Positions 1 through 37,410 of a stretch of 37,410 bases of DNA are shown here, piece by piece. The notes below the pieces were generated by a model. It had not been told where the DNA came from. It saw only the letters and a program-made list of their open reading frames with translations, and ran no database searches. The translations under genes were made by a program, and so were the position numbers. The stretch lies in the IMG/VR virus record IMGVR_UViG_3300044530_001005, positions 1 to 37,410 of that record, one strand, 5' to 3'. Within the stretch, counting starts at the first letter, position 1. Every line of letters starts with the position of its first letter. The DNA is from a virus.

Positions 1-1
1 T

Positions 2-220
2 ATGAAAATTAAAGTTGAAGGCCATAGTTCACTTGTAAGAGATATAAGATCAAACGCTATTGTAAATACAAATAAAAATGAATATCAGATATATATGAAT
101 AGAATTAAATCACGTGAACAACAAGGCGATCAGATAAGAAATACTATAAAAGAGATAAATATTTTAAAGCAAGAGTTGTTTGAAATAAAAGAATTGTTAA
201 AAGAGGTAATTAAAAAATAA
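2..220 (+). CDS. Small coiled-coil protein of unknown function
   Basis: A 72-residue protein that starts with ATG at the second base of the window, so a start further upstream cannot be excluded. The opening MKIKVEGHSSLVRD reads like a natural N-terminus, and similar short proteins occur next to structural genes in T4-like marine phages (recollection, not a search). Residues 40-72 are rich in Lys, Glu, Ile and Leu with heptad-like spacing, suggesting a C-terminal coiled coil. It lies three bases upstream of a virion protein gene, so co-expression is likely. No catalytic motif is visible and the function is unknown. Confidence 0.7.
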   Translation: MKIKVEGHSSLVRDIRSNAIVNTNKNEYQIYMNRIKSREQQGDQIRNTIKEINILKQELFEIKELLKEVIKK

Positions 221-223
221 ACA

Positions 224-1111
224 ATGGCATACACAGTCATAAACGCAGGAGATACACTAGAACAAGTAAGAGTTAAATTAAATAATTTGACTCAGGTTGA
301 CTTTGGTGATCCTTCTCTATTAGCCGGTGCCGGTATCGTAGCAACATCTATTGTTGGTGCTGTTGTAGAAGTTGCAAATACAACATTTGCTGCTTCAGGT
401 TTTACAATAAGAGATTCAAGTTCTTCTACACAAATTGTAGGTAACGGTCAAACATTTGATATAAGAGGTACTTCAAATCAAATCAATGCTGTTGTAAGTT
501 CACCAGATACATTGACTGTAAGTTTAACTAACAACGTTACTATACCAAATAATTTAACAGTAACAAATAATTTAACGGCCGTAGGTTCAGTTCACACAAT
601 AGGTACCGTAGAATTTGCTGGTAATACAATTCGTTCAACAGATTCAACACGATTATTAATAAATGATACATTAAGATGTAATGCTATTGCCACTGCTACA
701 GGCCTGGGAGCTATGTCTGAAATTGCAGGTGTTCCTACTTTAGAGTCAAGATTAGACAGTAGTCTTTTTGTTTTTGATTGTACACCTATATTTAATTCTT
801 CAATAATTTTTGAAGGTTCATCAGCCGATGCTTTTGAAACTACCATTACTGTTGTAAACCCTACAGCAGATAGAACAATAACAGTACCAAACATTACAGG
901 TACATTAATTACAACAGGCGACACTGGTACAGTTTCAAATACAATGTTAACTGGTAGTATAACAGGTGGAAAATTATTAGACAGTGCAATAGTAGAAGCT
1001 AAAATAGCTGATGGAGCTGTTGCTGCTGCAAAATTAAAAAGCGTGGTTACATTATCAATATTAAATTCAACTGGAGGCATTTTAAAAACACTTTACGGTG
1101 CAGGTGCTTAG
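224..1111 (+). CDS. Virion structural protein (tail fibre-like)
   Basis: A 295-residue protein rich in Thr, Ser, Ala, Val and Asn with almost no Cys or Trp, a composition typical of beta-rich phage fibre or surface proteins. Residues about 194-232 carry a module (FEGS..AFETT.TVV.PT.DRTIT.PN..GT) that recurs in the 126-residue protein at 17891. The stretch after residue 245 (GSITGGKLLDSAIVEAKIADGA) matches the degenerate 'ITGGKLADGAV' repeats common in phage tail fibres. It follows the preceding gene by three bases. The exact position in the virion is unknown. Confidence 0.75.
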   Translation: MAYTVINAGDTLEQVRVKLNNLTQVDFGDPSLLAGAGIVATSIVGAVVEVANTTFAASGFTIRDSSSSTQIVGNGQTFDIRGTSNQINAVVSSPDTLTVSLTNNVTIPNNLTVTNNLTAVGSVHTIGTVEFAGNTIRSTDSTRLLINDTLRCNAIATATGLGAMSEIAGVPTLESRLDSSLFVFDCTPIFNSSIIFEGSSADAFETTITVVNPTADRTITVPNITGTLITTGDTGTVSNTMLTGSITGGKLLDSAIVEAKIADGAVAAAKLKSVVTLSILNSTGGILKTLYGAGA

Positions 1112-1128
1112 AAAATGTATAATATATT

Positions 1129-2064
1129 ATGGCAGTAAGAACACCTTTATATTTTGTATCAGGTAATTTAAGAGAGATGGACGCCGGTATGATTACCGAC
1201 CTTCAAAATCTTGCTATTTACCAATATTCTTTAAATCCTTCTCAACAATTATCAGTAACAGGTTCCGGTGGAAATTTAACTGCCATTAACGACACAAGAC
1301 TACAAGCAGGTGCGGCTTTAACAAGTGTAACTGCTTTTCCTTCTGAAGCTACAACAGCTGAACCGAGTACTGTAACAGTAGCATATCAAAGAATTTTACA
1401 AACAGCTGCTACGATAACACCTGCCGTTGATACAGGAAAATTATTTCCATTATATTACAATTCAGCTGGTAATTTACAACATATGAACACAACAGATTTT
1501 ATAGATACATTTATTGCACCAGCAATTACAACATTAACAAGTGGTTCTACTACAACATCACAAGGCGGTACATATTTTTTATCTACTTCTGAATCGGTGG
1601 CAGGTGCATCATTAGTATCTTCAACACCGGTATTTACAGATACAAGAGCTGATACGTCTTTATATTCAGCTGCAGGAATTCCAGAAGCATTAGACCAACC
1701 AACTACAATTACAAACTATTATTTACATATTGTAATCGGTGCTGTAGTTACTTTATCACAAGTTCCTTTATATGCAGATAGTAATAACAATGTAAAACAA
1801 TTTTCTGAAGCAGAAATAACAACATTATTAACGGACTATATACGTAGAGAAGCTGCATCATCTATTTTAGGTAATAAAATAGAATATAATTTTGATGGTT
1901 CTGGTACGGCCAGAGGTTCTTCAGTGGCTAATACCATATTGATAGGCGGCCTAGGTAATTATCAAACACTACAAGTTGGTGCTGATGACTACAGAGCTCA
2001 AGAATTTCCAAATGGTTCGCCTAGCACGGCCAACACTTATATATTTAAGATAAATAAGGTATAG
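1129..2064 (+). CDS. Virion structural protein
   Basis: A 311-residue Thr/Ser/Ala-rich protein without visible enzymatic motifs. The opening (MAVRTPLYFVSGNLREM) and an internal echo (FPLYYNSAGNLQHMN, then VPLYADSNNNVKQF) look like three copies of a short motif 'PLYy.SgNl..m', near residues 6-17, 107-118 and 211-221. This suggests a repeated beta-domain architecture. Its composition and placement next to another structural gene support a virion component. The upstream sequence has a TATAAT-like stretch but no clear late-promoter core. Function otherwise unknown. Confidence 0.7.
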   Translation: MAVRTPLYFVSGNLREMDAGMITDLQNLAIYQYSLNPSQQLSVTGSGGNLTAINDTRLQAGAALTSVTAFPSEATTAEPSTVTVAYQRILQTAATITPAVDTGKLFPLYYNSAGNLQHMNTTDFIDTFIAPAITTLTSGSTTTSQGGTYFLSTSESVAGASLVSSTPVFTDTRADTSLYSAAGIPEALDQPTTITNYYLHIVIGAVVTLSQVPLYADSNNNVKQFSEAEITTLLTDYIRREAASSILGNKIEYNFDGSGTARGSSVANTILIGGLGNYQTLQVGADDYRAQEFPNGSPSTANTYIFKINKV

Positions 2065-2067
2065 ATT

Positions 2068-2385
2068 ATGCCATACTTAGTAACTGCCACAATTCAAAAA
2101 CCTAGTGTTGAAGTTAAATTATACGGAGAAAATAACGAAGCAGGTTTATTGGGCGATTTGTTTAAAAGAGAAAAACAAAAATATAAAGATGCAGGAGAAT
2201 TACTATCTGAAAGGTCCGATAATACATCAGATGGTATGAAAAGCACTTATGCTGCTTTGTGGTCATCACAAGAGGCTTATGAAAGATATTTAAATAACAC
2301 AGTATGTTTACAATATTGGTCAATGGCAGACAGGCATAATATAACAAACAATATAATAATTACAAAACGTAAAGCGGAGGTTTAA
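2068..2385 (+). CDS. Hypothetical protein
   Basis: A 105-residue protein starting three bases after the preceding stop. A GATAAATA sequence at 2049-2056, inside the end of the upstream gene, could be a weak variant late promoter. The sequence mixes an N-terminal beta-like stretch (YLVTATIQKPSVEVKLYG) with a helical middle and a conspicuous YWSMADRHNI near residues 83-92. No known family is recognised. Its size, strand and spacing make it a credible gene in the same transcription unit as its neighbours. Confidence 0.6.
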   Translation: MPYLVTATIQKPSVEVKLYGENNEAGLLGDLFKREKQKYKDAGELLSERSDNTSDGMKSTYAALWSSQEAYERYLNNTVCLQYWSMADRHNITNNIIITKRKAEV

Positions 2386-2387
2386 CT

Positions 2388-2861
2388 ATGGCAATTTTTA
2401 GTGGAAAAATTATAGAAGCATATTATACGGATCAACAAAAATCTACAATTGAAGTAATTTATAAAGAAGGCGAAAAAGCATTTAGTCATTATTTAAAACA
2501 CGACAATTCACATCCAGATTTTCAAGATTTGATTAAAGAATATGATATAGAGGCATTGACAAGTTCAACAATCAAGAGATTAAATAACTATAGAAAACAA
2601 TTAAAAGATACAATATCAGATTTTCAACAACAAGCGCTTGAAAAAGTAGAAACTGAATTAAAAGATGTAAGAAACCTTTTCTTTAATTCTATGATGAATT
2701 TTAATGCTGAAGATCAAAAACACTTAGAAATATTATATACATTTAAATTAAAAGCTTTTGATACTGATAAAATAAAAAACAGTGCTAATGAAGATTTAAA
2801 AACACAATTACGATCAGCTGTAACAATAAGCGAAGCTATAAAAATTTTTAATAGTTTCTAA
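2388..2861 (+). CDS. Hypothetical helical protein
   Basis: A 157-residue protein preceded by a good ribosome binding site (GGAGG at 2377-2381, spacing six bases). After a short beta-like N-terminus (MAIFSGKIIEAYYTD) it is almost entirely helical and charged, with a probable coiled coil at residues 65-95. It begins two bases after the preceding gene. No enzyme motif is visible. It closes the structural block before the accessory genes begin at 2880. Function unknown. Confidence 0.6.
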   Translation: MAIFSGKIIEAYYTDQQKSTIEVIYKEGEKAFSHYLKHDNSHPDFQDLIKEYDIEALTSSTIKRLNNYRKQLKDTISDFQQQALEKVETELKDVRNLFFNSMMNFNAEDQKHLEILYTFKLKAFDTDKIKNSANEDLKTQLRSAVTISEAIKIFNSF

Positions 2862-2879
2862 TATTTTATAATTTATATT

Positions 2880-3611
2880 ATGATAGAAAACACTATACTG
2901 TGTGTTAAGTGGGGCACAAAATATGATGACTATGTTGAGAAATTAAAATCTCAAATAGAAAAAAATTGTTCTGTACCTTTTAACTTTTACTGTATAACAG
3001 ATAATCCAACAAAAGAATACGATATATTATGTCCTAATTTTTGGGACAAATATTATACACCAAAACAGTTTTGGGCTTATAGAAAATTATATATTTTTAA
3101 TGAAGATTTGTTTCCTATTAAAGGTAATAAATTTTTATATTTGGACTTAGATATATTAATACATCAAGATTTAAAATATTTTTTTGATTTAGAAATGAGT
3201 AGACCTTACATTGTGAAAGGTTATTGGAATGATATAGACAATTGTAAAAAAAATTATGGTAAAATTATGTCAACTCCTTTAAATTCATCAGTAGTACGTT
3301 GGAATAGAGGACAGTTAAAGCCGATATACGATCACGTTACAAAAAATTCAGAAGTTATATTTTTCACTTATAGAACAATAGATAATTATTATAATCACTT
3401 TTTTTATAATATGTGGGAAGAAAATGAAAGTTTTTTTAATGTATATCCTAAAGGTGATGTGTATTCTTGGTATAAAGGTAATATATTTCCTGAAGATATG
3501 AATTTAAAAAAATTAAGAACAGATCATAAAATTTGTTTATTTAATAATAGTGCTGACACTAAAAATAATGAACATATGTACGAGATTGATGAAATAAAAC
3601 AATTATGGTAG
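2880..3611 (+). CDS. GT-A type glycosyltransferase-like protein
   Basis: A 243-residue protein with the look of a small nucleotide-sugar glycosyltransferase. The N-terminal strand ILCVKWGTKYDDYVEKL and the helical stretch after it fit the nucleotide-binding half of a GT-A fold. The metal-binding DxD motif is D89-L-D91 in FLYLDLDILIHQDL, and W142-N143-R144 sits in the acceptor half. GT-A enzymes transfer a sugar from an NDP-sugar in the cytoplasm. The next gene overlaps it by seven bases and a second DxD protein lies at 6101, so a short surface-sugar or small-molecule modification cassette is plausible. The substrate is unknown. Confidence 0.72.
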   Translation: MIENTILCVKWGTKYDDYVEKLKSQIEKNCSVPFNFYCITDNPTKEYDILCPNFWDKYYTPKQFWAYRKLYIFNEDLFPIKGNKFLYLDLDILIHQDLKYFFDLEMSRPYIVKGYWNDIDNCKKNYGKIMSTPLNSSVVRWNRGQLKPIYDHVTKNSEVIFFTYRTIDNYYNHFFYNMWEENESFFNVYPKGDVYSWYKGNIFPEDMNLKKLRTDHKICLFNNSADTKNNEHMYEIDEIKQLW

Positions 3612-4231
3612 ACTATATTAAATATACACCTGATGTTGCTAATAATTGGAGTAGAGCTTGGTCTGAAACAGAAAAACAAAGACCTTGGGCCTATCAAAGA
3701 TTATCGGACTCGTCTACAATATCACAGTTACAATCTAAATTATGGATTGCAAGTGAATTAGAAAAATTAAATTTACATTATAAAAAAGTTGCACTCATAG
3801 GAGGGTGGTTTGCACAATACATTACACCTTTGTTAATAGATAATTTAAATGTGGACATAGTACATAATTATGATATAGATAAAGACGCACAAATAATAAG
3901 TTATAAATTTAATAGAAGATATAAAGAACAAGGTAAATATCAAGCATTTACACGAAACGTTTTCATAAAACCATTTAATGAAAGTTATGATATGATAGTA
4001 AACACTTCTTGTGAACATATGTATCATATGAAAAAAATTAAAGAATTAAATCCAACTTTAAATAGTATATATGTTTTACAATCAACTAATGACAACTCTT
4101 ATGAAGATCATATAAATTGTGTAGTTAATGTTAATGAATTGGCCGAACAAGGTAATATAAAGGAAATATATTTTTCAGGTTCAAAAGTATTAGATAATGG
4201 TATGACACGATTTATGGTTATAGGAAAATGA
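3605..4231 (+). CDS. Class I SAM-dependent methyltransferase-like protein
   Basis: A 208-residue protein overlapping the previous stop by seven bases. Residues 60-78 (KKVALIGGWFAQYITPLL) resemble the glycine-rich SAM-binding loop after strand 1 of Rossmann methyltransferases, although the usual GxGxG is reduced to GG. An acidic residue pair at the end of a second strand (NYDID, D90/D92) could bind the SAM ribose. A motif-IV-like segment (YDMIVNTSCEHMYHM, about residues 128-142) follows. The next gene starts inside its stop codon (ATGA), so the two are probably translationally coupled. The acceptor is unknown, and the weak motif I leaves room for a non-catalytic relative. Confidence 0.6.
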   Translation: MVDYIKYTPDVANNWSRAWSETEKQRPWAYQRLSDSSTISQLQSKLWIASELEKLNLHYKKVALIGGWFAQYITPLLIDNLNVDIVHNYDIDKDAQIISYKFNRRYKEQGKYQAFTRNVFIKPFNESYDMIVNTSCEHMYHMKKIKELNPTLNSIYVLQSTNDNSYEDHINCVVNVNELAEQGNIKEIYFSGSKVLDNGMTRFMVIGK

Positions 4232-4845
4232 GTTATTTTGAAAATAGAAAAAGTATTAATTTAGATATAACGTTTAGATGTCCATTAGAATGTTCAAAGT
4301 GTTCTAGGCAATATTTTTATGCCAAACAAAATAAAGTTGTAGAAGGATTGGATATGTCTTATGATGCCTTTATAAAAATATTAAATCATTTTGATACTTT
4401 GAATTTTTGTGGTCAAATTTCCGACCCTGTAAATCATCCTAATTTTATAATTTTTTTAAATTTATGTAATGTTTTTAAAAAATCTTTATCTGTACACACG
4501 GCAAATTCTCATAAATCTTTAGAATGGTATAAAGAAGCCTTTGAAACAAATAAATGGGCAAATTGGCATTTTGGAATAAGTGGTTTACCGAAAGATAGTT
4601 ATTTGTATAGAAAAAATCAAAATGGAGACAGATTGTTTGAAATAATGTTATTAGCAAAAAAAATATTATATAAAAAACCAATTTGGCAATATATTATTTT
4701 TTCTTATAATGAAAACGATATTGAAACAGCTAAACAGATTGCTAAAAAAGAAGGACTTATTTTAAGATTAATGTTATCTAATAGATTTGAACGTAAAAAT
4801 GACTCATTAAAACCAAAAAATAAACAATTTTATGTTGAAAATTAA
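4228..4845 (+). CDS. Radical SAM protein, N-terminal part (possible frameshift)
   Basis: A 205-residue protein with the radical SAM cluster motif C18-PLE-C22-SK-C25 (CxxxCxxC) following the first beta strand, which binds the 4Fe-4S cluster that cleaves SAM. Residues 56-66 (TLNFCGQISDP) occupy the position of the family's glycine-rich SAM-binding strand. The reading frame ends shortly after an A6 run (4815-4820). The expected C-terminal, cysteine-rich part lies in the +1 frame as the next gene. Either the gene is split into two translationally coupled pieces, or a one-base indel or ribosomal frameshift separates them. Start is within the previous stop (ATGA). Substrate unknown. Confidence 0.7.
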   Translation: MSYFENRKSINLDITFRCPLECSKCSRQYFYAKQNKVVEGLDMSYDAFIKILNHFDTLNFCGQISDPVNHPNFIIFLNLCNVFKKSLSVHTANSHKSLEWYKEAFETNKWANWHFGISGLPKDSYLYRKNQNGDRLFEIMLLAKKILYKKPIWQYIIFSYNENDIETAKQIAKKEGLILRLMLSNRFERKNDSLKPKNKQFYVEN

Positions 4846-5173
4846 ACCTCAATGTTTTTATAAACAAGAACTTGCTACTAATGCAAAAGGTTTTTTAATA
4901 CCTTGTTGTTGGTGTGGGCCAGAGGGAGATGAAGATCCTAATTTTAAAAAATTAATAAAAGATAAATTTCATTTAGATAGAATTGAAAAAATAACAGACG
5001 TTATAAATTCTAATGAGTGGCAAGAATTTAAAAAAGATTTAGAAGAAAGTAATATAAAAAATTTACCAAAAAAATGCGTTCATCATTGTTCTGTAGATAA
5101 TGATGAAGAAAGCATTATAAATGCCTTGGAACATATTTTTGATGGTGATAAAGTAAAAACGGAAATTAGATAG
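4832..5173 (+). CDS. Radical SAM protein, C-terminal SPASM-like part
   Basis: A 113-residue reading frame overlapping the end of the radical SAM N-terminal part by 14 bases. Cysteines C8, C25, C26, C28, C82 and C86 (IPCCWCGP, KKCVHHCSV) look like ligands of an auxiliary iron-sulfur cluster, as in SPASM or twitch domains that normally form the C-terminus of a single radical SAM chain. This frame stays open upstream to 4811, so a +1 shift anywhere in 4811-4845 would fuse the two parts. There is no clear Shine-Dalgarno site before its ATG. It is probably half of a broken or programmed-frameshift gene rather than an independent protein. Confidence 0.6.
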   Translation: MLKIKPQCFYKQELATNAKGFLIPCCWCGPEGDEDPNFKKLIKDKFHLDRIEKITDVINSNEWQEFKKDLEESNIKNLPKKCVHHCSVDNDEESIINALEHIFDGDKVKTEIR

Positions 5174-5181
5174 TATAAATA
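5174..5181 (+). promoter_or_regulatory. T4-type late promoter core TATAAATA
   Basis: An exact match to the T4 late promoter core. It lies only five bases before the ATG at 5187, which would give an almost leaderless transcript for the nitroreductase-like gene. Confidence 0.65.
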
Positions 5182-5186
5182 CTATT

Positions 5187-6083
5187 ATGTTAAACACGTT
5201 TAAAAAAGGTAATCAAGAGTGGTGGATAGGATTAGATGATAGTGGCGTAAGAGCAAATGAACAATATACTCATATTAAAGATCCTATTTTAAGAGTCGGT
5301 TACAAAATAAAAGAAGATGAATTAGTAGATAACAAAGATTTAATAGGTGCTATGCAATTTAGACACAATATTAAATTTTTTGACCAAGAAAAAATACCAT
5401 CAAAAGAAACAATAGAGCAAATAATAAAAGAATCTCATTTATACGTACCTCATAAAAATAATTTAATTGCAATAAACATTAAAGTTTGGGGACCAGAATT
5501 TCATAAAGAAAAAGAAACACTTGTATTGTCTACCGTGTGTGGGCCTGCCAGAGACCACTATTTAAAGGGTGGTGGAAAATTTTATGGAAATTATAATGCT
5601 CTTAAAACTAGATATGATGAGTGGAGAGATTTAACTATAAAAGGCAATAATGAAAAAATGCAAAAATGGAGAAATGAATATGGTTTAAACTTTAATGAAC
5701 AAGTTAGAGCTCCATACTTATTAGCCTTTACACAAAGACATAGAGAACCTACTGAAACTCAAAAAGAACGAGGTTATATGCCTTGGGTTTGGGAAAATAA
5801 TGAAGGAGAAAATGCACAATGTAGATGGTTTCTACCTGCTGGTATGCAAGCGTATGGTATTACTCTATTATCTGCTTATAGAGGACTCTACGCCAGTTTT
5901 TGTAGATGTTTTACAATGAAACCTTTTCTTTATACAAAAATATTTGAAGATGTATTGGATAAAGATTATATTTCAGGCCATATATTTCTTTTAGGAATTG
6001 GATATAAAGATTATCGTGTGGCATATTATTGTGATAAAAACAAAGCTAGTGTAGATGAATATGTAAAGTGGCAGACTAAATAA
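5187..6083 (+). CDS. Nitroreductase-like flavoprotein
   Basis: A 298-residue protein. Residues 58-91 (FRHNIKFFDQEKIPSKETIE and onward, with P88 and N91) match the N-terminal pattern of FMN-dependent nitroreductases (R.s.r.F....i..e.i..ii..a...P...N). A C-terminal stretch (QAYGITLLSAYRGLYASF, then FLLGIGYKD) matches the family's later helix and the 'GiGyp' strand. Such enzymes reduce nitro groups, quinones or flavins with NAD(P)H. It is longer than typical nitroreductases (about 200 residues), with an insertion in the middle. It has its own late-promoter core just upstream. The substrate is unknown. Confidence 0.68.
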   Translation: MLNTFKKGNQEWWIGLDDSGVRANEQYTHIKDPILRVGYKIKEDELVDNKDLIGAMQFRHNIKFFDQEKIPSKETIEQIIKESHLYVPHKNNLIAINIKVWGPEFHKEKETLVLSTVCGPARDHYLKGGGKFYGNYNALKTRYDEWRDLTIKGNNEKMQKWRNEYGLNFNEQVRAPYLLAFTQRHREPTETQKERGYMPWVWENNEGENAQCRWFLPAGMQAYGITLLSAYRGLYASFCRCFTMKPFLYTKIFEDVLDKDYISGHIFLLGIGYKDYRVAYYCDKNKASVDEYVKWQTK

Positions 6084-6100
6084 ATTGAATTATATTATAA

Positions 6101-6793
6101 ATGAAAATATTTGCTGTTAGAATTGGCAACAAGTACGGGCCAGAATACGAAGATTATCTCAAAAGAAAATTACCAGAATACGATTTAAATTGGATACGAG
6201 AACCTATTAATTCTAAAATTCAATTACAGTGGAATAAAATGCACGTAATGAGTTTAGATTTGAATGAACCTATTTGTATCATTGATATTGACATACTATT
6301 AGTAAACGATTATAAAAAATTATTTGAATATCCTATTGAACGTGGTGAGTTTTTGGCTATGCCTGGCTGGTGGAGAGAAGATCAATCATATGTTATAAAC
6401 GGTGGGTTTTTTAAGTATTATCCTAAAGACTGTAAATACATTTACGATAAGTTTATGTCTGACGTTGACCATTGGCAAAGTTTTTATATAAAGAATGGTA
6501 CTACAACAGGACCAGTAAATGGCGAACAACACTTTGTAGAAGATAGTGTAAAAGAAAGATTAAAATTAAAAACTATACCTAACAGTTGGGTAACTAGATG
6601 GTGTTCTAATAGTAATGCAATAGCTGGCAAAGATTATGAACAGTGGCAGTTTAAAACAAGTTTAAAATATCAATCATTAACAAACAACAAATACATATAC
6701 TTTGGTGGTGCTTTTCATCCTGATATAAAATTAGTACACTTTACTAATGCTGTAAATAAACCACACGAATGGCCAGATTACGTTAAATTTTAA
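6101..6793 (+). CDS. GT-A type glycosyltransferase-like protein
   Basis: A 230-residue protein with a DxD motif at D62-I-D64 in a hydrophobic strand (PICIIDIDILLVNDY), the metal and NDP-sugar site of GT-A glycosyltransferases. An N-terminal strand MKIFAVRIGNKYGPEYEDYL parallels the protein at 2880, and the two may be distant paralogues. The segment VINGGFFKYYPKDCKYIYDK is typical of the acceptor-side region, and H217 or H225 near the C-terminus could complete the metal site, as in GT8-like enzymes. It overlaps the convergent minus-strand gene by 11 bases at its 3' end. Substrate unknown. Confidence 0.7.
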   Translation: MKIFAVRIGNKYGPEYEDYLKRKLPEYDLNWIREPINSKIQLQWNKMHVMSLDLNEPICIIDIDILLVNDYKKLFEYPIERGEFLAMPGWWREDQSYVINGGFFKYYPKDCKYIYDKFMSDVDHWQSFYIKNGTTTGPVNGEQHFVEDSVKERLKLKTIPNSWVTRWCSNSNAIAGKDYEQWQFKTSLKYQSLTNNKYIYFGGAFHPDIKLVHFTNAVNKPHEWPDYVKF

Positions 6794-7373
6794 TTGTTTC
6801 GTAAGCTTCTTGCCAACTAGAAAATCTATTTTGTTTAAATCTTAGACTTGCAGCTACTCTTTTAAATTGTTTAGCTTCATAATGTATACTGTGAGGTATA
6901 TCTGTTCTTGCTAAAATAGGTTTTGTGCCGTCTATTTCTGCCACTTCTAATAAATCTAACATATCTTTTTTATAATGCACACCATTTAAATAATAATATT
7001 CTGGTATTTTGTGTAAACTAATATCAGGATAAACTTTTTCCGGTATCTTGCTTTTCCACCAATGAAACTGTGATACCGCTGGATATAATTCTAAATTAAT
7101 ACCGTAATACCAGTCTTTCCATTTACCATCTTCATAGTAAATATCTGAGTGTATTAAAGAATCTTTTTCTTCTCTCTTTTTTCTACCACTTTGAAACATT
7201 ACAAAAATATATGGTTCCATTTTTAAGTCGGAAAATACATCTAAAGCTTCTTCTGTTAGATACTGACTAGCATTCTGTAAAATTCTATAGCCACAAAAAA
7301 TTCTAGGAGGCTTTTCGTCATATATTTTTTTATTTAATATATTGTTAAAATTTAAAAATCTAAAATTGTTCAT
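6783..7373 (-). CDS. 2OG-Fe(II) oxygenase-like protein
   Basis: A 196-residue protein whose motifs fit the double-stranded beta-helix of 2-oxoglutarate/Fe(II) oxygenases: H75-S-D77 in LIHSDIYY, H161 in RTDIPHSI, and R172 eleven residues later as a candidate 2OG-carboxylate ligand. This is the HxD...H...R arrangement. A cupin without oxygenase activity is an alternative. It is the last gene of a four-gene minus-strand operon, starts inside the preceding PP-loop gene (14-base overlap) and converges with the glycosyltransferase gene. The substrate is unknown. Confidence 0.55.
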   Translation of the reverse strand: MNNFRFLNFNNILNKKIYDEKPPRIFCGYRILQNASQYLTEEALDVFSDLKMEPYIFVMFQSGRKKREEKDSLIHSDIYYEDGKWKDWYYGINLELYPAVSQFHWWKSKIPEKVYPDISLHKIPEYYYLNGVHYKKDMLDLLEVAEIDGTKPILARTDIPHSIHYEAKQFKRVAASLRFKQNRFSSWQEAYETIKI

Positions 7374-8406
7374 CTTCTATAATTTTGTAATAAGTTGTGA
7401 TTTGGTCTGCTGGGTCTATCATTTTAGGAGCTACATTATCTGGCATTTCATTTAATTCTTTCTTTAAATATTTAATCAAACTTTTAACTTCTGACCAATA
7501 CTCATAATGGTACATTTGATAATAACTATTTAGTTGCTTTCTTAATGTGTAATCTTCATCTCTTAAATCTTCAAAACCTGACCTTTTAATTCTTTTTTTA
7601 ACTTCTGGCCAATACTTACTGCATATATTAAACTTGCTTGTTGAATTACTTAGCTTACCTTTTCTTTTATTATTATGTAGTTCCCAAGAAAATGAATCAT
7701 CTAAAAAAGATAACATCATTTCAGGTGTATATTGGAAAAAACCAGGCACAGCAGGCCTGTTTAATTTTATAGGATAACGATACCAAGTTGCTATCTTTTC
7801 TCTTTCAACAAGTACCCAATCCATATCAGAATAACCTAATTCAGCTGTATTCTTTCCACTTTCTCTTAATTTTTTTTGTATAGCAATATCTGTTCTTGCT
7901 GTATAACATTCACCTGAACCTAAAACAGGCAGACCATCAACTTTACTCATTAACCATTGTTGTGTTAATAATTGTGGACTTACGCATTTACTTATTTCTG
8001 CAATTTTTAAACAATCTTCTGAAAGCCAAAACTTTTTAATATCAAGCGTATGTATATTTAATTTTATATTTAATGAATCACATACTTTTTCGGCCCATCT
8101 TCTGTCGTATCTATTATAGGTTTCGTAATCTACAAAATGTGCATTAAAAGGAACTTTAATCTCATAAAAAGATCGTAACATTATTTCACTATCTAATCCA
8201 CCTGAAAACAATATGTCAATAGGTAATCCTTGTCTTTTGTCGTATATAGCACTGGCCGCAAATTTACATTCTTCTCTCCAGTCTTTTAAGGGCCTTTCAC
8301 ACTGACCATATTGTACTGTCCAGTTATCATCTTCAGTAACTCTATCCACAAACCAATTTTTATTATAACCAAATTTAAAGTGATTATTTAAAGTATATTC
8401 AAACAT
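7360..8406 (-). CDS. PP-loop ATPase, asparagine-synthase-like
   Basis: A 348-residue protein with a clear PP-loop (SGGxDS) at residues 67-73 (FSGGLDS), preceded by LPIDI. This is the ATP-pyrophosphatase signature of N-type ATPases such as asparagine synthetase, GMP synthetase and QueC. A following Rossmann-like strand (FNAHFVDYE) and a G-S-G-E-C segment near residues 160-165 are consistent. There is no N-terminal glutamine amidotransferase domain, so it would use free ammonia or another nucleophile, or adenylate a different acid. It lies between GNAT-like proteins and a 2OG-like protein in a minus-strand operon, suggesting a small biosynthetic or modification pathway. Confidence 0.75.
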   Translation of the reverse strand: MFEYTLNNHFKFGYNKNWFVDRVTEDDNWTVQYGQCERPLKDWREECKFAASAIYDKRQGLPIDILFSGGLDSEIMLRSFYEIKVPFNAHFVDYETYNRYDRRWAEKVCDSLNIKLNIHTLDIKKFWLSEDCLKIAEISKCVSPQLLTQQWLMSKVDGLPVLGSGECYTARTDIAIQKKLRESGKNTAELGYSDMDWVLVEREKIATWYRYPIKLNRPAVPGFFQYTPEMMLSFLDDSFSWELHNNKRKGKLSNSTSKFNICSKYWPEVKKRIKRSGFEDLRDEDYTLRKQLNSYYQMYHYEYWSEVKSLIKYLKKELNEMPDNVAPKMIDPADQITTYYKIIEDEQF

Positions 8407-8407
8407 A

Positions 8408-8935
8408 TTATTTCTTTATTGATTTCAATTTATAATCTATTATATATACAGATATATTTTTATAATTTTTCCATAATACATACCAAATTTTTTTAGATAT
8501 TGTTTTGCCTTCAAATTCATTAGTTACATCATAAGCATATGTCCAACCTAAATTTTTATATCTATTATCACTGTGAGATACTGCAACCCAATTTGTCATA
8601 TTATCGTCACACCATTTATTTTCTGTAATATAGTCTGCTTTCATTTTCATCAGATATAACCATATACTTCTATTTCTATATTCTTTATTTGTCCAAGACC
8701 ACAAATGATATATTTTATCGGTATTTTTTTTACTATCAAAAAACTTAATCATTGAACTTGTTCCTACTAATTTATTATTTTCGTAAGCACCAAAATGTTT
8801 GTGTTCACCTTTTGAAATGTCTTTATATAAAGTTTCATAATAATTTTTATCAACTATCATATTTTCTTCATCTTTTAAAGCTTCAAATATTTCACTAAAA
8901 TTTTCTACAATTTTATATTCAATTTTATTACTCAT
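8408..8935 (-). CDS. GNAT-family acetyltransferase-like protein
   Basis: A 175-residue protein with features of the GNAT fold. The strand HFGAYENNKLVGTSSMIKFF corresponds to beta2-beta3. It is followed by IYHLWSWTNKEYRNRSIWLYLMKMKADYI, where the R/N-rich turn before a long helix matches the acetyl-CoA pyrophosphate loop (Q/RxxGxG/A) in a degenerate form. WVAVSHSDNRYKNLGWTYA matches the C-terminal 'N..y...GF' element. It overlaps the upstream gene by eight bases and is separated from the PP-loop gene by one base. The acceptor is unknown. The degenerate CoA loop lowers certainty. Confidence 0.6.
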   Translation of the reverse strand: MSNKIEYKIVENFSEIFEALKDEENMIVDKNYYETLYKDISKGEHKHFGAYENNKLVGTSSMIKFFDSKKNTDKIYHLWSWTNKEYRNRSIWLYLMKMKADYITENKWCDDNMTNWVAVSHSDNRYKNLGWTYAYDVTNEFEGKTISKKIWYVLWKNYKNISVYIIDYKLKSIKK

Positions 8936-9599
8936 CTAAATTACTGTATTGCATAGGTATAAAGTTATCTTTTAGATAACCTTTTTCTTTAAATATATTA
9001 TGTAATAATTTAGGTTTTAATATTGCATATTTAATTGCTATTGAAGAATTAGAACCATATTCGCCTAACATATTGTTTTGATAGTTATACTTGCCTATTT
9101 CTCCTTTATTATACATACTGTCTATAAAAATATGGTATCTTCTAAAAGCTGAACTATTTTTAAACCATTCTTCTTCTCTTTTATTCCAACCTTTCACTTC
9201 AGTAACCCAATACCATTGAAAACAATTTTTACTTTCCGCAAATTTGACGGCATTATCTATACACTCGGCTAGTCCCATTAATTTTACATTATAAAGATTA
9301 CTAATGTTTGGCCTTACAGTCATATTTGATATATAATGAATAGGATATTTTTTCCAAAAATTTTGAGTTAAAAATGACACAATACGTCCATTGTCATCAA
9401 ATGAACCTAAGACTTGAACAAAACCTTGAACGTCTTCCAGATTTTTAAAATTTTCTGATAACTGTAGATAGTTTTTAATTCTATTTTTTAATGTTTGATC
9501 GTGTTGTGAGGGCCTTCTTTTTTTGACTTGACTCCACCTTGCGGTAATCAACTCATCAATTTGTTCAAAATCACCTAAATTTAATCGCCTAGTAATCAT
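8928..9599 (-). CDS. GNAT-like acyltransferase
   Basis: A 223-residue protein starting MITRRLNLGDFEQIDELI, a typical GNAT N-terminus (strand followed by 'D...i'). A central strand pair (GRIVSFLTQNFW, then IHYISNMTVRP) fits beta4 and the start of the CoA-binding turn, although the canonical Q/RxxGxG/A loop is not obvious. It is the first gene of the minus-strand operon 9599 to 6783. Its start codon overlaps one T4-type late core on the plus strand, and a minus-strand core lies at 9616-9623. Function is inferred by fold pattern only. Confidence 0.5.
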   Translation of the reverse strand: MITRRLNLGDFEQIDELITARWSQVKKRRPSQHDQTLKNRIKNYLQLSENFKNLEDVQGFVQVLGSFDDNGRIVSFLTQNFWKKYPIHYISNMTVRPNISNLYNVKLMGLAECIDNAVKFAESKNCFQWYWVTEVKGWNKREEEWFKNSSAFRRYHIFIDSMYNKGEIGKYNYQNNMLGEYGSNSSIAIKYAILKPKLLHNIFKEKGYLKDNFIPMQYSNLDE

Positions 9600-9606
9600 A
9601 TAAATA
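9599..9606 (+). promoter_or_regulatory. T4-type late promoter core TATAAATA
   Basis: An exact core 22 bases upstream of the ATG at 9629. It overlaps the first base of the minus-strand gene's start codon and faces the minus-strand core at 9616-9623. Confidence 0.65.
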
Positions 9607-9615
9607 AGTATATAT

Positions 9616-9623
9616 TATTTATA
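9616..9623 (-). promoter_or_regulatory. T4-type late promoter core TATAAATA (minus strand)
   Basis: TATTTATA on the plus strand reads TATAAATA on the minus strand. It is placed 16 bases before the start codon of the minus-strand operon that begins at 9599. Confidence 0.6.
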
Positions 9624-9628
9624 ATACT

Positions 9629-10468
9629 ATGTCAAGCATATACTCAAAATTGATACAAATTCCTCACTTGAATTTGACACCTTATTTACCAAAGGTGCCA
9701 TTGGAGGATATGTTAAAAGATTTAAACCAATTTAACGACACCGACTACTTCCCATATAAAACTGCCACAAAGAACAAACAATTCTTAGAATTTTTAGGTA
9801 AAAATTGGAAAGGTATGTGTTTAATTGACTCAACAGAAGATGGCCGACAACATAATGATTACTATACAAGTAAAGTAAATGCTGATGTATTAAAACATAA
9901 TTTTAAAGATGATAAGGTGATTTTTCAACCTACAAATGTCGGTAAATTATGTCCTCATATGACTAAGTATTGTTATGATGTTGCAAAAAGACCTCAAAGA
10001 ACAAGATTAAGTAGATTAGTTGTGAATGGCAACTTTCATTGGCATAGTCATAAAGTTTTAGCTGAAGCAGCAACAGCAGATAAGAGATTTACAAATAAAA
10101 CAGGTAAGTATGAAAAAACATTAATCATACACATTGTTTTAAAAACAAATGATAAGTGTTGGATGGGAGTTTCAAATCAACATCCAATGGGAGGTCATCC
10201 TTTTGAAATATACAAACAACATTATGGTCTAGGCGAAGTATGGATTTTAAATGGCCATTATTATCATAATGTATTTAATAGTGGTACAACAACAAGAGAA
10301 CATATTATGTTATATGCAAATATTGATGATGAAAAACTTAACCCTATTTTAGAAAAGGCCATTGATGAATATAATGGCCCTATAATTGCGGACGAAATTA
10401 TACCTCAAAGAATAACAGGTTCATTTAATTTAAATCACGAAACTGGATTACCACTTGATAGAATTTAA
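9629..10468 (+). CDS. Aspartyl/asparaginyl hydroxylase-like 2OG-Fe(II) oxygenase
   Basis: A 279-residue protein with a His-rich strand at residues 137-141 (FHWHSH), a strand pair (TLIIHIVLK, W178) and a distal H213 (GHYYHNVFNSG), then R223 in TTREHIMLY. This pattern, with an N-terminal histidine, a 'G..W.ln....H.v.N.g...R' element and no obligatory acidic ligand, is that of the Asp/Asn beta-hydroxylase group of Fe(II)/2-oxoglutarate oxygenases. These hydroxylate protein side chains or small molecules. It is first in a plus-strand unit behind its own late-promoter core and overlaps the next oxygenase-like gene by 14 bases. The target is unknown. Confidence 0.68.
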   Translation: MSSIYSKLIQIPHLNLTPYLPKVPLEDMLKDLNQFNDTDYFPYKTATKNKQFLEFLGKNWKGMCLIDSTEDGRQHNDYYTSKVNADVLKHNFKDDKVIFQPTNVGKLCPHMTKYCYDVAKRPQRTRLSRLVVNGNFHWHSHKVLAEAATADKRFTNKTGKYEKTLIIHIVLKTNDKCWMGVSNQHPMGGHPFEIYKQHYGLGEVWILNGHYYHNVFNSGTTTREHIMLYANIDDEKLNPILEKAIDEYNGPIIADEIIPQRITGSFNLNHETGLPLDRI

Positions 10469-11258
10469 TTCGTTATTGTCAGCTGAATTAATCAATTTAG
10501 ATTTTGATAAAGATTCTTTTATTAAAGAATATGATGAACACATTTTACCCAATAGTAATAACATACGTAACGGCCAACACGTATTATTTAAAACGGTAAA
10601 TGCAAATTCAAATTGGGGTATGGTTGAACCACAAAAGTATTTAAAAGCAGATGTAAGAACAGAAACAGGAGCTGTCGTTGATAATGGTTATCCTAGTTGG
10701 AAAGGTACTTCACTAATTTACTTAGATACTACTGATGAAGAATTAAAAGAAAATAGTAAAAACGGTAGTGTATCTGTTCGCAATTACGTATTAGACAAAC
10801 ACGGAGAGTTTAAGTTTTTTCCACAATATGAAAATTTAAACATAACCAAATATATTAAAAGTTTACCTTTAAGTACTATTATAGGAATAAGATGTGTTAG
10901 TTTACAACCTGATACTTTTTCTATAATTCATAGGGACGATAGTAATTATTTGCCAGACAGCCAAAGAAGTTTAAAAGTACAACGTATGGTAAACAACTAC
11001 TTATGGAAACAAGGATTTGTTCAAATTACAATTAACATAAGTGATGGCGAAGTGCCTTTATACTATAGTACTACAAGTGATTTGAGTGAGAAATTCAAAA
11101 CTATTAATTATCCTGTTTATCTATTTAATGATTTTTTTTATCACGGAGTTCCCATTACAAAAAACAGGCGTCGCCAAATACGAATAACAGGACGTCCTAC
11201 AAATGATTTAATGAAGCATATAAATAATTCTACATTAGTATATTATGAAAAAAACTGA
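10455..11258 (+). CDS. 2OG-Fe(II) oxygenase-like protein (TTG start)
   Basis: A 267-residue protein with H159-R-D161 (FSIIHRDDSN), a strand QITINISDGEVPLYY, a distal H230 (FFYHGVPI) and R240/R243 (RRRQIRITG), which fits HxD...H...R. It resembles the minus-strand protein at 13299-14048 in the same segments (RC....P....HxD, ITLNI/ITINISDG, H......R.Q.R). No ATG occurs before residue 56, so the start is inferred to be TTG at 10455 (or TTG at 10476), translationally coupled to the preceding gene by a 14-base overlap. The substrate is unknown. Confidence 0.65.
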   Translation: MIEFNSLLSAELINLDFDKDSFIKEYDEHILPNSNNIRNGQHVLFKTVNANSNWGMVEPQKYLKADVRTETGAVVDNGYPSWKGTSLIYLDTTDEELKENSKNGSVSVRNYVLDKHGEFKFFPQYENLNITKYIKSLPLSTIIGIRCVSLQPDTFSIIHRDDSNYLPDSQRSLKVQRMVNNYLWKQGFVQITINISDGEVPLYYSTTSDLSEKFKTINYPVYLFNDFFYHGVPITKNRRRQIRITGRPTNDLMKHINNSTLVYYEKN

Positions 11259-11943
11259 TTATTATAAAAAATTATTATTTTGTCCTTTAGATTTGCCTAC
11301 ACCACCAGATGTAGATTATAATAAGTTTAATGAATGGCATTTAGAACAATTAGAATATAATAAAAAACATAACAAGACAGCGGCCGTAGCTGATGGTAAA
11401 CAAGAATATCCTTGGCAGGTAAGTTGGGCGTTATGGTGGAACACTTATGATAAACCAAATCCTTGGATATGTGATTTTGATAAAAAGTTTCCGGAGTTAG
11501 TAGAATATATAAAACAATATCCTTTTACACAAGCAAAAAGTATTAGTTTTCTAAATCAAAAGGAAAGTAGAGATGTATATTTACACACTGATCCTGATAA
11601 AAGGTGGGGTATGCGATTTTATTTGAAAAATGGTTTAGGAGAAAAACTATATTTTGTGAAAAGTTTAGAACAAAGAAAAGAACGTTTAAAAACTATGCAC
11701 GAAGGCCAATATAATGATTTATGGGAAAATAGTCAAAAAGAAAAGTTATATGCCAAATTTCCTACTCAAAGATGTGCTTGGATGTTGAATAGTATGGATG
11801 CTTTTCACGGTGTTGAAAAGAATCCTAAACCAGCTGGTAATAGAATTAGTTGTGTATTGATAGGTGATTATGATTACGAAAAATTGTTTAAACTTTTTGA
11901 TCGTAGTATTGAAAAATATAAAGAATATGCAATTTTCTACTAA
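11245..11943 (+). CDS. 2OG-Fe(II) oxygenase-like protein
   Basis: A 232-residue protein with H114-T-D116 (VYLHTDPDKRWGMRFYL), H188 (MDAFHGVEKN) and R200 (AGNRISCVLIG), a complete HxD...H...R set for Fe(II) and 2-oxoglutarate binding. The N-terminal third is Trp- and Pro-rich (SWALWWNTYDKPNPW) and may form substrate contacts. Its ATG lies inside the previous gene (14-base overlap) and the desaturase gene follows eight bases later. It is probably cytoplasmic, as there is no signal or membrane segment. The substrate is unknown. Confidence 0.68.
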   Translation: MKKTDYYKKLLFCPLDLPTPPDVDYNKFNEWHLEQLEYNKKHNKTAAVADGKQEYPWQVSWALWWNTYDKPNPWICDFDKKFPELVEYIKQYPFTQAKSISFLNQKESRDVYLHTDPDKRWGMRFYLKNGLGEKLYFVKSLEQRKERLKTMHEGQYNDLWENSQKEKLYAKFPTQRCAWMLNSMDAFHGVEKNPKPAGNRISCVLIGDYDYEKLFKLFDRSIEKYKEYAIFY

Positions 11944-11951
11944 ATAATAAT

Positions 11952-12716
11952 ATGAAAAATATATTTCGTTCCAACACCGGTTATTTTATACCAATACAAA
12001 TTACTTTAACTATTGTAATGATATTGGCAATTATACTTGGAGATTTTAGTTGGAAATGGTGGCTCGCTGGTATTATAAGTTATTTTATTACAGGTTGTTT
12101 AGGCATTACAGTTACGTTTCATAGATACTTAACACATCATAGTTTTAAAATGTCTAAATCATTAGAATATCTTTTTAGTTTTTTTGGTTCTATGGGAGGA
12201 ACAGGTTCTACTATAGGCTGGGTGGCCGTTCATAGACATCATCATTCACATAGTGATACAATAGAAGATCCTCATAGCCCTAGACATCAAGGTTGGAAAG
12301 TTTTATTTCCTAATTACAATTTTACTTGGAATAAATGGGCCGTAAGAGATTTATTAGTAAATAAATTTCATCTATTCTTACACCAATATTACTTTTTAAT
12401 ACTTACAGTATGGGCATTAATTCTTACTACTCTATTTGGTATTGCAGGTTTTGTATTTCTATTTTCTATGCCTATAGTATGTCAAGTATGGTCTAGTGTA
12501 TTAAGCAACTATGTAAACCACGCTCAATGGGTGCCTTTTGGTTATAGAAATTATAATCTAAAAGATGATTCAGTAAACAATGCTCTACTAGCTTTAATTA
12601 CATTTGGAGAAGGCTGGCATAATAATCATCACGCTACACCAGGCCGTGCTTCATTTAAAAGAAGATGGTGGGAGTTTGATTTAACAGGTAGTATTATTAA
12701 TCTAGTTAAAAAGTAA
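11952..12716 (+). CDS. Membrane fatty-acid (acyl-CoA delta-9 type) desaturase
   Basis: A 254-residue integral membrane protein with the three histidine boxes of stearoyl-CoA-type desaturases: H57-RYLT-H62-H63, H94-R-H96-H97, and H223-NN-H226-H227, plus H190 in NYVNHAQ. Hydrophobic segments at about residues 12-30, 36-54, 143-165 and 167-187 give the expected four-helix topology with the boxes on the cytoplasmic side. The enzyme uses a diiron centre, O2 and an external electron donor to insert a cis double bond. It is somewhat shorter than bacterial homologues but has all boxes. It is embedded among 2OG-oxygenase-like genes and could alter host membrane lipids during infection. Confidence 0.9.
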   Translation: MKNIFRSNTGYFIPIQITLTIVMILAIILGDFSWKWWLAGIISYFITGCLGITVTFHRYLTHHSFKMSKSLEYLFSFFGSMGGTGSTIGWVAVHRHHHSHSDTIEDPHSPRHQGWKVLFPNYNFTWNKWAVRDLLVNKFHLFLHQYYFLILTVWALILTTLFGIAGFVFLFSMPIVCQVWSSVLSNYVNHAQWVPFGYRNYNLKDDSVNNALLALITFGEGWHNNHHATPGRASFKRRWWEFDLTGSIINLVKK

Positions 12717-12722
12717 TACGAT

Positions 12723-13310
12723 ATGTATTCTAATCTGGCTTTTTTACCTATTAAAGTAGATTTTTTTAATGATTTTAATATTATAGAAGATTTTCCTAAT
12801 AAATTTCATTTTTGGAACTATAAACAATTACTAGACGAAAATAACAAATCAAATTATGATGTAAAATCTTGGCGTACAGATTTAAATACAGAATACGATT
12901 TCGTTAAAAAATTAGTAGAACAATTACCCTACGATAATTTATCTAGTGTAAGAATAACAAAACAATTACATCCGGTTTTAAAACATTTGGATATAACAAC
13001 GCCTGATTGTCCTTTAAACATATACGAAGATTTTGTAAAAAATGAACCTTGTGGATATAGATTTGTTTTGTTAAACAAAAATACTTTTTTACAATTTTTT
13101 ATTAAAGAACAATGGGTAACAGCTAATTTGCCTGAAAATACATATTGTTATTTAATGAATACAACTAAACTATTACATAGAGTTTTATCTTTTGATAATA
13201 TCAGTGAAAGAATTACAATATATGTAAGAGGTAATGTTAATAAAGAAAAACATTTAAAAAATATAGAAAATAATTTAAAGCTTTACGAAAAGTACGCTTT
13301 ATATATGTAA
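12723..13310 (+). CDS. 2OG-Fe(II) oxygenase-like protein
   Basis: A 195-residue protein with H88-L-D90 (LKHLDITTPD), H152 (TKLLHRVLSF) and R163 (SERITIYVRG), an HxD...H...R arrangement with spacing typical of small 2OG oxygenases. The strand YRFVLLNKNTFLQFF lies between the motifs, as expected for the double-stranded beta-helix. It follows the desaturase gene after six bases and its 3' end overlaps the convergent gene by 12 bases. The motif match is moderate and the substrate unknown. Confidence 0.55.
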   Translation: MYSNLAFLPIKVDFFNDFNIIEDFPNKFHFWNYKQLLDENNKSNYDVKSWRTDLNTEYDFVKKLVEQLPYDNLSSVRITKQLHPVLKHLDITTPDCPLNIYEDFVKNEPCGYRFVLLNKNTFLQFFIKEQWVTANLPENTYCYLMNTTKLLHRVLSFDNISERITIYVRGNVNKEKHLKNIENNLKLYEKYALYM

Positions 13311-14048
13311 AAGTTTTAAATAAGGTTTATTTAATTTAGCAAAAACTCTTAATTGTATTCTTTGACTTTTAACTTCAGTAGTACAATGTAAACAAGCATC
13401 ATCAAAATGCCAAGCTTTATGTTTACTTTCATCTATCATAAATTTTTTACCAGTTCTATAATCTTGTATCCAAAGATTTGCACCACCATCGGCTATATTT
13501 AATGTTATAGAACAAAAACCTTTATCATAAAACATTTTATTAGTTTGGGGGCCACTATCTTTATGTACAACACCAATACTAGGTGGTTCTTGTAATATAC
13601 AACGTACAGTTAAAGGATATTCAATTGGTAATGATTCTATAATACTTTTAGTATAAGATATTTGTAAATCTTCACGCCAAGACCAAGGAGAAGTATATTT
13701 TATCCATAAGGGCAATCTATCGTTATTTTCAAATTTGCCTTCCCAAGATTCTTTTTGAGATTTTTCTTTTTCAGGTAAATAAGTCAAATTTAACATTTGA
13801 AAAGTATTATATTCTCCTTTAACTAATTTTCTTTCTCCGTTTTCTTGTACGTAATGATGTATATGTTTATTCTTTTCAAAAATAACTTCAGGAAAAATAT
13901 CACCATTTGGGTCCCACCTACTATGGCCTTTATCATTGTAGTCTGTGGTAGCCACCATACTTTTTTCAAATACATTGTTTGATAATAATTCATCTTTGAT
14001 TTTTTGTTGGTCAAAATCAAAATCAATACTAGCCCATACTGGTATCAT
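13299..14048 (-). CDS. 2OG-Fe(II) oxygenase-like protein
   Basis: A 249-residue protein with H162-K-D164 (GVVHKDSG), the strand CSITLNIADGGANLWI, H221 (ACLHCTTE) and R230 (KSQRIQLRVFA), an HxD...H...R set. It appears paralogous to the plus-strand gene at 10455, with matching order and spacing of these blocks, but lies in the opposite orientation. It is the last gene of a three-gene minus-strand operon and overlaps its upstream neighbour by 20 bases. Substrate unknown. Confidence 0.65.
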   Translation of the reverse strand: MIPVWASIDFDFDQQKIKDELLSNNVFEKSMVATTDYNDKGHSRWDPNGDIFPEVIFEKNKHIHHYVQENGERKLVKGEYNTFQMLNLTYLPEKEKSQKESWEGKFENNDRLPLWIKYTSPWSWREDLQISYTKSIIESLPIEYPLTVRCILQEPPSIGVVHKDSGPQTNKMFYDKGFCSITLNIADGGANLWIQDYRTGKKFMIDESKHKAWHFDDACLHCTTEVKSQRIQLRVFAKLNKPYLKLLHI

Positions 14049-14658
14049 TATATTCCTTTGGTAAATATTTTTCTTTAAATTCTTTCAAAGAACAACTTAT
14101 TAACTTAACTGCTATTTTTTGTTTCGTGTTATTGATATTATATACGTTATCTAAAAAAATTAAATCATTATAAAAGTTAGAATTTTTATTACCTAATGTT
14201 ACTGCTTTTTTGTCTTTCACTCTTTTTAAAAATTTAATTAACCATTCGTTATATAGGTTAAAGGTAAAAACAACTGCTTTAACATTTAATTTTTTAGCTT
14301 CTTCAAATTGTTTTGGTAATAAGTAATCGCCTTGCCACCATTTTTTTCTGTCATTAAGATTTGTCCAAGTACGAGAACCTAATATCATAATATCATCTGA
14401 CCAAGGACTTATATAACAACCACTAGCCGCTATTGGTGTTTTATCTTTTAATAATACAAAAAATTTACCTTTATCAAATCTTTTTTTATTAACAATACTA
14501 TACATTAGTGATGATTTATTATTTTGCCAATCTTTCCAATTAACATTTTTAGATGCTACACTATTATCTTTTTCGGAAAGTTTACACATTTCTTCTAAAT
14601 TTTTTTTATAATCTTTCCAGTTTAAACTGTTTATAGACAATACTTCAATATTATTCAT
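14029..14658 (-). CDS. GNAT-like acyltransferase
   Basis: About 209 residues from the ATG at 14658. A TTG five codons upstream (14673) is a less likely start, because the ATG overlaps the preceding stop by eight bases (ATGAATAA) in the usual coupled manner. The strands FFVLLKDKTPIAASGCYISPW and DDIMILGSRTW match GNAT beta2-beta4, and KAVVFTFNLYNEWLIKFLKR matches the strand and helix leading to the 'N..a...y.k.GF' position. A canonical CoA loop is not clear, so the assignment is by fold pattern. It lies between two 2OG-like genes in a minus-strand operon. Confidence 0.5.
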   Translation of the reverse strand: MNNIEVLSINSLNWKDYKKNLEEMCKLSEKDNSVASKNVNWKDWQNNKSSLMYSIVNKKRFDKGKFFVLLKDKTPIAASGCYISPWSDDIMILGSRTWTNLNDRKKWWQGDYLLPKQFEEAKKLNVKAVVFTFNLYNEWLIKFLKRVKDKKAVTLGNKNSNFYNDLIFLDNVYNINNTKQKIAVKLISCSLKEFKEKYLPKEYNDTSMG

Positions 14659-15118
14659 TGTATTTTTTTTCAATAATTCTATTAGCTACTTGTTCAAAAC
14701 TTTCATTATCAATAGATATTTTAAATAACAATCTTTCACTATTGCCATTTATAACACTATGCGGTTGAGTAGTATCTAGTAAAGCATTTTTATAGAAATA
14801 ATTTTTACTGTTTATTATTATAGCCGTGTTATTTTCACTTAATAAAAAATTTAAAGAACATTTTGTAGTATTATCTGTATGTGTGTTTATATAGGCATTA
14901 GGCTTAAGCCAATAAAATCTAGGTGTGCCTACAATTTCAAAATCTTTCATAATTTGTTCTATATAATTGCCTGAATATATGCTAACCTTCCAATCTGTAA
15001 AAACTTTATTTGGATAACGACCGTCTGTGTGAAATATAGATAATTTTTTAGCTTCTTCTGATTCTTTTAAAATCAAATCTTTTTTAAGTTCGTACTTTAA
15101 ATGTAATAAAGGTTGCAT
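14651..15118 (-). CDS. Small 2OG-Fe(II) oxygenase-like protein
   Basis: About 155 residues from the ATG at 15118; the longer frame would need a TTG at 15127. It contains H83-T-D85, H123 (TTQPHSVING) and R132 (SERLLFKISID) when numbered from that longer frame. This HxD...H...R pattern and the preceding strand with W73 and P76 are typical of small phage 2OG oxygenases. It is the first gene of the minus-strand operon. A minus-strand late core at 15147-15154 lies 28 bases upstream of its start. Substrate unknown. Confidence 0.6.
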   Translation of the reverse strand: MQPLLHLKYELKKDLILKESEEAKKLSIFHTDGRYPNKVFTDWKVSIYSGNYIEQIMKDFEIVGTPRFYWLKPNAYINTHTDNTTKCSLNFLLSENNTAIIINSKNYFYKNALLDTTQPHSVINGNSERLLFKISIDNESFEQVANRIIEKKYNE

Positions 15119-15146
15119 AATTATCAATTTTTAAATAATATATAAC

Positions 15147-15154
15147 TATTTATA
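15147..15154 (-). promoter_or_regulatory. T4-type late promoter core TATAAATA (minus strand)
   Basis: TATTTATA on the plus strand, 28 bases upstream of the start of the minus-strand operon at 15118. It forms a divergent pair with the plus-strand core at 15158-15165, three bases away. Confidence 0.65.
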
Positions 15155-15157
15155 TCG

Positions 15158-15165
15158 TATAAATA
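15158..15165 (+). promoter_or_regulatory. T4-type late promoter core TATAAATA
   Basis: An exact core 20 bases upstream of the ATG at 15186, heading the tail-fibre gene block. The AAAGGAG ribosome binding site at 15174-15180 lies between them. Confidence 0.7.
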
Positions 15166-15185
15166 ATACTATTAAAGGAGTGAAT

Positions 15186-15395
15186 ATGGCGATTACAATT
15201 AATGGTAAAGAATATGATGAAAGTAAGTTCAGTGATAAATTGAAAAACTACATCATAGCAAGACAAGAAATACAAAACAATAAGACAAGATTGCTTATTG
15301 AAATTGAGAAAATAGACGTTTTAACTGAATACTATAACAATAGAATTATAGAAGAATTAGGTATAGAGGTTAAGGAAACTAAAGAAACAAAATAA
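15186..15395 (+). CDS. Small coiled-coil protein (DUF6447-like)
   Basis: A 69-residue protein starting MAITINGKEYDESKFSDKLK. The ATG at 15186 is preferred over an in-frame GTG at 15180, because the strong Shine-Dalgarno AAAGGAG (15174-15180) sits five bases before the ATG and overlaps the GTG. The N-terminal 'tINGkeYd.ekls' followed by a helix of about 45 residues resembles the small DUF6447-type proteins found beside tail genes in marine T4-like phages (recollection). It directly abuts the next structural gene. Probably a virion-assembly accessory protein; its role is unknown. Confidence 0.7.
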   Translation: MAITINGKEYDESKFSDKLKNYIIARQEIQNNKTRLLIEIEKIDVLTEYYNNRIIEELGIEVKETKETK

Positions 15396-15734
15396 ATGGC
15401 AGCTGTAGCAAACCTATCAATAGACCAAGGCGCAACATTTACATCAGATATAACCGTAAAAGACATAAACGGAAACGTATTTGATTTGACTGGCTATACG
15501 GCCGTTGCAAAACTGGCCAAAGGTTATTCATCTACAAGAACAAGAACGACAATGTCCACTGCATTTGCTACAGATAGAACAACTGGTGTTTTGACTATTT
15601 CTTTAACGGCCAATCAAACAACCGCTCTGGACGCAGAAAGATACGTCTATGACGTTGAAATTACCTCTAGTACTGGTTCAGTTACAAGAGTTTTAGAAGG
15701 AATTATTACCGTTAGACCTGAAGTAAGTGTTTAA
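15396..15734 (+). CDS. Virion structural protein, BppU-like N-terminal domain
   Basis: A 112-residue beta-rich protein (IDQGATFTSDITVKDINGN, DLTGYTAVAKLAKG, then a C-terminal RVLEGIITVRPEVSV). The order 'dqGatf...i...d..G...dLtGyta.a.ir' and the final strand pattern match the immunoglobulin-like domain found in phage baseplate upper protein N-termini and many tail appendage proteins. The start codon directly follows the previous stop. It probably anchors or decorates a tail fibre or baseplate. Confidence 0.7.
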   Translation: MAAVANLSIDQGATFTSDITVKDINGNVFDLTGYTAVAKLAKGYSSTRTRTTMSTAFATDRTTGVLTISLTANQTTALDAERYVYDVEITSSTGSVTRVLEGIITVRPEVSV

Positions 15735-15762
15735 ATTATTCTTTATTATAGATTAAAATTAA

Positions 15763-15770
15763 TATAAATA
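15763..15770 (+). promoter_or_regulatory. T4-type late promoter core TATAAATA
   Basis: An exact core 21 bases before the ATG at 15792, with a GAGAG ribosome binding site between them. Confidence 0.65.
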
Positions 15771-15791
15771 TAAGTAAAAAGAGAGATTTGA

Positions 15792-16046
15792 ATGGCTAAC
15801 ATAACTGCTAGGATCAGTTCACCTACATCTGCTGGACCCCAAAAAGTATCTGTAACGATACCATCTGGTGCCACATTACAAAACAGCTCATTACAATTAA
15901 AATTATTAGGCGATGTAGATACGACAACTGAAGGATTAATTGACGGCTCTTTATTACAATATAGATCAAGCGATCAAAAGTTTGTTACAAGAACAAACAT
16001 CATTACAACTACAGGAAATTTAACACTTAACGGTGGAGAATATTAA
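15792..16046 (+). CDS. Small virion structural protein
   Basis: An 84-residue beta-rich protein containing the segment 'LLGDVDTTTEGLIDGSLLQY', a motif common in phage tail fibres ('l.dVd.....dgs.L.y'). The C-terminal NLTLNGGEY recalls the ITTIDGGTY end of the next, 564-residue protein, so the two may share an assembly surface. It is the first gene behind its own late core and is three bases from the following gene. Role in the virion unknown. Confidence 0.65.
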   Translation: MANITARISSPTSAGPQKVSVTIPSGATLQNSSLQLKLLGDVDTTTEGLIDGSLLQYRSSDQKFVTRTNIITTTGNLTLNGGEY

Positions 16047-16049
16047 TAA

Positions 16050-17744
16050 ATGGCAACTATAATTAAAATTAAAACGTCCAGTGGCCTAGGTACGCCCGCT
16101 ACAGCCAAAATCGGAGAGCTTTCATATTCATACGCTACAGGTGCTTATAACACATTAGGAGACAAACTCTTTATTGGTGTTGGGCCAGTTGACGGTAACG
16201 GAGATGCCTCATCACAGGTTGTAATTGGCGGTAAGTATTTTACAGCAGCTTTAGATCATCAACCAGGAGTTTTAACTGCTAGTTCAGCTATTATCGTTGA
16301 TGCAAATAAAGCAGTAGATGAAATTATTGTAGGAAATAGTACAACAGTTGGCGGCGGAATTAAATTAAATGAAGGTACTAATAACGGTACTGATAATATT
16401 ATAATTAAAGCTCCGAATACTTTAGCTGCAAGTTACACATTAACTTTACCACCAGATGATGGAACAATTGGCCAGTTTTTAAAGACAGACGGTTCTGGTG
16501 TTTTATCTTTTGCAACTGTTACTACAGATTTTACAATTGTCGGCGATACAGGCTCAGACAATTTTGTTACAGGAGAAACTTTAGACTTTGAAGGTAATTC
16601 ACAAGTTGTAACTGCCGTTTCAAATAATAAAGTATCTTTTTCAATTGCTAATAGTTCAATTGGCACAACACAGTTAACAGATGCTGGTGTTACAAACGTA
16701 AAATTAGCAAATTCTACAATCACATTAGGAAGTTCAACATTAACTTTAGGTTCAACAACAACTGATATTGCAGGTATTACATCTTTAGTAGTAGATGACA
16801 TTACAATTAATGGCCAAACAATCTCAACAACGGCTTCAAATAAAAATATTGAATTATCTCCTCACTCAACAGGAACAGTTACAGTTCCTTCAGGATATAA
16901 AGACAGAGCAGGATTTACAGATAACTCTTTAGCAAACAAAGCATACGTAGATTCAGTATCACAAGGTTTAGATGTTAAAAATTCTGTTGAAGCAGCTACA
17001 ACTACAAATTTATCAGCAACGTATTCAAACGGCACCGCAGGCGTAGGCGCTACATTAACTTTTGGTTCTGCTGTTACAACTTTAGATGGATACACACTTG
17101 TTAATGGTGATAGAATTTTAGTTAAAGACCAAACAAATGCTTTTGAAAATGGTATCTATACAAGAACATCATCTACAGTTTTCACAAGAGCCATTGATGC
17201 CGATACTTCAAGCGATTTATCTGGCGGAGTATTTGTATTCGTAGAACAAGGTACAGCAAATGGTGATAACGGTTATGTATTTACACACAACGGTGCACCA
17301 ACAATAGGCACAACAAATTTACCTGTTTCTCAATTTTCTGGTGCAGGACAAATTACAGCAGGTGCTGCTTTAACAAAATCAGGCAATCAATTAGACGTAG
17401 CTGTAGATAATAGTTCAATAGAAATTACTACTGATGCTTTAAATGTAAAAGCTTTAGGTATTACAAATGCTATGTTAGCAGGTTCTATTACAAGAAGCAA
17501 ACTTGCAAATCCATTTATAAGATTAGCGGATGAATCTTCTACATTAGGACAAGTTTTCTTAGAAGATACTTTAGAATTTTTAGCAGGCGAAGGAATTAAC
17601 ACAACAGTATCACAAAATAGAATAACAATATCAGGAGAATTAGCAACTTCAGCAAACGCAGGTGTTGCCTTTTTCCCTACTGCAAACTTTTTAGTTACAA
17701 GTGGTTCAGTAGCAATAACAACAATAGACGGAGGAACATATTAA
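16050..17744 (+). CDS. Tail fibre-like virion structural protein
   Basis: A 564-residue Thr/Ser/Asn/Ala-rich protein. Residues 1-40 (GTPATAKIGELSYSYATG, KLFIG) match the 'P..L..GElAys...g.lfiG' N-terminal module of phage fibres. Residues 120-160 have a 'ytLtLPp.dGt.gqfLktdGsG.LsF' segment. Residues about 300-430 form another common module (YTLVNGDRILVKDQTNAFENGIY). Residues 440-500 contain the 'alt.sgn.LdV.vd..sI...' repeats. This mosaic architecture is typical of trimeric tail fibres in marine T4-like phages. The small membrane-protein gene starts within its stop codon. Confidence 0.8.
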   Translation: MATIIKIKTSSGLGTPATAKIGELSYSYATGAYNTLGDKLFIGVGPVDGNGDASSQVVIGGKYFTAALDHQPGVLTASSAIIVDANKAVDEIIVGNSTTVGGGIKLNEGTNNGTDNIIIKAPNTLAASYTLTLPPDDGTIGQFLKTDGSGVLSFATVTTDFTIVGDTGSDNFVTGETLDFEGNSQVVTAVSNNKVSFSIANSSIGTTQLTDAGVTNVKLANSTITLGSSTLTLGSTTTDIAGITSLVVDDITINGQTISTTASNKNIELSPHSTGTVTVPSGYKDRAGFTDNSLANKAYVDSVSQGLDVKNSVEAATTTNLSATYSNGTAGVGATLTFGSAVTTLDGYTLVNGDRILVKDQTNAFENGIYTRTSSTVFTRAIDADTSSDLSGGVFVFVEQGTANGDNGYVFTHNGAPTIGTTNLPVSQFSGAGQITAGAALTKSGNQLDVAVDNSSIEITTDALNVKALGITNAMLAGSITRSKLANPFIRLADESSTLGQVFLEDTLEFLAGEGINTTVSQNRITISGELATSANAGVAFFPTANFLVTSGSVAITTIDGGTY

Positions 17745-17884
17745 TGGCATTTTTAGCTTGGCACATAATCGCAATACTTACAGTTATGGCCGGATCATTT
17801 TTGATTGGTTACAGTTTAGGCAAAAAAGAAGATAGAAGAAATTACAATTATATTGATAGATTAAAAGATATATTTAAAAAATAA
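17744..17884 (+). CDS. 46-residue single-pass membrane protein
   Basis: A short gene starting at the ATG inside the previous stop (TAATG). It encodes 46 residues: a hydrophobic segment at about residues 3-24 (FLAWHIIAILTVMAGSFLIG), then a short, highly charged tail (KKEDRRNYNYIDRLKDIFKK). This is a type-I-like or N-out single transmembrane topology with a basic cytoplasmic tail. The start coupling, the good length and the stop seven bases before the next start support a real gene. A small holin, anti-holin or spanin-like membrane factor is possible, but there is no specific signature. Confidence 0.6.
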   Translation: MAFLAWHIIAILTVMAGSFLIGYSLGKKEDRRNYNYIDRLKDIFKK

Positions 17885-17890
17885 TTTATT

Positions 17891-18271
17891 ATGCCAACTG
17901 TATTTAAACCAAAACGCTCAGAAGTAGCAGCCGCAATACCTACATCAGGTCAATTAGAAGCCGGCGAAATAGCAATAAATATAACTGACGGTAAATTTTA
18001 TACTAAAACTACAGCTGGTGTAGTAAAAGAAGTTGGTGGTGCAGGTTCAGTTACACTTCAAGGAGCTACAAACAGTGGTAACACAACAACAAACGATATT
18101 GTATTAAACGGATCAAATTTAGTTTTTGAAGGTAGTATTGAAAACGCTTTTGAAACAATTTTAACAGTGGTTGAACCTACAGGCGATAGAACAATAACTT
18201 TGCCAAATCAAAACGGAACAGTGGCAATGGTTGATGATGCATTAGCCTTATCAATTGTTTTCGGAGGATAA
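17891..18271 (+). CDS. Small tail fibre-like structural protein
   Basis: A 126-residue protein. Residues 1-48 (FKPKRSEVAAAIPTSGQLEA, GEIAINITDGKFYTK) match the N-terminal 'P....L..GEiAiN..dgk.y.k' module of phage fibres and major tropism determinants. Residues 78-118 carry the FEGS..AFET..TVV.PT.DRTIT.PN..GT module shared with the protein at 224. It is unusually short, as if reduced to an attachment module plus this shared module. It is preceded by the small membrane protein gene. Confidence 0.7.
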   Translation: MPTVFKPKRSEVAAAIPTSGQLEAGEIAINITDGKFYTKTTAGVVKEVGGAGSVTLQGATNSGNTTTNDIVLNGSNLVFEGSIENAFETILTVVEPTGDRTITLPNQNGTVAMVDDALALSIVFGG

Positions 18272-18279
18272 ATTAAAAA

Positions 18280-18627
18280 ATGGCAAGTACATTTAAAAAT
18301 GCAGGTATGACAGTTATCACTTCTGATAATGCAAGTGCTAATTTATACACTTGTCCATCTGCTACAACGGCCGTTATTCACGCATTATACATCTCAAATA
18401 AGAGTTCTACAAACGTGGCCAACGTAGATGTAAAAGTTACTACAGATGGTGGTACAACTTTTTATCATATAGGAAAATCTCTACAAATTCCTGTAGAAAA
18501 TACTTTAGTAATGGACAAACCAATAAATTTAGAAGCTAACGATAAAATTAGATTGGTAGCAGCTGTCAATGATGATTCATCTTCACCTGATGTTGAAGCA
18601 TATGCTAGTATATTGGAGATTACTTAA
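18280..18627 (+). CDS. Small virion structural protein
   Basis: A 115-residue beta-rich protein preceded by a good GGAGG site. The segments 'TAVIHALYISNKSSTNVANV' and 'KLEANDKIRLVAA'-like (actual INLEANDKIRLVAA) match a small jelly-roll type surface protein that recurs in marine phages ('.tvih.l.i.N......V.v.v.d......i.....ip....l.l....l...D.I...as'). The downstream gene starts within its stop codon (TAATG). Probably a virion surface or fibre-attachment component. Confidence 0.7.
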   Translation: MASTFKNAGMTVITSDNASANLYTCPSATTAVIHALYISNKSSTNVANVDVKVTTDGGTTFYHIGKSLQIPVENTLVMDKPINLEANDKIRLVAAVNDDSSSPDVEAYASILEIT

Positions 18628-19247
18628 TGGCTAAATTAGGATACGTAGTACCAGAAACTTCATCACAAACAACGGAAACGTTTCACGCTTTAAGACGTAC
18701 AAGTGAAGGATTATTATACTACACAAAAATTAATAAAGATGAAAATGTTTCAATAGATTTTGAAGCTGGTAATCCTACAGATAAAAATGGTGGAAGACAA
18801 TTACCAACAGATGAAAATTATGTAGTAGATACAATTAAACTTCAAGCTGGCGCAACAGAAATTTATACAGGTGATGGTGCAACAACAACAGTTACTCTAT
18901 CAAATCCTGTATTAGATGGTTCAAGATTAGCGGTATTCATTGATGGTGGACTTCAACAATTAGATGCTACTTATTCTTATGCTACGCCTGTTGTTTCTTT
19001 TAAAGTTGCACCTAAAAGTGGTGCTCAGATTGCCATTGGTAAAATAGATAAAACAACACAAGCAAATCCATCAGATTTTTATTACCAATATGTCTTTGAA
19101 GATGGTGAAGCCACGTATTTTATAGACAGTGATGGTTATTTTGTAAAAAGAGAGAATTTTGTAAAATCTCTAACAAGTATAGCAAGTGATGATTTTAGTA
19201 CTTTTGAGAGTACACAAGCAGTAAATTCAACAAGTTGGAGAAGCTAA
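18627..19247 (+). CDS. Virion structural protein
   Basis: A 206-residue protein. Residues 1-35 (YVVPETSSQTTETFHALRRT, SEGLLYYTKI) and 90-150 (IYTGDGATTTVTLSNPVLDG, RLAVFIDGGLQQL) are typical of tail fibre or virion proteins. The latter resembles the 'f.Gdg.tt.ftl..p......v.V.vdGv.q' module of fibre proteins. It ends with an acidic, aromatic tail (DSDGYFVKRENFVKSL). It overlaps the previous stop (TAATG). It probably belongs to the same fibre assembly as its neighbours. Confidence 0.68.
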   Translation: MAKLGYVVPETSSQTTETFHALRRTSEGLLYYTKINKDENVSIDFEAGNPTDKNGGRQLPTDENYVVDTIKLQAGATEIYTGDGATTTVTLSNPVLDGSRLAVFIDGGLQQLDATYSYATPVVSFKVAPKSGAQIAIGKIDKTTQANPSDFYYQYVFEDGEATYFIDSDGYFVKRENFVKSLTSIASDDFSTFESTQAVNSTSWRS

Positions 19248-19259
19248 AGTTAAAATGAT

Positions 19260-19267
19260 TATAAATA
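19260..19267 (+). promoter_or_regulatory. T4-type late promoter core TATAAATA
   Basis: An exact core 23 bases upstream of the ATG of the 1232-residue tail fibre gene, with an AAGG element in between. Confidence 0.7.
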
Positions 19268-19290
19268 GTAGAATAAAATAAGGTTCATCA

Positions 19291-22200
19291 ATGGCAGATT
19301 TTAAACTAGGTAGAATTAAATTTAAATGGAGAGGTGACTGGTCAACCTCTACAGGTTTTCTTATTGATGACGTAGTAAAATACGGTGGTAATACTTACGT
19401 CTGTATTGTTAACCATACTTCTCAATCTACAAGTCCAGGATTTTATACAGATTTAACGGCTGCTAAATGGTCACTACAAGCTGAATCTCTTTTCTTTAAA
19501 GGCACATATGCTGCCTCTACACATTACAAATTAAATGACGTAGTAAAATATGGTGCTAGACAATACCGTTGTACAACTCAACACACATCAGCTGCGACTG
19601 TAGGTGGTGTAGCAATATTAAACGCAGCTAATTTTGAATTATATATTGATGCCACAGATTATAAAGGCACATATACTACAAGCACTTATTACAAAGTAAA
19701 TGATGTAGTTAAATACGGTGGCAGTTTATATATTTGTACTACTGCTCATACTTCATCAGCAGGTGCTTCATCTTTTAATGAAAGTAATTTTAGTGCTTAC
19801 ACAGAAGGTTTACAATTTGAAGATTCTTGGAGTTCAGCAACTGCTTATCAAAAAGGCGATATAGTAACTTATGGTGGATATGCTTACGTTGCTTCTTTAG
19901 AAATTCCTTCTGGTTCAGCTGCACCTGTTGCTTCATCTCTTGATTGGGATTTAATTGTTCCAGGATTTAAAGCTCAAGGAGATTGGATTTCAGGTAATCA
20001 ATACACATATAAAACAGGAGATACTGTTAAATTTGGTGGATATGCATACGTTTGCATAGTAGATACCTTTAATGATGGTTCTACTAATGTTACACCTATA
20101 AACACGTCTTTTTGGACAAAAGTAGTAGAAGGATTTACTTGGAAAGGAACATACAGTGCAATTACAACTTATTTTAAAGGCGATACTGTTGAATATAATT
20201 CCAGTTCTTATGTCGCAATCGCTCATACTATTTTAAACGTAACGCCAGGAACAGATGTAACAAAGTGGCAATTAATTGCCGCAGGTGATAGTAATGCAGT
20301 TGTTACAACACGTGGAGATATTTCATATAGAAATGCTTCCGCTCCTGCAAGATTACCAATTGGTGTTGTCGGTTCAGTTTTAACTTCAAATGGTTTAGAA
20401 CCAGTTTGGTCTAACGCAGGAAGTAGAGGAAGTTTATTCGTTGCAAATAACGGAGATGACACAAATCCAGGAACTTCTTTATTACCATTTAAAACAATTG
20501 AGTACGCTTTATCACAAGCGTCAAAAGGTGACGTAGTTACAATTACAGGCATAACAGGCGGTACAGGTGGTATTTCAGGAACTTATTCAGTAACCGCTAC
20601 AGGAGGAACTGGTACAGGATTTGCAGGACGAATTGTTGTTGACAGTTCAACAGTAACCGCAACTTTAACAATTACAAACGGCGGTAAAAATTATACTGCT
20701 GGTGATACTTTAACTATTTCTAATGCTCAATTAGGTGGCACACCTGCTACTAATATGACATTTACTGTTGAGTCGGTTTCAGTAGGAGATATTATAAATG
20801 TTGCTGGAGGAGTTTATAGAGAACAAATGCCTTTAGTAATTCCTGCCGGTGTTACTCTAAAAGGAGAAAGTTTAAGAACAACAGAATTAAGACCTGCTAC
20901 AGGCAGTTCATCTACAATTGCTACAGTGACAAGAACATCAGGTGGAATTGGTGGAACACCAGGTACTTACCTTTATAAACACCAATCATCAACATCAGGT
21001 AGTGGACAAGGAGCTTGTATCACAGTTGTAAAAGATGGTTCATCCGTTCCTACAATTACAGTTGTACACGGCGGTTATAATTATGCAGTGTCCGACACTA
21101 TCACAATTCTAGGATTTTCATTAGGTGGTGGTTCAGATTTAGTTTTAACGGTTACGGCTTTAGAAAACAATAATGCTGCTTATTGTTTCTTATGTAATGA
21201 CACAAACAATATAAGATGGTTTACGTTTAGAGGATTTACAGGTATTGCAACACATACTGGTTTAGGTGCTGTTATTACATCTTTAGACCCAGAAGGAAAC
21301 ATTGCATCTCAATCACCTTATATACAAGATTGTACAGTAGTATCAAATAACGCTTGTGGTATTAAAATAGACGGATTTTTACACACATCAGCAACAAGTA
21401 ATAAATCAATTCTAGCAAATGACTTTACACAAATTAACTCAGACGGTATAGGAGTTTGGGCATTAAACGGAGGCCGAGGTGAAATGGTTTCCGTGTTCAC
21501 TTATTATTGTGATAAATCTTTTTATGCAACAGGCGGTGGATTTATACGAGGATTAAATTGTTCTTCTGCTTACGGAGAAGAAGCTCTAGTTGCTGAAGGA
21601 GAACTATCACAAAATACGTTAGCACCAATTTTTGAAACTCCTGTAAGAACAAGATCAAGAGGTAGAACAATTAAATATAATGCAACTACTTTTTCAGGTG
21701 GAAATACGCCAGCTTCTTTTGTAATAGGTCAAACTATAGTTGGTAATACTTCAGGTGCTACAGGTACAATTTTTAGAATAAATTTAACAGGAGAAAGATT
21801 ACATTTAGATCCTGCTACAGGAGCCTTTACACAAGGTGAAACGATTACAGTTACAACAACAAGTGGCACATTTACAGTACAGATACCAAACACAGCTGCA
21901 GGTATTTCAGGCAACGGTGCAAAACAAGCAGGATTTTTCGTAGAAGTAGAATCAACTGACGGCACTTTAACTCCTTCAGGTGTAATTAAAATTGGAGATA
22001 ACGTAAAGATAGGAAATAATCCTAATTACTTTATTGTAAACGGTGTTACAAATGAAGATGCTGCTACACAAACAGTTCAAGTTCGTTTAGTATCAGAAGT
22101 TTCAACACTAGACGCTTATCCAGATAATACAGCAGTTGTATTTTCACGTAAATATTCTGCATTAAGATTTACAGGACACGATTTTTTAGATATAGGTACA

Positions 22201-22989
22201 GGAGATTTTGTCACAACAAATTATCCAGGTACTCCTTCTCAACCGGCCGACCAAGCAGACGAAGTTGAGTTTAGTGACGGAGGCCGAGTTTATTGGACTT
22301 CTACAGACCAAGGTGGAGATTTTAGAGTTGGAGATTTATTCCGTATTCAACAGGCAACTGGTATTGCAACTTTAAATGCTGACGCTTTTGACCTTTCAGG
22401 ATTAACAGAATTACAATTAGGAACTATTGGTGCTCAGTTAGGTGCCACAATTAACGAGTTTTCTACAGACCAAGAAATGTTAGGAGATTCTAATACGGCC
22501 GTTCCTACAGAAAATGCTGTAGTAGGTTATACACAAAGAGATAATATGGGCACTGGACATTTAGTGCCGCCTACAGGAACAACAGCTGAAAGACCAACAG
22601 GCGCAGAATTATTTACTGGAGGTATTAGATATAATTCTTCGTTAGTAACTTGGGAAGGTTATAATGGTACACAATGGACTGGATTGGGAGGTGGTAACCC
22701 TTGGCAATCAACATCATCAAGTATTACAATTGCTGCTAACGACAGATACTTTGTAAACACTTCAAGTGCTGCTGTAACAATTACTTTACCAGCTTCACCA
22801 CAGGCAGGAGACCAGGTAAGTTTAATAGATTTAGCGGGTACTTTTGATACAAACAATTGTACTGTTGCAAGAAATGGTAATAAAATAATGGGATTAACAG
22901 AAAATTTAGTGTTATCTATAGAAGATGCTGGAATTACACTTGTATATTCAGGTGCAACATATGGATGGAAATTAGCAAATAATATTTAA
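19291..22989 (+). CDS. Large tail fibre with CBM-like repeats and beta-helix
   Basis: A 1232-residue protein. Residues about 10-325 contain six repeats of the type 'W.g.ws..t.Y..gDvVkYgg..Y.c...hts', like the chitin-binding CBM5/12 fold. At residues 375-400 a segment LFVANNGDDTNPGTSLLPFK followed by TIEYAL matches the DUF1565-type entry of a right-handed beta-helix, and a later V.GGVYREQMPLVIPAGVTL continues it. Two inserted 'GG..Y..gD.lti' modules interrupt this region. Residues about 1095-1135 (TGTTAERPTG... IRYNSS... WEGYNGTQW) match a module also present in the next protein. The C-terminus is a beta domain common in phage fibres. Predicted to bind host surface glycans. Confidence 0.85.
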   Translation: MADFKLGRIKFKWRGDWSTSTGFLIDDVVKYGGNTYVCIVNHTSQSTSPGFYTDLTAAKWSLQAESLFFKGTYAASTHYKLNDVVKYGARQYRCTTQHTSAATVGGVAILNAANFELYIDATDYKGTYTTSTYYKVNDVVKYGGSLYICTTAHTSSAGASSFNESNFSAYTEGLQFEDSWSSATAYQKGDIVTYGGYAYVASLEIPSGSAAPVASSLDWDLIVPGFKAQGDWISGNQYTYKTGDTVKFGGYAYVCIVDTFNDGSTNVTPINTSFWTKVVEGFTWKGTYSAITTYFKGDTVEYNSSSYVAIAHTILNVTPGTDVTKWQLIAAGDSNAVVTTRGDISYRNASAPARLPIGVVGSVLTSNGLEPVWSNAGSRGSLFVANNGDDTNPGTSLLPFKTIEYALSQASKGDVVTITGITGGTGGISGTYSVTATGGTGTGFAGRIVVDSSTVTATLTITNGGKNYTAGDTLTISNAQLGGTPATNMTFTVESVSVGDIINVAGGVYREQMPLVIPAGVTLKGESLRTTELRPATGSSSTIATVTRTSGGIGGTPGTYLYKHQSSTSGSGQGACITVVKDGSSVPTITVVHGGYNYAVSDTITILGFSLGGGSDLVLTVTALENNNAAYCFLCNDTNNIRWFTFRGFTGIATHTGLGAVITSLDPEGNIASQSPYIQDCTVVSNNACGIKIDGFLHTSATSNKSILANDFTQINSDGIGVWALNGGRGEMVSVFTYYCDKSFYATGGGFIRGLNCSSAYGEEALVAEGELSQNTLAPIFETPVRTRSRGRTIKYNATTFSGGNTPASFVIGQTIVGNTSGATGTIFRINLTGERLHLDPATGAFTQGETITVTTTSGTFTVQIPNTAAGISGNGAKQAGFFVEVESTDGTLTPSGVIKIGDNVKIGNNPNYFIVNGVTNEDAATQTVQVRLVSEVSTLDAYPDNTAVVFSRKYSALRFTGHDFLDIGTGDFVTTNYPGTPSQPADQADEVEFSDGGRVYWTSTDQGGDFRVGDLFRIQQATGIATLNADAFDLSGLTELQLGTIGAQLGATINEFSTDQEMLGDSNTAVPTENAVVGYTQRDNMGTGHLVPPTGTTAERPTGAELFTGGIRYNSSLVTWEGYNGTQWTGLGGGNPWQSTSSSITIAANDRYFVNTSSAAVTITLPASPQAGDQVSLIDLAGTFDTNNCTVARNGNKIMGLTENLVLSIEDAGITLVYSGATYGWKLANNI
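19324..20270 (+). repeat. Six tandem CBM5/12-like protein repeats
   Basis: Six copies of a repeat of about 50-55 residues begin near 19324, 19495, 19660, 19816, 19969 and 20137. Each has a Trp or Tyr-containing start (GDW/GTY/DSW), a 'Y..gD.V.Y/Kygg' centre and a 'Y.c' strand. The DNA copies have diverged, so this is an old protein-level repeat rather than a recent DNA duplication. Confidence 0.75.
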
Positions 22990-22997
22990 TATAAATA
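22990..22997 (+). promoter_or_regulatory. T4-type late promoter core TATAAATA
   Basis: An exact core 17 bases before the ATG at 23015, with a GAGAGA ribosome binding site between them. Confidence 0.65.
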
Positions 22998-23014
22998 AAA
23001 GAGAGAATTAAACT

Positions 23015-24655
23015 ATGGCAGATTTAAGAGATTTTACAGGAAAAAACCGAAAATTCACTGGTACTATTGGTGAAAAAATATCGCCAGGCACAACAGCTGA
23101 AAGAGATACTTCTTTTGGTGGCGGTACTTTAAGATTTAATTCATCTACAGCTTTAATGGAATATTACACAGGTACAGAATGGAAATCAATTGATGCTCCA
23201 CCAACAATTACTTTTGTCACAGTTGATGGTGGTGCTGATACAACTTCTGGACAAGTTAATAACGAATCATCAGGAAATGTCACAATTCAGGTAAAAGGCA
23301 GTTTGTTTGATACAATCGGTGGAAACGTTACATTCATAGGAACAAGTGAAACTTTAACGCCGGCTACTCAAACAAGAAATAATAGTGGTTTATTTACTTG
23401 CGTACTTCCCGCTTCTTCTTTTGATGATGCGAATAGTCCTTATACAGTTAAAGTAACAAATGGTTCAGGTCTCTCGGCTGAGCTTATAGCTGGTATTTCT
23501 GCTGACCAATCTGCTCCTGCTTTTATAACTTCGGCCGGTTCATTAGGTACTATAGGTGATGCTGCTCGTTCTTCTTATACATTATCAAGTGCAGCTGCAA
23601 CAGACGCCGACGGCGACACAATTACATATTCGATTTCATCCGGTTCTTTACCAGCAGGATTATCTTTAAACTCATCTACAGCTGCAATTACAGGTACAGC
23701 AACAGAAGTAGTTTCAAACACAACATCAACATTTACAGTTTCAGCTTCAACAGCAGCATCTACATCTACAAGACAATTCACTATTACAGTAAATGCTCCA
23801 GTAGTTACTTCATACACTTCAACAGGAGCTTTTACATTTACCGTACCATCAGGAATAACGGCCGTATCGGCACTTCTTGTTGCTGGTGGTGGAGGTGCTG
23901 CTTGGATAGGAGGCGGTGGTGGTGGCGGTGGTGTAGTTACACACACTTCATTTCCCGTAACTCCTGGCGGTACAGTTCCAGGCTCAGTGGGAACAGGAGG
24001 ACCAGCTGCTCCTGGAGGTGGTTATGCTAGTCAAAGTCCTTGGGATGGAAGAGGTGGTGATACTACATTTGGTACATTAACAGCAAAAGGTGGAGGTTCA
24101 ACATCAGGATGGATCTTTCAACCTAGTGGACCTACTTGGCCAAACAGTCCTGGTGGTTCAGGAGGTGGAGGCACAGGTTCTAATTTAGGAGGATTAGCCA
24201 CACAACCTAGTACTTCAAATCCTGGAGCTACAAATTACGGTTTTCCAGGTGCTATGGGAGGTTGTAACCCCGGAGGAAATAATGGCACCACGGGTGCTGG
24301 ACAACATTCAGGAGGCGGAGGCGGAGGAGCTGGAGCAGCAGGCGGCCATCCAACACAAAATGGTCCAGGAAACACGAGATCCAATCAACAAGCAGGTAGA
24401 TTTGGAGGAAATGGCCTGACAAGCACAATTTCTGGCTCTTCATTAGTTTATGGAGGAGGTGGTGCTGGTTCATCACACGGTGGTGGATATAATATAGGAC
24501 CTGTCCCAGGAGGAACTGGCGGGGGTGGTGCATCTAATTCTGGTACATCAGGTACACCTGGAACAAATAATAGGGGCGGCGGTGGAGGCGGCGGACATTA
24601 TCCTGATAATAATGGTGGTAGTGGCGGCTCTGGTATAGTTATTATAAGGTATTAA
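23015..24655 (+). CDS. Polyglycine-type tail adhesin with Ig-like domain
   Basis: A 546-residue protein. Residues 24-60 (SPGTTAERDTSFGGGTLRFN, then YYTGTEWKSI) repeat a module of the preceding fibre. Residues 175-260 carry a putative-Ig (He_PIG) domain (DADGDTITYSISSGSLPAGL, SLNSSTAAITGTA). From about residue 290 the chain is extremely Gly-rich with many GGGG runs and ends GGSGGSGIVIIRY, a hallmark of marine phage glycine-rich adhesins. It is comparable in kind to the polyglycine-II receptor-binding domain of T-even gp38-like adhesins (analogy, not homology shown). It is likely the receptor-binding tip. Confidence 0.75.
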   Translation: MADLRDFTGKNRKFTGTIGEKISPGTTAERDTSFGGGTLRFNSSTALMEYYTGTEWKSIDAPPTITFVTVDGGADTTSGQVNNESSGNVTIQVKGSLFDTIGGNVTFIGTSETLTPATQTRNNSGLFTCVLPASSFDDANSPYTVKVTNGSGLSAELIAGISADQSAPAFITSAGSLGTIGDAARSSYTLSSAAATDADGDTITYSISSGSLPAGLSLNSSTAAITGTATEVVSNTTSTFTVSASTAASTSTRQFTITVNAPVVTSYTSTGAFTFTVPSGITAVSALLVAGGGGAAWIGGGGGGGGVVTHTSFPVTPGGTVPGSVGTGGPAAPGGGYASQSPWDGRGGDTTFGTLTAKGGGSTSGWIFQPSGPTWPNSPGGSGGGGTGSNLGGLATQPSTSNPGATNYGFPGAMGGCNPGGNNGTTGAGQHSGGGGGGAGAAGGHPTQNGPGNTRSNQQAGRFGGNGLTSTISGSSLVYGGGGAGSSHGGGYNIGPVPGGTGGGGASNSGTSGTPGTNNRGGGGGGGHYPDNNGGSGGSGIVIIRY

Positions 24656-24660
24656 AAAAT

Positions 24661-24957
24661 ATGGCAAAATCTTTTTCAATAGTTCGTCCTCGTAATAAGG
24701 TAACAAACGAATTGTCTATAAGTACACAAATAAACGTGTATGAATTTGATGCGTTGTTAGTAACTGTAGGATTTCCTACTAAGATAAGTTATAATGATAG
24801 TAATAGAGAGGAAATGATTAATATTATTGAAAAAACAATTGAGGAACATTATTTTTGGAAAGAAAAAGAAATGGTTGGTAAACATAGACTAACTGATGAG
24901 GAAAAACAAAAATTAAATACTGTCATAGGGTCATTTAATTTTTCCAATTGTATATAA
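24661..24957 (+). CDS. Hypothetical protein
   Basis: A 98-residue protein beginning MAKSFSIVRPRNKVTNELSI, five bases after the adhesin stop. It has a beta-like N-terminal half and a helical, charged C-terminal half (EEMINIIEKTIEEHYFWKEK). No known family is recognised. Its stop overlaps a late-promoter core for the next gene. Possibly a chaperone for the preceding adhesin, judging only from position. Confidence 0.55.
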   Translation: MAKSFSIVRPRNKVTNELSISTQINVYEFDALLVTVGFPTKISYNDSNREEMINIIEKTIEEHYFWKEKEMVGKHRLTDEEKQKLNTVIGSFNFSNCI

Positions 24958-24960
24958 ATA
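24953..24960 (+). promoter_or_regulatory. T4-type late promoter core TATAAATA
   Basis: An exact core overlapping the stop codon of the preceding gene, 20 bases before the ATG at 24981. An AAAAAGG element lies in between. Confidence 0.65.
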
Positions 24961-24980
24961 TAACGTTAAAAAGGTAAATT

Positions 24981-25427
24981 ATGTCTAGTGAAAAAAACAA
25001 AGAATATCTTAAAAAAAAACAGAAAAATTTTAAATTAAAAGGTTCTGACGAAAATCTTTATAATTTTGATGATTTGTGTGACGAACATAAAAAAGTTGCA
25101 AATAATATTTTAGAAACATTTAATGAGGTTAACGGTGATAAATTATTATTTGAACAAACTATCAAAACACGATTTAAATTGTTAGGTGAAAAAAATATTA
25201 AAAAAGAAGATAATCCTTTTGTTCAAATTATTGAAAAAGAAGGAACGTACTGTGCATTACAAGGTTATGTTACTGAAGTTGAAAATGGTATGTTAGTAAA
25301 ATATCCGATTGTAAGTTTTGTTGCTGATATAAGACAATACGAAAAAGTTTATAGAAAAATATTATTTGATGTAAAACAATTTTTTATAGATAATCCCGAG
25401 GCTTTAAAAATAAAAAATACCGATTAA
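24981..25427 (+). CDS. Hypothetical protein
   Basis: A 148-residue Lys-rich protein with a charged, mostly helical N-terminal half and the C-terminal strand-like segment GTYCALQGYVTEVENGMLVK. No known motif is recognised. It is transcribed from its own late core and is separated by 30 bases from the following oxygenase gene. Confidence 0.55.
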   Translation: MSSEKNKEYLKKKQKNFKLKGSDENLYNFDDLCDEHKKVANNILETFNEVNGDKLLFEQTIKTRFKLLGEKNIKKEDNPFVQIIEKEGTYCALQGYVTEVENGMLVKYPIVSFVADIRQYEKVYRKILFDVKQFFIDNPEALKIKNTD

Positions 25428-25457
25428 ATTTTTAATATAAGTATACGTGATAATATT

Positions 25458-26078
25458 ATGAGTACTGACGAATATATAACTCTGCCAAATATAGGCATTT
25501 TAAAAACAAAAATACCTGACAATCTGTATTTAGATTTGTTAGATGAATGTTTGCATTGTGAAAATAATGAACGTAGAATTACGGGTTTAACTTCTTCTGG
25601 TGTACCAAATCATTACGTTTTAGAAAAAAATTTAAATCAATTCAAAGAATACATATCGTCTGTTACCTTACGGTACGAAAAACAGTCTGGATATTTAAAA
25701 ACTATTAAACACTTAGATAGAGATTGTTATTTAACTATTGATACCCCTTGGATTAATTTACAAAAAAAAAATGAATTTTTACCTAATCATTTTCACGATG
25801 GTGTAATAAGTTATAGTTTGTGGATGAAAATTCCTTATGATGAGCAAGAAGAAATTAATTATAAAAAATTAAAAGATCATCAAAGTCTTTATTCCTTTGA
25901 GTTTACTTATGCAAACATTTTAGGTAATATATCAACAACGCCTATAAAGGCTACAAAAGAAATTGAAGGTTATTTAATAATGTTTCCTTCAAATTTAACT
26001 CATTGTGTGTATCCTTTTTATTCAAGTGATGGTACTAGAATTTCAATATCAGGAAATATAAAATTTTTAACAAAATGA
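25458..26078 (+). CDS. 2OG-Fe(II) oxygenase (2OG-FeII_Oxy_5 type)
   Basis: A 206-residue protein matching the phage 2OG oxygenase family with motif 'N.H.H...ysg..Yl..P'. Here N110-H111-F-H113-D114 is followed by GVISYSLWMKIP, then FPSNLTHCVYPFYSSDGTRI with H182 and R194. The FPS-x-L-x-H-x-V-x-P...R block is very characteristic, and the pattern fits well apart from the degenerate first motif. It is first in a run of oxygenase and halogenase genes (25458-28099). Probably a cytoplasmic enzyme acting on a small molecule or protein side chain; the target is unknown. Confidence 0.78.
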   Translation: MSTDEYITLPNIGILKTKIPDNLYLDLLDECLHCENNERRITGLTSSGVPNHYVLEKNLNQFKEYISSVTLRYEKQSGYLKTIKHLDRDCYLTIDTPWINLQKKNEFLPNHFHDGVISYSLWMKIPYDEQEEINYKKLKDHQSLYSFEFTYANILGNISTTPIKATKEIEGYLIMFPSNLTHCVYPFYSSDGTRISISGNIKFLTK

Positions 26079-26082
26079 TGGT

Positions 26083-26562
26083 ATGAAAACTATAAAAAAT
26101 TTTTTAGATAATTCTATTTTTTTTGACTTGAAAAAACAATTAATGGGTCAGGATTTAGAATGGCACTATCACAATAGTCAAACACCTTTGGATACTGATG
26201 ACGAATATTTTGACCATTGTTTTTATAACAAATATGAAATATCTTCACATAGATTTGATTTGATTAAACCTATTGTAGAAAAATTAAAATGTAAATCTTT
26301 AATTCAGGTTAGAGCTAATCTTTTAATAAAAAAAGAAAAAGCAAAGTTTTCAGAATTTCATACTGATTATAGTTATGAGTGTAATACTGCTATATTTTAT
26401 ATAAACAGTTGTAATGGATACACGGAATTTTTTGATGAAAAAAAATCAATAGTAAATTGCGAAGAAAATAAAATAGTTATTTTTAATTCTCAAATAAAAC
26501 ATAGAGCTGTATCTCAAACTGATACAAAACAAAGAATTGTTATTAATTTAAATTATTTTTAA
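26083..26562 (+). CDS. Small 2OG-Fe(II) oxygenase
   Basis: A 159-residue protein with H93-T-D95 (FSEFHTDYSYE), H140 (QIKHRAVSQTD) and R151 (RIVINLNYF), an HxD...H...R set. It is clearly related to the 164-residue protein at 34332, sharing the order 'R.NL...... HTD ... YvN..NGyT ... H...... R..IN.NY' to the last residue. It is four bases behind the preceding oxygenase and four bases before the halogenase gene, so the three are likely co-expressed. Substrate unknown. Confidence 0.75.
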   Translation: MKTIKNFLDNSIFFDLKKQLMGQDLEWHYHNSQTPLDTDDEYFDHCFYNKYEISSHRFDLIKPIVEKLKCKSLIQVRANLLIKKEKAKFSEFHTDYSYECNTAIFYINSCNGYTEFFDEKKSIVNCEENKIVIFNSQIKHRAVSQTDTKQRIVINLNYF

Positions 26563-26566
26563 TATT

Positions 26567-28099
26567 ATGAAACTTAAAAAAATTATGATTGTGGGTGGCG
26601 GCTCGGCTGGTTGGATGACTGCAGCTACTCTTATTAAACAATTTCCAAATTTAGATATAACCCTAATAGAGTCTCCTAATATTTCTACAGTAGGAGTAGG
26701 AGAAAGTACTATAGGTGGTATAAGACTTTGGACAAATTGGTTGGGTATAGACGATAAAGAATTTTTAAAATACACAGATGGTAGTTATAAATTAAGTATT
26801 AAATTTACCGATTTTTACAAAAAAGGAGAGGCCTTTCACTATCCTTTTGGGCGACCAGATATTACTGATTGTAGTTCTGGATTAAACGATTGGTGGTGGA
26901 AAAAATTTAATTATTCAGAAACTCCATATAGTGATTATGCAACTTCTTATTTTCCTCAAATGGCTTTAGTAAATGAAAACAAATGTTTTTATAATGAAAA
27001 AAATGAAATTCCTTTTTTATTTAAAAAAGATACAGCATTTCATTTTGATGCAACAAAATTTGCTTTATGGTTAAAAGACAAATATTGTTTGCCTAGAGGA
27101 GTAAAACATTTAAAAGAAGAAGTTAATACAGTTGAACTTGGTGAAGAAGGTATCGTGTCGGTAAATAATCATTTAAAAGCAGACTTGTTTGTTGATTGTA
27201 CTGGATTTAAATCTTTGTTATTAGATAAAACTTTAAAAGAACCTTTTGAATCTTATGCAGATATGTTACCTAATAATTCTGCTTGGGCTACAAGAATAAA
27301 TTATAAAAATAAAAAAGAAGAATTGGTTGGTTACACAAATTGTACAGCTATTCAAAACGGATGGGTTTGGAATATACCATTGTGGAGTAGAATAGGAACA
27401 GGTTATGTTTATTCTGACAAATTTGTTTCCGATGATGACGCATTAAAAGAATTTCAAAAACATTTAAAAACTGACGAATTGGAATTTAAAAAAATTAAAA
27501 TGCGTGTAGGCATACATAAAAGATTGTGGGTTAAAAATGTTGTTGCTATAGGACTGGCAGCTGGTTTTATAGAACCACTTGAAAGTAACGGCCTATTTAC
27601 AGTACACGAATTTTTATTAAAATTAATAAGAAATTTAAATAGAGATAATATTTCTCAATGGGATAGAGATAATTTTAATTATGATTGTAAAATAATGTTT
27701 AGAAACTTTGCTGAATTTGTTGCTTTACATTATGCACTATCTCATAGAGATGATACTGAATACTGGAAATCAAATTTAAATAAAGAGTGGTCAAAAGATT
27801 TGATTGATTTGAAAAAAACATTGGTTACAGGATTTGTACACGCTGCTTTATGTAGAACACACGATTTCCAATTTAATCCTAACGAAGGATTGCATTGTAT
27901 ATCTGCTGGTATGCATTGGGGTCCTACAGAAAAAACAACAATAGATTGGTTAAATAGTTATAGAGATTTGAATGATTTAAGAAATTTTGAAAAACAATGT
28001 ATTGAAAAATTAAACGAAAAAAAAGAAATTTGGAAAAACGCTATAAAGGATAAACCTAGTTTACACGATTTTTTAAAAGAAAATATTTATAAAGATTAG
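26567..28099 (+). CDS. FAD-dependent halogenase (tryptophan-halogenase family)
   Basis: A 510-residue protein with the GxGxxG FAD-binding motif of this family at residues 10-16 (GGGSAGW), GVGEST at 43-48, a candidate catalytic lysine K75 (DGSYKLSIKF), the diagnostic WxWxIP at W266-V-W268-N-I-P271, and FIEPLES at 334-340, where E339 matches the glutamate that assists Lys in PrnA/RebH. Full length and complete motifs indicate an active enzyme that uses FADH2, O2 and halide to make a halogenating species. A flavin reductase is not seen in the window. A marine phage relative, VirX1 of cyanophage Syn10, is an established iodinating enzyme. The substrate here is unknown. Confidence 0.88.
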   Translation: MKLKKIMIVGGGSAGWMTAATLIKQFPNLDITLIESPNISTVGVGESTIGGIRLWTNWLGIDDKEFLKYTDGSYKLSIKFTDFYKKGEAFHYPFGRPDITDCSSGLNDWWWKKFNYSETPYSDYATSYFPQMALVNENKCFYNEKNEIPFLFKKDTAFHFDATKFALWLKDKYCLPRGVKHLKEEVNTVELGEEGIVSVNNHLKADLFVDCTGFKSLLLDKTLKEPFESYADMLPNNSAWATRINYKNKKEELVGYTNCTAIQNGWVWNIPLWSRIGTGYVYSDKFVSDDDALKEFQKHLKTDELEFKKIKMRVGIHKRLWVKNVVAIGLAAGFIEPLESNGLFTVHEFLLKLIRNLNRDNISQWDRDNFNYDCKIMFRNFAEFVALHYALSHRDDTEYWKSNLNKEWSKDLIDLKKTLVTGFVHAALCRTHDFQFNPNEGLHCISAGMHWGPTEKTTIDWLNSYRDLNDLRNFEKQCIEKLNEKKEIWKNAIKDKPSLHDFLKENIYKD

Positions 28100-28113
28100 T
28101 TTAAAAAAAGTGT

Positions 28114-28121
28114 TATAAATA
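28114..28121 (+). promoter_or_regulatory. T4-type late promoter core TATAAATA
   Basis: An exact core nine bases before the ATG at 28131, heading the oxygenase, heme oxygenase and bilin reductase unit. Confidence 0.7.
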
Positions 28122-28130
28122 ATTATTATT

Positions 28131-28898
28131 ATGATTACAACAAATAAATATTGGTGTTTTAATTCTCAGTTATCACCTGAAGTATGTGATGAAATAATTA
28201 AATTAGGAACATCTTCAATTGAAAAAAATAAAAAACTTGGAATTTCTTCTGTTGCTTATACTTTTGGTAATAAAGAAAAATCTGATGACAAAAAAGTTTC
28301 TCAAGGCGAACTTTCTATTCAACAATTAAAAAATACGCAAGATAAAAATAATATAGAAGATGTATATATAAGAGATAGTGAAGTATCCTGGTTAAATGAT
28401 AAATGGTTATATGATACTATTTTACCTTATGTTAGAACAGCTAATAAAAATTCAGGTTGGAAATATGATATAGATTATTTTGAGAATTTTCAATTTACTG
28501 TTTATAATTCACCAGGAGGTTTTTATGGTTGGCACAATGATATGTCAACAGATCATCACGCTTCATACAAAAGATATATTTATGGAATAACTGAAGTTCC
28601 TTTAAGAAAAGATGGACACTTACCTTTTGGATATACAAAAGATAATAATTTAGTAGGCAAATTAAGAAAAATAAGTGTAACTATAAATTTAACAAATCCT
28701 TTAAGTTATGAAGGAGGAAATTTAAAATTTGATTTTGGAAATCATTTTGAAGGAGATAGATTTTATGAATGTGTTGAAAGTAGACAACAAGGTTCTATTA
28801 TTGTTTTTCCTTCTTATTCATATCACTGTGTAACTCCTGTAACAAAAGGGACACGATATAGTTTAGTACTATGGTGTTCTGGAAAGCCTTTTAAATGA
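28131..28898 (+). CDS. PKHD-type 2OG-Fe(II) oxygenase (hydroxylase)
   Basis: A 255-residue protein. The N-terminus (CFNSQLSPEVCDEIIKLG) is the standard start of prolyl-4-hydroxylase-like phage oxygenases. H135-N-D137 (FYGWHNDMST), the strand ISVTINLTNPLSYEGGNLKF, H232 (SYHCVTPVTKGTRYSL) and R242 complete the 2OG/Fe(II) site. The spacing and 'yeGG.L.f......g....FpSy..H.V.PVt.G.RyslV.W' block are classic for the PKHD family. It is first gene of the unit that leads to ho1 and pcyX. Its stop overlaps the next start (ATGA). Substrate unknown. Confidence 0.88.
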   Translation: MITTNKYWCFNSQLSPEVCDEIIKLGTSSIEKNKKLGISSVAYTFGNKEKSDDKKVSQGELSIQQLKNTQDKNNIEDVYIRDSEVSWLNDKWLYDTILPYVRTANKNSGWKYDIDYFENFQFTVYNSPGGFYGWHNDMSTDHHASYKRYIYGITEVPLRKDGHLPFGYTKDNNLVGKLRKISVTINLTNPLSYEGGNLKFDFGNHFEGDRFYECVESRQQGSIIVFPSYSYHCVTPVTKGTRYSLVLWCSGKPFK

Positions 28899-29536
28899 CA
28901 TCTATAGAATATTTTAAAGAAAACAAATATATAGTAATAAGAAATTTTATTCCTACTGACACTGTACCATTATATTATGAATATTGTAAAATGCAGGTTC
29001 AATCAATAGATTATAAAATAACAAATTTTAAAAATTCATATGATGAAAAATGGGATGGAAAATTTACAGACACTCAGGCTACAAATGTTTTTAGTAAATA
29101 CGGCGACATTTTAATGGATTCAACTTTAAAATTGCTAACTTATAAAGCAGAGGAATACACTGGATTAAAATTACTACCTAATTATTCTTATTGGAGATTA
29201 TATGAAAAAGGCAGTATATTAGAAAAACATAAAGATAGACCTAGTTGTGAAATTTCTGCAACCTTAAACTTAGGAGCAAATTTATCAAATATTGATACAC
29301 AAATTTATCCTAACTATCAATGGCCAATATTTGTTTCAAGCAATGGTAAAGATATACCGATTCATTTAGAGCCAGGAGATGCTATGATTTATAGAGGATG
29401 CGAAATAGAACATTGGAGAGATGAATTTATAGGATTAAATAATGCTCAAGTGTTTTTTCATTGGAATGAAAAAAACGGACCATATTCTATAGAAAATGAT
29501 GGAAGACCTTTACTGGGAATTCCTTCTGTCAGTTAA
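28895..29536 (+). CDS. 2OG-Fe(II) oxygenase-like protein (phage P4H-like)
   Basis: A 213-residue protein beginning with 'NKYIVIRNFIP', the typical start of 2OG oxygenases. H112-K-D114 (LEKHKDRPSCEISATLNLG), then a 'PGDAMIYRG.eieHWRDeF.G' block with H173 and a terminal FFHW fit a small P4H-like family in T4-like marine phages. An arginine at the usual 2OG position is not obvious, so 2OG binding may use another residue. It overlaps the previous stop (ATGA) and is two bases from the heme oxygenase gene. Substrate unknown. Confidence 0.7.
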   Translation: MTSIEYFKENKYIVIRNFIPTDTVPLYYEYCKMQVQSIDYKITNFKNSYDEKWDGKFTDTQATNVFSKYGDILMDSTLKLLTYKAEEYTGLKLLPNYSYWRLYEKGSILEKHKDRPSCEISATLNLGANLSNIDTQIYPNYQWPIFVSSNGKDIPIHLEPGDAMIYRGCEIEHWRDEFIGLNNAQVFFHWNEKNGPYSIENDGRPLLGIPSVS

Positions 29537-29538
29537 TT

Positions 29539-30117
29539 ATGTTAAATATTAAAGAATTAACTTTAGAAGAACATAAAAAAGCTGAAGAAGAACCTTTTGT
29601 GCAAACTCTTATGTCTGGCCAAATACCACCAGACCTTTATGCCACATATTTGTTTAATCTATTACAGTGTTATTCAACACTAGAGAAATATGCTTTTGAA
29701 AACGGCCTGTTTAGACAAACACCTGGCCTTGACAGAGCGCAAAAAATAGACCACGACTTTCGTTCACTATGGAATCAACCGAATAAACCACACATCACAG
29801 ATAGCACTTTAAGATACGTTTATCACTTAGATACAATTAAAAGTGATGCTGAAAAATTATATGCACATATCTATGTAAGACATATGGGAGATTTATATGG
29901 AGGACAAATGATTAAAAGAAAAACACCTGGCCCTAATACATATCTTGTTTTTTTAAAACCTGAAGAAACAAAAAGAGTTGTAAGAGAATTAATAAATCAA
30001 TATATGAACACGTATCAAGTAAACGTGGTCGCTGAAGCTAAATTATGTTTTGAATATGCTACAGAACTATTTAAGGAAATGAATGATTTGGGAAAATCTT
30101 ATACAGTGCAAGAATAA
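29539..30117 (+). CDS. ho1: Heme oxygenase
   Basis: A 192-residue protein of the biliverdin-producing heme oxygenase family. Proximal heme ligand H12 lies in LTLEEHKKAEEEPFVQTLMS, and the distal helix motif is GDLYGGQM at residues 117-124 (family GDLSGGQ, with D118 as the oxygen-activating aspartate). Lys- and Arg-rich C-terminal helices also fit. The enzyme opens heme to biliverdin IX-alpha, CO and Fe(II), using reduced ferredoxin in bacteria and phages. Its stop overlaps the bilin reductase gene by 35 bases, so the two are translationally linked. The cofactor supply is host-derived. Confidence 0.93.
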   Translation: MLNIKELTLEEHKKAEEEPFVQTLMSGQIPPDLYATYLFNLLQCYSTLEKYAFENGLFRQTPGLDRAQKIDHDFRSLWNQPNKPHITDSTLRYVYHLDTIKSDAEKLYAHIYVRHMGDLYGGQMIKRKTPGPNTYLVFLKPEETKRVVRELINQYMNTYQVNVVAEAKLCFEYATELFKEMNDLGKSYTVQE

Positions 30118-30766
30118 TATCATAGACATATTAGATTTAAATTGTGTAGAATACTTTGAGGAAGGTATGACACGATTTAATAAAGAAGGTTGGGTCAATC
30201 GTACTTGGAAAAATGACAACATAAGACGAGCACACGTTGACGTGGTTGATGCAAGAGATACTAAAGGTTTATGGATGATGCACGTTTGTTTATTTCCTGG
30301 CCTTACAAATGGTGGCCCAATATATGGATTTGATGTAATAGCAGGTAAGAATAAAGTAACAGGTGCATTCCACGATTTTTCACCATTACTTAAAAAAGAA
30401 CACCCATTAACGAATTGGTTTATCAATGAAACAAAATGGTATAAACCGAGTAAAGAGAGAGAGTTACCAGATTGGGCAAAGGCCATCTTTAGTGGTGGTA
30501 TGATTGCGGCTGGTAATATACAAACAGAAGAAGAATTGTTCCAAGTCACAACAATGGCCGAAAGTAATTTACATAACTACTTAGATAAAATTGTTAATTT
30601 CAAAAATGACTCAAAACAAGAAGATGTTATAAAGGCACAGAATTACTACTGTGAATATCAACAACAAAACCCACATACACCTAGAGTTATGTTATCTTTA
30701 GGTTTGAAAGAAGAAGATGTAATAGCTTTCAATAAAGACCATCTTTTTCCAAAGATAAATACTTAA
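30083..30766 (+). CDS. pcyX: Ferredoxin-dependent bilin reductase, PcyX-like
   Basis: A 227-residue member of the ferredoxin-dependent bilin reductase family, from residue alignment with PcyA: IRRAHVDVVDARD, MMHVCLFPG, GPIYGFDVIAG and FHDFSP all match in order. D84 aligns with the catalytic PcyA D105 and H67 with H88. D53 replaces PcyA E76. D219 near the C-terminus is a candidate counterpart of PebS D206. The retained His together with Asp for Glu76 points to PcyX, the phage enzyme reported to make phycoerythrobilin from biliverdin, rather than PebS or PcyA. It is a soluble cytoplasmic enzyme. ATG at 30083 overlaps ho1 by 35 bases; a start at residue 29 would lose conserved sequence. Confidence 0.85.
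   Translation: MIWENLIQCKNNIIDILDLNCVEYFEEGMTRFNKEGWVNRTWKNDNIRRAHVDVVDARDTKGLWMMHVCLFPGLTNGGPIYGFDVIAGKNKVTGAFHDFSPLLKKEHPLTNWFINETKWYKPSKERELPDWAKAIFSGGMIAAGNIQTEEELFQVTTMAESNLHNYLDKIVNFKNDSKQEDVIKAQNYYCEYQQQNPHTPRVMLSLGLKEEDVIAFNKDHLFPKINT
30754..30761 (+). promoter_or_regulatory. Variant late promoter core GATAAATA
   Basis: One mismatch to TATAAATA (first base), at the end of the pcyX gene and six bases before the ATG of the outer-membrane protein gene. Cyanophage late promoters tolerate a variable first base. Confidence 0.4.
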
Positions 30767-30767
30767 T

Positions 30768-31868
30768 ATGAAATTAGATAAGAAATTGATAATACAATAT
30801 GTTGCAGTTATTATAATATTTTTAATTGCTTTACTTTTAACTTCAATTGTAAAAGCAGATGAAAAGAAAATATCTGAATTAGAGAAAAGAATATCACAAT
30901 TAGAATCAAACAAACTATCAATACCTAAAGGCCTTTTTATTGCAGGTGAAGTTGAAGCTTATTATGATGACCGTACTTACGATAGTGGTTTAGACTCAAG
31001 AGCTGAATTGCAAATAGGCATTACACATAAGTTTAATAATCATTATGTAAATTGGACTGGCGCTTCAATGTTATACGATACTTATTATTCACTTGATACT
31101 ACTTTAAACAATACGGTACAAGAAAAACAAATGGGATTTGGTAATGACTATTACAGATTATATCTTGGTGAAACAGACGCACAACGTTTAGGTTTTGCTA
31201 AGACACCTAAAGTAGGTGCACCATTAATTATTACACAAACAAATTCAAGGTTAGACCATAGAGAGAAAACAGTTCTAGCGATTGGTGGTTTTAATTGGGA
31301 CGATCAATTTGATTTTGATTCATATAGATTAAGAAATGATTTACCATTAGGTTTAGTTGTAGGTTGGGATAACGAGAGAGATGCTTTATATACAAGTGCA
31401 ACAGTAGGACTCTTTGGTTATGCTGATTTATCTTATATGCAAATTAAAAATCCAAAAAGTTCAACAAGTGTTTCTAGCTTTAATGAAAGAACACAACAAG
31501 GTTGGTCATTGGGTGGCAGTTTATATCGTTGGGACATTCCTTTAATATGGGGTACAGAAGTTTGGGAAGATAAAGATACAGGTTTTGCTGACAAAAACAG
31601 ATATGACTACGGTGTGTTATATAGTTTTAATGAAAAAATTTATGGTACTGTTCATAGAACAGAAAATGATGACCTAGGATTTACAGGTAACTATTACGGA
31701 CTTGTTTACAATATACATACAGAAGATGATAAACACAAACGACCAGATAAAAGAGCTGGTTTAGAGTTTGGTTTGTATTACCACGATAAAGAACAAACTT
31801 CAGTGTTTACAGGTGTCTATAAAGATTATAACCCTCAATTATTAGCGACAATACGATATAAGTTCTAA
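30768..31868 (+). CDS. Secreted beta-barrel, porin-like outer-membrane protein
   Basis: A 366-residue protein. A basic N-terminus and hydrophobic core (about residues 9-28) followed by SIVKA, then DEKK, form a typical signal peptide with likely cleavage near residue 31. A coiled coil follows (ISELEKRISQLES). The rest is beta-rich with alternating aromatic and polar residues and many Tyr, Trp and Gly, ending in LLATIRYKF. A C-terminal aromatic residue, particularly Phe, is the hallmark recognised by the BAM complex. This suggests a porin-like trimer. It is unusual for a phage. The gene lies directly after pcyX and before the neck gene gp13. Function unknown: nutrient uptake or superinfection exclusion are possibilities. 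Confidence 0.8.
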   Translation: MKLDKKLIIQYVAVIIIFLIALLLTSIVKADEKKISELEKRISQLESNKLSIPKGLFIAGEVEAYYDDRTYDSGLDSRAELQIGITHKFNNHYVNWTGASMLYDTYYSLDTTLNNTVQEKQMGFGNDYYRLYLGETDAQRLGFAKTPKVGAPLIITQTNSRLDHREKTVLAIGGFNWDDQFDFDSYRLRNDLPLGLVVGWDNERDALYTSATVGLFGYADLSYMQIKNPKSSTSVSSFNERTQQGWSLGGSLYRWDIPLIWGTEVWEDKDTGFADKNRYDYGVLYSFNEKIYGTVHRTENDDLGFTGNYYGLVYNIHTEDDKHKRPDKRAGLEFGLYYHDKEQTSVFTGVYKDYNPQLLATIRYKF

Positions 31869-31877
31869 TCCTATTAT

Positions 31878-31885
31878 TATAAATA
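31878..31885 (+). promoter_or_regulatory. T4-type late promoter core TATAAATA
   Basis: An exact core nine bases before the ATG of gp13, in the morphogenesis block. Confidence 0.75.
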
Positions 31886-31894
31886 GTAGAGATT

Positions 31895-32707
31895 ATGGCA
31901 ACTCCAGCAACACGAGAAACACTTAAACAATATGCTTTAAGAGCATTAGGTAAACCAGTTATAGAGATTAATGCTGATGACGACCAGTTAGAAGATAGAC
32001 TGGACGAAGCCTTACAATTTTATGCTCAATATCACTATGATGGTATTAGACGAACATATCTAAAATATCAAGTAACAGAAACAGATAAAGCCAGATTACA
32101 AGCGTCTTTAGGTTCAACAGAAACGGCCACTAAAAATTCAGTTTCATCTACTTGGTATGAAGGAAGCAATTTTTTAGTAGTGCCTGAAACCGTTATTGGT
32201 GTAACTAATATATTTCCATTTTCAGATAAAGCTAGTATGAATATGTTTGACGTAAGATACCAATTACGTTTAAATGACCTTTATGATTTTGCTTCAACAT
32301 CTATTATTAATTATGATATGGTGTTAAGACATTTAGATTTCTTAGATCAAATATTAGTAGGTATAAAACCTATACGATTTCAACAACACGATAATAGATT
32401 ATATATTGATATGGATTGGGTACACGATTTAGAAGTTGGAGAATTTTTAATTATAGACTGTTATCGTAAATTAGATCCAACAACATACACAGACGTATTT
32501 AATGACCAATGGTTAAAAAGATACGTTACGGCATTATTTAAAAAACAATGGGGAGCTAATCTAAGTAAATTTGATGGAGTAACTATGATTGGCGGAGTTA
32601 AATTAAATGGTGAAAAAATTTATACTGATGCAATTACAGACGTTGAAAAATTAGAAAAAGAAATTAGAGATAGTTTTGAATTAGCACCAGCATTTTTAGT
32701 AGGTTAA
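31895..32707 (+). CDS. gp13: Neck protein gp13 (T4-like)
   Basis: A 270-residue protein with the conserved opening of T4-like gp13 (MATPATRETLKQYALRALGK, PVIEINADDDQLEDRLDEALQF). The family forms the neck connector ring that closes the DNA-filled head before tail attachment, together with gp14. The ATG at 31895 is supported by the family's N-terminus. The late core ends nine bases before it. It is followed by gp14 with a four-base gap. Confidence 0.93.
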   Translation: MATPATRETLKQYALRALGKPVIEINADDDQLEDRLDEALQFYAQYHYDGIRRTYLKYQVTETDKARLQASLGSTETATKNSVSSTWYEGSNFLVVPETVIGVTNIFPFSDKASMNMFDVRYQLRLNDLYDFASTSIINYDMVLRHLDFLDQILVGIKPIRFQQHDNRLYIDMDWVHDLEVGEFLIIDCYRKLDPTTYTDVFNDQWLKRYVTALFKKQWGANLSKFDGVTMIGGVKLNGEKIYTDAITDVEKLEKEIRDSFELAPAFLVG

Positions 32708-32711
32708 TACT

Positions 32712-33506
32712 ATGCCAGTAAATCATTATTTTCAAGGCGGCCAAGGTATTGGCAATCAAGCTGAAAAAACACTTTACGAAGATTTAATTGTAGAGGGCCT
32801 ACAGATATATGGCCACGATGTCTATTATTTACCAAGAACATTAGTCAATAGAGATTTAATATTAGGTGAAGATACATCTAGTAGATTTGACGATAGTTAT
32901 TTAATTGAAATGTATTTTGAAACGTCTGAAGGATTTGCAGGTCAAAGAGAATTAATTAATAAGTTTGGATTAGAAATAAGAGAAGATACAACGTTTGTTA
33001 TTGCAAAAAGAAGTTGGCAAAATCAAGTAGATAATCCAATGACACAGATTGTAGAAGGCCGTCCTAATGAAGGAGATATTATATATTTTCCTTTAATGAA
33101 TAGTTTTTTTGAAATACAGTTTGTAGAAGATCAAGAGCCATTTTTTCAATTAGGTAATCTACCAGTTTATAAATTACGAGTAACACGTTGGGAATACAGT
33201 TCAGAAGAATTAAATACAGGCATTACAGAAATAGATGCTAAAGAAACTGATTACTCTTTAAATCTACTAAACAATAGATTTACTTTAGAGAATGAAACCG
33301 GTTCTTTACAATTAGAACAAGACCAGTCATCTGGTCAAGCTAACTTCTTCTTAAATGAAGAATCAACAACTACGACAACGGTGGCCACTCAATCTACCTA
33401 TGCACAAAATTTAGATTTAGATACAGAAGCTGGTTTTGATACACAGTCTGTAACTGATGATATATTAGACTTTACAGAAAGAAACCCATTTGGAGAAATT
33501 GATTAA
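32712..33506 (+). CDS. gp14: Neck protein gp14 (T4-like)
   Basis: A 264-residue protein immediately downstream of gp13, starting MPVNHYFQGGQGIGNQAEKT, a characteristic gp14 N-terminus in T4-like marine phages. It also has the conserved DVYYLPRTLVNRDLILGED and ends with a Gln/Thr-rich linker region and NPFGEID. It works with gp13 in the head-tail neck. The stop overlaps the gp15 start (TAATG). Confidence 0.92.
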   Translation: MPVNHYFQGGQGIGNQAEKTLYEDLIVEGLQIYGHDVYYLPRTLVNRDLILGEDTSSRFDDSYLIEMYFETSEGFAGQRELINKFGLEIREDTTFVIAKRSWQNQVDNPMTQIVEGRPNEGDIIYFPLMNSFFEIQFVEDQEPFFQLGNLPVYKLRVTRWEYSSEELNTGITEIDAKETDYSLNLLNNRFTLENETGSLQLEQDQSSGQANFFLNEESTTTTTVATQSTYAQNLDLDTEAGFDTQSVTDDILDFTERNPFGEID

Positions 33507-34312
33507 TGTTTGGTAATTTTTTTTACAACGAAGGAATGAGAAAGATAATAATTGCATTTGGTCAATTATTTAATAACATTGTTATTCAATCAACTTCAAG
33601 CACAGGTGCTGTAACTAAAAGATTAAAAGTACCTTTAGCCTATGCACCAAAAGAAAAGTTTTTAGTTAGACTTGACCAAAAACCAGATTTAGATGATCGT
33701 AGTTTTGCGATTACATTACCTAGATTAGGATTTGAAATTTCAGGTTTAGCATATGACGCTACAAGAAAATTAACAAGAGTTCAAAAATTTAAACAAGTTA
33801 AAACAGGTGAATCTGGTAAAGTTCTTAATTTTAATTATGTACCTGTGCCTTATAATATAAGTTTAAATTTATATGCATTTACTGCCACTGCTGAAAATGG
33901 TTTACAAATAGTAGAACAAATACTTCCTTTCTTTCAACCTGATTATACTGTAACTGTAAATGTTGTACCCGCTTTAAATATTAAAAGAGATATACCTATA
34001 ATTTTAAATAGTCTGTCATATGAAGATAGTTATTCAGGTGATTTTACGACTCGTAGGGCCGTTATATATACCTTAAACTTTACTGCCAAAACATATTTGT
34101 TTGGGCCTATGTCCAATCAAGGTGTTATTAAAACTGTACAGTCAGATATTTACACTGATACAAATACAACAACGGCAAAAAGAGAAGAAAGAATTGTGGT
34201 AGTGCCAGACCCTACTACGGCTGATGCAGATGATGATTTTGGATTTACAACAACAATTACTTCTTTTACCGACAGTAAGAAGTATAACCCCGTGACCGAT
34301 ACTGATAGTTAG
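33506..34312 (+). CDS. gp15: Tail sheath stabiliser/tail terminator gp15 (T4-like)
   Basis: A 268-residue protein with the gp15 opening MFGNFFYNEGMRKIIIAFGQ, then LFNNIVIQ, and a conserved segment around VPLAYAPKEKFLVRLDQKP and LPRLGFEISGLAYD. gp15 forms the hexameric ring that ends the tail tube and sheath and joins it to the neck. The start lies in the gp14 stop codon. After it the block is interrupted by a 2OG oxygenase gene. Confidence 0.92.
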   Translation: MFGNFFYNEGMRKIIIAFGQLFNNIVIQSTSSTGAVTKRLKVPLAYAPKEKFLVRLDQKPDLDDRSFAITLPRLGFEISGLAYDATRKLTRVQKFKQVKTGESGKVLNFNYVPVPYNISLNLYAFTATAENGLQIVEQILPFFQPDYTVTVNVVPALNIKRDIPIILNSLSYEDSYSGDFTTRRAVIYTLNFTAKTYLFGPMSNQGVIKTVQSDIYTDTNTTTAKREERIVVVPDPTTADADDDFGFTTTITSFTDSKKYNPVTDTDS

Positions 34313-34320
34313 TATAAATA
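34313..34320 (+). promoter_or_regulatory. T4-type late promoter core TATAAATA
   Basis: An exact core directly after the gp15 stop, 11 bases before the ATG of the inserted oxygenase gene. Confidence 0.65.
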
Positions 34321-34331
34321 TATAAGTTATT

Positions 34332-34826
34332 ATGTTTTATAAAATAGTTGATAATTTTTTACCAAAAAATGAATTTAAAATAATTCAAGATTTATTTTAT
34401 TCTCAAAATTTTCCTTGGTATTACAATAAAGGAGTTTCTTACACGAATATTTCACCAGATGGCATTTATTTTACTCATTTATTTTATTTTTTTGAAAAAG
34501 ATAATTTAAATGTCAGCAATCATTACAATCATATTTTACCAATTATTAGTAGATTAGATGTTAAGTCTATTTTACGAATTAAAGGTAATCTTTATTCAAA
34601 AACAAATACAATTTTTGAACACGGCGCACATACAGATTTTGATTTTAACCATAAAGGATTTTTATATTATGTTAATACTAACAATGGTTTTACTAAACTA
34701 AGTAATGGTATTAAAGTAGAATCTGTTGAAAATAGAGGTTTATTTTTTGATCCATCATTAATTCATAATAGTAGTACTTGTAGTGATAGTGATAGTAGAA
34801 TTAATATAAATTTTAATTATTTATAA
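34332..34826 (+). CDS. Small 2OG-Fe(II) oxygenase inserted between gp15 and gp16
   Basis: A 164-residue protein with H100-T-D102 (EHGAHTDFDF), H145 (SLIHNSSTCSDSDSR) and R156 (RININFNYL), a full HxD...H...R site. It is a paralogue of the protein at 26083, with the same order 'R.kgNLy ... HtDf ... lYYvNtnNGfT ... H ... R.nINfNYl'. It has its own late core and lies between neck and terminase genes, so it is expressed with virion assembly. Substrate unknown; a virion protein is a possible target given the setting (inference). Confidence 0.78.
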   Translation: MFYKIVDNFLPKNEFKIIQDLFYSQNFPWYYNKGVSYTNISPDGIYFTHLFYFFEKDNLNVSNHYNHILPIISRLDVKSILRIKGNLYSKTNTIFEHGAHTDFDFNHKGFLYYVNTNNGFTKLSNGIKVESVENRGLFFDPSLIHNSSTCSDSDSRININFNYL

Positions 34827-34839
34827 AATTAAATAAAAT

Positions 34840-35316
34840 ATGACAAAACTAGAAGATAAAGTAAACGAGATACTTGGCATAGAACCTGATAATAAACCTA
34901 CTTTAGAGTCTTTAATAAAGGTAGGAAATCCTTCTGTTCCTAGAATAGAAGATACAAACAAATCTGATGTAGATAACGATTACAAATATAGTAGAGATAA
35001 TTATTATGACCTTATACAAAAGGGTCAAGAAGCAATTGAAGGTATATTAGAAATTGCAAAAGAAGGACAACATCCAAGAGCATATGAAGTAGCAGGCCAA
35101 TTAATTACTAACGTTGCACAAACAGTAGATAAGTTACAAGACTTACAAAAAAAATTAAAAGATTTAAAAGACTTACCTAAAACTGCAAATCAAAATATTA
35201 AAAATGCTTTGTTTGTAGGTTCTACGGCTGAATTACAAAAAATGTTGAAAAGAGAAAATGAAAATATTAAAAGCACAATCATTAAATCCGAAGAAACAGA
35301 TATTTCAGATAAGTGA
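34840..35316 (+). CDS. gp16: Terminase small subunit gp16 (T4-like)
   Basis: A 158-residue protein with the hallmark DYKYSRDNYYDLIQKGQEAI, then EIAKEGQHPRAYEV, of T4-like gp16. A central coiled coil (about residues 80-115, VAQTVDKLQDLQKKLKDLKD) drives ring formation. It recognises phage DNA and stimulates the large terminase in headful packaging. It lies 13 bases after the oxygenase gene. Its 3' end overlaps the following small gene by 59 bases. Confidence 0.92.
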   Translation: MTKLEDKVNEILGIEPDNKPTLESLIKVGNPSVPRIEDTNKSDVDNDYKYSRDNYYDLIQKGQEAIEGILEIAKEGQHPRAYEVAGQLITNVAQTVDKLQDLQKKLKDLKDLPKTANQNIKNALFVGSTAELQKMLKRENENIKSTIIKSEETDISDK

Positions 35317-35545
35317 TTTAACTTATATAACACGTATAACTCCTTTAAAAGAGTTATTGAATGGTGAAGATATGATAGAACCTATTGAGATAATGAAACA
35401 CGAACAATCTGAAAATTTAAGATTAGGTGCGAATGGTGTTAACTTTGTTGAAAAGAAATATAGTGTATGGAGAGGCAATCAAAGAATACAGGCTGCATTA
35501 CAATTAGGTTATACACATATAGAAGGAATTATAATTAATGAGTGA
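35258..35545 (+). CDS. ParB/Srx-fold-like small protein between gp16 and gp17
   Basis: A 95-residue protein whose order 'QISDLTYITRI....LLNGEDMIEPIEI' and 'YSVWRGNQRIQAALQLGYTHIEGIIINE' matches the ParB N-terminal fold (…dG.hR..Aa..lG…i..iii). The ATG at 35258 lies 59 bases inside gp16, an unusually long overlap. The next in-frame ATG (residue 39) would remove the first beta-strand of the domain, so the longer form is preferred. Its stop overlaps the gp17 start by eight bases. It may bind DNA or a nucleotide near the terminase; function unknown. Confidence 0.6.
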   Translation: MKILKAQSLNPKKQIFQISDLTYITRITPLKELLNGEDMIEPIEIMKHEQSENLRLGANGVNFVEKKYSVWRGNQRIQAALQLGYTHIEGIIINE

Positions 35546-37169
35546 AGTTTATCTCGGTAATCCAAATTTAAAAAAAGTAAACGTACCTGTAGAGTTTACA
35601 CAAGAACAAATTTTAGAATTTGAAAAGTGTTCTAAAGACCCTTTATACTTTATACAAAACTATGTAAAGATAGTTTCTCTTGATTTAGGTTTAGTACCTT
35701 TCAAAATGTATAACTTTCAAAAAGAAATGGTTGGCACTATGCATAACAACCGTTTTACTATATGTAAATTACCAAGACAGTCAGGTAAATCAACAACAAT
35801 TGTATCTTATCTATTACATTATGTTCTGTTTAATCCAAATACTAACGTTGCCATACTTGCAAACAAATCATCTACAGCAAGAGATATATTAGGCCGTTTA
35901 CAATTGGCCTATGAGAATATACCAAAGTTTTTACAACAAGGTGTATTAAACTGGAACAAAGGTAATATAGAATTAGAGAACGGCAGTAAAGTCGTGGCCG
36001 CTGCAACTTCTTCAAGTGCAATCCGAGGAGGTTCTTATAACATAATCTTCTTAGACGAGTTTGCTTTCGTACCAGCCACTATTGCAGAACAATTTTTTAG
36101 TTCGGTGTTTCCTACAATTTCTTCTGGTAAAAGTACAAAGATGATTATTGTTTCTACACCTCACGGTATGAATATGTACTATAAGTTATGGACAGATGCC
36201 GTTAATAAGCAAAACGATTATATACCTATTGATGTACATTGGTCAGAAGTTCCAGGCCGAGATGAAAAATGGAAACAAGAAACAATACGAAATACAAGTC
36301 CTGAACAATTCCAACAGGAGTTTGAATGTGAATTTTTAGGTTCAATAGATACACTTATTAGTCCTACAAAAATTAAATCTACACCTTATATTAAACCTTT
36401 ACAGTCACAAGGTGGTTTAGATATATTTGAAAGGCCTGATAAAAATAAAATATACGTTTGTACTGTTGACGTGTCAAGAGGTCTTGCAAAAGATTATTCG
36501 GCCTTTATTATATTTGACGTAACCAAAATGCCTTATCGTGTTGTGGCCAAATACCGTAACAATGAAATTAAACCTTTAGTTTTTCCAAATGTAATCGAAC
36601 AAACTATAAAAGGATATAATCACGCTCATACATTGATTGAAGTAAACGATATAGGTGGCCAAATATCAGATGCATTACAATTTGATTTAGAGTATGACAA
36701 TCTATTAATGACTACACAAAGAGGTAGAGCTGGCCAGGTATTAGGTACGGCCTTTAGTGGTAGAGGCAGTCAATTAGGTATTCGTATGACTAAACAAATT
36801 AAAAAGATAGGTTGTTCTAATTTAAAAACTATTATTGAAGCAGATAAAATAGTTATAAATGACTTTAATATTATAGAAGAAATGTCTACCTTTTCACGTC
36901 AACACAATTCTTGGAAAGCTGAAGAAGGTTGTAATGATGATTTAATGACTTGTCTTATTATATTTGGCTGGTTATCTAATCAACCATACTTTAAAGAGTT
37001 AAGTAATTCTGATGTACGTTCTAAACTATATGAAGATCAGGCCAATATAATAGAACAAGATATGGCGCCTTTTGGCTTTATAGATGATGGTACACCAGAA
37101 GAAGATAAACCTTTTAAAGACGAATATGGAGAAGTGTGGCATCCTGTTACAAGGAGAGGTGAAAATTAG
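35538..37169 (+). CDS. gp17: Terminase large subunit gp17 (T4-like)
   Basis: A 543-residue packaging motor. The ATPase half has a Q-motif-like F60-Q61, Walker A LPRQSGKST (about residues 78-86, K84) and Walker B IIFLDEFAF with D173-E174. The nuclease half has the acidic strands VCTVDVSRG, IEVNDIGGQ and CNDDLMTCLI of the RNase-H-like headful nuclease. It cuts concatemers and pumps DNA into the prohead. Length and order are normal for T4-like phages. Start overlaps the previous stop by eight bases. Confidence 0.97.
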   Translation: MSEVYLGNPNLKKVNVPVEFTQEQILEFEKCSKDPLYFIQNYVKIVSLDLGLVPFKMYNFQKEMVGTMHNNRFTICKLPRQSGKSTTIVSYLLHYVLFNPNTNVAILANKSSTARDILGRLQLAYENIPKFLQQGVLNWNKGNIELENGSKVVAAATSSSAIRGGSYNIIFLDEFAFVPATIAEQFFSSVFPTISSGKSTKMIIVSTPHGMNMYYKLWTDAVNKQNDYIPIDVHWSEVPGRDEKWKQETIRNTSPEQFQQEFECEFLGSIDTLISPTKIKSTPYIKPLQSQGGLDIFERPDKNKIYVCTVDVSRGLAKDYSAFIIFDVTKMPYRVVAKYRNNEIKPLVFPNVIEQTIKGYNHAHTLIEVNDIGGQISDALQFDLEYDNLLMTTQRGRAGQVLGTAFSGRGSQLGIRMTKQIKKIGCSNLKTIIEADKIVINDFNIIEEMSTFSRQHNSWKAEEGCNDDLMTCLIIFGWLSNQPYFKELSNSDVRSKLYEDQANIIEQDMAPFGFIDDGTPEEDKPFKDEYGEVWHPVTRRGEN

Positions 37170-37185
37170 TACAAAATACGCATTT

Positions 37186-37193
37186 TATAAATA
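37186..37193 (+). promoter_or_regulatory. T4-type late promoter core TATAAATA
   Basis: An exact core after gp17, 93 bases upstream of the gp18 start. It gives an unusually long leader for this window. Confidence 0.65.
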
Positions 37194-37219
37194 GATGTAT
37201 ATGAAATTTTGACTATGGG

Positions 37220-37266
37220 CGTATGAATAATACGACAGTTGGACTATATGAAACAATTAGCTAATT
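37220..37266 (+). other. gp18 leader: hairpin, palindrome and 13-codon ORF
   Basis: The leader holds a 5-bp stem (CGTAT at 37220-37224 with ATACG at 37230-37234), a perfect 12-base palindrome AATTAGCTAATT at 37255-37266, and a 13-codon open frame (ATG at 37223, stop at 37262-37264). TATATGAAA occurs twice (37198 and 37245). A structured or regulatory leader is possible but not shown. Confidence 0.3.
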
Positions 37267-37272
37267 TATAAA

Positions 37273-37278
37273 AAGGAG
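37273..37278 (+). promoter_or_regulatory. Strong ribosome binding site of gp18 (AAGGAG)
   Basis: AAGGAG eight bases before the gp18 ATG, one of the best Shine-Dalgarno matches in the window, in keeping with the high copy number of the sheath protein. Confidence 0.75.
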
Positions 37279-37286
37279 AAAACCAA

Positions 37287-37410
37287 ATGGCATTTCAAGT
37301 ATCACCAGGTGTTCTCGTACAGGAAAGAGACCTAACAAGAATTATTCCAGCAGTATCAACGTCAGTTGGTGCTTTTGCAGGAGAGTTTAGAAAAGGTCCT
37401 TTAGATGAAA
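37287..37410 (+). CDS. gp18: Tail sheath protein gp18 (partial, cut by window end)
   Basis: The first 41 codons of the contractile tail sheath protein. The opening MAFQVSPGVLVQERDLTRII and PAVSTSVGAFAGEFRKGP are the standard gp18 N-terminus ('sPGV.v.E.Dlt..vp....s.ga..G.f..GP'), known from T4-like phages. The rest lies beyond the window. The ATG at 37287 follows a strong Shine-Dalgarno site and a long leader. Confidence 0.93.
   Translation, partial: MAFQVSPGVLVQERDLTRIIPAVSTSVGAFAGEFRKGPLDE

Follow-up and report, generated by a model that had tools for sequence, protein, structure and literature searches.

A halogenase and 2OG-oxygenase gene cassette behind a Gly-rich tail adhesin in marine phages, with a possible role in adhesin modification

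A Pelagibacter phage carries an intact flavin-dependent halogenase gene within a group of 2OG oxygenase genes, two of which encode proteins with a predicted fold closest to that of prolyl hydroxylases. The same association recurs in other marine phages, often behind a gene for a Gly-rich tail adhesin. The explanation that we favour, and to which we give a little less than an even chance, is that an exchangeable marine-phage cassette, located downstream of a Gly-rich tail-tip adhesin gene, modifies that adhesin by prolyl hydroxylation and aromatic halogenation. The enzymes would act on the adhesin polypeptide after its translation.

The halogenase and its phage

The window, by which we mean the whole stretch of DNA analysed, is a genome fragment of 37,410 bases (31% GC) from a T4-like phage. 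The terminase that it encodes shares 74.5% identity with that of Pelagibacter phage Mosig EXVC030M, and synteny with Mosig extends from the tail fibres through the neck genes. By these sequence comparisons the window comes from a Pelagibacter myophage that is a relative of the isolate Mosig, and the Mosig-like terminase and shared synteny make SAR11 the likely host. The genes described here from the tail fibre to the bilin reductase all lie on the plus strand, beginning with a large tail-fibre protein of 1232 aa (19291..22989; PHROG 9851 tail fibre, E = 4e-205; 55% identity to the Mosig tail fibre). Elsewhere in the window, a glycosyltransferase-like ORF is found at 2880-3611.

The halogenase gene (26567..28099; PF04820, E = 4e-110; PHROG 2928, E = 6e-148) is the last of three complete plus-strand ORFs (25458-26078, 26083-26562 and 26567-28099) separated by gaps of 4 and 4 bases. 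An earlier sequence-only reading had described an intact halogenase following two oxygenases at four-base gaps, and both the spacing and all of the motifs that it named are present, the latter in a complete 510-aa ORF. GGGSAGW, which corresponds to the FAD-binding GxGxxG motif, starts at residue 10 and WVWNIP (WxWxIP) at residue 266, whereas K75 and E339 (within EPLES) are the equivalents of PrnA catalytic residues K79 and E346. Across 22 diverse halogenase homologues K75 is invariant and E339 nearly so (at least 90%). On these features we assign 26567-28099 as an intact flavin-dependent halogenase of the PF04820 type, a new member of a known family.

The PDB chain nearest to the halogenase is VirX1 from cyanophage Syn10 (6qgm; E = 9e-106, 358 bits), with tryptophan 5-halogenase 2wet next at 287 bits, and VirX1 has the same motifs and catalytic Lys and Glu residues. 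Judged by these matches the enzyme is VirX1-type, closer to VirX1 than to the tryptophan halogenases. Identity to the Syn10 halogenase is ~41% over 92% of the window query, and the window derives from a pelagiphage rather than a cyanophage. The cyanophage 'prnA' tryptophan halogenases belong to the same family (PHROG 2928) and have been on record as a cyanophage accessory gene since 2010 (PMC3037559). The window halogenase also matches PDB entry 5uao, which is MibH according to PMC10858898. For its C-terminal 106 residues (405-510) the PDB gave no significant match; with the full-length query, the match to PrnA reaches residue 453.

The scanned proteins of the window include no recognisable flavin reductase. 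The sequence-only reading had also reported none, but because the window is a 37-kb fragment this absence says little. The ORF at 5187-6083 was considered as a flavin reductase and rejected, as its matches to NAD(P)H and nitro/flavin oxidoreductases are insignificant (E = 0.46-0.58), and the annotated FMN reductase of Mosig, which lies in another cluster, has no homologue in the window. Reduced flavin for the halogenase must come from a partner outside the genes recognised in the fragment.

Oxygenase genes beside viral halogenases

The two genes upstream of the halogenase are both of 2OG type, as had been proposed. The first (25458..26078) encodes a 206-aa 2OG-Fe(II) oxygenase of the PF13759 type (PF13759, E = 2.7e-11; PHROG 81, E = 3.7e-24). 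The second (26083..26562) encodes a small, 159-aa 2OG-oxygenase-like protein (PHROG 274, E = 1e-41; weak PF13759 match, E = 0.01) with an H93-x-D95...H140 motif and PHROG links to 2OG families; its PHROG label is 'DNA endonuclease V'. Two more 2OG-type genes, which the sequence-only reading did not mention, lie directly downstream of the halogenase: a P4H/PKHD-type oxygenase (28131..28898; PF13640, E = 7e-12; AF2 model) and a P4H/PHD-like oxygenase carrying the database label 'ferrochelatase' (28895..29536; AF2 model, pLDDT 95.7). They are followed by a heme oxygenase (29539..30117; PF01126, E = 5e-18; matching position in Mosig), a ferredoxin-dependent bilin reductase (30083..30766; PF05996, E = 2e-18; 71% identity to Mosig) and the neck genes. 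The heme oxygenase and bilin reductase probably have a function separate from that of the cassette. Several other 2OG-like ORFs occur elsewhere in the window.

Because phage genes are packed and the window contains these other 2OG-like ORFs, tight spacing alone means little, and the test is recurrence. We took halogenase-centred loci from viral contigs, 59 in a first sample and 96 after non-redundancy, of which 89 have both neighbours present. An immediate 2OG neighbour is found at 60 of these 89 loci, whereas for control genes from the same contigs the figure is 47 of 442 (Fisher 5e-28), and the density of 2OG genes is maximal at +/-1 from the halogenase and falls off outward. Thus, the conserved neighbourhood in other phages on which the sequence-only reading had staked its claim does exist. 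Each of the four 2OG families found in the window is seen again near halogenases among the 59 loci of the first sample, in shuffled order. The 28131 family is present at 41 loci, the 25458 family at 38, the 28895 family at 33 and the 26083 family at 26. The upstream pair to which the sequence-only reading had pointed was therefore rejected as the key partners: the downstream 28131 family is commoner and is the best conserved adjacent partner, its gene often overlapping that of the halogenase by 4 bases. Searching with 28131 alone yielded only 4 loci.

For the 28131 protein we built an AF2 model from an alignment of 42 homologues, and for the 28895 protein one from 37; both were compared with the PDB using Foldseek. 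The top structures for the 28131 model, which is weak at residues 141-167, are P. putida P4H and the PBCV-1 collagen prolyl hydroxylase; those closest to the 28895 model are P. putida P4H, Dictyostelium PHD and PHD2. Over the two models together, HIF prolyl hydroxylases are also among the best matches. The entries matched (including 4iw3, 4j25, 5c5t and PHD2) have TM-scores of about 0.5-0.66, moderate values that support fold and class but not substrate. The 2-His-1-Asp iron triad is invariant in both families (H135/D137/H232 in 28131 and H112/D114/H173 in 28895). At that level, the models support a double-stranded beta-helix 2OG fold for both proteins, nearest to that of protein prolyl-4-hydroxylases.

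The 28895 family has been called 'ferrochelatase' in published work on HTVC023P-type pelagiphages, in which genes of the 28131 and 28895 families lie close together as they do in the window (PMC9599517). We reject this assignment, as the protein has no Pfam match and its model resembles 2OG oxygenases; the HTVC023P-type partner would likewise have a 2OG/P4H fold. We found no link to a halogenase or an adhesin described in that work.

The sequence-only reading took the halogenase and its neighbours for a possible small-molecule tailoring set. In such a set the halogenase would act on tryptophan or another aromatic metabolite and 2OG oxidation would lead on to a signal, an antibiotic or a resource-guarding compound. 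In vitro, VirX1 iodinates a large number of small aromatic compounds, and its active site is open (PMC8407142); earlier authors proposed chlorotryptophan production or antibiotic protection, ideas termed speculative (PMC2984593, PMC9964418). Several observations nevertheless make this explanation improbable. Among the annotated neighbours in the window, the isolate regions and the other neighbourhoods that we examined, we saw no biosynthetic core scaffold enzyme or precursor peptide gene. Within the halogenase, the region of the PrnA/RebH Trp site is not clearly conserved, in addition to the C-terminal stretch that lacks a significant structural match. Furthermore, the two best conserved oxygenase partners (28131 and 28895) resemble protein prolyl hydroxylases, and the set lies directly behind Gly-rich adhesin genes, to which it is constantly linked.

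Gly-rich tail adhesins upstream of the cassette

Five genes upstream of the halogenase, and absent from the sequence-only reading, is a gene for a 546-aa Gly-rich tail adhesin (23015..24655; PF21722 Gly_rich_2, E = 7.5e-14; He_PIG), the proposed substrate. The protein belongs to PHROG 2295, as does the Sf-CH11 adhesin, and is 57% identical to its counterpart in Mosig; its C-terminal domain is rich in Gly, Pro, His and Trp (P 7.6%, H 1.9%, W 1.5%). Gly-rich domains of this kind form the receptor-binding tips of phage fibres (PMC9608196). Between the adhesin and the first oxygenase are genes for two small proteins, one of 98 aa (24661..24957; ORF only, with no significant family match) and one of 148 aa (24981..25427; PHROG 10937 of unknown function, E = 1e-8). 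The latter has homologues at the matching position in L061 and Mosig, and is possibly a fibre-associated or chaperone protein. Among relatives, many of the genes upstream of the cassette encode Gly-rich proteins with a C-terminal GGSGIVIxRY.

A Gly-rich adhesin gene is present within 6 genes upstream of the halogenase at 39 of 77 loci and within 6 genes downstream at 12 of 55, compared with 7 of 155 upstream of control genes. Some 30 halogenase loci with long upstream sequence have no Gly-rich gene upstream. In an independent reverse sample, for which Gly-rich adhesin loci were picked by their own end motif, 50 of 147 contigs have a 2OG gene within 6 genes downstream of the adhesin, and 2 of 106 have one upstream.

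The arrangement is also seen in isolates. In syn9, S-RIM44, S-CREM1, S-WAM1 and P-TIM40, a tail fibre is followed by Gly-rich adhesins, a ~160-aa protein, the halogenase or halogenases and a stack of 2OG genes; these loci have one or two halogenases, and their adhesins are annotated 'tail fiber assembly' or 'collagen-like'. Next to its halogenase, Syn10, the home phage of VirX1, encodes members of the S-CREM1-type adhesin and ~160-aa families, so that VirX1 is encoded in the same layout (adhesin, ~160-aa protein, halogenase, 2OG gene) as in syn9. Sf-CH11 has a variant order of fibre, adhesin, two 2OG genes, halogenase, 2OG gene and 'ferrochelatase'. There are exceptions. The halogenases of S-B64 and S-H35 follow an SbcC-like gene, and that of HTVC008M lies between terminase genes together with an overlapping 2OG gene. 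Mosig shares the window's order of tail fibres, Gly-rich adhesin, 2OG set, heme oxygenase, bilin reductase and neck genes but has no halogenase, and its adhesin domain contains 0 Trp and 2 His residues compared with 4 and 5, respectively, in that of the window.

Among 50,697 phage records, the His-rich S-CREM1 adhesin family occurs in 19, which represent about 8 distinct phages; all 19 have a VirX1-type halogenase, an enzyme present in only 70 phage records. Likewise, all 20 of the 50,697 records with the ~160-aa protein family are halogenase-positive. By contrast, syn9 gp35, encoded two genes upstream of the adhesin block, is found in 290 records, at least 220 of them without a halogenase. 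Thus, location in the tail region alone does not explain the restriction of the adhesin and the ~160-aa protein. As these genes and that of the halogenase are adjacent, their co-transfer as one block could do so.

We also compared residue composition between adhesins. Proline makes up 6.6% of Gly-rich adhesin domains with a 2OG gene downstream, 6.2% of those with a halogenase and about 2.2% of those with neither, whereas background proline is equal between the groups. Viewed the other way, a downstream 2OG gene is present in 45 of 52 contigs with a Pro-rich adhesin and in 4 of 87 with a Pro-poor one (Fisher 3e-24). Adhesin proline also rises with 2OG gene number, from 2.2% with none to 4.7% with one and about 6.6% or more with two to four. 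In matched pairs, however, the contrast depends on relatedness (41 up and 6 down at 40% identity, 13 up and 6 down at 50%, 6 up and 6 down at 60% or above). Its loss in the closest pairs makes lineage a possible confounder, and we therefore keep the enrichment, although very strong overall, as a correlation rather than as proof. Cyanophage adhesins adjoining halogenases are Pro-poor and His-rich. Across adhesin domains, His is at 1.09% with a halogenase and 0.43% with 2OG genes only (p 3e-7; matched pairs p 0.07 to 0.009), although these His residues may instead serve as metal ligands, like those of the T4 gp37 fibre tip (PMC6957217). Enrichment of Trp/Tyr was rejected as a signature of halogenation, since the weak overall Trp signal (p 0.001) is gone in matched pairs, where Tyr likewise does not differ robustly.

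The same linkage could arise if the halogenase and 2OG genes were cargo in the host-recognition cluster, which extends from VrlC to the neck genes, with host molecules as their targets and proximity to the adhesin reflecting only where insertions are tolerated. A large hypervariable 'host recognition cluster' of unrelated genes is indeed described for pelagimyophages (PMC7029224), genes for heme oxygenase and bilin reductase have also been inserted at the cassette site, the window carries further 2OG-like genes elsewhere and the proline contrast is missing among the closest relatives. We nonetheless regard this explanation as rather unlikely. Cargo would not account for the strong direction bias of 2OG genes around the adhesin (50/147 downstream, 2/106 upstream) or for the confinement of the adhesin and ~160-aa families to halogenase-positive phages when gp35 is widespread. 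In addition, the pattern occurs with a different structural gene, whose cluster 9 product was recognised by eye as P22 gp10-like, and the halogenase and 2OG gene are still together at the other site in HTVC008M.

It is very unlikely, in our estimation, that the enzymes modify the host surface or host proteins, for example to exclude other phages. Glycosyltransferases of the pelagimyophage variable region have been read as surface-altering (PMC7029224), the window has its own glycosyltransferase-like ORF, and P. putida P4H (4iw3, a match of the 28895 model) acts on EF-Tu. Inspection of the enzymes by eye revealed no export signal, however, and host modification does not predict the link to adhesin composition.

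A proposed role in adhesin modification

Gly/Pro-rich proteins are classical prolyl-hydroxylase substrates, and seawater is rich in bromide and chloride. If the cassette modifies the adhesin, the P4H-like oxygenases would hydroxylate prolines of its Gly/Pro-rich domain. The halogenase would use host-supplied FADH2, O2 and halide to form HOX at the flavin, from which the halogen would pass to K75 and then to exposed aromatic residues of the adhesin (Trp, Tyr or His). Halogenation may alter the stability or receptor binding of the adhesin. Action of flavin-dependent halogenases on peptidyl Trp is established for SrpI and MibH, which halogenate ribosomal peptides (PMC10858898). The substrates of these RiPP enzymes are small precursor peptides in biosynthetic clusters, unlike the virion adhesins proposed here.

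Our literature searches on hydroxylation or halogenation of phage adhesins returned nothing direct, nor did we find the linked set described as an adhesin-modification cassette; the papers that we consulted instead have the gene making chlorotryptophan (PMC9964418, PMC2984593). Cyanophage 'prnA' is annotated in that sense, and in these papers we found no link between it and adhesin and P4H-like genes. VirX1 is of interest as a biocatalyst, and the published guesses about the role of viral halogenases (antibiotic protection) have themselves been called speculative. We suggest, more tentatively than for the cassette itself, that viral halogenases, VirX1 among them, natively serve in dedicated post-translational cassettes that modify receptor-binding adhesins through P4H-type hydroxylation and aromatic halogenation.

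The analysis also corrects the labels 'ferrochelatase' and 'DNA endonuclease V', both of which have shaped published readings of marine phage genes. The linkage makes the role of viral halogenases testable in phages that are already in culture. If the proposal is true, the receptor-binding tips of phages would be chemically diversified after translation, adding a layer to phage-host recognition that is invisible in sequence alone.

2OG-oxygenase-like proteins under other names

Several 2OG-oxygenase-like proteins are labelled 'ferrochelatase', 'DNA endonuclease V' or 'minor coat protein' in PHROG and GenBank; those in the window are encoded at 28895-29536, 26083-26562 and 34332-34826, and the PHROG families concerned are 2954, 274 and 1644. 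Despite its label, the 28895-29536 product is shown by its structural model to resemble a 2OG oxygenase, and motifs together with a weak family match suggest that the others do too. The 2OG-like gene at 34332-34826 (PHROG 274) has a tail sheath stabiliser gene on one side and, on the other, one resembling that for a terminase small subunit; in phage HTVC008M, the terminase genes enclose a 2OG gene and a halogenase.

A second dense enzyme cluster (2880-15127) precedes the tail fibres, encoding radical-SAM-like and SPASM ORFs (4228-4845, 4832-5173), a glycosyltransferase-like ORF, a PP-loop ATPase, GNAT acetyltransferases, a fatty acid desaturase, an Asp/Arg-hydroxylase-like protein and several orphan 2OG-like proteins.

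Halogenase paralogues and homologues

Uncultured viruses carry two to four different halogenase paralogues in tandem arrays interspersed with 2OG genes (contig loci L040, at 4911-11575, L041, L047, L055, L130 and L134), with identities to the window's halogenase down to 29%. Outside marine phages, Campylobacter phage CP21 (NC_019507) has an annotated halogenase-family homologue (121133-122161; 27% identical).

The bilin gene pair and its neighbour

The heme oxygenase (29539-30117) and ferredoxin-dependent bilin reductase (30083-30766) genes overlap by 35 bases. Between the reductase and the neck genes, 30768-31868 encodes a 366-aa protein of porin-like appearance with an N-terminal hydrophobic segment; it had no Pfam match, and no counterpart was seen in the related phage Mosig or contig locus L061. 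To our knowledge, the likely host lacks phycobilisomes. The heme oxygenase and reductase pair sits in a pelagimyophage-like genome, and Mosig also carries it, with a reductase 71% identical to the window's. The pair matches the hemO-pcyX cassette reported for marine phages (PMC11480375).

Follow-up and report, generated by a model that had tools for sequence, protein, structure and literature searches.

The window analysed here, a virus record of 37,410 nucleotides (37.4 kb) that is probably a fragment, is a piece of a Mosig-type T4-like phage in which a heme oxygenase (HO) gene and a PcyX-type bilin reductase gene are directly followed by a third gene, a predicted outer-membrane porin (Table 1). 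A cassette with such an HO-PcyX pair is already published, and the window adds one more member to it; what is new is the setting, namely the porin behind the pair, the other phage types that carry these genes, and the freshwater occurrence. Because the pair alone is not new, these three points give the finding its value. The identity of the two enzymes is well supported, and the cassette as a whole would act in heme, iron or bilin traffic.

Identity of the bilin gene pair and of the phage

The HO protein scores above the 23-bit cut-off of the Pfam Heme_oxygenase profile and carries both H12 and GDLYGGQM, which we take to be the proximal His and the GD-x-x-GG motif of heme oxygenases. Its ORF overlaps that of the reductase by 35 bases (30083-30117), so that the ORFs and Pfam scores bear out the gene pair, the coordinates, the overlap and the HO motifs of an earlier note made on this DNA from its letters. 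The reductase likewise exceeds its Pfam cut-off (Fe_bilin_red, 31 bits), and its best solved relative is PcyX_EBK42635 (5owg), a phage enzyme from a marine metagenome that was matched across nearly the full length (E 3.7e-108, 69.8% identity) and has the same Asp and His as the window protein. Identity to P-SSM4 PcyA is 29%, and PebS gave a weak local match only. Among phage records, the Mosig reductase is 71% identical, whereas the other 18 matching records are cyanophage bilin reductases at 24-29%.

A reductase tree of 36 rows (31 PcyX with the window and 5owg included, 4 PcyA and 1 PebS), built without alphaproteobacterial PcyA, CB_2 PcyA, PebA, PebB and HY2, has a branch (95/93) that sets apart the 31 PcyX rows and another (100/95) that sets apart the 4 PcyA rows; the single PebS row sits on a very long branch and its position is unsure. 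The alignment column of D53, which aligns with Asp55 of 5owg, holds Asp in 31/31 PcyX rows and Glu in 4/4 PcyA rows, and the H67 column holds His in the PcyX and PcyA rows and Asn in the one PebS row. The earlier note had called the enzyme PcyX-like for keeping H67 and having Asp where PcyA has Glu, and had proposed a bilin-reductase tree as a check; both the residues and the grouping with PcyX, apart from PcyA, agree with it, with the PebS placement unsure and PebA and HY2 not among the rows. Asp55 is named as PcyX-specific in PMC11480375 (2024), where its absence is used to explain the PCB-making PcyA of the freshwater phage CB_2, and PMC10151467 states that PcyX shares a lineage with alphaproteobacterial PcyA. 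Judged from its sequence, the reductase is well supported as a PcyX rather than a PcyA or PebS, and phycoerythrobilin (PEB) is its likely product. Comparison of the window with 8 relatives gave dN/dS values of 0.10-0.19 for HO, 0.05-0.13 for PcyX and 0.08-0.33 for the porin, indicating purifying selection on all three genes.

Head-tail connector, sheath-stabiliser and terminase genes lie downstream of the pair (31895-37169), and the neck, sheath-stabiliser and terminase genes are conserved in Mosig order. The nearest cultured phages are the Pelagibacter phages Mosig and HTVC008M, in line with the T4-type lineage to which the earlier note had assigned the pair; by analogy with these two phages only, the window phage probably infects Pelagibacterales. 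In total, 41 of the 67 window ORFs of at least 60 aa were scanned with Pfam, PHROGs or both, many of the remaining ORFs being short or antisense. No phycobiliprotein, bilin lyase or phytochrome was found among the scanned ORFs, as the earlier note had said of the window. The scanned ORFs showed no photosystem gene either; the note's description of the phage as one lacking such genes holds for this stretch but does not extend to the whole phage, since the window is probably a fragment.

Table 1. Features of the window and of related virus contigs (positions without a locus name refer to the window)
Feature	Position	Strand	Basis or remark
VirX1-like flavin halogenase	26567-28099		best PDB match VirX1 6qgm, E 9.1e-106
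TATAAATA motif before gene run	28114-28121	+	motif search
2OG-Fe(II) oxygenase-like gene, first of run	28131-28898	+	Pfam PF13640 46.6 bits; PHROG 61
Gene that PHROGs name 'ferrochelatase'	28895-29536	+	PHROG 2954; same name in Mosig annotation
Heme oxygenase (HO), 192 aa	29539-30117	+	Pfam PF01126 66 bits; PDB heme oxygenases E 4.8e-11 and weaker
PcyX-type ferredoxin-dependent bilin reductase, 227 aa	30083-30766	+	PF05996 67.2 bits; 5owg match; tree; D53
Outer-membrane porin-like gene, 366 aa	30768-31868	+	16-strand model; porin fold matches; place behind pcyX conserved in part of the family
TATAAATA motif before gp13	31878-31885	+	motif search
Neck gene, gp13-like (PHROG head-tail adaptor Ad2)	31895-32707	+	PHROG match and Mosig synteny; first gene behind cassette
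FTR1-family iron permease near SufT-like gene and porin	L034:11186-11812	+	virus contig
FTR1-family iron permease near SufT-like gene and porin	L110:1724-2323	+	virus contig
FTR1-family iron permease near SufT-like gene and porin	L261:10792-11385	+	virus contig
FTR1-family iron permease near SufT-like gene and porin	L262:6850-7443	-	virus contig
HO, Trp-halogenase-family gene, PcyX, overlapping ends	L257:1743-4487	-	
HO, Trp-halogenase-family gene, PcyX, overlapping ends	L258:1414-4140	-	one further record
HO, Trp-halogenase-family gene, PcyX, overlapping ends	L266		

Relation to the published cassette and habitat

PcyX relatives are numerous in IMG/VR, where one scan found 514 (of which the best 80 were kept) and a second at least 599. 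The closest cultured counterpart, Mosig EXVC030M (MT647606.1), has the same gene order, overlapping HO and PcyX genes (60% and 71% identical to those of the window, respectively) and the same site before gp13 and the neck and terminase genes. It differs in its upstream genes and in having no porin between pcyX and gp13, and no such porin was found anywhere in its complete 141 kb record. The novelty that the earlier note implied for the pair is therefore not borne out, the pair having already been published in a pelagiphage beside gp13. In the tree, 5owg groups with Mosig and not with the window's own sub-branch.

A hemO-pcyA/X-valaS cassette of pelagiphage-like origin, with valaS as third gene, is described in PMC11480375, which also reports the cassette without valaS. 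Common to it and the window are an HO gene beside a PcyA/X-type reductase and a T4-like phage background that is presumed to stem from pelagiphages; the window differs in having the porin as third gene instead of a 5-ALA synthase; a search for the latter (TIGR01821) gave no match in the window, and 29 of 30 records searched were without one. A 177 kb phage record (L326, the record of locus L049) holds a 5-ALA synthase (565.6 bits) together with HO-PcyX, as in PMC11480375.

The same source gives PcyX as found so far only in marine viruses. Five IMG sets (3300021091, 3300021093, 3300020197, 3300020578 and 3300020179) come from Lake Tanganyika according to PMC8245535, and five loci in these sets (L011, L025, L026, L031 and L194) have the porin and a PcyX 84-93% identical to that of the window. 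PcyX is therefore not confined to the sea, and the oceanic label that the earlier note gave the enzyme does not fit these close freshwater relatives. Five further loci from the same lake (L146-L150) belong to a 57% PcyX branch and have no porin on the stretches examined.

A porin-like gene behind pcyX

The porin ORF, which is missing from the earlier note, begins 1 base past the pcyX stop; searches of Pfam, PHROGs, PDB sequences and the phage collection gave no significant match to it. A structural model (pLDDT 73, pTM 0.69; moderate confidence), for which 15 relatives were used along with the window protein, forms the 16-strand beta-barrel of general bacterial porins. Foldseek matched the model to the R. 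blastica porin (E 6.6e-9), and VIA-align gave a Z of 22.7 and an rmsd of 3.1 over 278 residues against an OmpC chain; VIA-align re-ranks Foldseek matches only, and the fold comparison leaves room for other barrel families. By eye, the N-terminus of the protein is hydrophobic, its C-terminus reads YKF and it contains a coiled-coil stretch. It thus resembles the general 16-strand porins (OmpC, OmpF, Rhodobacter-type) in the fold of its model, whereas sequence identity to them is about 10% and the N-terminal coiled-coil stretch sets it apart. The third gene is accordingly described here as porin-like.

A pattern-based genome scan, with SAR11 genomes outside its scope, found one cellular relative of the porin at 50% identity, and searches in the order and the class of that relative returned 1 of 14 and 1 of 57 genomes, both times that same genome. 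The cellular gene lies behind aminotransferase-V (SufS-like) and SufE genes on a 3.3 kb MAG contig that may be misbinned. No open-access paper was found that uses the term 'phage-encoded porin', nor one on a porin in the Pelagibacter phage Mosig, and none of the open-access titles and abstract openings covered joins phage bilin genes with a porin. The text of PMC13198022 gave no mention of pcyX, of iron or of any name in 'pelagi'.

Linkage of the porin with the bilin genes across phages

Within the window's phage type, linkage was counted among the best 80 of 514 PcyX loci, 73 of which show both PcyX and gp13 (the seven others being L001, L018, L019, L020, L034, L047 and L065). Where PcyX identity to the window is at least 78%, the porin lies between pcyX and gp13 in 27/27 loci (23/23 by distinct pcyX DNA); below 78% it does so in 3/46 (3/32 by distinct pcyX DNA). 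In six still more distant loci, partly fragments (L236-L241), PcyX identity is near 63% and porin identity near 51%, and gp13 is present. HO-PcyX can therefore work without the porin, as the complete Mosig record and 43 of the 46 more distant loci do without it.

Additionally, a pcyX-porin block was found in a second phage type (L034 with its near-copy L047, L198 and L199), which gave no gp13 match on the stretches examined and in which the order is HO, PcyX, porin, a SufT-like gene and an FTR1-like permease. In this block pcyX and the porin gene are a few bases apart, and in L034 the porin and PcyX are 89% and 74% identical to those of the window. Profile searches of 24 records detected FTR1 in three (L034, L047 and the record of L110), all of the second type, and did not find it in the window's own lineage; in L198 and L199 the assignment rests on 76-78% similarity to the L034 permease. 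The L110 locus has FTR1, the porin's end and a SufT-like gene recognised by eye. These FTR1 and Suf neighbours are few and amount to clues of context pointing to iron. In a third phage type, HO, PcyX and the porin lie at distances of roughly 1.5 to 12 kb from one another.

A wider scan for the porin found 133 relatives, of which 80 were kept. PcyX is on the locus in 49 of these 80; of the other 31, two are cut inside the porin, and a search of the records of the remaining 29 showed six that hold a bilin reductase elsewhere, which brings the porin loci with a bilin reductase on the same record to 55/80. At the other 25/80 (the two cut loci and 23 others), most of them on short fragments, no bilin reductase was found, so an initial view that PcyX always accompanies the porin was dropped. 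In the record search, 7 of the 9 records of at least 40 kb have a bilin reductase, four of these seven being near-copies since the halogenase gene they share is identical; none was found in records of 116 and 53 kb. Overall, pcyX and porin are closely linked in two phage types and more loosely in a third, and the linkage has exceptions.

Upstream genes and halogenases

The gene named 'ferrochelatase' was not accepted as a ferrochelatase or as a link to the heme pathway, as it has no Pfam match and no significant PDB match; an HxD...H pattern seen by eye suggests a 2OG oxygenase, and the family name could mislead counts of heme-pathway genes. The window's VirX1-like halogenase is also unsupported as a module member. 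In a scan with it that gave 58 loci, HO or PcyX was present on the stretches examined in one, the window's near-identical record, although tblastn matches to it at 30-100% identity occur on 11/82 HO-PcyX loci and on some later ones. This halogenase looks like common cargo near tail-fibre genes, being frequent in phage contigs without bilin genes. A scan with a distant gene of the Trp-halogenase family gave five loci, in all of which it lies between HO and PcyX; the copies in four of them are identical, and L258 is one further record with this arrangement. WxWxI, the canonical halogenase motif, was not found in the L257 copy. A predicted flavin halogenase-like enzyme inside the bilin operon (L257, L258, L266) is treated as a lead only.

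Elsewhere in the window, two genes (26083-26562 and 34332-34826) belong to PHROG 274, 'DNA endonuclease V', and a 1232-aa tail fibre (19291-22989) has four carbohydrate-binding modules of family 5/12, which are often chitin-binding.

Transcription signals around the gene run

The motif TATAAATA, which we take to be the T4-type late promoter motif, occurs in 12 plus-strand copies in the window, 11 of them 8-45 nt upstream of an ORF start, as scored against 40 hand-listed plus-strand ORF starts; other 8-mers of equal composition have 71 of 509 copies at such positions. Counted over both strands, the motif is not unusually frequent (16 vs 11.8 expected). Copies at 28114 and 31878 frame the run 28131-31868. 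Because motifs stand before and behind the run and none inside it, its genes are probably transcribed together and late; late joint expression in the window is thus likely, as judged from the motifs.

Across loci with distinct pcyX DNA and a visible gp13 start (duplicates and loci without a gp13 start having been dropped), the motif lies at most 60 nt upstream of gp13 in 80/80. It lies at most 60 nt before HO in 5/62 loci, inside HO-PcyX in 2/62 and around the pcyX-porin junction in 3/31. Among 17 loci in which the nearest upstream copy was looked for, 7 had no copy in the sequence examined and the nearest copy was 13 to 4216 nt away in the others. Late control of HO is therefore not general in the family (5/62 loci).

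Proposed function and alternative explanations

HO would open heme to give biliverdin, iron and CO, and PcyX would use four electrons from ferredoxin to convert biliverdin through 15,16-dihydrobiliverdin to PEB. A 2Fe-2S ferredoxin domain was detected in two (Mosig and G008) of 24 records, most of the 24 being fragments, and this ferredoxin could feed both enzymes. HO, PcyX, the porin and the two genes ahead of them would probably be co-transcribed late in infection. In a host without phycobilisomes, the benefit may lie in the turnover of heme, which would release iron while PcyX takes biliverdin away from HO, and the porin may raise the passage of iron compounds or small tetrapyrroles across the outer membrane, inward or outward. 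That a known PEB-making cassette is here extended by a porin and acts in heme, iron or bilin traffic of such a host is given close to an even chance.

About as likely is a reading, also somewhat short of an even chance, in which HO and PcyX make up the published cassette in its usual form and the porin is an unrelated neighbour, shared by descent, that serves nutrient permeability or superinfection exclusion or is chance cargo at an insertion site before gp13. The absence of the porin from Mosig and most of the more distant loci and the 25 porin loci without a detected bilin reductase agree with it, as do the contents of the pcyX-gp13 gap elsewhere: one other large insert fills it among the best 80 of 514 loci (L048), and a later scan showed gaps of similar size without a porin in L128 and L137. 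However, the pcyX-porin block recurs, at the identities given above, in the second phage type away from gp13, and three phage types hold both genes, which argues against an unrelated porin.

That the pigment helps a cyanobacterial host to harvest light or to maintain its phycobilisomes, a role proposed for the bilin genes of cyanophages, is very improbable here: the nearest cultured phages infect Candidatus Pelagibacter ubique, the cyanophage matches are the bilin reductases at 24-29% identity, and no phycobiliprotein was found in the 24 records searched, most of which are fragments. According to PMC13197396, PcyX expressed in Synechococcus 7942 does let PEB enter phycobilisomes, with an apparent activity below that of PebA-PebB or PebS. 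Somewhat less remote, yet still improbable, is a signalling use in which a phytochrome, a bilin-binding globin or another host protein takes up PEB or an intermediate as chromophore or ligand. The freshwater phage CB_2 encodes an HO and a PcyA that can provide a phytochrome with its chromophore in E. coli (PMC11480375), and in other bacteria pre-PcyA genes are found together with bilin-binding globins (PMC10151467), but no PHY domain was found in the 24 phage records, mostly fragments, a weak test given that it concerns phage records and a PHY profile.

Conclusions

Beyond the reading preferred above, in which the porin extends a PEB-making cassette, a doubtful but possible generalisation is that HO, PcyX and porin make up an exchangeable module with which phages manage bilin, or iron from heme, across the envelope of hosts that do not photosynthesise. 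In that case the porin would admit a source of iron or tetrapyrrole or let the pink bilin out, and other phages would add FTR1 nearby or a halogenase-like enzyme between HO and the reductase, which could modify the bilin. Testable leads are offered by the porin that accompanies the pair, the FTR1-family permease nearby in the second phage type and the presence of PcyX in lake water. The porin behind the pair hints at the handling of heme, iron or pigment rather than at light harvesting and, if true, an exchangeable module would explain of what use bilin genes are to phages whose hosts are not phototrophs.
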